Shown in pieces: positions 1 to 33,874 of a DNA stretch of 33,874 nucleotides. Position 1 is the stretch's first letter, and each line of letters starts with the position of its first letter. The stretch covers positions 1 through 33,874 of the IMG/VR virus record IMGVR_UViG_3300046001_003464. The stretch is one strand, 5' to 3'. This stretch comes from a virus. Position numbers and translations under genes: made by a program. Under the pieces are notes generated by a model. It saw nothing but the letters and a program-made list of their open reading frames with translations, did not search any database and had not been told where the DNA came from.

Positions 1-96
1 CGCGCCCTCAACGGAGGCAGCAGCGGAGGTGGAGGAGTAGCAGACACTTCAGATGTCGCTAACCTTGCATTTGCACTTTCAATCTTCTTCAGTTAA
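1..96 (+). CDS. C-terminal end of a fibre-cluster protein (partial)
   Basis: Frame 1 is open from the window edge to TAA at 94-96 and encodes 31 residues: a Gly/Ser-rich stretch followed by a hydrophobic end (ALSIFFS). The start lies outside the window. It precedes the 117-aa gene at 111 in the same way that the 53-aa gene at 1475 precedes the related 119-aa gene at 1647. Both end in a short hydrophobic tail (AMAIVFG in the other), so it may be the end of the same kind of short docking-module protein. That match is inferred from position and a loose resemblance. Function unknown. Confidence 0.55.
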   Translation, partial: RALNGGSSGGGGVADTSDVANLAFALSIFFS

Positions 97-110
97 TAAA
101 GGAAACGCGC

Positions 111-464
111 ATGACTGCTCCTAATATTCGAACTATTACTACTATGACTGGTAAAACTGCGGTGCAAGCGGTGTCTAACACTGCCACTGCTATTGTGACA
201 AATTCTGTATCGAGTAATCAGGTGTACAAACTCAACGCACTCTATATTTCGAATATTAATGGCGCCGCCGCACAAGAGGTTAGCGCAGAGATTTATCGTG
301 ACTCTAACTCCTTCTACATTGCCCGGACTGTAGTCGTGCCTGCGGATGCGACTCTTGACTTATTCTCTAAGTCGCTCTACTTAGAAGAGGGTGATGCGCT
401 AAGAATCAGTGCTAATACAGGTTCGAATGTGCACGCAGTTTGTTCGTATGAGGTTATAGCTTAA
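111..464 (+). CDS. Small virion-associated protein, copy 1 of a duplicated pair
   Basis: This 117-aa protein has no signal peptide or membrane segment. It is clearly paralogous to the product of 1647-2006: both begin with a PNI..VTT..G.T segment, share VYK(L/I)N(A/S)LY in the middle, then EGDALR(I/V)SA, and end in V(C)SYEV. The pattern of alternating hydrophobic residues suggests an all-beta domain. A run of A and G (GGAAACG) precedes the ATG. The stop codon shares one base with the start of the Kelch-like gene at 464, so the two are probably co-translated. From memory, similar small proteins occur beside fibre genes of marine phages, without known function. It could be a fibre adaptor or decoration protein. 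Confidence 0.75.
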   Translation: MTAPNIRTITTMTGKTAVQAVSNTATAIVTNSVSSNQVYKLNALYISNINGAAAQEVSAEIYRDSNSFYIARTVVVPADATLDLFSKSLYLEEGDALRISANTGSNVHAVCSYEVIA

Positions 465-1471
465 TGACCCGATTTAACGGTTCTATTTTAGGTTCTCCTC
501 GAGGCTCTAATAGCACCAGTGCTTCTGGAGTCTGGAGTGTAAATAATGTTGGAATTGCTAGGCTTAGTGATGCTTGGCCTATAGTTTTGTCTCTTAACAG
601 TGGATACACTTCAGGTGGTTTTATGCCCACTGGAGCAATATTTTATAATACAATTGATAAGTTTCCTTTCGCCTCCGACGGGAATGCGACTGATGTTGGC
701 GACCTCACTCAAGCTAGAAGTGGAACAGCAGGGCAAAGCTCTTCATCAAGTGGTTATACATCAGGCGGCATACCTGCAGCTAACTCCTCTGGAAATACTA
801 TTGATAAGTTCCCCTTCTCCTCAAACGCCAACGCAACTGATGTAGGCGATTTAACTACAAGTAAAACTAGAATTGCAGGGCATAGCTCCTCCTCTAGTGG
901 GTATATTTCCGGTGGTTTAGTTCTTCCAGCATCTCATCAAAATGTTATTGAAAAATTTCCCTTCGCTGCCAATGGAAACGCAAGTGATGTTGGAGACCTT
1001 ACTCAATCTAGACGTCAGCCAGCAGGGCAAAGCTCCTCAAGTTCCGGATATACATCTGGTGGTTTTACTCCTACAGTTCCTGGAGACGTAAATACAATAG
1101 ACAAATTTCCATTTGCTGCAGATACCAATGCGACAGACGTAGGGGACCTTACTGTAGCTAGACGTCCTGCAGCGGGACAAAGCTCCTCAACTAATGGTTA
1201 TACTTCAGGAGGTCTTACACCCACAGTAATTATTAATACTATTGATAAGTTTCCGTTTGCTTCCGATGGGAATGCTAGCGACGTCGGGGATCTGACTCAG
1301 GGTAGATACTACTCAGCAGGGCAAAGTTCATTAAGTTCTGGATACCTTTCAGGAGGAACGCCTCCAACAGTTAATACAATTGACAAATTTCCGTTCGCCT
1401 CAGACTCCAACGCAACTGACGTAGGTGACCTCTCTCAAATTAGAGAAGGCCCAGCAGGCCAACAAGGATAA
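464..1471 (+). CDS. Kelch-like six-repeat beta-propeller protein 1
   Basis: This 335-aa protein has a ~45-residue N-terminal segment (MTRFNGSILG..., with GVWS near residue 22), then six ~48-residue repeats. Each repeat reads GYTSGG, a variable loop, NTIDKFPFA, a short variable stretch, NATDVGDLT, an Arg, and AGQSS. The glycine pair followed by spaced aromatic residues matches the layout of Kelch repeats, and six copies would close a propeller. The last repeat ends the protein at AGQQ. Loops between GG and NTID vary in length and sequence. It overlaps the upstream 117-aa gene by one base. It is probably a virion adhesin or fibre tip; the ligand is unknown. A non-Kelch propeller family is the main alternative. 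Confidence 0.8.
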   Translation: MTRFNGSILGSPRGSNSTSASGVWSVNNVGIARLSDAWPIVLSLNSGYTSGGFMPTGAIFYNTIDKFPFASDGNATDVGDLTQARSGTAGQSSSSSGYTSGGIPAANSSGNTIDKFPFSSNANATDVGDLTTSKTRIAGHSSSSSGYISGGLVLPASHQNVIEKFPFAANGNASDVGDLTQSRRQPAGQSSSSSGYTSGGFTPTVPGDVNTIDKFPFAADTNATDVGDLTVARRPAAGQSSSTNGYTSGGLTPTVIINTIDKFPFASDGNASDVGDLTQGRYYSAGQSSLSSGYLSGGTPPTVNTIDKFPFASDSNATDVGDLSQIREGPAGQQG

Positions 1472-1474
1472 AAC

Positions 1475-1636
1475 ATGAGTATAGATAAATTAAGTCCCTC
1501 ACTATTAAAAACAGATAACGCTTCAGACAACGACGTCCTCACATTCGTGAGCGCGAACTCCCGTGTCGAGTTTAAGTCAGCGTCCTCAGGAGTCACCACA
1601 GGCAAAGCTATTGCAATGGCAATAGTCTTCGGATAA
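1475..1636 (+). CDS. 53-aa stand-alone docking-module protein
   Basis: This small gene fills the gap between the Kelch gene ending at 1471 and the 119-aa gene at 1647. The ATG at 1475 follows AAGGA (1464-1468) at good spacing, and the frame runs to TAA at 1634-1636. The product begins MSIDKLSPSLL and continues with NDVLTFVSANSRVEF. This matches the N-terminal module of the fibre gene at 3016 (VHPSLI, then GSVLIYSAANGVVEF). It ends with a hydrophobic tail, AMAIVFG. It therefore looks like the fibre docking module without a shaft or propeller. It may be a spacer or plug at a fibre attachment site, or a remnant of a longer fibre that still has intact signals. Confidence 0.65.
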   Translation: MSIDKLSPSLLKTDNASDNDVLTFVSANSRVEFKSASSGVTTGKAIAMAIVFG

Positions 1637-1646
1637 GGAAACTAAT

Positions 1647-2006
1647 ATGGCTAATCCAAATATTGTAAACGTTACGACCATCTATGGCGAAACCGAAGCG
1701 ATTAACGCAACTACCGCAAATGCGAACGTCGTACAAAATGGAACGAGTAGTGGGGCAGTATACAAAATCAACTCGCTCTATGCGTCGAATCTAAATGATA
1801 GTGTTAACATGGATGTGAATGTAGATTTGATTCGTCTCGCTAATACCTTTGCCGTGGCCCGTAACATACCAATTCCTTATAACTCTACAATTGTTGTGAT
1901 TTCAAAGGACTCTTCAATGTACCTTCGTGAGGGTGATGCTCTTCGAGTCAGCGCATCATCTAACTCGAATGTGCAAGTAGTCTGCTCTTATGAGGTTATT
2001 TCATGA
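1647..2006 (+). CDS. Small virion-associated protein, copy 2 of a duplicated pair
   Basis: This 119-aa protein is a paralog of the product of 111-464. They share the PNI..VTT opening, VYKIN(S)LY, EGDALRVSA and a VCSYEV ending. AAGGA at 1635-1639 precedes the ATG. The stop overlaps the start of the next gene as ATGA (2003-2006). As with the first copy, it is followed at once by a Kelch-like protein that has an MR(F/L)NGG/GIW-type N-terminus. The order small module protein, this protein, propeller therefore occurs twice in a row, which suggests a cassette duplication. Function unknown; a structural partner of the downstream propeller is the simplest reading. Confidence 0.75.
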   Translation: MANPNIVNVTTIYGETEAINATTANANVVQNGTSSGAVYKINSLYASNLNDSVNMDVNVDLIRLANTFAVARNIPIPYNSTIVVISKDSSMYLREGDALRVSASSNSNVQVVCSYEVIS

Positions 2007-2977
2007 GACTGAACGGGGGAGTAATTGGTCGCGCGAACGAATCTAATGCAGCTAGCGCTCCTGGAATTTGGGGCTGGGCTGAGCAAAACGTTCGGCTACT
2101 ATATGAGGAGTTTCCTGTAGTTACTACAGGCCCTACTAATGGGTATACTTCTGGTGGACGTTCACCCACAATAGTTAATACAATCGACAAGTTTCCGTTC
2201 TCTACAAACTCCAACGCAGCTGACGTAGGTGACCTTACTACGGCTAGAGCTGATGTAGCAGGACAAAGCTCTAGTGTGAGCGGGTACACATCAGGAGGGC
2301 TTGCACCTGCAGTAGTCAATACTATTGATAAGTTTCCTTTCTCTGCTAACGCCAACGCAACTGATGTTGGAGACTTGACTGTAAGTAGATACAGCCTAAC
2401 AGGGCAAAGTTCCTCTTCAAGTGGATACTCTTCCGGCGGCTTTTCTCCTGTAGTAAATACTATAGATAAATTTCCATTCGCTGCCGATGCCAACGCAAGT
2501 GATGTGGGGGATTTGACTCAGGCTAGATACAGTCTAGCAGGGCAAAACTCTTCAACTTCAGGATACACCTCCGGCGGAATTGCACCTCCGCAGGTAAACA
2601 CAATTGACAAGTTTCCATTCTCCTCAGACAGTAATGCAACTGATGTTGGTGACCTCACTCTAGGTAGAAGAGAGGCAACAGGTCAAAGTTCTAGCAACAG
2701 TGGGTATACATCGGGAGGTTACGGACCTCCACTTACCAATACTATCGATAAATTCCCATTCTCCTCAGACTCCAATGCAACTGATGTTGGTGACCTTACT
2801 GTACGTAGGCAGCAAGTAGCAGGGCAGAGTTCTAGTGAAAATGGATACACTGCTGGAGGGCGGTATACAGGAGTAGTCAACACTATCGACAAATTTCCCT
2901 TCGCGACAGACGGCAATGCAAGTGATGTTGGAGACCTCACTCAGGGTAGGTATGACTTAGCAGGCCAACAAGGATAA
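2003..2977 (+). CDS. Kelch-like six-repeat beta-propeller protein 2
   Basis: This 324-aa protein has an N-terminal segment of about 45 residues (MRLNGGVIG, then GIWGW) that resembles the one in the gene at 464 and differs from the other six propeller genes. Six Kelch-like repeats follow, with loops such as RSPTIV, LAPAVV, FSPVV, IAPPQV, YGPPLT and RYTGVV between GG and NTIDKFPF. The DNA of the repeats differs at many synonymous positions while the framework residues are held constant, so the duplications are old and the fold is under selection. It overlaps the preceding gene by four bases (ATGA). Probable virion adhesin. Confidence 0.8.
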   Translation: MRLNGGVIGRANESNAASAPGIWGWAEQNVRLLYEEFPVVTTGPTNGYTSGGRSPTIVNTIDKFPFSTNSNAADVGDLTTARADVAGQSSSVSGYTSGGLAPAVVNTIDKFPFSANANATDVGDLTVSRYSLTGQSSSSSGYSSGGFSPVVNTIDKFPFAADANASDVGDLTQARYSLAGQNSSTSGYTSGGIAPPQVNTIDKFPFSSDSNATDVGDLTLGRREATGQSSSNSGYTSGGYGPPLTNTIDKFPFSSDSNATDVGDLTVRRQQVAGQSSSENGYTAGGRYTGVVNTIDKFPFATDGNASDVGDLTQGRYDLAGQQG

Positions 2978-3015
2978 AATATTTGGTGCATAAAAGCGCC
3001 TAGAGGATAAAACGT

Positions 3016-4587
3016 ATGACAGTAAGAAGAGTGCATCCAAGTCTCATTGACTCGAACAACACTAGTGATGGTTCAGTCCTAATCTACAGTGCGGCGAATG
3101 GCGTCGTAGAGTTTGGGGCAGCCAGTGGTGGTGTTGACGTCGCTAACGCGTGGGTGAACGCGAATGACTATGCCACCTACCTACAAGCGCAGAGCAACGA
3201 TTTTAACACGTTGCAGACAGCTCGTGCGAATGACCTTACCACCTTTACAACTCTTACTGCAAATATCTTTAACACCTATACCCAGTTAAATGCTAATATT
3301 AACGTAGTACAGAGCAACATTGCAGCAACTTCGAATACTAACATCTATGCGGGTAACGTTAACCTCTCTAATACCACTGTCTTTATTCAAGCTGGTGACG
3401 GTGTTGTCTTAGACTCTAACACGATTTCCAAAACACTTACTATTGCTACCTCGATGAGCAATGTCACTTCGCAGACGCTCGCCATCACTGGAACTGCAAA
3501 TTCTTTTACCTTGACAAAGAGCGCCGCTAATGTTAATATGATTCTAGTGATGTATAATGGTCTCGTGCAAGACCCGTCAAACTATGTCATCTCAGGCACT
3601 ACTCTAACGCTACTGAACACTGCGCCTCTCATTGCAGGTGCCAATATTGAAGTAAGATATTTTGATTTCTTCTCTCTGCCTGGGTCGAGTAATAGTAGCG
3701 GTGGCGGTGGATACGTTTTTCAAGGTAGCACTAGTGGATACACTTCAGGTGGTAGATTTAGTCCTCCGGTAACAAGATATAATACAGTGGATAAGTTCCC
3801 ATTCGCCGCCAATGGCAACGCAAGCGATGTAGGAGACTTAACTGTAGCTAGAGACTTTGTAGCAGGCCAAAGCTCTACATCCAGTGGCTACACCTCTGGA
3901 GGCTCTACTGGAACTGACTCAAATGTTATAGATAAGTTTCCTTTTGCGGCAAACGCTAACGCGACAGACGTAGGAGATTTAACGCTTGCTCGATACGGAA
4001 GTACTGGACAAAGTTCTTCAACAAGCGGTTATACTTCGGGCGGAACTCCTACTACTAATACAATAGACAAGTTTCCCTTCGCTACCGACGGCAATGCAAC
4101 TGATGTAGGAGACTTAACGGTATCTAGAAGAAATATAGCTGGCCAAAGTTCTACTAGCAGTGGTTATACCTCGGGAGGAACTCCTCCTAATACGAATACT
4201 ATTGACAAGTTCCCGTTCGCTAGCAATGCCAACGCAACTGACGTAGGAGATCTAACAATTGCTCGCCCAGATGTAGTAGGTCAGAGCTCTTCTACAGACG
4301 GTTATACTTCAGGCGGTTTTACTTTTCCTCCTGATAATTGGCGTAATATTATAGATAAGTTCCCATTCGCTAGCAATGCCAATGCAACTGACGTAGGAGA
4401 TCTTACTAGAGGTTCAGCATCATCTGCTGGTCAAAGTTCTACAACCAGTGGTTATAGCTCTGGAGGCCAAACTACTGGTAGTTATACTAATATTATAGAC
4501 AAATTTCCTTTTGCTAGCAATGCTAATGCCACAGATGTTGGAGATCTGTCTCAGACTAGATCTCTTGCTGCAGGACAACAGGTATGA
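3016..4587 (+). CDS. Fibre: docking module, hendecad shaft, adaptor, six-repeat propeller
   Basis: This 523-aa protein has four parts. Residues 1-40 are a docking module (VHPSLI...VLIYSAANGVVEF). Residues ~45-105 hold 11-residue units of the ANDYATYLQAQ type, probably a trimeric coiled-coil shaft. Residues ~110-225 form a beta-rich adaptor ending STTLTL-like, then IEVRYF. The rest is six Kelch-like repeats ending AGQQV. AGAGGA at 3002-3007 precedes the ATG. The stop overlaps the next start as ATGA. The adaptor also occurs as the C-terminus of the genes at 6140 and 9938, where the propeller is a separate gene. Likely tail-associated receptor-binding fibre. Confidence 0.8.
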   Translation: MTVRRVHPSLIDSNNTSDGSVLIYSAANGVVEFGAASGGVDVANAWVNANDYATYLQAQSNDFNTLQTARANDLTTFTTLTANIFNTYTQLNANINVVQSNIAATSNTNIYAGNVNLSNTTVFIQAGDGVVLDSNTISKTLTIATSMSNVTSQTLAITGTANSFTLTKSAANVNMILVMYNGLVQDPSNYVISGTTLTLLNTAPLIAGANIEVRYFDFFSLPGSSNSSGGGGYVFQGSTSGYTSGGRFSPPVTRYNTVDKFPFAANGNASDVGDLTVARDFVAGQSSTSSGYTSGGSTGTDSNVIDKFPFAANANATDVGDLTLARYGSTGQSSSTSGYTSGGTPTTNTIDKFPFATDGNATDVGDLTVSRRNIAGQSSTSSGYTSGGTPPNTNTIDKFPFASNANATDVGDLTIARPDVVGQSSSTDGYTSGGFTFPPDNWRNIIDKFPFASNANATDVGDLTRGSASSAGQSSTTSGYSSGGQTTGSYTNIIDKFPFASNANATDVGDLSQTRSLAAGQQV

Positions 4588-6143
4588 GTTTAACTAATTT
4601 AAATATTCAACAAGTCGATACGCTAGGCATTGAAAATACTGCCATTGCGTCTAAGGCGAGTGTCGATACTGTACAGAGTAATGTTACAGCGTTATCCGCT
4701 AACGTTAATGTGTCTAATGCTTGGGTCAATGCGAATGACTTCAATACGTTAAACACAGCACGCAGTAATGACTATAACACACTGCTTGCCGCACAAAGCA
4801 ACGACTTTAATACGCTAAACACGGCTCGAGCAAACGACTACACTACTCTACTGACAACGGCGGCTAATGACTATGCTACGTTCACCGCTCTTACTGCTAA
4901 CACTTATAACACCTATTTAGCTACACTTAATACTGCAATCTATGTAGGTAGTACGCTAGTCTCAAATACTGCTGTGATTCTTCAAGCCGGGAATGGCGTC
5001 TCTCTCACAGCCAACGCCACCTCTAAAGTAGTCACCTTCACTACCGCTATGAGTAATGTGACTTCTCAAGAGTTCACAGCGAATGGCGCCTCTAACGTCT
5101 TTACTCTTACAAAAGGCGCCTCAAATACTCACATGATTCTAGTGAGTTATAATGGTATTCTACAAAAACCAACCACCTATACGATAAACGGTACCACGCT
5201 CACTCTGTCAAACACTCGTCCTATTGCGGCAAACTCTGATATAGAAGTGCGATTCTTTGACTTCTTTGATTTGCCGGGTAATACTTCTGGTGGCGGGTCA
5301 AGTTATAGTTTTCAAGGTTCTGTCAGTGGGTATACTTCGGGAGGTTCTGGACCTGTTAACACTATTGACAAGTTTCCCTTCGCCACAAATGGAAATGCGA
5401 CAGATGTTGGCGATTTAACTATAACTAGATTTTTTACAGCTGGGCAAAGTTCTAGCGTCTCCGGATACACTTCGGGTGGACGAACTCCTCCAACAGTTAA
5501 CACTATCGATAAATTCCCCTTTGCGACTGATGGGAACGCAAGCGACGTAGGTGATTTAACTCAGGGCAGGTACGGCTCTGCAGGACAAAGTTCTAGTGAG
5601 AGCGGATATTCTTCAGGAGGGGGCACTCCTGCGGATGTAAACACTATAGATAAGTTTCCGTTTGCGGCAAATGGAAACGCAAGCGATGTTGGAGATCTAA
5701 CTGCGGTTAGAAATCACCCAGCCGGGCAAAGTTCTTCTACAAGTGGATATTCTGCTGGGGGCGGTGCTTACCTTAATACTATTGACAAGTTTCCATTCTC
5801 TACAAACGCCAACGCAACTGACGTAGGCGATTTAACAGTAGGTAGAAAAATTGTAACAGGTCAAAGTTCTACAACTAGCGGATATTCTTCTGGCGGCGCA
5901 ATATCTTCAAACGTAATAGATAAGTTTTCATTTGCTGCAGATGGAAATGCGAGTGATGTTGGAGATTTGACGGGTGCTACGCCCGGTGCTGTTGGACAAA
6001 GTTCTACTACTAGTGGGTATGCTACAGGAATTTCTCCAGGAAATTTGAATATAGATAAATTTCCTTTCTCTTCTGACTCTAATGCTAGCGACGTTGGAGA
6101 TTTGACTCAGGGCAGGTATCGGGGAGCAGGCCAACAGATATGA
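4584..6143 (+). CDS. Fibre: coiled-coil/hendecad shaft, adaptor, six-repeat propeller
   Basis: This 519-aa protein is organised like the product of 3016. A short N-terminal segment containing LNIQQVD and a small coiled coil is followed by NAWVNANDF and about six 11-residue ANDxxTLxxAx units. A beta-rich adaptor with ILVSYNGILQ and IEVRFF comes next, then a Gly/Ser linker, then six Kelch-like repeats. Repeats 5 and 6 are slightly irregular (FSFA in repeat 5; GYATG and a shortened loop in repeat 6). It overlaps both neighbours by four bases. AGGA inside the codons for the upstream AGQQ end can serve as its ribosome-binding site. Likely a receptor-binding fibre. Confidence 0.8.
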   Translation: MSLTNLNIQQVDTLGIENTAIASKASVDTVQSNVTALSANVNVSNAWVNANDFNTLNTARSNDYNTLLAAQSNDFNTLNTARANDYTTLLTTAANDYATFTALTANTYNTYLATLNTAIYVGSTLVSNTAVILQAGNGVSLTANATSKVVTFTTAMSNVTSQEFTANGASNVFTLTKGASNTHMILVSYNGILQKPTTYTINGTTLTLSNTRPIAANSDIEVRFFDFFDLPGNTSGGGSSYSFQGSVSGYTSGGSGPVNTIDKFPFATNGNATDVGDLTITRFFTAGQSSSVSGYTSGGRTPPTVNTIDKFPFATDGNASDVGDLTQGRYGSAGQSSSESGYSSGGGTPADVNTIDKFPFAANGNASDVGDLTAVRNHPAGQSSSTSGYSAGGGAYLNTIDKFPFSTNANATDVGDLTVGRKIVTGQSSTTSGYSSGGAISSNVIDKFSFAADGNASDVGDLTGATPGAVGQSSTTSGYATGISPGNLNIDKFPFSSDSNASDVGDLTQGRYRGAGQQI

Positions 6144-7429
6144 CAGATATTAATATTAAACCAATTCAAATTGATGTATTCGGGGCTAGCGACGGTCAGG
6201 CCTTAGTCTATAGTGCTAGCAATAACACTCTAGAGTATAGAGCCGTATCTGGTTCAGAGGCTAACCTATACAACACCTACCTGACGTTGTCAGCCAACGA
6301 TTTTAACACATTAAACACGGCTCGAGCAAACGACTATACTACTCTGCTCTCTTCTCAGGCTAATGATGGTGTAACGCTAGCTACAGCACGAGGCAATGAC
6401 CATGCGACACTACTAAGTGCGCAAGCAAATGATTTTAGTACTTTTACAAATCTGTCGGCTAATGACTTTAACACTCTGCAGACTGCTCGAGCAAATGACT
6501 ACACCACTTATCTTGCCGCACTCGCTAATGATGGTGTAACTCTACTCTCAGCGCAGGCAAACGACTATAGCACTCTTTTAGCAGCGCAGAGTAACGACTA
6601 TGCGACACTACTAAGCGCACGAGCAAACGACTACTCTACATATCTTGTAGTTAATGCAAACGTCTACAACACCTATACAGTCTTAAACGACCAGATTGTA
6701 CAAATCAATTCGAATCTTAGTTTTACAAACGCTTGGGTGAACGCCAACGACTACACGACGTATCTTTCAGCTCAAGCGAACGACTACAACACGCTACTGA
6801 CTACCGCCGCAAATGACTACGCTACCCTACTCTCAGCACAAAGCAATGACTATAGTACATTTTTAGCAGTCGAAGCTAATGTCTATAACACGTATACCGC
6901 TCTTGCAGCCAACTCAGACGTTTCAAATGCTTGGGTGAACGCTAATGACTATAACACGTTGTTCTCAGCCTACGCTAATGACGGTTCTACTCTACTCTCA
7001 GCGCAGGCAAACGACTATTCCACGCTACTGAGCGCCTATGCCAACGATTATAGCACCCTACTCTCAGCGCAGGCAAACGACTATAGCACTCTTCTCGCAG
7101 CACAGGCAAACGACTACTCGACACTCCTAGCAGCACGAAGCAACGACTATAGCACATATACCACACTCACTGCGAATATCTACAACACCTATGCATTTCT
7201 CAATGCAAACCTAGGTGGAACTGTCACTAGTCAACGCTTTAACACGGCTGCAAATTCCAATACTTTCACCTTATCGCAAAGCGTAGCTGATGCTAATGCA
7301 ATTCTTGTCACTCTTAGTGGAGTCGTACAAGTGCCTATTGACGCTTACATTGTATCTAGCACTACGCTAACACTCAATAACACCTCTCCACTAATTTCAA
7401 ATCTACGACTCGAAGTTCGGTACTTATAA
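6140..7429 (+). CDS. Hendecad-repeat fibre shaft protein without propeller
   Basis: This 429-aa protein starts with a docking module (INIKPIQID...ALVYSASNNTLEY). Residues 41-355 are almost entirely 11-residue units of the form ANDYSTLLSAQ: 26 good copies, interrupted near residues 184-201 by an 11+7 insertion and near 257-267 by a degenerate 11-mer, both ending NAWVN. An 11-residue period is that of right-handed coiled coils, so a long straight trimeric shaft is expected. Residues ~356-429 are the beta adaptor (AILVTLSGVVQ ... LRLEVRYL), which ends the protein. The separate propeller gene at 7439 starts ten bases later and probably provides the tip. Confidence 0.8.
   Translation: MTDINIKPIQIDVFGASDGQALVYSASNNTLEYRAVSGSEANLYNTYLTLSANDFNTLNTARANDYTTLLSSQANDGVTLATARGNDHATLLSAQANDFSTFTNLSANDFNTLQTARANDYTTYLAALANDGVTLLSAQANDYSTLLAAQSNDYATLLSARANDYSTYLVVNANVYNTYTVLNDQIVQINSNLSFTNAWVNANDYTTYLSAQANDYNTLLTTAANDYATLLSAQSNDYSTFLAVEANVYNTYTALAANSDVSNAWVNANDYNTLFSAYANDGSTLLSAQANDYSTLLSAYANDYSTLLSAQANDYSTLLAAQANDYSTLLAARSNDYSTYTTLTANIYNTYAFLNANLGGTVTSQRFNTAANSNTFTLSQSVADANAILVTLSGVVQVPIDAYIVSSTTLTLNNTSPLISNLRLEVRYL
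6260..7204 (+). repeat. 33-bp (11-aa) hendecad repeat array
   Basis: In-frame array coding residues 41-355 of the shaft protein. Twenty-six 33-base units encode (A/S/G)NDxxTLxxAx, with an 18-residue interruption (11+7) after unit 13 and a degenerate 11-mer after unit 18. Units are conserved in protein but scrambled at synonymous sites, so most are not recent copies. Confidence 0.8.
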
Positions 7430-7438
7430 GGAGCGATT

Positions 7439-8431
7439 ATGCCACTAGAACGAATTAGTCCTTATATGCTGAGCCCTGTTTCGACGAATGGGGCGAATGC
7501 CGCGGCAAATGCCTATATTGTTTATAACGCCGCTACTGGCCTTGTTGAGTGGAGTATAACAGATGCTAAAGGCTTTCAAGGTACTGTCAGTGGGTATACT
7601 TCCGGGGGCGGTACGCCTGCGGACGTAAATACTATTGATAAGTTTCCCTTCGCCTCAGACGGCAATGCCACTGATGTAGGTGATTTATCGCAAATTAGAC
7701 GCGGGGCAGCAGGGCAAAGCTCCACAGTCAGCGGATATACATCAGGCGGCGTTCCTAATATAAACACCATTGACAAGTTTCCATTCTCCACTAATGCTAA
7801 CGCAAGCGATGTAGGAGACCTCACTGCAGGTAGATATTTTTCCGCAGGACAAAGTTCTAGCAGTTTTGGATACACTTCTGGAGGAAATACTCCTACTGCA
7901 GTTAATACTGTTGATGAGTTTTCCTTCGCTACAGACGGAAATGCAACGGACGTTGGCGACCTTACTCAAGCTAGAGGCAGTGTAACAGGTCAAAACTCTA
8001 CCGTTTCTGGGTATGTTTCGGGTGGAGGTGCGGCTCCGGCACCTGTCAATATTATTGATAAGTTTCCGTTTGCTGCAAATGATAACGCCAGTGATGTCGG
8101 TGACTTAAGTGTTGCTAGACGAACTCCAGCAGGGCAAAGCTCTACTGAGAGCGGTTACACCTCTGGAGGGGGTAACCCTCTTGCAATCAACACCATTGAC
8201 AAGTTTCCATTCGCTAGCAATGCTAATGCGAGCGATGTCGGAGATTTATCCCTAATCAGACGTGCTTCAGCAGGACAAAGCTCTACTGTGAGCGGGTACA
8301 CTTCAGGAGGTGGTTCACCGCCTGCAGTGTATAATAATATTGATAAGTTTCCATTTGCATCTAATGCCAATGCAACTGACGTTGGCGATTTAACTAGTGC
8401 TAGATGGGAAGTTGCAGGGCAACAAACTTAA
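7439..8431 (+). CDS. Kelch-like six-repeat beta-propeller protein 5
   Basis: This 330-aa protein has a ~50-residue N-terminal docking module (ISPYMLSP ... AYIVYNAATGLVEW ... FQGTVSGYTSGG) and then six Kelch-like repeats to the C-terminus. AAGGAG at 7428-7433, just after the preceding stop, gives a strong ribosome-binding site. Repeat 3 departs from consensus (NTVDEFSFA). The module FQG(T/S)(V/I)SGYTSGG is shared with the genes at 3016, 4584, 8433 and 13373, marking a common junction where propellers are joined to different N-termini. It probably forms the tip carried by the shaft protein encoded just upstream. Ligand unknown. Confidence 0.8.
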   Translation: MPLERISPYMLSPVSTNGANAAANAYIVYNAATGLVEWSITDAKGFQGTVSGYTSGGGTPADVNTIDKFPFASDGNATDVGDLSQIRRGAAGQSSTVSGYTSGGVPNINTIDKFPFSTNANASDVGDLTAGRYFSAGQSSSSFGYTSGGNTPTAVNTVDEFSFATDGNATDVGDLTQARGSVTGQNSTVSGYVSGGGAAPAPVNIIDKFPFAANDNASDVGDLSVARRTPAGQSSTESGYTSGGGNPLAINTIDKFPFASNANASDVGDLSLIRRASAGQSSTVSGYTSGGGSPPAVYNNIDKFPFASNANATDVGDLTSARWEVAGQQT

Positions 8432-8432
8432 A

Positions 8433-9401
8433 ATGCCAATTTCATTAGTCTCAATTTTTAATATCGAACCTCCCGCCAATGCAACTGCTAATGCCAATTT
8501 GCAGTTCAATTCGTCTACGGGTCGGGCGGAGTGGGTTAGTCCTCCTCGAGTTTTTCAAGGTACTATATCTGGATATAGCTCGGGCGGTCAGGGCCCTGTA
8601 AATACTATAGAAAAATTCCCTTTCTCCACTAATACCAATGCAAGTGACGTCGGAGATCTCTCACAGGCTAGAAGATATGCTGCGGGTCAAAGCTCTGCCG
8701 AAAATGGTTATACATCTGGTGGAGAAACTACTCTTAACATAATAGATAAGTTTCCTTTTGCTGCAAACGCCAACGCAACAGACGTAGGTGACTTGACTCA
8801 AGGTAGAGATGGTCCAACAGGGCAGAGTTCTACTGTGAGCGGATTTACTTCAGGGGGCTGGGCTACTCCCAATGTCAATACAATAGATAAGTTCCCATTC
8901 GCTAGCGATGCCAATGCGACGGATGTCGGGGACCTTACGGTAGTTAGAAGATATCTAGCTGGACAAAGCTCTACCGCAAGTGGATACTCTTCCGGAGGAG
9001 CCTCTCTTTCAAATGTCACTACAATAGATAAGTTTCCCTTCGCTAGCAACGCCAATGCAACTGGTGTCGGTAATCTAACTAATACTACTGTTAGAGGTGC
9101 TGGACAAAGTTCTAGTACGAGTGGATACGTTTCTGGCGGTACCGGTGTTGGGACTCTTAACACAATCGATAAATTCCCTTTCGCTACCGATGCCAACGCG
9201 GTAGATGCAGGTGACTTAACACAAGCTAGAACAGGTCCGTCAGGTCAAAGCTCTACTATATCTGGATATTCAGTAGGTGGGTGGGCTCCTCCGACTTTAT
9301 CAAATGTTATAGATAAATTTGCCTTTGCTTCAAGCGCCAATGCAACTGATGTTGGAGACTCTACTGTTACCGGAGCTTATGCCGCTGGACAGCAGATATG
9401 A
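8433..9401 (+). CDS. Kelch-like six-repeat beta-propeller protein 6
   Basis: I place the start at the ATG at 8433 (MPISLVSIFNIEPP), which follows the preceding TAA by one base. An upstream in-frame ATG at 8397 would add 12 residues inside the previous gene and has no support. The 322-aa product has a ~45-residue docking module (ANLQFNSSTGRAEW, VFQGTISGYSSGG) and six Kelch-like repeats. Repeats 4 and 6 are the most divergent (ATGVGNLTN, DKFAFA). The gene ends in AGQQI with TGA at 9399-9401, which overlaps an ATG at 9398 belonging to the broken ninth copy. Probable adhesin. Confidence 0.8.
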   Translation: MPISLVSIFNIEPPANATANANLQFNSSTGRAEWVSPPRVFQGTISGYSSGGQGPVNTIEKFPFSTNTNASDVGDLSQARRYAAGQSSAENGYTSGGETTLNIIDKFPFAANANATDVGDLTQGRDGPTGQSSTVSGFTSGGWATPNVNTIDKFPFASDANATDVGDLTVVRRYLAGQSSTASGYSSGGASLSNVTTIDKFPFASNANATGVGNLTNTTVRGAGQSSSTSGYVSGGTGVGTLNTIDKFPFATDANAVDAGDLTQARTGPSGQSSTISGYSVGGWAPPTLSNVIDKFAFASSANATDVGDSTVTGAYAAGQQI

Positions 9402-9476
9402 CTTTGTCATTATCGAGTCTCTGCCAACGCAACTGACGCAGACAACTTGAACGCCCTTAGCAGGCCAACAAGTTTA
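9398..9476 (+). pseudogene. Remnant of a ninth Kelch-like gene (start and end only)
   Basis: An ATG at 9398 overlaps the upstream stop as ATGA, exactly as at 4584 and 6140, and begins MTLSLSSL, like other N-termini in the cluster. The frame stops at 9434-9436. From 9423 the DNA instead matches the end of a Kelch gene: GCCAACGCAACTGACG (the NATD codons) and AGCAGGCCAACAAG (9459-9472, the AGQQ codons) are nearly intact, with about 11 bases lost between them, then TAA at 9474-9476. This is best explained by a large internal deletion of a former propeller gene. Confidence 0.65.
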
Positions 9477-9490
9477 ACGTAATTTTTTTA

Positions 9491-9519
9491 TTGACAACCT
9501 CACAAAAAAAGTCTAGTAT
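9491..9519 (+). promoter_or_regulatory. Possible sigma70-type promoter before the cytidylyltransferase
   Basis: TTGACA (9491-9496, perfect -35) is followed after 17 bases by TAGTAT (9514-9519, 4 of 6). TATAAG (9517-9522) is a better -10 hexamer but at a 20-base spacing. The ATG at 9525 is so close that the transcript would be nearly leaderless. The -35 and its A/T-rich surroundings are clear; activity is inferred. Confidence 0.4.
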
Positions 9520-9524
9520 AAGGC

Positions 9525-9938
9525 ATGACTCGAATTTTTACTAATGGCACCTTTGATGTGCTACATCCTGGACACATTGCGCTTTTACAGTATGCCGCTT
9601 CATTAGGTGACTACCTGCTAGTCGCACTTGATAGTGATGAACGTGTCTCCGCTCGTAAAGGGCCTTCACGACCGGTGAACTCGCTCTATGCTAGAACTAC
9701 TCTAATGTCCGCACTACGCGGTGTTGACGAGGTGCGTTCGTTTAGCAGTGATGCCGAGCTTGAAGCGATTGTTGAAGACTATTGTCCTAGCGTGATGGTT
9801 GTCGGTAGTGACTGGCGCGGTAAACGCATTGTCGGGGCGCAGCACGCTGCACGTGTTGAATATTTTGAACGTACAACATCTGATTCGACAAGTGAGATAC
9901 TAAATAACTATCTCCTTCGTCTCCGTGAGAAATTTTAA
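9525..9938 (+). CDS. Cytidylyltransferase-like nucleotidyltransferase
   Basis: This 137-aa protein belongs to the cytidylyltransferase-like superfamily, which joins a nucleotide to a sugar or polyol phosphate (as in glycerol-3-phosphate cytidylyltransferase or the RfaE/HldE C-terminal domain). The signature GTFDVLHPGHI at residues 8-18 contains the HxGH nucleotide-binding motif. RTTSDSTSEI near residue 116 corresponds to the family's RT.G.STT motif. Length fits a single-domain enzyme. It sits alone inside the fibre cluster, behind a possible promoter, and its TAA overlaps the next ATG by one base (9938). It could supply an activated sugar or polyol for glycan modification together with the enzymes at 14462-19567. 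Substrate not determined. Confidence 0.85.
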   Translation: MTRIFTNGTFDVLHPGHIALLQYAASLGDYLLVALDSDERVSARKGPSRPVNSLYARTTLMSALRGVDEVRSFSSDAELEAIVEDYCPSVMVVGSDWRGKRIVGAQHAARVEYFERTTSDSTSEILNNYLLRLREKF

Positions 9939-12256
9939 TGAGTAACACTTTTACCACCCCTCGAGTAGTAACTACCGTATCTCAGAGTAGGTTAGATTAT
10001 AATAATGCTCTAACTTCGTTACTTCAAAATTTTGCAAGTACAGGGTCGCCGAATCCGACTGACATAAACCTAGAAGATGGTACTGGATTTCGTACTGGAA
10101 TGCTCTGGTATAAGAGCGGGACCGACACTGCTGACGGGCAAGGTCGGTTATTTATTTATAATGGCACAGAGTTTACACGTAACGGGTTAAACGCTTATAA
10201 AATGCCTAGTATTACAGCTGCGAATACTGCAGCTACTTCTGGTACTGTCTCTTATGGAGACTTAATACTAGTAGGCAGTGACCTGCTATACATGGTTAAT
10301 ACTGCAAACAATGGTATTGTCCGTATTGGTGGGGACGCTGTGACTCTTTCAGGTCTCGCCTCTACCCAATTTGTTCGAGCAGATATAGATGACGATATCG
10401 CAGGTAATATTGCATTTACTAGTAACGCTTTCGTACGTCTTCCCATAGGCAATACGGCACAACGTCCGGGCACCTCTACAATAGGTATGCTCCGATATAA
10501 TACTAGTCTCAACTCGTTTGAAGGGTATGACGGTACTGAGTGGGGAGAGATTGGCGGCGGCGGAGCTTTTACCGATGACGGCACTTATGTTCACTATATT
10601 GGCGGAGCTAACGTAGGAATTGGTACGGATACTCCGAGCGCTAACTTACATGTTGCAGGAGCTGGAGGTATCTTAAAGCTAGAAACTGGTACTACAAGTG
10701 ACGTAGTAGGTGTAGCTCTTCGTATAAGTCGAAACAGCACTGCAATTGCTACTAACTCAGGCTATGGTGGAGTAGAGTGGAGTGGCGGAGATACAGGTGG
10801 CTCAGGGGTTCGTGGATATGTAAAAGGATTTGCAGCAGGCGAGAACGGAGAATTTAGCGTTCGGCTTGCAACTCAAGGCAGCGGTGCATCTTCCCCTGTT
10901 GATAGATTAAGCGTCTGGTCTAGTGGTAACGTCGGTATTGGCGTTTTGAATGCTAATACCCCACTACAAGTTGCGGGTAATATCTCAGTTTCTGGCGGCG
11001 ATGCAACAATCTTTAATCGTGATGCAAACTATCTTGCGCTGGGCACTAACAATAGAGAAGTACTACGCATTACTCCGACAGGTAACCTCGCCTATGGTAC
11101 CAGCAGTCCTAGTTCTAACGTACAGTTTAACGGTGCAGGTCCTGTATTACGACTTCAAACCGCTAGCACGTCTGATGTTACCGGGGTCTCACTTCGTTTT
11201 CATCAAACAGACACTACTATTGTCGCCGGTCAAAGCTATGGCGGAGTAGAATGGGATGGAGACGATACAGAAGGTTCGGGTGTACGAGGGTACATTCGAG
11301 GTAATGCAGAAGGCTCTAGTGGTGAATTTAGTCTTAGATTTGCTACTCAAGGGTCTGGAGTGTCAGCGCCTGTTGAACGTCTTGTAGTTAACGCTGCAGG
11401 TAGTGTTGGTATAGGCACTGTTACACCTTCTACTACATTGCACGTGGTAGGTACTATTACAGGTAGTCTAGCCCTTATCAACTCCGTAGATGTTTTAGCA
11501 AATGATGGAGTAACCCTAGCAACAGCTCGTGGTAACGACCACAGCACTCTTCTTAGTGCCTATGCTAATGACGTGTTAACTCTTGCTACTGCCAGAGGCA
11601 ATGACCACTCTACTTTACTATCAGCTCAGGCAAATGATTATAACTCTTACTTAACTATTAGTGCAAATGATGGAGTAACTCTTGCTACTGCTAGGGGTAA
11701 CGACCACAGCACTCTTCTTAGCGCTTATGCTAATGATGTATTAACTCTTGCTACTGCTAGGGGTAACGACCACAGCACTCTTCTTAGCGCCTATGCTAAT
11801 GATGTGTTAACTCTTGCTACTGCTAGGGGTAACGACCACAGCACTCTTCTTAGCGCCTATGCTAATGACGTGTTAACTCTTGCTACTGCTAGGGGTAACG
11901 ACCACAGCACTCTTCTTAGCGCCTATGCTAATGACGTGTTAACTCTTGCTACTGCTAGGGGTAACGATCATACTACTTTCGTAACAGTTACGGCTAACCT
12001 CTATAATACTTTTGTCAGCCTAAATGCTAATCTAGGGTCTAGTACTTATAGCAGTCAAACTATTTATACAGTAACTACTACTAATAACTACACTATGAGA
12101 CAAAGTGTAGCTAGTGCTAATAATATTCTAGTTTCTCTATCTGGATTAACACAGATTCCGTGGACTAGTTATACTGTTTATGGTAATACTACTTTGCGGT
12201 TAAACAATACTGCTCCTCTCATTGCTAACATCCCTATTGAGATTCGGTTCTTATAA
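9938..12256 (+). CDS. Large tail fibre with VGIG-type repeats and hendecad shaft
   Basis: This 772-aa protein starts with an FTTPRVV segment and a globular region. From about residue 225 it carries repeats of the phage-fibre type VGIGTDTPSANLHVAG. A ~90-residue block (TSDV.GV.LR ... YGGVEW ... GSGVRGY ... FATQGSG ... VGIG) is present twice. Residues 521-696 are sixteen 11-residue shaft units, and residues ~697-772 are the beta adaptor ending PIEIRFL. There is no S74-type chaperone domain at the C-terminus; the adaptor ends the chain. TAA overlaps the ATG of the propeller gene at 12256 by one base. This is probably the longest fibre, with its tip encoded separately. Confidence 0.8.
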   Translation: MSNTFTTPRVVTTVSQSRLDYNNALTSLLQNFASTGSPNPTDINLEDGTGFRTGMLWYKSGTDTADGQGRLFIYNGTEFTRNGLNAYKMPSITAANTAATSGTVSYGDLILVGSDLLYMVNTANNGIVRIGGDAVTLSGLASTQFVRADIDDDIAGNIAFTSNAFVRLPIGNTAQRPGTSTIGMLRYNTSLNSFEGYDGTEWGEIGGGGAFTDDGTYVHYIGGANVGIGTDTPSANLHVAGAGGILKLETGTTSDVVGVALRISRNSTAIATNSGYGGVEWSGGDTGGSGVRGYVKGFAAGENGEFSVRLATQGSGASSPVDRLSVWSSGNVGIGVLNANTPLQVAGNISVSGGDATIFNRDANYLALGTNNREVLRITPTGNLAYGTSSPSSNVQFNGAGPVLRLQTASTSDVTGVSLRFHQTDTTIVAGQSYGGVEWDGDDTEGSGVRGYIRGNAEGSSGEFSLRFATQGSGVSAPVERLVVNAAGSVGIGTVTPSTTLHVVGTITGSLALINSVDVLANDGVTLATARGNDHSTLLSAYANDVLTLATARGNDHSTLLSAQANDYNSYLTISANDGVTLATARGNDHSTLLSAYANDVLTLATARGNDHSTLLSAYANDVLTLATARGNDHSTLLSAYANDVLTLATARGNDHSTLLSAYANDVLTLATARGNDHTTFVTVTANLYNTFVSLNANLGSSTYSSQTIYTVTTTNNYTMRQSVASANNILVSLSGLTQIPWTSYTVYGNTTLRLNNTAPLIANIPIEIRFL
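11678..11971 (+). repeat. Near-identical 66-bp tandem repeats in the fibre shaft
   Basis: Four full 66-base units start at 11678, 11744, 11810 and 11876, with a partial fifth at 11942. Each encodes two hendecads (TLATARGNDH..., STLLSAYANDVL). The units differ at only a few positions, while the flanking copies at 11498-11677 are clearly diverged. This marks a recent tandem expansion and a site prone to length change by slippage or recombination. Confidence 0.85.
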
Positions 12257-13371
12257 TGACTCTTCTATCGCTTGACCCTTCTTTAATAGACGGAACTGGA
12301 GTCAGTGCTAACGCTGTTATCTCATACAACAGCGTCACTGCGTATTTACAAGTTAGTTCTACTACAGGTCCTACAGGAAATGTAAATATTGTAACTCTTG
12401 CCCCTTATTTGTTAGAGCCTTTAGAGATTCCAGGATATGCTATAGAGGCAAACGCTAACGTTTTTTATAACGCGGTAAATAATAGAGTTCAGATGAGTTC
12501 TTATTTACGAGCTTATCAAGGTTTTACAAGTGGTTATACCTCTGGCGGTTCTAGTCCTACGTACACTAATACAATAGATAAGTTTTCATTCACCTCAGAT
12601 GGTAATGCGACAGATGTTGGAGACCTGACCGTAGCTAGGGATTCTGCAGCAGGTCAGAGCTCTAATACTCATGGTTATACCTCTGGTGGAGCAGCCCCTG
12701 TAACCAACGTTATAGACAGATTTCCTTTTGCATCTGGGGGTAATGCTACAGATGTCGGAGATTTAACGCAAACGCGATTAACTGCTGCCGGGCAGAGTTC
12801 TGAAGTAAGCGGATATACTTCAGGCGGCTATTCTATCCCTTTTGCTATTCGAAATACTATAGACAAATTTCCTTTTGCCACTAACGCCAATGCAACTGAT
12901 GTTGGGGATTTAAGCGTAGCGAGGTCTGATGTTACAGGAGTTAGCTCTCCTCTATCTGGATACTCTTTAATGGGTATTTCTACTCCAGGAGCTGAAGTAA
13001 ATACAATTGATAAATTTCCCTTTGCCACTAATGCTAATGCAACAGATGTAGGTGATATTACACAAACAGGTTCTCGCGCATCCGGGCAAAGCTCTGCCTA
13101 TTATGGTTATAAGGGTGGTCATTCTGGTTCTACTCGTATAGATAAGTTTCCTTTTGCGGTAAATTCAAATGCTACTACGGTAGGAGATATTACTCAAAGT
13201 AGATTCGAAGCCGCAGGTCAGAGTTCTACTGTGTCTGGATATATTTCTGGCGGTCGTAGCCCTACTATTAGAACTACTATTGATAAGTATCCGTTTGCTT
13301 CAGAGTCAAATTCCTCAGATGTAGGAGACCTCACTGTAGGTAGATATGACGTAGCAGGACAACAGGTTTAG
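12256..13371 (+). CDS. Kelch-like propeller protein 7 with doubled docking module
   Basis: This 371-aa protein begins with two tandem docking modules. The first is LDPSLID...AVISYNSVTAYLQV, and the second (residues ~46-80) is LAPYLLEP...NVFYNAVNNRVQM. A YQG linker and six Kelch-like repeats follow. Repeat 5 is trimmed (GYKGG, then STRIDKFPF without the usual NT), and repeat 6 reads DKYPFA. The ATG shares one base with the stop of the large fibre gene, so it is coupled to that gene and probably forms its tip. The upstream end of that fibre and this start recreate, as two genes, the order seen in one gene at 3016 and 4584. Confidence 0.8.
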   Translation: MTLLSLDPSLIDGTGVSANAVISYNSVTAYLQVSSTTGPTGNVNIVTLAPYLLEPLEIPGYAIEANANVFYNAVNNRVQMSSYLRAYQGFTSGYTSGGSSPTYTNTIDKFSFTSDGNATDVGDLTVARDSAAGQSSNTHGYTSGGAAPVTNVIDRFPFASGGNATDVGDLTQTRLTAAGQSSEVSGYTSGGYSIPFAIRNTIDKFPFATNANATDVGDLSVARSDVTGVSSPLSGYSLMGISTPGAEVNTIDKFPFATNANATDVGDITQTGSRASGQSSAYYGYKGGHSGSTRIDKFPFAVNSNATTVGDITQSRFEAAGQSSTVSGYISGGRSPTIRTTIDKYPFASESNSSDVGDLTVGRYDVAGQQV

Positions 13372-13372
13372 T

Positions 13373-14413
13373 ATGTCACTTACTCGTTTAAATATTGCTT
13401 TTATCTCTCCTGATACTTCAGGGTTTAACTCTGTGCTACGTTATAGTACCGCAGAATCTAAGTTTATCTGGGATAACTCTGAATTCTCTTTCACAGCTAA
13501 CTATCAAGGTAGTGTCAGTGGTTATACATCTGGCGGAGGAAATCTCGATTCTAGTTTTCTTAACGTTATAGACAAGTTTCCTTTCGCAGCAGATGGAAAT
13601 GCCTCAGATGTAGGTGATTTATCTCAAGTCAGAACTCAAGTAGCGGGACAAAGTTCGCTTGTATCTGGATATACTTCTGGAGGCGTAACTTTTCCTGCGA
13701 CGCCGACTAGAGTTAATACAATAGATAAATTCCCTTTCGCTTCTAACGCTAATGCTACAGATGTAGGAGACTTAACCGCAGTTAGACGCTTTTCTACAGG
13801 GCAGAGTTCTAGTGAGAGTGGATATACCTCAGGAGGTGGAAATGATGGTGGGTACCTCAATATAATAGATAAGTTTCCTTTTGCTACTAATGCTAATGCA
13901 ACAGATGTAGGAGACTTAACTTTAATTAGAGCTAGGCCCGCAGGACAAAATTCTGGAACTTCTGGCTACTCTTCGGGAGGAACGGGGGCCCCGCCTACAC
14001 TTACTATTGTAAATACAATAGATAAATTTCCGTTTGCCACCAACGCTAATGCAAGTGACGTGGGGGACCTAACTCAAGTAAAAACAGGCGCGACTGGTAC
14101 TAGTTCTGCCGTACGCGGTTATACTGCGGGAGGCAGTTCTAGTGTGCCTACTATAGTAAATACTATTGATAGATTCCCTTTTGCTGCCGACGCTAATGCA
14201 ACGGATGTAGGGGATTTAACTATTGTTACGCTATCTCCTGCTGGGCAGCAATCTACTGCTTCTGGATACGTTTCTGGAGGTATACTCACTCAAACTCCTA
14301 GTTTTACTTACACAAATGTAATTAACAAGTTTCCCTTTGCTGCTGACGGGAATGCAAGCGATGTAGGAGATCTAACTGTTGCAAGAGGTTACTCAGCAGG
14401 CCAGCAAGATTAA
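13373..14413 (+). CDS. Kelch-like six-repeat beta-propeller protein 8
   Basis: This 346-aa protein has a ~48-residue docking module (LNIAFISP ... VLRYSTAESKFIW ... YQGSVSGYTSGG) and six Kelch-like repeats. GG-to-NTID loops are longer than in most paralogs (for example ILTQTPSFTYT in repeat 6 and VTFPATPTRV in repeat 2). The start follows the preceding TAG by one base; AGGA in the upstream AGQQ codons is the only nearby ribosome-binding signal, at 13 bases. It is the last propeller gene of the cluster and is followed by a 48-base gap. Confidence 0.8.
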   Translation: MSLTRLNIAFISPDTSGFNSVLRYSTAESKFIWDNSEFSFTANYQGSVSGYTSGGGNLDSSFLNVIDKFPFAADGNASDVGDLSQVRTQVAGQSSLVSGYTSGGVTFPATPTRVNTIDKFPFASNANATDVGDLTAVRRFSTGQSSSESGYTSGGGNDGGYLNIIDKFPFATNANATDVGDLTLIRARPAGQNSGTSGYSSGGTGAPPTLTIVNTIDKFPFATNANASDVGDLTQVKTGATGTSSAVRGYTAGGSSSVPTIVNTIDRFPFAADANATDVGDLTIVTLSPAGQQSTASGYVSGGILTQTPSFTYTNVINKFPFAADGNASDVGDLTVARGYSAGQQD

Positions 14414-14461
14414 AATAACTTTGTAGTAGACAACCACCCTAAAATAATATAAGCTTTTAGT

Positions 14462-15187
14462 ATGAAAAAACTTGTTACCGTACTCTGCACTGACGACTGG
14501 CAACCGAACATTCGTTCGTTGACGTTTCCACTCTTTAAATATTTTGCTCGCAAGATAGGAGCAGACTTCCACGTCATCCGCACACGTCAGTTTCCTGACC
14601 ACCCGCTCTGTTACGAACGCTTTCAACTCTACGAGCTGTCCAAACACTATGATTGGACCTATCAGTTTGATGCGGATTTATTGCTGCATCCTGACATGCC
14701 CGATTTAACACCTCTGCTAACCAAGGATATTGCAGTTGTTTCGCAACCAGGCATGGCATCGCAGTCATATCAGAGTGATGAATACTTCTTGCGTGATGGG
14801 CGCAATCTCTGTGTGGGCATCTTTTTCACACTCACCTCTGATTGGACTCGTGACTTCTGGAATCCTCCCCTTGATATTTCACCTGAAGTCGCGATGTCGC
14901 GTTGTACTCCAAAAGTATTTGAGTGGCGTGAGCGTCAGCTGTTTCACGAGCATGTAGTAATTGACTACCTTATCTCTCGTAACGTCGCACGATATGGCAT
15001 AAAAATCAAGCCAATTCAGAGCGTCTTCTCTGACGCACTCTCTCGTGGGTACTGTTCGCTACTGCCCGTAGACGACTATATTATGCACAATGCGTCCCTA
15101 CAAAACCATCATAAACTAGCACATATTCGTAATGTGCTGCAAAACTACTGGAAGATTGACCCGACTCAGCCTCCAGTCACCCTATAA
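14462..15187 (+). CDS. GT-A-type glycosyltransferase-like protein
   Basis: This 241-aa protein starts with a beta-strand VTVLCTDDW and has FDAD at residues 69-72 (in YQFDADLLLHPDM), which fits the DxD metal/nucleotide-sugar motif of GT-A enzymes. A late HNASLQNHHKLAHIR segment may supply a metal-binding His, as in family 8-like enzymes. No membrane segment is seen. It opens the tailoring cassette after the fibre genes. Sequence upstream contains TAGACA (14427) and TATAAG (14448), but the 15-base spacing makes a promoter uncertain. Donor and acceptor unknown; transfer of a sugar to a fibre, capsid or host glycan are all possible. Confidence 0.65.
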   Translation: MKKLVTVLCTDDWQPNIRSLTFPLFKYFARKIGADFHVIRTRQFPDHPLCYERFQLYELSKHYDWTYQFDADLLLHPDMPDLTPLLTKDIAVVSQPGMASQSYQSDEYFLRDGRNLCVGIFFTLTSDWTRDFWNPPLDISPEVAMSRCTPKVFEWRERQLFHEHVVIDYLISRNVARYGIKIKPIQSVFSDALSRGYCSLLPVDDYIMHNASLQNHHKLAHIRNVLQNYWKIDPTQPPVTL

Positions 15188-15197
15188 GGAGAATACC

Positions 15198-15539
15198 ATG
15201 CCCATAGTAGAATTTAAGAAACACCCAGTAGAAGGCGGAATGCGGGGGTCTAAGATTCCTGATTTTGTTCGTGGTAGTGCGGACTACCATAATCCCAACG
15301 ACGATACCTATGTAGGTTGGGTTGCCGATAATCGTGACTTCTACCTACCTGATAGCGTTGTGGTACTAGATAAGCCTGCCTTTGTCTCTCGTATGCTCGC
15401 TATTCATGCAGTACAACCGATGACTACTTTTGGTGGCGAGCCTGGCAGTAGCCCTACTACCATGAGTGAATCACAAGTGATTACTTTTGCTGAAGAAACC
15501 TTTGACCGCATTGTGGCCCATTGCCGCGCTGAGGACTAA
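15198..15539 (+). CDS. Conserved-looking 113-aa protein of unknown function
   Basis: I choose the ATG at 15198 because AAGGAG (15186-15191) lies six bases upstream; a longer frame from 15132 would overlap the previous gene by 56 bases without signals. The soluble product begins MPIVEFKKHP and contains DDTYVGWV, then YLPDSVVVLD and FVSRMLAIH, with an acidic helical end. I recall similar short proteins near fibre genes in marine phages but cannot name a function. It sits between the glycosyltransferase-like gene and the sulfotransferase, on the same strand. Confidence 0.7.
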   Translation: MPIVEFKKHPVEGGMRGSKIPDFVRGSADYHNPNDDTYVGWVADNRDFYLPDSVVVLDKPAFVSRMLAIHAVQPMTTFGGEPGSSPTTMSESQVITFAEETFDRIVAHCRAED

Positions 15540-15554
15540 TCGTTAGAGAACTGA

Positions 15555-16382
15555 ATGAAACAACTTCACTTTTGTGGCGGTCTACCGCGTACCGGTTCAA
15601 CGTTGTTGATGAATATACTTCAACAAAATCCGGCTATCTTTACGACCGCCACAGACCCTTTTCCCCAAATACTTCAAACTCAAATACTAATAAAGTCTCG
15701 ATATAGTGAGTCTTTTCAGGCTATGTCTGTTGACCAGGCTGATGCGGCTGTGCATGGCATGGCACTCGGAGCAACACAAGGTTGGTACAGTGGCTTAACC
15801 CAAAAGCCTATTGTAGTTTCTAAGTCTCGTACCTGGGCTGGACTACATCATCTCTTTCCTGACTCTAAGATTCTAGTCACGCTACGTGATTTACGTGATG
15901 TGGTGGAGAGCTTTGATAAGGTGAACGCTCGCGTTCGCGCTCTTCATACTTTTGGAGATGACCAAACACTCTACGGCTCGATGAGTGAAGAAGAGAAGAT
16001 GTACTACCACTTTAAAGAGCAAAACGCCTTTTCCGCTACGCTGCGCCATGAAATACCTAAGTACTTAGATCTATTTAAACGTGCTCCTCATCGTGTAAAG
16101 TTCGTACGATACGAAGACGTGCTCAAGCATCCTCAGTATATGCTAGAGCGCATCTACAACTTTTTAGAACTAGAACCCTACTCACACGATTTAAATCATA
16201 TCGAACAGTCACAGATGTTCGAACATGATAATGCCTATTTTAGAGAACGCACAGATCATCGCACACACCCTACAATGTTGCCGTGGCGCGAACCTCAGAG
16301 AACACTCTCTGATAGTTTTCATCAACAGATTGTACAGAACAATCAGTGGTACTATCGTAGCTTTTATCCAGAGGTGTTGTAG
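15555..16382 (+). CDS. Sulfotransferase family protein
   Basis: This 275-aa protein has the two PAPS-binding signatures of cytosolic sulfotransferases. The 5'-phosphosulfate loop is GLPRTGST at residues 9-16, and a 3'-phosphate-binding region contains KSRTWAGL and then LVTLRDLRDVVESF at ~107-120. Length matches single-domain members. The family moves sulfate from PAPS to hydroxyls on carbohydrates, proteins or small molecules; the acceptor here is unknown. The PAPS donor would have to come from the host unless made elsewhere in the phage genome. Its stop overlaps the GTG start of the oxygenase at 16382 by one base. Confidence 0.85.
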   Translation: MKQLHFCGGLPRTGSTLLMNILQQNPAIFTTATDPFPQILQTQILIKSRYSESFQAMSVDQADAAVHGMALGATQGWYSGLTQKPIVVSKSRTWAGLHHLFPDSKILVTLRDLRDVVESFDKVNARVRALHTFGDDQTLYGSMSEEEKMYYHFKEQNAFSATLRHEIPKYLDLFKRAPHRVKFVRYEDVLKHPQYMLERIYNFLELEPYSHDLNHIEQSQMFEHDNAYFRERTDHRTHPTMLPWREPQRTLSDSFHQQIVQNNQWYYRSFYPEVL

Positions 16383-16927
16383 TGTATGAACAGACTATTT
16401 TTCGTACGCAAATTTGGGGTTGTGTTTTAACAAGTGAAGAGATTCGTCTCTCTACATATTTACAGGCGGTACAACAACTTGCTACGACCGATGGCGGCGT
16501 ACGTAAGAGTAACTTTGGTGGCTGGCAATCGCATGACAAGATTCATGAGATGCCCGTCTTTAAACCGCTTGTCCGCGCTATACTAGACTTCGCCGCCCCC
16601 ATCTTGCAGCCCTACACGCCTCAAACGCCTATTATACAATCTATGTGGGCAAATTTAAATTTTAAGCATTGCTATAATGGGCACCATACTCATGAGGGTT
16701 GGCTCTCTGGTGTTTTCTATTTACAGGCTCCACCTAAGAGTGGGCGACTTATCTTTACAAACCCTGCCATTCGCAGTGAACGGCATCTACTCAGGGATAG
16801 CAACTATCCCCTAACTCCTGTCAAGCTCGGTTGTATACTCTTTCCTAGTTGGCTCGAACACTATGTCGAACCGAGTCAAAGTGATCAACCTCGAATTTCT
16901 ATTAGTTTTAATATAGGTGATAAATGA
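16382..16927 (+). CDS. 2OG-Fe(II) oxygenase family protein (TIGR02466-like)
   Basis: This 181-aa protein starts at GTG 16382, sharing one base with the previous stop; no better ATG lies nearby. It reads MWANLNF, then a His-rich HHTHEGWLSGVFYL, then SGRLIFTNP, ILFPSWLEHYVEP and RISISFN at the end. This is the layout I know from a family of putative 2OG-Fe(II) oxygenases: proximal His before SGV.YL, distal His in FPSWLEH, and Arg in RISISFN. Such enzymes hydroxylate substrates using 2-oxoglutarate and O2. The substrate is unknown. It overlaps the double oxygenase gene by ATGA. Confidence 0.75.
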   Translation: MYEQTIFRTQIWGCVLTSEEIRLSTYLQAVQQLATTDGGVRKSNFGGWQSHDKIHEMPVFKPLVRAILDFAAPILQPYTPQTPIIQSMWANLNFKHCYNGHHTHEGWLSGVFYLQAPPKSGRLIFTNPAIRSERHLLRDSNYPLTPVKLGCILFPSWLEHYVEPSQSDQPRISISFNIGDK

Positions 16928-18258
16928 CTCCCGCAGAATATTTTCATTCTAAACGCTATGTCTATCTTAGCAATGTTGTACCTCGTCAAACTTGCGAGGA
17001 TTTAACCAAGTATATGTTCTCTCTACATGAGAGCGGTAAGCTTACCAAAGACCCGCAGTGTCCTCTGTCTGACTCAGTCTACGGAGACCCGGTTTTAGAT
17101 AATCTGCTTCAAGCTCTTGCGGCACCTCTTTCGGCACAGCTCGGGGTAACTCTGTTACCTACCTATACCTACGCTCGTATCTATCGTCCGGGTGAAGTGT
17201 TAGTTCGCCACCTAGACCGAGAAGCTTGTGAAATCTCTGGTACTATGACCCTAGGATTCCACGATGGCTCGGGTATTTGGCCGTTTTTTATTACTGATCG
17301 GGAAGATGATGTTGTTGGAAATCAGGTAGAGATTAATATCGGCGACCTAGTAATGTATCACGGCAACGAGCTCTATCACTGGCGCCCGTCTTATAAAGGT
17401 CAATGGCAAGTACAAGTATTCTTCCACTATGTAGACGCTAACGGGCCTCATGCCAACTGGGCTAATGATAAGCGTCAAACACTTGGGATTCAACGTGACC
17501 CGATTCCTCGTGCAGTACCACTGCTCGATAAACTACCAGACTCACTACCAAAACCTGCAGTTCAAAAATCGCACACACCAGTGAAACAAGCAGTAGCAAA
17601 AAGCGTTTCGGCGCAAGATTTTGCGCCTCTACACTCAAAAATTATCTCGGACGGTATTATCATTCGCACTAGCGATGACGTCTTTCCGGGTGCAGTGACC
17701 TACTCTAGTGAGTTTAATTCTGAGTATACCTTCAGCCCTGAAGACTGTGCTCGAGTGCTTGCACTACAAAATAAGCTCTACCCAGTTAAATCAACTGTCG
17801 GTGATGGAGACAAATCAAAATATGATCCTAAAGTTAGATCTGTTGATACTTATAATATTGAGTATAGTGAGGACACAGCCTGGATTTTTAAAAAAATCGC
17901 CGCTGCTGTCGGAAAAGCAAACGCTGAATACTATAGATACGATTTGTACGGTATTACACACGCTCTGCAGCTGCTTCACTATAAAGCCACTGAAAATGGG
18001 CATTATGATTGGCATATTGACTGCGGTAACGGAAATAGTGCCACTCGTAAAATCTCAGTTTCAATCCCGTTAACGAATCGGGACGCCTACAAGGGCGGTG
18101 AGCTGTGGATTAATAATAATGGTAATGAGATTCGTGCAGTAGACGAACAAGGTTCTATCTCGATGTTCCCAAGCTACCTCTTACATCAGGTTACTCCTGT
18201 CACTGCAGGAGAGCGTTGGGTTATTGTCATCTGGATTAATGGACCTCGTTTTAGATGA
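16924..18258 (+). CDS. Tandem two-domain 2OG-Fe(II) oxygenase
   Basis: This 444-aa protein contains two oxygenase domains. The N-terminal one has HLD at 96-98 and a second His at 152 (LYHWR), with ARIYRPGE before the first ligand, which fits prolyl-4-hydroxylase-like enzymes. A low-complexity linker covers ~195-235. The C-terminal domain has WHID at 363-366, GGELW near 391, a distal His at 421 (LLHQVTPV) and Arg 431 (GERW), which is the PKHD-type set. Both iron triads look complete. It overlaps its neighbours by four bases at each end. Double-domain proteins suggest two successive hydroxylations or two sites, but the substrate is not known. Confidence 0.8.
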   Translation: MTPAEYFHSKRYVYLSNVVPRQTCEDLTKYMFSLHESGKLTKDPQCPLSDSVYGDPVLDNLLQALAAPLSAQLGVTLLPTYTYARIYRPGEVLVRHLDREACEISGTMTLGFHDGSGIWPFFITDREDDVVGNQVEINIGDLVMYHGNELYHWRPSYKGQWQVQVFFHYVDANGPHANWANDKRQTLGIQRDPIPRAVPLLDKLPDSLPKPAVQKSHTPVKQAVAKSVSAQDFAPLHSKIISDGIIIRTSDDVFPGAVTYSSEFNSEYTFSPEDCARVLALQNKLYPVKSTVGDGDKSKYDPKVRSVDTYNIEYSEDTAWIFKKIAAAVGKANAEYYRYDLYGITHALQLLHYKATENGHYDWHIDCGNGNSATRKISVSIPLTNRDAYKGGELWINNNGNEIRAVDEQGSISMFPSYLLHQVTPVTAGERWVIVIWINGPRFR

Positions 18259-18995
18259 ATTGCTATGAAAAGCTATACTATATTAAACGCTATTCAGATG
18301 CCGTAGGTTCTATCTACGGCACTGAAGATTTTGGGCTCTATTTCTACTCACTCGTAAAGATGCGCCGCCCACAACGAGTGGTAGAATTAGGTACAGGACT
18401 AGGAATTATAGCTCTGTGGGGCGGTCTCGCACTTGAAGAGAACGGTAGTGGTAAGCTTATAACTATTGATAACGGGTCAGAGTGGTCACATATCTCTCAG
18501 GCTAGAGACCGCATAGGTAGTTTTTTTCACTCAGACTATGCAACTTATATCCAGCAATTAATTTCTACTTTCGAACTTAGTGCTACAGTACACTTTGAGC
18601 ACGCAGAGATAAATGAGGTAAAAATTTTCGATGGGGTTGATATCCTCTTTTCAGATTTTTCTCATGGACCGCGTGACATAATTATGTTATTGTCAAATTA
18701 TCTAGAGCGCATGTCTGAGTGTTCTGTAATGATGTTTGACTCCGCTTCTACCTATTATCCTTCATATCAGATGTTAGAGCAGTTAGTGCCGATGCTTAAT
18801 GCGGGTCGAATACCTGAAGCACTCTTAGAGCACGCCGCAAATCCGGATTCTTTACGACAGCGAGTACAGCGTACTGAGTTCAAGCTACATCATGTAGTAG
18901 AGGCTAAGCCACGTTCACAAAATAGCACTGCCTGCCTCTACCTACAACCAGTAGATTTAATACCGTATCCTAGAACCACTATGAGAGCCTTATGA
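18255..18995 (+). CDS. Class I SAM-dependent methyltransferase-like protein
   Basis: This 246-aa protein has motif I VVELGTGLG at residues 42-50, then LITIDNGSEW (acidic residue of motif II) and GVDILFSDFSHGP near 130, consistent with a Rossmann-type methyltransferase. There is no DNA-methylase PPY motif, so a small-molecule, sugar or protein target is more likely than DNA. It overlaps the double oxygenase gene (ATGA at 18255) and the next oxygenase gene (ATGA at 18992). Possible partner of the other tailoring enzymes. The substrate cannot be read from the sequence. Confidence 0.7.
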   Translation: MNCYEKLYYIKRYSDAVGSIYGTEDFGLYFYSLVKMRRPQRVVELGTGLGIIALWGGLALEENGSGKLITIDNGSEWSHISQARDRIGSFFHSDYATYIQQLISTFELSATVHFEHAEINEVKIFDGVDILFSDFSHGPRDIIMLLSNYLERMSECSVMMFDSASTYYPSYQMLEQLVPMLNAGRIPEALLEHAANPDSLRQRVQRTEFKLHHVVEAKPRSQNSTACLYLQPVDLIPYPRTTMRAL

Positions 18996-19567
18996 GAGTT
19001 ATTGACAATGTGTTAAGCGATAGAGTATCGCACTATATTTTTGAACGTTGTGCTAATTTAAAATGGACTTTTGTGCCAGACATCTCTTTTGGCTCAGAAG
19101 CACAACGTAGTGTTCCAGGATTTTCCTACAACTTCTACCTGCATGAGAGTGCTAATAATGTAGAAAGACGAACTATTCAGGCTCCTGAGTACGACTATAT
19201 GGCACCGGTTTTACTATCTTGCTTTGATGCTCTAGGAGTAGACATACCTCTTAGTGCCGTTTTTCGCTCTCGAGCAAGGCTAACACTGCCACGTCCTGAG
19301 CTACCGGAAGAGCAACGTATTGATAATATACACGTAGATTACAAAACACCTCATCTAGTACTTATCTACTATGTCAATTCTACTGACGGAGATACCCTAC
19401 TGTATGAAGGGTCTAAGATTCGAGAACGTGTTTCTCCTCGTCGGGGTCGTGCTGTGCTATTTGATGGTAGTACGTTACACGCTTCTTCAACGTCTACTCT
19501 CAGCCCTCGAATTATTATCAATAATAATATTAGAATTGGAGACCAGAATGGAAATTATGCTAGCTAA
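18992..19567 (+). CDS. 2OG-Fe(II) oxygenase, third gene of the type
   Basis: This 191-aa protein has the facial triad HVD at 114-116 (NIHVDYKTPH), a distal His at 163 (LHASS) and Arg 173 (SPRIIINNN) for 2-oxoglutarate. YYVNSTDGDTLLYEG between them matches the core strands of phage-type oxygenases. It is a single-domain enzyme of normal length. With the genes at 16382 and 16924 the cassette holds four oxygenase domains. The end of the gene overlaps the small gene at 19548. Target unknown. Confidence 0.8.
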   Translation: MRVIDNVLSDRVSHYIFERCANLKWTFVPDISFGSEAQRSVPGFSYNFYLHESANNVERRTIQAPEYDYMAPVLLSCFDALGVDIPLSAVFRSRARLTLPRPELPEEQRIDNIHVDYKTPHLVLIYYVNSTDGDTLLYEGSKIRERVSPRRGRAVLFDGSTLHASSTSTLSPRIIINNNIRIGDQNGNYAS

Positions 19568-19679
19568 TAAGATTAGCGAACTAGATAAAGCAGAGCTTAT
19601 TAAGGTGCTTACGCAGCTTATGATGCGCGACAGAGAAGCATTTAATGCTCTAAAAGAAGTAATAGAGGATGTACTATGA
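19548..19679 (+). CDS. 43-aa helical protein upstream of the packaging genes
   Basis: The ATG at 19548 follows GGAG (19538-19541) at six bases. A longer open frame from 19371 lies wholly inside the oxygenase gene and has no signals. The product (MEIMLANKISELDKAELIKVL..., ending VIEDVL) is acidic and predicted helical. It overlaps the oxygenase end by 20 bases and the next gene by ATGA, so it is part of the translationally coupled chain. Function unknown; it could be a small partner of the 304-aa protein. Confidence 0.6.
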   Translation: MEIMLANKISELDKAELIKVLTQLMMRDREAFNALKEVIEDVL

Positions 19680-20590
19680 CAGAGAAGAATGAATTAGCAA
19701 TTTTTAGTGAGATTCGAACAGACTTAGTAGTTAAAGATGGGTCAGAATTTGTAGTTCCCCTAGCAAAAGTATTCGGAAAAGGTACAATTGCTAAGACTGA
19801 ATCGTTTGGTGGACGCAGTTTGTTAGAAAATGCACAGCGAGCAGATATCGCAATTGCAAATACTAAAGAACTTCAGAACGTTTGGAACCGTAGCCATACC
19901 CAATGGATGTGGAAACACCTCAATATGTCGTATGTAGACCCATATAAGAACATGCGTCAGATTGCAGCAGAGATTGCACGTAAGCGTCAGGCTCTAAATG
20001 AGGCTAAATGGAACCAAATTAAGACAGAAATCAAGCTAAAGAAGTATGAAGAACAGCTTGCAAATGCTCAGAACTTAGATTACTGGACTGAAGTAGACTT
20101 AAAAGTTAAAATTGCAGAGCATCAAGAGAAGATGGCGGAAGGAATGAGCTATATTGAAGGCGCCATGAAGGATATTCTAGCTCTTAACGAGCTTTTTGAG
20201 CAGCTAAAAGCCAAAACAGACAACTTTACTGAGATGGATATCGAGCGTGCTGAGTCAAAAGCGCACCTAAAGCGTAGTGTTATCCAGTGTATTCGCGATG
20301 TACGTCAAAGTGGGTCAATTACTAAGGGCGAGCAAGAGTATTTAGAGCAAATTGGTATTAATCCCATGAAAATGATGCTCAGAATTCGTGAATATGTCGC
20401 ACAAGAAGCTGCACAAACCACTTGGGATGTAACTCCGTTACATGAATTTGTTGATGCAGTTGCAGACGAGCTTATCGATGTCTGTAAGGTAGACCAAATT
20501 CGTATGAATCTACTAGGATTTTCTTCAGAAGCCTCAGAAGATATTACTTATGATAAGCTTATTGGAGCCCCCGAAACGCCCGAAGAATGA
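19676..20590 (+). CDS. 304-aa coiled-coil protein, candidate small terminase
   Basis: This soluble protein has a globular N-terminus (with FGGRSLL near 45), a long charged helical region at ~95-215 (IARKRQALNEAKW, IKLKKYEEQL, AEHQEKM) and an acidic C-terminus. It directly precedes the large terminase with an ATGA overlap. That position, and the coiled coil that could form a ring, suggest a small terminase or another packaging accessory. I see no clear DNA-binding helix-turn-helix motif, and 304 residues is long for a small terminase. The assignment rests on context. Confidence 0.45.
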   Translation: MTEKNELAIFSEIRTDLVVKDGSEFVVPLAKVFGKGTIAKTESFGGRSLLENAQRADIAIANTKELQNVWNRSHTQWMWKHLNMSYVDPYKNMRQIAAEIARKRQALNEAKWNQIKTEIKLKKYEEQLANAQNLDYWTEVDLKVKIAEHQEKMAEGMSYIEGAMKDILALNELFEQLKAKTDNFTEMDIERAESKAHLKRSVIQCIRDVRQSGSITKGEQEYLEQIGINPMKMMLRIREYVAQEAAQTTWDVTPLHEFVDAVADELIDVCKVDQIRMNLLGFSSEASEDITYDKLIGAPETPEE

Positions 20591-21870
20591 GTGCTAGTTA
20601 CTTTAAGATTCCGGTAGACAAGCTTGTTGCTCGTCTACCGGCTAAATACGGATTTACAGAACTAAACCCTAGTCAGCGAGCTATGATGGAGGGTCTTAGC
20701 ACTAAGCGTAATTGGGTTCACATCTCTGCTAGACGTACAGGAAAGTCTAGCGGGGCTGCAGTGTTAGCACTCGCTAAATTGCTAGAACCTAATCAACAAG
20801 TTATTGTAGTAGCTCCTGATTTTAATCTTAGTTCTATTATTTGGGATTTTACCACAGAGCTTATCGAGGCATTTAACATTGAAACTAAGCGCTTCAATCT
20901 TAAGGACCGAGTGGTCCGCCTGGTTAACGATAGTACTCTTCGATTACTTTCAGCGAATAACCGCAGCTCTCTCGTAGGACGTGCGGCTAATCTACTTATT
21001 GTAGACGAAGCTGCACTAATTCCTGATGACGAATATTTTACTCGTGATTTACGCCCGGCGCTGTCTACCTTTCCAGACTCGCGGGCTCTTTTCATTTCAA
21101 CTCCTCGCGGTAAAGAGAACTACCTCTATGGCTACTATCTTCGAGGACAAGACCCATCGTTTCCTGAGTGGGGTAGTGGGCTCTTTCCGTGGCACGCCAA
21201 TCCTAGACTTACACAGTCGGATATTGAAGAAGCAAAACGAGCTATTCCTGACAGCCTCTTTAGACAAGAGTACTACTGCGAGTGGGCTACTTTTGAAGGT
21301 CAAATCTATAAACTAGATGAAAATGAGCATCTTAAAGACTTTGTTGGTGAAGGTGCAGCTTATAGAATAGAACCTGGAAATGAGCGTTTTACTTTTATTG
21401 GCGGACTCGACATGGGCTATCGAGATGCTACTGCTTTTATTGTGGTAGCTACAGATGGCGCTAACTGGTACGTTGTAGATGAGTATGTAGCAACTGAGGG
21501 TACTACTAGTCAACATGCTGAGGCTATTAAGGCTATGACTGATTACTGGGGAGTTGAAAATATATACATTGACTCTGCCGCACAGCAAACTAGAGCAGAC
21601 TTAGCCTATGACTACGACATTGCTTGTGATAACGCTGTAAAGAGTGTGAATGACGGTATTGCCCATATTCAAACACTTGTAGAAAATAATAAGCTCTACT
21701 TTGATATTGAAACCGCTTCTTATGCTTTCAAGAGTATGACGGCTTATCGCTGGAACTCTCGCACAGAAAAGGCAAAACCTAATCACGACTGGACATCTCA
21801 CTGTTGCGATGCAATACGTTACGCTATCTATTCGTATAATAAAAATAGCGCTGTTAGTATCTACTCCTAG
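20587..21870 (+). CDS. terL: Terminase large subunit
   Basis: This 427-aa protein is the ATPase/nuclease that packages DNA into proheads. The ATPase domain has Walker A ARRTGKS at 48-54, Walker B LLIVDE at 136-141, and the STPRG coupling motif near 171. The RNase H-like nuclease domain has its three acidic residues at D275 (GGLDMGY), D329 (YIDS) and D408 (CCDAIRY). Length and order are typical of a complete subunit with no intein. It overlaps the upstream gene by ATGA. A 78-base gap with a strong promoter-like sequence follows. Confidence 0.95.
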   Translation: MSASYFKIPVDKLVARLPAKYGFTELNPSQRAMMEGLSTKRNWVHISARRTGKSSGAAVLALAKLLEPNQQVIVVAPDFNLSSIIWDFTTELIEAFNIETKRFNLKDRVVRLVNDSTLRLLSANNRSSLVGRAANLLIVDEAALIPDDEYFTRDLRPALSTFPDSRALFISTPRGKENYLYGYYLRGQDPSFPEWGSGLFPWHANPRLTQSDIEEAKRAIPDSLFRQEYYCEWATFEGQIYKLDENEHLKDFVGEGAAYRIEPGNERFTFIGGLDMGYRDATAFIVVATDGANWYVVDEYVATEGTTSQHAEAIKAMTDYWGVENIYIDSAAQQTRADLAYDYDIACDNAVKSVNDGIAHIQTLVENNKLYFDIETASYAFKSMTAYRWNSRTEKAKPNHDWTSHCCDAIRYAIYSYNKNSAVSIYS

Positions 21871-21899
21871 CCTACATCACATTTCAAAAAAGAAATATT

Positions 21900-21928
21900 T
21901 TGACTATTTTGATTAATAGACTTATAAT
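21900..21928 (+). promoter_or_regulatory. Strong sigma70-like promoter before the HNH/portal genes
   Basis: TTGACT (21900-21905, 5 of 6) is separated by 17 bases from TATAAT (21923-21928, perfect). Predicted transcription starts near 21935, before the ATG at 21949. It lies in the only sizeable gap between terminase and portal. Not tested; match and spacing are read directly from the sequence. Confidence 0.6.
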
Positions 21929-21948
21929 AAATTAAGAAATCAAGAGCA

Positions 21949-22368
21949 ATGTTTAAGCGAGAACCAGTAAAACACGTTCGTGATGGTATGAAGAGCCGAT
22001 ATAAAAATCGCGAACCATGTTATATCTGTGGCAGTATTGAAAATATAGAGTTACATCATTTATACTGTGTGAGTGAACTCTGGAACGCTTGGACTCTAAA
22101 AAATCGTATTAAAGTTACCTCTGATGAAGATGTTCGGATGCATCGGACTCAATTCGAATCAGAGCACGAAGATAAGCTTAATAACGAAAATCTATACTCT
22201 CTATGTAAGGCTCACCATAGTAGACTACATCAAATATTTGGAAAAAGCTACTCTAACTATGTTGCAGTTAAAGTTAGTGAGTGGCTAGAACGGCAAAAAG
22301 CTCAATATGGAGAGAAACTAGATGGCAAGGGGACCGATAGGCTGGCTAGCGGACAGACTGAAACTTAA
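21949..22368 (+). CDS. HNH endonuclease family protein
   Basis: This 139-aa protein has a CxxC knuckle (C24, C27 in CYICGS), IELHHLY with H36-H37, and NLYSLCKAHHSRLH (C86, H89, H90, H94), the zinc-stabilised HNH arrangement. HNH proteins next to terminase and portal assist DNA packaging in many HK97-like phages, so this is more likely a packaging partner than a homing enzyme. It begins close behind the TATAAT promoter, with only a weak ribosome-binding site. Its end overlaps the portal gene by 47 bases. Confidence 0.8.
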   Translation: MFKREPVKHVRDGMKSRYKNREPCYICGSIENIELHHLYCVSELWNAWTLKNRIKVTSDEDVRMHRTQFESEHEDKLNNENLYSLCKAHHSRLHQIFGKSYSNYVAVKVSEWLERQKAQYGEKLDGKGTDRLASGQTET

Positions 22369-23575
22369 TCCAGTACAGTCCTATATTCATAGTCGTGAAC
22401 CTTTTGTCCAACCGGATTCTAACGTAGATTTCCGTGCGGCGTACGACCAGATAGAAGTTATTCACCGAGCAGTAGATATGATTGTTAGCGCCTGCGTTGA
22501 GATTCCTTTTGCAATCTCTGGCGAAGGTCCGACTAAAAAATTAAATAAGCTTTTAAACGATAGACCAAACCCTTTCGAAGACAGAGTGCGACTGCTACGG
22601 CGTGCCTACTTTGACTTGTTACTAGACGGTAATGCGTTTTTCTACTATGATGGCACTCACGTATATGTACTACCTGCAAACGATGTAGAGATTGTTACCG
22701 ACCCTAAAACGTTTGTAAAAGGTTATATCTTTTTAATTCACGGTGGTGGCTCTTCTAGCTATAGTGCTGTACGTCAAAGTAAGAAACAAGTAATTGAGTT
22801 TAGGGCCGACGAGATAATTCACATCAAAGAAGATAACGATGAAAGTATCTTCCGCGGTAAATCACGCATTAAAAGTCTCTCGAATATTATTAACATCTAT
22901 AATGCCCTTCTAAAGTTTCAACGGCAGTTTTTTAAAAATAACGCAGTTCCCGGAGTGGTCCTTACTACCGAATCTGTACTAAACACAAAGATTAAAGAGC
23001 GCCTATTACAGAGCTGGCGTAATTCTTATGCGACAATCTTTGAAGGCGCTCGTAGCCCTGCTATTCTTGACGGCGGCTTAAAGATAGATAAGTTTAGTGA
23101 TATTAACTTTCAAAGCTTAGATTTTGAGAGTAGTGTCGATAGACTAGAACAAGATATGGCCAAGGCGATGGGTGTACCCTATGTCTTGATGAAGAGCGGT
23201 AATAACGCAAATATTGCAGCAAATCAAGTACTCTTTTATGAGCATACTGTATTACCAATCGTGTTAATGTTTGCAAGTGCGTTTGCTCACTATTTTAACT
23301 CTGTGCGTATTATGCCAGATAGAACTGTGATTACAGCTCTGCAACCAGACCTAAGAACTCAGAGTCAGTATTATGTTAGTTTAGTAAACTCAGGCATTAT
23401 CACTCCTGACGAAGCTAGAGCCAAACTTGGATTTAAGACTTTAGATACTCCAGAAACTAATATAATTAGGCTGCCACAAAATATAACTGGAAGTGCTGTA
23501 AATCCAGATGTAGGTGGACGTCCTACCAATGAAAGTGTAGACGAAATACCTGCAGACAGTGCCCCGCGAGAATGA
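22322..23575 (+). CDS. Portal protein (HK97 type)
   Basis: This 417-aa protein forms the dodecameric ring through which DNA enters the head. Features typical of the HK97 portal family are the IHRAVDMIVSACVEIPF helix, NDRPNPFEDRVRL, the LLLDGNAFFYY strand, VLPANDVEIV, and the C-terminal SVDRLEQDMAKAMGVP helix. The ATG at 22322 follows GGAGAG at a suitable distance, inside the HNH gene. The C-terminal 30 residues are Pro/Asp-rich and probably disordered. It ends 13 bases before the protease-capsid gene. Confidence 0.92.
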   Translation: MARGPIGWLADRLKLNPVQSYIHSREPFVQPDSNVDFRAAYDQIEVIHRAVDMIVSACVEIPFAISGEGPTKKLNKLLNDRPNPFEDRVRLLRRAYFDLLLDGNAFFYYDGTHVYVLPANDVEIVTDPKTFVKGYIFLIHGGGSSSYSAVRQSKKQVIEFRADEIIHIKEDNDESIFRGKSRIKSLSNIINIYNALLKFQRQFFKNNAVPGVVLTTESVLNTKIKERLLQSWRNSYATIFEGARSPAILDGGLKIDKFSDINFQSLDFESSVDRLEQDMAKAMGVPYVLMKSGNNANIAANQVLFYEHTVLPIVLMFASAFAHYFNSVRIMPDRTVITALQPDLRTQSQYYVSLVNSGIITPDEARAKLGFKTLDTPETNIIRLPQNITGSAVNPDVGGRPTNESVDEIPADSAPRE

Positions 23576-23588
23576 GGAGCGAATAAAG

Positions 23589-26132
23589 ATGGATAAAAAG
23601 TTTTTTATCACTACTGACGATATTACAGTAAAAGGCATTACTGACAAGCAATTTAAAATTGCGGGTTATGCCAATACTAGTGAAAAAGACAGAACTGGTG
23701 ATATTGTACTACCGGAAGCGTGGACTAAAGGAATTGATAACTTTAGACGTAATCCTATCCTACTATACCAACACGATCATGGAAAGCCTATTGGTCGAGT
23801 AAACGCAGTAACAGTAGATAAAAAAGGTATTTTTGTTGAAGCAAGTGTTAGTGAAGCTGCTGAGCGTCAACACGGAATCAAAACTCTAATCTCTGATGGC
23901 GTGTTAAAAAGTTTTAGCGTAGGCTTTAGAGTTAAAGATGCAGACTACGATAAGCGTACAGATACGTTTTTTATTAAAGATGTAGAACTGCTAGAAATTT
24001 CAGTAGTAAGCGTTCCTGCAAATCAAAATTCATTATTCTCAGTGCGCAAAAGCTTTGAAAACGATAGCGCTTATGAGGAATTTAAAACTAAGTTTGCAGT
24101 AGAAGAGCAGGCAGAAGAAACTAAAGCTAGTGAGCCTACGGAAGAGCGTGAAGTAACTCCTGAAGATCCCATGAAGCAGATTCCTTTTGTAAACCTACTA
24201 AGTGAAGATACTTCTAAAATTACTACTAAAACTTATGTTGTAATTGAAGGCAAAAGATATATAACTTCTCAAATAGCTACTGCTGAGAATCCTACCTTTA
24301 AATTTGTACAGTGCGATATAAATGGGTCTAACGGAGAAAACACACTGTCAATTCCTGCAACAGAAATTACTGTGTTAAACTACTGGGACCTAGGAACAGA
24401 ATTTGATATTACACTACACGTAAACTCTGACAACACTTTTAGCGAAGAAGAGCAAGTAGCTCTTATTAGCAAGTTTAAAAGTATTATAAATCTTAAGGAA
24501 CTAGACCTTATTCAATTAAAAGCTGATCCTGAGATTGTTTCTAACAAAAAACTACAAAGAGCCTTAAATGACTCTATTAATCTTGTAAGTTTAGGCTATT
24601 CTGAGTGGAATAATTCCCACTTTAGTTTAGCAAATAAAATCTGTATGGTTGTTGAGACTCTAAAGCGTCTTCCGCAGGAAAGCAGCAGAGATCTTATGTT
24701 AAAAGTATATGGCCATAATATACACAAAACTCTAGAGGAGAAAAAAACTATGACTACTGAAAACGTAGGTGAACCAATTAAGCTTGATACAAAAGCTTCT
24801 ACTGCTGAGGTAACTACCAAAGCTGCGCCAGCTCATGTATCAGAGCCTCGTGTAGCCCAACTCGTTGAGAAAGCGGGTGAGGCCGTACTTAAAGCAGAAG
24901 CTGCTGAGTACCGTGCACAAGAAACCAACAGCGCTCCCGATACTCGCGTAATGGAAGAGCTAGCAGAACTTCGCGGACAGCTAAAAGCCTATCGCGAGCA
25001 AATCAATTCTGCTCAAACTAGCAAAATGCATTATCAGGAAAGTGCACGTACACAAGCACAATTTACTGATATTGAAAAAGCTAATGCCGTATTCCTAGCC
25101 AAAGCACTTAACAAGTGGAACGTATTTGATACTAAACTAGGCGACCGCATGAAAGCTGTTCTCACTGACAGCAACCTAAACGAAGCTTTTAGTGTTAACG
25201 TTTACAATGAAATGCAACAGCAACTAGTAGTAGCTCCAATGTTTAATCGCATTGAAGTAAACTCAAAAGATTTCCGTATTCCAGTTGCTGACGAAGATAC
25301 TTCAGACTTCGTAGCCCAGTTCCCAAGCGGCTCATTTGCCACTGGTGTAACTGATACTACTACTGTACCAACTTCACGTCAGGCTCAGATTGGTGCTGTC
25401 ACTCTCAGCCCCAAGAAGTTCATGGTATCTACTCACATCGCAAAAGACGAAGAAGAAGATACAATTCTTCCACTTCTTGACTTCCTACGTCAAGCCGCTA
25501 CTCGTCGTCTAGCTCGCGGTATTGATAAAGCACTTCTACGCGGTAACGGAAGCCTAAGCGCTTTCTCAAGTTCAAACACTCTAACTGCTGCTGGAGCATA
25601 TCCTTCAGTTATTAAAGGCGTTGTAGAGCTTGCTGCTGCTGTCGGAGGACTCGTATCAAAGACAGGTACTACTATTGATAAAGCTGACCCAAGCGATATC
25701 GCCGCTTCTCGTATTAAACTAGGAAAGTACGGCCTAGCTCTAGGAAGCAACCTAGCTTATATCACTTCAGTAGAAGGATATAACAACCTAGTTACTAATA
25801 CTGATTTCCAGACTGTTGATAAGTTTGGAGCTCAAGCCACTTACCTAACTGGTAGCGTCGGCGCAATATACGGTATTCCAATCTTCATTTCTGAGTTTAT
25901 GGATACTGCTTCAGCTGCTGATTCAAACCTAGGTATTCTAGTTTACAAGCCAGGCTTCATCCTTGGTGAGCGTCGTGCAATGGAACTAGAGAGTGAGTAT
26001 CTACCACAGCAGCAAGTAACTGCTATGTATCTCAGCACTCGTATGGACTTCAAAGCCCTTACAACTGTTGCTGACGCTGCTCTTAGCGCTCGTTACTCAT
26101 ATGCTTCACTCATCACTACTGCTAGCTCATAA
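23589..26132 (+). CDS. Fused prohead protease and major capsid protein
   Basis: I start at ATG 23589, nine bases after GAGGAG (23574-23579); a GTG at 23559 is unsupported. The 847-aa chain has an HK97-type prohead protease (residues ~5-155: FKIAGYAN, LLYQHDHGKPIG with the catalytic His, LKSFSVGF with the likely Ser, EISVVSVPAN). An unassigned segment follows (~170-385), then a coiled-coil scaffold-like stretch (~405-480: VMEELAELRGQL) and the HK97-fold capsid protein to the end (VAPMFNRIEV ... YLPQQQVTAMYLSTRMDFK). An internal start at 24750 could make capsid protein alone. Protease normally cuts between scaffold and capsid. A hairpin terminator follows. Confidence 0.9.
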   Translation: MDKKFFITTDDITVKGITDKQFKIAGYANTSEKDRTGDIVLPEAWTKGIDNFRRNPILLYQHDHGKPIGRVNAVTVDKKGIFVEASVSEAAERQHGIKTLISDGVLKSFSVGFRVKDADYDKRTDTFFIKDVELLEISVVSVPANQNSLFSVRKSFENDSAYEEFKTKFAVEEQAEETKASEPTEEREVTPEDPMKQIPFVNLLSEDTSKITTKTYVVIEGKRYITSQIATAENPTFKFVQCDINGSNGENTLSIPATEITVLNYWDLGTEFDITLHVNSDNTFSEEEQVALISKFKSIINLKELDLIQLKADPEIVSNKKLQRALNDSINLVSLGYSEWNNSHFSLANKICMVVETLKRLPQESSRDLMLKVYGHNIHKTLEEKKTMTTENVGEPIKLDTKASTAEVTTKAAPAHVSEPRVAQLVEKAGEAVLKAEAAEYRAQETNSAPDTRVMEELAELRGQLKAYREQINSAQTSKMHYQESARTQAQFTDIEKANAVFLAKALNKWNVFDTKLGDRMKAVLTDSNLNEAFSVNVYNEMQQQLVVAPMFNRIEVNSKDFRIPVADEDTSDFVAQFPSGSFATGVTDTTTVPTSRQAQIGAVTLSPKKFMVSTHIAKDEEEDTILPLLDFLRQAATRRLARGIDKALLRGNGSLSAFSSSNTLTAAGAYPSVIKGVVELAAAVGGLVSKTGTTIDKADPSDIAASRIKLGKYGLALGSNLAYITSVEGYNNLVTNTDFQTVDKFGAQATYLTGSVGAIYGIPIFISEFMDTASAADSNLGILVYKPGFILGERRAMELESEYLPQQQVTAMYLSTRMDFKALTTVADAALSARYSYASLITTASS
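24734..24752 (+). promoter_or_regulatory. Internal ribosome-binding site and in-frame start for the capsid part
   Basis: AGAGGAG (24734-24740), nine bases, then ATG (24750-24752) in the same frame as the fusion gene. It is as good as the site at the gene's own start, with the same spacing. Use would give a 460-aa protein, starting MTTENVGEPIKLD, that holds the scaffold-like and capsid parts without protease. Confidence 0.65.
24750..26132 (+). CDS. Major capsid protein from an internal start (nested product)
   Basis: This is the 460-aa reading from the internal ATG at residue 388 of the fusion. It starts with a ~45-residue flexible stretch, then a helical Glu/Ala/Arg-rich region (VEKAGEAVLKAEAAEYR, ELAELRGQLKAYREQ) like the delta/scaffold domain of HK97 capsid proteins. 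The capsid fold follows. About 300-400 copies of capsid protein are needed per head but only a few dozen proteases, so a second, protease-free product would solve the dosage problem. Supported by the AGAGGAG signal; not proven. Confidence 0.55.
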   Translation: MTTENVGEPIKLDTKASTAEVTTKAAPAHVSEPRVAQLVEKAGEAVLKAEAAEYRAQETNSAPDTRVMEELAELRGQLKAYREQINSAQTSKMHYQESARTQAQFTDIEKANAVFLAKALNKWNVFDTKLGDRMKAVLTDSNLNEAFSVNVYNEMQQQLVVAPMFNRIEVNSKDFRIPVADEDTSDFVAQFPSGSFATGVTDTTTVPTSRQAQIGAVTLSPKKFMVSTHIAKDEEEDTILPLLDFLRQAATRRLARGIDKALLRGNGSLSAFSSSNTLTAAGAYPSVIKGVVELAAAVGGLVSKTGTTIDKADPSDIAASRIKLGKYGLALGSNLAYITSVEGYNNLVTNTDFQTVDKFGAQATYLTGSVGAIYGIPIFISEFMDTASAADSNLGILVYKPGFILGERRAMELESEYLPQQQVTAMYLSTRMDFKALTTVADAALSARYSYASLITTASS

Positions 26133-26163
26133 TACTGGTTATTATAACTAGTCGGTTATAGGA

Positions 26164-26195
26164 GGGGGAGGGCACAGCCCTCCCCCTTATTTCTT
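26164..26195 (+). terminator. Rho-independent terminator after the capsid gene
   Basis: GGGGGAGGGC (26164-26173), loop ACA, GCCCTCCCCC (26177-26186): a perfect 10-bp GC-rich stem with a 3-base loop, then TTATTTCTT. It lies 31 bases after the capsid stop and would cap the transcript of the most highly needed protein. Confidence 0.85.
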
Positions 26196-26207
26196 ATTGG
26201 GATATCC

Positions 26208-26924
26208 ATGTTAAAACACCATATTTGTCACATACATTGTTTAGACCATCCTAGTGTATTTAAAGTAGTATCTTACGCGTCTAAATATCGAGCACTATTT
26301 AATGGGGTTAAAATTGCCACACTAATAAAAGTAACTCCAGAAAAAGATATTTATGATCGAGTGTATTCTATTTTAACTAAACTAGGATATGAAGTTATTA
26401 CTGTTCAGAATTCCTCACTTAGAGAAGCAGGTCACTTTTTTAATGTTAGCCTACCTCTACTTTTAGAAAAAACTTCAGAAGGATTACTATATTATTCACA
26501 CTCTAAAGGTACCTCGTACCACCCAGATTCTGAAGACGGTAAAGCTACTTCTTTGTGGACTGACGTATTGTACCACTATACTCTAGACCAGGTTTCTAAA
26601 TTTCCTTTTGAGGATAAAAAATATAAAACCTTTGGTTCGTGTATTATTAAAAGCAAAAACTTCTTAAAACCTTTTACGCTAGGAGAAGAGTATAGCTATT
26701 TGGGCACCTTCTTCTGGATACGGATAGAGGATTTAAAAGATAAAGAATTTACTCCTGAGGCTTCTGTATTTTATTTAGAAGCTTTACCGGGGCTAATAAG
26801 TAAAGTGACTCAGGCATATAACTTAGGTCCTATTTTTTATAAGCTAGAGAGTCCTTATAAATTAGAGTCATGGCAGAAGAAAGGTATAGAGTATGGATTT
26901 CCAAGCAAAAATGATGCTAATTGA
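26208..26924 (+). CDS. YSHSKG-motif protein, possibly glycosyltransferase-like
   Basis: This 238-aa soluble protein begins with ICHIHCLDHP and a likely alpha/beta N-terminal half. It contains LLYYSHSKGTSY at ~93-104, then LWTDVLYHYTLDQ and YLGTFFWIRIEDL. I associate (Y/F)xHxKG followed by a W...Y helix with uncharacterised glycosyltransferase-like proteins, but cannot name the family with certainty. It is not a standard head gene, yet lies between the capsid terminator and the connector genes. Its end overlaps the next gene by 32 bases. Alternative: unknown virion or host-interaction protein. Confidence 0.5.
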   Translation: MLKHHICHIHCLDHPSVFKVVSYASKYRALFNGVKIATLIKVTPEKDIYDRVYSILTKLGYEVITVQNSSLREAGHFFNVSLPLLLEKTSEGLLYYSHSKGTSYHPDSEDGKATSLWTDVLYHYTLDQVSKFPFEDKKYKTFGSCIIKSKNFLKPFTLGEEYSYLGTFFWIRIEDLKDKEFTPEASVFYLEALPGLISKVTQAYNLGPIFYKLESPYKLESWQKKGIEYGFPSKNDAN

Positions 26925-27177
26925 AATAGCTCGTCGGCAATATATTACTTTCGAGAATGAATTTAGAGAATACTTAGCTGCTGGAAATTCCTTTAATGGG
27001 GCTTATAACCATTTTACTCTAGCGGATATTGAAGCCCATAAAGAAAAATCTGACCTTTATAATCAATTACTAGCTTGGGAGATAAAACATGCAAGTACAA
27101 GAGACTCTTCACCAATAAGACTTACTACTCACTCTATTGTAAAAAATTTGGAGAAATTAGATGGCGAACTTAGTTAA
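26893..27177 (+). CDS. 94-aa protein of unknown function between capsid and connector
   Basis: Start ATG 26893 (MDFQAKMMLIEIARRQ) lies in the end of the previous gene behind AGAAAGG. The product is helical and charged (FENEFREYL, DIEAHKEKSDLYNQLLAWE) without membrane segments. It overlaps the connector gene by 17 bases. Small proteins in this position can be head-stabilising or connector-assembly proteins, but I do not recognise it. Confidence 0.6.
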   Translation: MDFQAKMMLIEIARRQYITFENEFREYLAAGNSFNGAYNHFTLADIEAHKEKSDLYNQLLAWEIKHASTRDSSPIRLTTHSIVKNLEKLDGELS

Positions 27178-28435
27178 CCTGTCCGAGATTAAAGACTTTC
27201 TCGTTATAAAAACTATTAATACAGATGAAGACGGTCGCCTGGCTAATATTGCAACTCAGGTTACCGCTTTAGTAGAATCATATTGTGGGCGAACCTTTGA
27301 AGCTAATAACTATATAGAATACTTTGATGGCGGTATCTCTTCTGTTTTTGTATCCTATCCGCCGATTAACCGTGTAGATGAAGTATCTCACTATGATGGC
27401 AAAGACTACCAAATTTTAGGAGGTCCGGGAACAAACGGAGAGCCTATTATTATAGAAGGTCAGTCTCATACTATTTCTAACTACGGGAATCCAGTATTAA
27501 AAACTCGTGTTAAAAAGTTTAATCGTTCTAGTGCGAGATTTGATGGGTCTAGCTATCTAGTAACAGATTCTACTTCAGACTGGGATTTAGGAGTAGACCC
27601 TTTTACTATAGAAGTGCAAGCACGTTTTGACAGTGTTACTTCTAACGTACACACTTTACTCAGTAGCGGTAGTGCAAATAATTACTGGGAACTTTCAGTT
27701 GACTTTAATTCAACAGGGTTTAGATTTTTAACAGTTGTTGACGGAGTAGAAACTATAGTAGCACGTCAAGGGGCAAATACCGGATATAGCGCTAACCAGT
27801 TTTACCATTTAGCACTAGTTAGAGACGCTACTAATATTAAGTTGTATCGAAATGGAACTAGTGTGGCAACTCTTGCTACTGCAAACTCTATTCCCAACTT
27901 TAACACTGGTCTATATATAGGTAAAGGAATAAGTTCTAACTACCTAACTGGCTATTTAGATGATTTAAAAATTAGTCATATAGCAGAATATACTTCTAAT
28001 TTTACAGCCCCCACGTACCCAACTAGGCAAAATGAGAATACTAAACTCCTAATGCGCTTTGATGGGTCAGATAACTCAACAGCTATGACAGATGTTTCCA
28101 GGCGGGTTAACGAATATTCTTTCTACTCCACTACCGGAGAGATTAGTTTTAATACTGGAGATGGTGGTGGCACTCCAAAACTTAGCTTCTTCAGACCTCT
28201 AAAGTTTAATAACTATCCTAATGGTATAAAAGTATATTATAACGGAGGATATACTACTATACCTTCTGATTTAAAACTAGCAGCTCTTGAGATGATAAAA
28301 GTAGTATACAAAGGTAGATCAGGTAGCGATAGAGTTACGATGCAGGGTGAAACAACTAGCTCTTACAAATTGGGTATTGATGATTTTCCACCTCAAGTGC
28401 GCCGCATACTAAATCTTTATAGGTTAGTTGAATAA
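27161..28435 (+). CDS. Head-tail connector with inserted LamG-like domain
   Basis: This 424-aa protein opens like gp6-type head-tail connectors (LSEIKDFLVI, then LANIATQVTALVESYCGRTFE, and SYPPINRVDEV), residues 1-~115. From ~119 to ~315 a different domain intervenes, with features of LamG/concanavalin-like jelly rolls: ARFDGSSYL, PFTIEVQARF, YHLALVRD, IKLYRNGTSV, LYIGKG and YLDDLKIS. Connector sequence then resumes (IKVYYNGGYTTIPSDLKLAALEMIKVVY). The usual connector is a few hundred residues shorter without the insert. GGAG precedes the ATG. It shares one base with the next start (28435). Confidence 0.8.
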   Translation: MANLVNLSEIKDFLVIKTINTDEDGRLANIATQVTALVESYCGRTFEANNYIEYFDGGISSVFVSYPPINRVDEVSHYDGKDYQILGGPGTNGEPIIIEGQSHTISNYGNPVLKTRVKKFNRSSARFDGSSYLVTDSTSDWDLGVDPFTIEVQARFDSVTSNVHTLLSSGSANNYWELSVDFNSTGFRFLTVVDGVETIVARQGANTGYSANQFYHLALVRDATNIKLYRNGTSVATLATANSIPNFNTGLYIGKGISSNYLTGYLDDLKISHIAEYTSNFTAPTYPTRQNENTKLLMRFDGSDNSTAMTDVSRRVNEYSFYSTTGEISFNTGDGGGTPKLSFFRPLKFNNYPNGIKVYYNGGYTTIPSDLKLAALEMIKVVYKGRSGSDRVTMQGETTSSYKLGIDDFPPQVRRILNLYRLVE

Positions 28436-29796
28436 TGGCAGAGCCTGTTTTTTCTATTTCAAACTTTGTAATTGTTAATGATAGACGATTTGCACTTGCT
28501 AGTATCTTTAGCTCTAGGCTCTCTAGTACTGCTATTGCGTTAGAAAAACAGGGTAAATCAGATCTCAGTACTGCTATTAGATCTTTAGCCACTAAGTCTT
28601 ATGGTGCCGTAGAGGCTGGCATAGCTAACGCTACTGGGTCCAGAAAAGTACAAGAAGTTGCCGGAAGAGGTCTAAAAGTAGACCTGATAAAAGTAAATAC
28701 TGTTAGTGGTGGTATCGAAACTCAAGAAATTAAGGCGTCTTTACTTAAGTATATCTTAAGCGCTTCTCGAGAGATTACTCCTAAGAGAGAACGAGCAATT
28801 GAATTAGGAACCCCTGTTACTATCGGTAGAGAAGGGGCTAAGGAATTAACTGTCAGTTACTCGGTAAATCCAGACACTGGAGCTATCCAAGAAGATGTTC
28901 AACCTATAGATAACTCGGAGAGATTTGTAGAGTACTATAAGAATAGCCTAGGTAAATTAAAAGAGCATTTAATGGCTCCTAGTAAACAAAAAAATCCCAG
29001 TTTACGAAAAATATTGCAAGCTATCTCTAAAAATCTAACTACTAAAGCACTTACCCTTACAATTCCTATGACTATTAACGGTAAGCAAACGGCTATCACC
29101 ACTTTGCAATTTAAAAGAGATTTTATCCTACGTACTGCAAGAATTAGACTTTCAAAAGATGGAACTTCCATTGACATTAAATTTGCCTATCCACAGTCTA
29201 TTTTAAATCAGGCATTAGCAGAAGTTTCAAAGAGATCTGATTTTAAAGAGGCGTATACAGATTTTAATTCTAATTTTGAAAAGATAGTCCAAAAAAGACT
29301 AAACGAGCTATCAACAGACCCTCAAGCATTACTGAAGTTACAGAGACTATTCGCTATGATAGATACTCAATTAAAAACTCAGAGTGTGTCTTTCGATATT
29401 AACTATGTTAAAGGTAGTGTATTGGCTTACTCTGGAAGAGCCCAAATATTGACTAGACCTTTTATAGCTCCAGAGGTAGAACGAGAAGAGCGAATTGAAA
29501 AAGAATCTGTAATAGACGTTACAATTCTAGTAAAGGCTAAAGTTAAACAGCGTATGCGTCGTGGAGCAGGAAAACCTAGACCTCCTAAAATTTATGAGCG
29601 TACAGGCGCCTTTCGCAATAGTATTAGAGCATTCTTTAACTTTAAACAGCGTACAGTAGATTACTTTTATGAACCTATATATCAAAGACTTGAAAGATCT
29701 GGATATGAAGTAAATAACCTAGTAGAAGATTCTATTAGGTCTGTTATCCAAGCTAAGTACCGACAGCAAACTCAAACTAGAAGAATAGAACTTTAA
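28435..29796 (+). CDS. Probable neck protein (HK97 gp10-like C-terminus)
   Basis: This 453-aa soluble protein is mostly unassigned. Its C-terminal ~65 residues contain ERTGAFRNSIRAFFN at ~388, resembling the TGxLRxSI element of HK97 gp10-type neck proteins, and the gene lies in the expected place between connector and tail terminator. It is much longer than the usual 120-150 residues. The N-terminal part (SISNFVIVND, then helical LEKQGKSDLSTAIRSLA) is unfamiliar. It could instead be a head-closure protein fused to extra domains. Confidence 0.5.
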   Translation: MAEPVFSISNFVIVNDRRFALASIFSSRLSSTAIALEKQGKSDLSTAIRSLATKSYGAVEAGIANATGSRKVQEVAGRGLKVDLIKVNTVSGGIETQEIKASLLKYILSASREITPKRERAIELGTPVTIGREGAKELTVSYSVNPDTGAIQEDVQPIDNSERFVEYYKNSLGKLKEHLMAPSKQKNPSLRKILQAISKNLTTKALTLTIPMTINGKQTAITTLQFKRDFILRTARIRLSKDGTSIDIKFAYPQSILNQALAEVSKRSDFKEAYTDFNSNFEKIVQKRLNELSTDPQALLKLQRLFAMIDTQLKTQSVSFDINYVKGSVLAYSGRAQILTRPFIAPEVEREERIEKESVIDVTILVKAKVKQRMRRGAGKPRPPKIYERTGAFRNSIRAFFNFKQRTVDYFYEPIYQRLERSGYEVNNLVEDSIRSVIQAKYRQQTQTRRIEL

Positions 29797-29806
29797 AAAA
29801 TAAAAT

Positions 29807-29835
29807 TTGCCAATTATTATTCCACATGATATACT
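29807..29835 (+). promoter_or_regulatory. Sigma70-like promoter before the tail genes
   Basis: TTGCCA (29807-29812, 5 of 6), 17 bases, TATACT (29830-29835, 5 of 6). It fills the 57-base gap before the gene at 29854, which has AAGAAG upstream of its ATG. Well placed to drive the tail genes; activity inferred. Confidence 0.55.
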
Positions 29836-29853
29836 GTAAGAAGAAATAAAAAG

Positions 29854-30303
29854 ATGTCGAACAGAACGCGAATTAATAATTTAATAGTTAACGCTTTAAA
29901 ACAAATAGACGGGCGAGCCTCTCCGTATGATACTGCGTATAATTTTACTACTGATTTGCGTGAAAACGTATATCGAGGCTTAAAATATATAGACGAAATA
30001 AACGATTTTCCGTCTATTTACGCTACTTCAGGGCGAGAAATAAGAAAATTTAATACTAACAATAATACTGAATCTAGGGTTGAATCTACCTTACGTTGTT
30101 ATGTGTATAGTGACGATCCTGTTAACCAAATTAACGATTTGGTTTTGGATGTAGAGCATGTTATATATAACCTAAAAGGTACTCCTGATTTACAACTTTT
30201 TGACGTTAATATATTAACTGTACTAACAGATTCTGGATTGCTTCATCCATACGGTATGGCCGAGATATTTCTTAGTACTCGTTTTGAAATATTTAAAACT
30301 TAA
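29854..30303 (+). CDS. Probable tail terminator / tail completion protein
   Basis: This 149-aa protein starts with a helix carrying IVNALKQIDG, has a beta-rich core (RVESTLRCYVYSDD) and an INDLVLDVEHVIY helix. This pattern and size fit tail-terminator proteins (lambda gpU / HK97 gp11 fold), and the gene sits just before the tail tube gene where these usually lie. No specific catalytic residues apply. It is separated by 14 bases from the tube gene. Confidence 0.6.
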   Translation: MSNRTRINNLIVNALKQIDGRASPYDTAYNFTTDLRENVYRGLKYIDEINDFPSIYATSGREIRKFNTNNNTESRVESTLRCYVYSDDPVNQINDLVLDVEHVIYNLKGTPDLQLFDVNILTVLTDSGLLHPYGMAEIFLSTRFEIFKT

Positions 30304-30317
30304 AGGAGAAAGCTAAA

Positions 30318-31595
30318 ATGGCTTCATCACTAAACCTTCAAAGAAACTCTGAAGTCTATATGTCTACACTAGATATCACTGCTAGTGGCGTAGAGGCTGA
30401 TGATTTTACCCCTACTAACACTTGGAGAGTAGAAGTTCTCGCTGGATACGCAGCCAGTCAATCTTCTGCAACTCAGGATATTACATCACTAGAAAGTGGA
30501 TTAAGTCCTGACCGCAGCACTCAGCGTTTTAACACAGCTATCAACCCCACTGAATGGAACTTCCAGACTTATCTACGTCCTACTGGAGTTCGTAATACTT
30601 CAGGAGCTACAGGTACTGACCCTTCTGGTAACTCTCAGCCTCTAGCTGATTGGTTCCTATGGCAAGCTCTAATGTCAAATACTGCCTGGGCTACTGGAAT
30701 AGGTGCTTCTTCCCAGCTACGAAGCGTTTGGCAACCTGGCGGGCAACTTTCTCTAGGAGCTCGTAACGCTAGTGGCAACGCTGCTGCGCACACCTCTAAC
30801 TTTGCTCGTGCTACTGAGTACCACATGTACATTAAAATGGATAACGTTGTGTACCAGGTAAAGAATGCAACAGTTAATGAAGCATCTATTGATGCTGCGA
30901 TTGACTCTATTGCAACTACTAGCTGGAGTGGTTTTGGTACTAACTTCATTGAACTTACTGGAACTAACCGTGATGAAATTATTTCTGTTATTGGGGGAGT
31001 ACTAAATGATGGTAGCTCTGTAACCGGAAATTCTCATACAGACGCTAATACTGCTGCTGCAGGGTATCACGCGTATGCCAGCTATAACGTAGCAGGGTCT
31101 CTTACAACTAGTGCGTTCATTCAGAATCGTCTAAGTGCTATTGAAGTACAACATGCCGCTGCAGGAGCTTCTGGAAATACTTATACATTCCCAGTAACAG
31201 GGCTTGGATTTACATATTCAAACGCTCTTACCTATCTAACTCCTGAAGAGCTTGCTGCTCTAAACTCCCCAATCGGACAATTTACAGGTTCTAGAACTAT
31301 TACCGGAAACTTCACTGCATATCTACGCGCAGGAGACCAGGAAAGTGCGCAATTCCTACGTAATATCGTTAATGATACTAGAACTAGTATTGCTCAAGTA
31401 AGTAACGCCAACCTAAAAATTGGTGGTGCTTCTGCTCCGTTTGTGGCAGCCTACATGCCTGCTGTGCAGTTTAACTTCCCAACTCACACTGTAGAAGATA
31501 TTATTGGAATCTCAGTAGAATTCCTAGCTCAAGAACCAACCGCTTCAAGAGGTACTGGAAGCGAGCTAACTATGTTCGTATCTGCTGCAGCGTAA
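30318..31595 (+). CDS. Major tail tube protein
   Basis: This 425-aa protein is preceded by AAAGGAG at a good distance, as expected for a protein made in many copies. It starts MASSLNLQRNSEVYM, and residues ~170-205 read YHMYIKMDNVVYQVKNATV then NEASIDAAIDSIATTSWSGFG, which I recognise as the tube-forming core of phage tail tube proteins. The C-terminal half (FTGSRTITGNFTAYLR, PTHTVEDIIGISVEFLAQ) is the rest of the beta-sandwich. Position before the tail chaperone genes agrees. No sheath gene is seen next to it. A structured intergenic region follows. Confidence 0.85.
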   Translation: MASSLNLQRNSEVYMSTLDITASGVEADDFTPTNTWRVEVLAGYAASQSSATQDITSLESGLSPDRSTQRFNTAINPTEWNFQTYLRPTGVRNTSGATGTDPSGNSQPLADWFLWQALMSNTAWATGIGASSQLRSVWQPGGQLSLGARNASGNAAAHTSNFARATEYHMYIKMDNVVYQVKNATVNEASIDAAIDSIATTSWSGFGTNFIELTGTNRDEIISVIGGVLNDGSSVTGNSHTDANTAAAGYHAYASYNVAGSLTTSAFIQNRLSAIEVQHAAAGASGNTYTFPVTGLGFTYSNALTYLTPEELAALNSPIGQFTGSRTITGNFTAYLRAGDQESAQFLRNIVNDTRTSIAQVSNANLKIGGASAPFVAAYMPAVQFNFPTHTVEDIIGISVEFLAQEPTASRGTGSELTMFVSAAA

Positions 31596-31601
31596 TACTT
31601 A

Positions 31602-31631
31602 ATAAACTGCGCTTGAGGGGGCGCGGTTTAT
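31602..31631 (+). ncRNA. Hairpin 1 of an intergenic paired structure
   Basis: ATAAACTGCGC (31602-31612) pairs with GCGCGGTTTAT (31621-31631), 11 bp with one G-U, around the loop TTGAGGGG. No U-run follows, so this alone is a poor terminator. Loop bases TGAGGGG (31614-31620) are complementary to the loop of the next hairpin. Confidence 0.6.
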
Positions 31632-31643
31632 AATAATCTAGAT

Positions 31644-31716
31644 GGGTAGCTACCTCAACAAGCTATTAGAACTCCCCTCACTAATAGCAAGTTGGATATG
31701 GTAGCTACCCTTTTTT
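31644..31716 (+). terminator. Large composite hairpin terminator after the tail tube gene
   Basis: GGGTAGCTACC (31644-31654) pairs perfectly with GGTAGCTACCC (31700-31710), followed by TTTTTT. Inside, CAAC/GTTG (31656-31659 with 31691-31694) and GCTATTAG/CTAATAGC (31662-31669 with 31681-31688) continue the helix, closing an 11-base loop containing CCCCTCA. Probably stops or attenuates transcription between tube and chaperone genes. Confidence 0.8.
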
Positions 31717-31736
31717 CAAAGAAATGAGAGGAAAGA

Positions 31737-32168
31737 ATGAGTTTAATTAAAAACCTAATGGTAACCGATAAAGCCAGCGAAGTAGAGTTTCCTGACATTG
31801 ACGGTTTTAAGGTTAGAGTGTGCTATGTTGGTCGTGACAGACTAATTAAAATTAGAAATAGTGCCCTAGTCTATAAGTTTAATAAGCGTACGCGTCAACG
31901 CGAAGAAGAAGTAGATAACGATAAGTTTCTAGAAGCTTATGCTGACGCAGTTATTAAGGGCTGGTCTGGTCTAACAGTAAAAGGTCTTGGTCAGTTAATT
32001 CCAGTAGATATGGGTAAGATGGACCCACATCAAGAAATTCCCTATACTCCAGAAGATGCTCTTGATTTACTAAAAAATTCTACTATTTTTGACCAGTTTA
32101 TTACTGATACGCTAAACGACTTTGATAATTTTGAACAAGATCGTAAAGAGGCTGACGCAAAAAACTAA
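31737..32168 (+). CDS. Tail assembly chaperone, G-type (zero frame)
   Basis: This 143-aa acidic protein (SLIKNLMVTDKASEVEF..., VIKGWSGLTVKGLGQL) has the size, charge and place of the lambda gpG-like tail chaperone that coats the tape measure before tube assembly. AGAGGA precedes the ATG. It ends in ...DAKN at a slippery A AAA AAC sequence; ribosomes that slip by -1 continue into the frame that contains the protein at 32204, giving a ~267-aa G-T fusion. Confidence 0.8.
   Translation: MSLIKNLMVTDKASEVEFPDIDGFKVRVCYVGRDRLIKIRNSALVYKFNKRTRQREEEVDNDKFLEAYADAVIKGWSGLTVKGLGQLIPVDMGKMDPHQEIPYTPEDALDLLKNSTIFDQFITDTLNDFDNFEQDRKEADAKN
32159..32165 (+). other. Programmed -1 ribosomal frameshift site (A AAA AAC)
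   Basis: Zero-frame codons GCA AAA AAC give the canonical X XXY YYZ heptamer. A hairpin starts 8-11 bases downstream: TTTCTCCGC (32174-32182) pairs with GCGGAGGAA (32196-32204), one G-U. After slippage the new frame reads LKDFLRNQLHGGG straight into the protein at 32204 with no stop. Confidence 0.85.
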
Positions 32169-32539
32169 AAGACTTTCTCCGCAATCAGCTTCACGGCGGA
32201 GGAATGACCCAAGAGCAGTACTACTTAATGTGCGAGCAAATGGGTTGGGAGCCTAGGGAAGACGAAATCCCCAAAGACCTTGGCTCTCTACCTTATACTA
32301 GTCAACTAGCGGTAATACTTTTTAATATACTACCTGATTTAATTGAAGGTATGAATGGGCTATGGCTAGGTAAAGACTACTCGTGTTTAGAAACTTTTAT
32401 GAATATATATGAGGTTGATGATAGGCGAGAAGTTTTAGATTTAATACTAGTTGCTCACGGTGTATATGAAGAACACTACAGACAACAAAGTAAAATGAGA
32501 GACGCTGCCTCTAAAAGTAAGGCAAAAGTGAGAAGGTAA
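32165..32539 (+). CDS. Tail assembly chaperone, T-type (frameshift extension)
   Basis: The -1 frame is open from the slippery site to TAA at 32537-32539 and adds 124 residues to the G protein: LKDFLRNQLHGGGMTQEQYYLMCEQMGWEP and on to a basic end KSKAKVRR. HGGGMTQEQY is typical of T-domain starts. An ATG at 32204 exists behind GGAGG, but that GGAGG lies in the frameshift hairpin, so independent start is uncertain. The T part recruits tail tube subunits in the lambda model. The C-terminal T domain is not expected in mature tails. Confidence 0.75.
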   Translation, partial: LKDFLRNQLHGGGMTQEQYYLMCEQMGWEPREDEIPKDLGSLPYTSQLAVILFNILPDLIEGMNGLWLGKDYSCLETFMNIYEVDDRREVLDLILVAHGVYEEHYRQQSKMRDAASKSKAKVRR

Positions 32540-32540
32540 C

Positions 32541-33874
32541 TTGGCTGTAATTAAGAATATAATTCAAACTCAGTTTACTAGTACTGGGGCCAATAAAGTA
32601 ACAAAAGATACCGAGCAGATCAATAGATCTCAGACCCGCCTTGGCCAAGCGTCGGCCAGCGCGGGTCGTGCTTTTGCGGCACAATCACAAGGCTTAGGGG
32701 GTCTTGTTGCAGCGTATGCCGGAGCAGCCGCTACTATCTTCGCACTTCAACAAGCCTTTTCAGTACTAGCTAAAGCAGCTCAGTCAGAAGCAATTATTCA
32801 AGGTACTAAAACTCTAGCTGCAGAAATAGGTCAGAGTGGTCCTCGTATTCTAAAATCTATCAAAGATATTACTGATGGGCAGGTAACTCTTACTGAAGCG
32901 GCGCAAAACGCAAACATCGCTCTTAGCGCCGGTTTTAATACTAAGCAAATTGAAGGATTTACTACTGTTGCACTAAAAGCTTCTCGTGCGTTAGGTAGAG
33001 ACTTTACTGATTCTTTACAGCGCATTACTCGAGGTGTGGCAAAACTCGAACCTGAACTTTTAGACGAATTGGGTATTTTTACTCGTATTGAACCTGCTGT
33101 CCAAAAGTACGCACGGCAAATAGGTGTTAGCGCTAACTCTCTTAACGAGTTTCAGCGCCGTCAAGCGTTTGCTAACGCCGCTATTGAAGAAGGATTACGT
33201 AAGTTTGGGGCTATTGATACTACATCAGGTTCAGCACAAAAGTCACTAGAACAGCTCAGAGTTCAAGTTGAGGAACTGGGTACCGCTTTAGCTAAAATTC
33301 TAGTTGGAGTGCTGTTGCCTGTTGTTAACTTTTTTAAGAATGATTTTGGTAATACACTTTTACTATTCGGAGGATTGCTTACTTTAGTATTTAGTAAAGG
33401 TTCTCAAGTAGTTGGTAGTTTTGTAAATGATTCTATTAAAGATTTAACTCGTCTATCTGAAACCTTAGCAGACCGTAGCAAATTTGATCCGGCACTATTA
33501 ACAGGTCTCACAGCGAATGTAAAAAAAGAAATCGGAGAAGGAGGTTTAAAAGGTATAAGAACCTCTCCTCTTCGCGGTCAAGATGTGGAGCAAGCCAAGC
33601 GATTTAAAGAAGCTCTAGACGCACAAAAGCAAGGTGCGGTACAAACAATTTCTGAATTAAACAAAGTTAATCTCGCTTACAAAGAGCAACAAAAGTTTTT
33701 AAGAGAAACAGGAAAAACAGGTAGTCAAACTTATGCCAACTTATCAGCAGCTATATTGGCAAATACTGCCGTCTTGGAACAGGGAGACGTCAAAGCCAAG
33801 GCTTTTATCGGTACCGCTAACGCTTTAAGAACCACTGTAAATGGAGTAGCTACGGCATTTAGTTTCTTAACTCT
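32541..33874 (+). CDS. Tape measure protein (partial, N-terminal part)
   Basis: The frame opens at TTG 32541, one base after the T stop, behind GAGAAGG; an in-frame TGA at 32529 rules out an earlier start. It reads MAVIKNIIQTQFTSTGANKVTKD and runs to the window end (444 codons). Early helical heptads, a hydrophobic alanine-rich segment (GLVAAYAGAAATIFALQQAF) near residue 55-75, LDELGIFTRIEPAV, and a second hydrophobic stretch (LLLFGGLLTLVF) near 275 are typical of tape measure proteins, which set tail length and are ejected first. Position after the chaperone gene agrees. Confidence 0.85.
   Translation, partial: MAVIKNIIQTQFTSTGANKVTKDTEQINRSQTRLGQASASAGRAFAAQSQGLGGLVAAYAGAAATIFALQQAFSVLAKAAQSEAIIQGTKTLAAEIGQSGPRILKSIKDITDGQVTLTEAAQNANIALSAGFNTKQIEGFTTVALKASRALGRDFTDSLQRITRGVAKLEPELLDELGIFTRIEPAVQKYARQIGVSANSLNEFQRRQAFANAAIEEGLRKFGAIDTTSGSAQKSLEQLRVQVEELGTALAKILVGVLLPVVNFFKNDFGNTLLLFGGLLTLVFSKGSQVVGSFVNDSIKDLTRLSETLADRSKFDPALLTGLTANVKKEIGEGGLKGIRTSPLRGQDVEQAKRFKEALDAQKQGAVQTISELNKVNLAYKEQQKFLRETGKTGSQTYANLSAAILANTAVLEQGDVKAKAFIGTANALRTTVNGVATAFSFLT

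Follow-up and report, generated by a model that had tools for sequence, protein, structure and literature searches.

Several phage receptor-binding proteins carry propellers, with five blades in phi11 Gp45, five in PRD1 P2, and seven in PhiKZ gp131 (PMC4901313). The jumbo phage CBB encodes the Kelch proteins CBB_550, CBB_552, and CBB_554, of which CBB_552 was found in the virion (PMC5259590). Outside phages, the Kelch domains of Keap1, KLHL3, and KLHL12 and the designed protein SAKe6 are built from six four-stranded blades. The phage protein profile phrog_19111 has no function or structure attached to it. The window analysed here is the whole of an IMG/VR sequence, 33,874 bases long, from an uncultured virus. 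It encodes eight paralogous proteins that all match phrog_19111 (E 4e-13 to 1e-36), and we supply a predicted fold and role for them: they are predicted to be six-bladed Kelch-type propellers with one variable face and probably act as exchangeable receptor-binding tips of tail fibres. They resemble phi11 Gp45, PRD1 P2, and PhiKZ gp131, adhesin or baseplate proteins that also bear a propeller (PMC4901313), but differ from these in the number and type of blades and in copy number, with eight paralogues of near-identical blades in the window against one such protein in phi11. The CBB proteins, unlike those of the window, have recognisable Kelch repeats, and the available text of the CBB report contains no mention of variability confined to one face (PMC5259590). 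What is new here is that variation is concentrated in two loops of the blade, b-c and d-a, both of which the topology places on one face.

The first 14.4 kb of the window is taken up by tail-fibre-like genes, all on one strand, with the eight propeller genes among them. A siphovirus-like head and tail module occupies the window from approximately 20 kb onward, with a terminase at 20587, a portal at 22322, a protease-capsid fusion (Peptidase_S78 and Phage_capsid) at 23559, a major tail protein at 30318, and the start only of a tape measure gene at 32541. T5-like phages are nearest for the terminase and portal, at 35-40% identity, and the virus is therefore taken to be a distant T5-like siphovirus. 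Between the fibre cluster and the terminase lies a cassette (14462-19567), mostly kept in the related records L160 and L162, that encodes a sulfotransferase, three 2OG-Fe(II) oxygenase-like proteins, and a methyltransferase.

All eight propeller genes are present as open reading frames on the plus strand, at the starts given in the first-pass annotation, and in each the blades run to the stop codon. The first (464..1471, blades from ~590) and second (2003..2977, blades from ~2129) have N-terminal anchors of the NGS..GVWS and MRLNGG..GIW types, respectively, and directly 5' of them lie genes for two small paralogous proteins of 117 aa (111..464) and 119 aa (1647..2006). Homologues of the 117-aa protein sit before anchor genes in the related records L159 and L161, and the 119-aa protein has same-position homologues, 64-70% identical, in the same two records. 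The third gene (3016..4587) encodes a short adaptor, a stalk of 11-residue repeats, a linker domain, and six blades from ~3715, and the fourth (4584..6143) an 11-residue-repeat stalk, a DUF4183-like linker (E 3.6e-06), and six blades from ~5307. A short adaptor precedes the six blades of the fifth (7439..8431, from ~7574), sixth (8433..9401, from ~8553), and eighth (13373..14413, from ~13502) genes, and two adaptor-like segments precede those of the seventh (12256..13371, from ~12514), in which blades 4 and 5 are degenerate. The start of the sixth gene is an internal ATG within a GTG-started ORF at 8397-9401. Two further plus-strand genes of the cluster are without a propeller: a fibre-body-like gene (6140..7429), with the 11-residue repeats and linker domain of the third and fourth genes, and a tail-fibre gene (9938..12256; phrog_9942 tail fiber, E 3.1e-12) that shares the 11-residue repeats and, at its C-terminal end, the linker of those genes. 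Pattern-based sorting of the N-terminal types proved too crude and was discarded. Immediately 5' of the tail-fibre gene is a cytidylyltransferase-like gene (9525-9938; PF01467); the pair also occurs in L159, L160, and L162, and may be connected with the modification of fibres or glycans.

The first-pass annotation had reported six DKFPFA-type motifs in each of the eight genes, 48 in total, and our motif count agrees, with no gene having another number; the label is also apt, as the variants include DKFSFT, DRFPFA, EKFPFS, and DKYPFA. The motifs are spaced 44-52 residues apart in the eight genes, and in alignment the repeat takes the form QSSS.SGYTSGG-(variable)-NTIDKFPFASDANATDVGDLT-(variable)-AG. 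To count blades in related viral contigs we used a repeat profile built from the 48 window repeats, which replaced a strict regular expression that overlooked many blades. Six repeats were found by this profile in 157 of 164 complete distinct arrays. Inspected by eye, four divergent arrays among the remaining seven have six blade-like units, one is apparently frameshifted in its sixth blade, and one is a fragment. This leaves a single clear exception, an intact-looking gene with five blades (L022, 1856-2896) whose longest exact internal repeat is 30 nt and which may be either a genuine departure from six or an assembly collapse. Among 19 further complete ORFs at terminase-relative and bacterial-contig loci, a set that partly overlaps the 164 arrays, 18 have six repeats and one has five, the first repeat of the latter appearing truncated. 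A constant count is not a general feature of repeats in the cluster, as the number of 11-residue stalk units varies freely (2, 5, 22, and 16 in the genes at 3016, 4584, 6140, and 9938, by one pattern). Within the gene at 9938, a 66-bp tandem repeat (11676-11967; 4.4 copies, 98% match) represents a recent expansion of the stalk repeat, unlike the propeller repeats.

The old divergence that had been claimed for the blades is borne out by their codons. The peptide IDKFPF occurs in 37 identical copies spelled by 27 different codon strings, from which it follows that synonymous sites have strongly diverged while the scaffold is under selection. Exact repeats inside the eight genes reach a maximum length of 15-24 nt, depending on the gene. 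Chance, recent DNA duplication, and gene conversion were considered as sources of the constant count and are ruled out by the codon diversity and the shortness of the exact repeats. Blades are no more alike between genes at the same position (62% identity) than at different positions (61%); position carries almost no signal, and efforts to trace blade orthology between genes were unsuccessful. The eight genes may have arisen either by duplication of whole genes or by import. A bacterial origin for the family was not supported: only five bacterial-genome contigs match, all of them from metagenome-assembled genomes, 4-14 kb long, and likely phage sequence.

Two AlphaFold models support the closed six-bladed propeller that had been proposed to explain this constancy, and we regard a closed six-bladed fold of Kelch type as almost certain. 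The protein of gene 7439, modelled with 80 related sequences (pLDDT 92.3, pTM 0.87), forms a closed ring of 24 propeller strands in the order b1 c1 d1, a2 b2 c2 d2 and so on to d6, followed by a1, the final strand coming from the C-terminal AGQQ. That of gene 12256, which ranks with the most diverged members of the set, closes in the same 24-strand pattern (pLDDT 85.6). For both models, the best PDB matches are Kelch six-bladed domains and designed six-bladed Kelch proteins (E about 1e-19, TM by target 0.85-0.93). Each blade would thus consist of strands a (AGQSS), b (GYTSGG), c (NTIDKFPF), and d (ATDVGDL), with the C-terminal AGQQ predicted to serve as strand a of blade 1 and so to close the ring. 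The likeness to Keap1, KLHL3, KLHL12, and SAKe6 extends to this terminal-strand closure and to the double glycine after strand b, whose two residues are conserved at 98% and 96% among the 48 window repeats and at 95-96% among 984 repeats. Kelch repeats have spaced aromatic residues (Tyr, Trp) in strands c and d; here strand c has a conserved Phe, and strand d has VGDL where Kelch has Trp. The phage proteins further differ from these Kelch domains in their phage fibre context, in having blades that are far more alike, and in sequence, with only 14-20% identity and no match to a Kelch model.

Sequence libraries give a different answer from the fold. No Kelch family is among the Pfam matches listed at E<=10 for the window genes and 80 relatives, and the Kelch_1 model has zero matches in the four virus records searched. 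The sole hit at E<=10 when the family profile was compared with the PDB is a Kelch protein, weak (E 0.06) and aligned in register. The description of the repeats as Kelch-like thus holds by fold and by one weak profile hit and fails by the Pfam and Kelch_1 sequence models, and we accordingly use "Kelch-type" and leave strict membership open. Other families were considered and set aside: the Pfam hits to THDPS_M, NucA/NucB, and DUF4907 are short and fall on a single part of the repeat, and NCBIfam gave only scattered weak matches from unrelated families. A literature text search found no publication on the repeat motif. Among phages, structural neighbours include Kelch proteins of jumbo phages (BcepSaruman and PhiPA3 relatives), at 11-19% sequence identity.

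Variation within the blade is strongly uneven. Across 984 repeats, entropy is low for most strand positions and for the c-d loop and high for the b-c and d-a loops, with the a-b loop in part moderately variable. In a subset of 84 arrays defined by the strict regular expression, the b-c loop is anywhere from 0 to 18 residues long, and the a-b and c-d loops are of constant length in nearly all measured cases. The up-down topology of a four-stranded blade should put the b-c and d-a loops on one face of the propeller, so that in the complete ring of six blades twelve variable loops would surround a conserved scaffold. In ten pairs of related arrays, pN/pS is 1.04 for the b-c and d-a loops, against 0.34 for loops on the opposite face and 0.15 in the strands, the loop classes having been set after the entropy profile was seen and the other-face loops handled identically. 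The faces differ by a Fisher p of 8e-10, which assumes an independence of substitutions that is not fully met, and 9 of 9 informative pairs are concordant. A near-neutral ratio could arise where diversifying selection acts together with constraint, or where constraint is relaxed, and it is not proof of positive selection. Several array pairs alternate between identical and diverged segments in a mosaic suggestive of recombination. A diversity-generating retroelement was rejected as a source of the variation, no RVT_1 having been found in the window or in twelve related records, most of them fragments.

The variable face most likely binds host surface structures, either glycans or outer-membrane proteins. 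Galactose oxidase and similar propeller enzymes share the wider Kelch architecture, which lends some plausibility to the propellers being glycan-active tail enzymes; such a function is very improbable, however, as the conserved residues recur to the same extent in each of the six blades, where they occupy strands and short turns, and the family is without the single position-specific conserved site that a catalytic centre would need. The propellers might instead be accessory decorations of the virion (whiskers or side fibres) with a loose affinity for glycans, mucus, or particles and no part in selecting the host. The many copies held by these genomes are in keeping with decoration, as are the Kelch proteins of the whisker-bearing phage CBB, one of which was found in the virion without an assigned function (PMC5259590). 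We nevertheless consider decoration quite unlikely, because one face is far more variable than the other and close relatives swap heads on conserved anchors, both as specific recognition predicts.

The exchange of heads is best seen in two virus contigs with terminases 84-85% identical to that of the window. Both keep, after the small partner protein, an anchor 47-49% identical over ~49 residues to that of the gene at 2003, and the head on this anchor is a much longer lactonase-type propeller. The slot resembling that of the gene at 464 also has a different head in both, with a glycine-rich domain in the one scanned. In other relatives, the six-bladed propeller forms the C-terminal end of long collagen-like-repeat proteins with a T7-fibre-like segment, and it also ends proteins with a glycine-rich, tail-fibre-related part. 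Exchange of heads on a fixed base is typical of phage adhesins. The adhesin role put forward in the first-pass annotation is thus backed by genomic context, namely the fibre cluster, the fusions to shafts, and the head swaps on anchors, and on these grounds a role as fibre tip or adhesin is probable. The proteins would be organized as an N-terminal anchor or adaptor of ~40-90 residues, followed in two genes by a stalk and linker, with the propeller at the C-terminal end, and the propellers would be interchangeable receptor-binding tips of the tail fibres of a distant T5-like siphovirus. The proteins would then be present in the virion and bind receptors, and they may assemble as trimers, with several different heads perhaps used by one particle. 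The same context makes it highly improbable that the proteins are intracellular binders of host proteins like the Kelch proteins of eukaryotes and poxviruses, even though Kelch domains from these two sources are the closest structures outside phages: the genes lie in a tail-fibre cluster, the propellers are fused to shafts, other fibre tips substitute for them in relatives, and a BTB or similar partner domain is absent by Pfam. Long lactonase/WD40-like propeller proteins appear as fibre heads in L159 (6224-8632) and L160 (2338-6048), so that among close relatives a given gene slot can hold more than one kind of propeller.

The suggestion that eight heads make an unusually broad adhesin set is not supported. 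Relatives hold 2-13 propeller places, and family-bearing contigs over 40 kb hold 3-13, for example 6 on a 102-kb contig, 9 on a 201-kb contig, 7 at 183 kb, 13 at 155 kb, and 10 at 64 kb, although these copy numbers are approximate because matches are fragmented and contigs incomplete. Eight falls inside this range, and several heads per genome are ordinary. Terminase relatives carry from none to several propeller genes, some of their contigs stopping short of the region, and the head set thus seems to be turned over between relatives. This turnover, together with the recombination suggested by the mosaic arrays, would fit a reservoir in which one or a few heads are mounted per virion and the others are brought into use by recombination or differential expression. 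Such a reservoir is unlikely, given eight intact frames on one strand, each with its own start codon and adaptor and each kept under selection as judged by codon diversity, and given the outcome of the reverse transcriptase search. That most heads are displayed simultaneously on one virion is itself doubtful, and we offer only tentatively the idea of an antibody-like display, in which up to a dozen propellers with a near-invariant, almost symmetric scaffold and diversification mainly in the twelve loops of one face would be carried as several heads per virion and would bind many kinds of host surface.

In one scan of uncultured viruses, 137 of 137 candidate stretches were confirmed as members of the repeat family, and the present analysis provides a predicted fold and a testable role for a widespread sequence family previously without function. 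If the proposed role is correct, these phages come equipped with a library of propeller binders whose binding face is mapped, a natural counterpart of designed symmetric Kelch scaffolds and an aid to predicting host range from metagenomes. Among 50,697 phage records, the only homologue is Synechococcus phage S-SKS1 (tblastn, 36% identity), in which the terminal genes (SWZG_00001 and neighbours; L076, 1-9008) encode YGYFGGG...NTIDRIDFSNETTSAPGNNL repeats in a first array of six, followed by a linker (GGASERIKGSR) and, unlike the window genes, a second array. Some frames of the S-SKS1 propeller genes look broken, perhaps as a result of sequencing errors in repeats, and with arrays running on past the linker the number of blades in a domain is harder to read there than in the window.

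Two features of the head and tail module may also be recorded. The prohead protease and major capsid protein form a single 857-aa frame (23559-26132) with a spacer of nearly 400 residues. At 27161-28435, a concanavalin-like Laminin_G_3 domain (E 3e-16) interrupts the head-tail connector or head-completion protein and would place a possible glycan binder at the particle neck.
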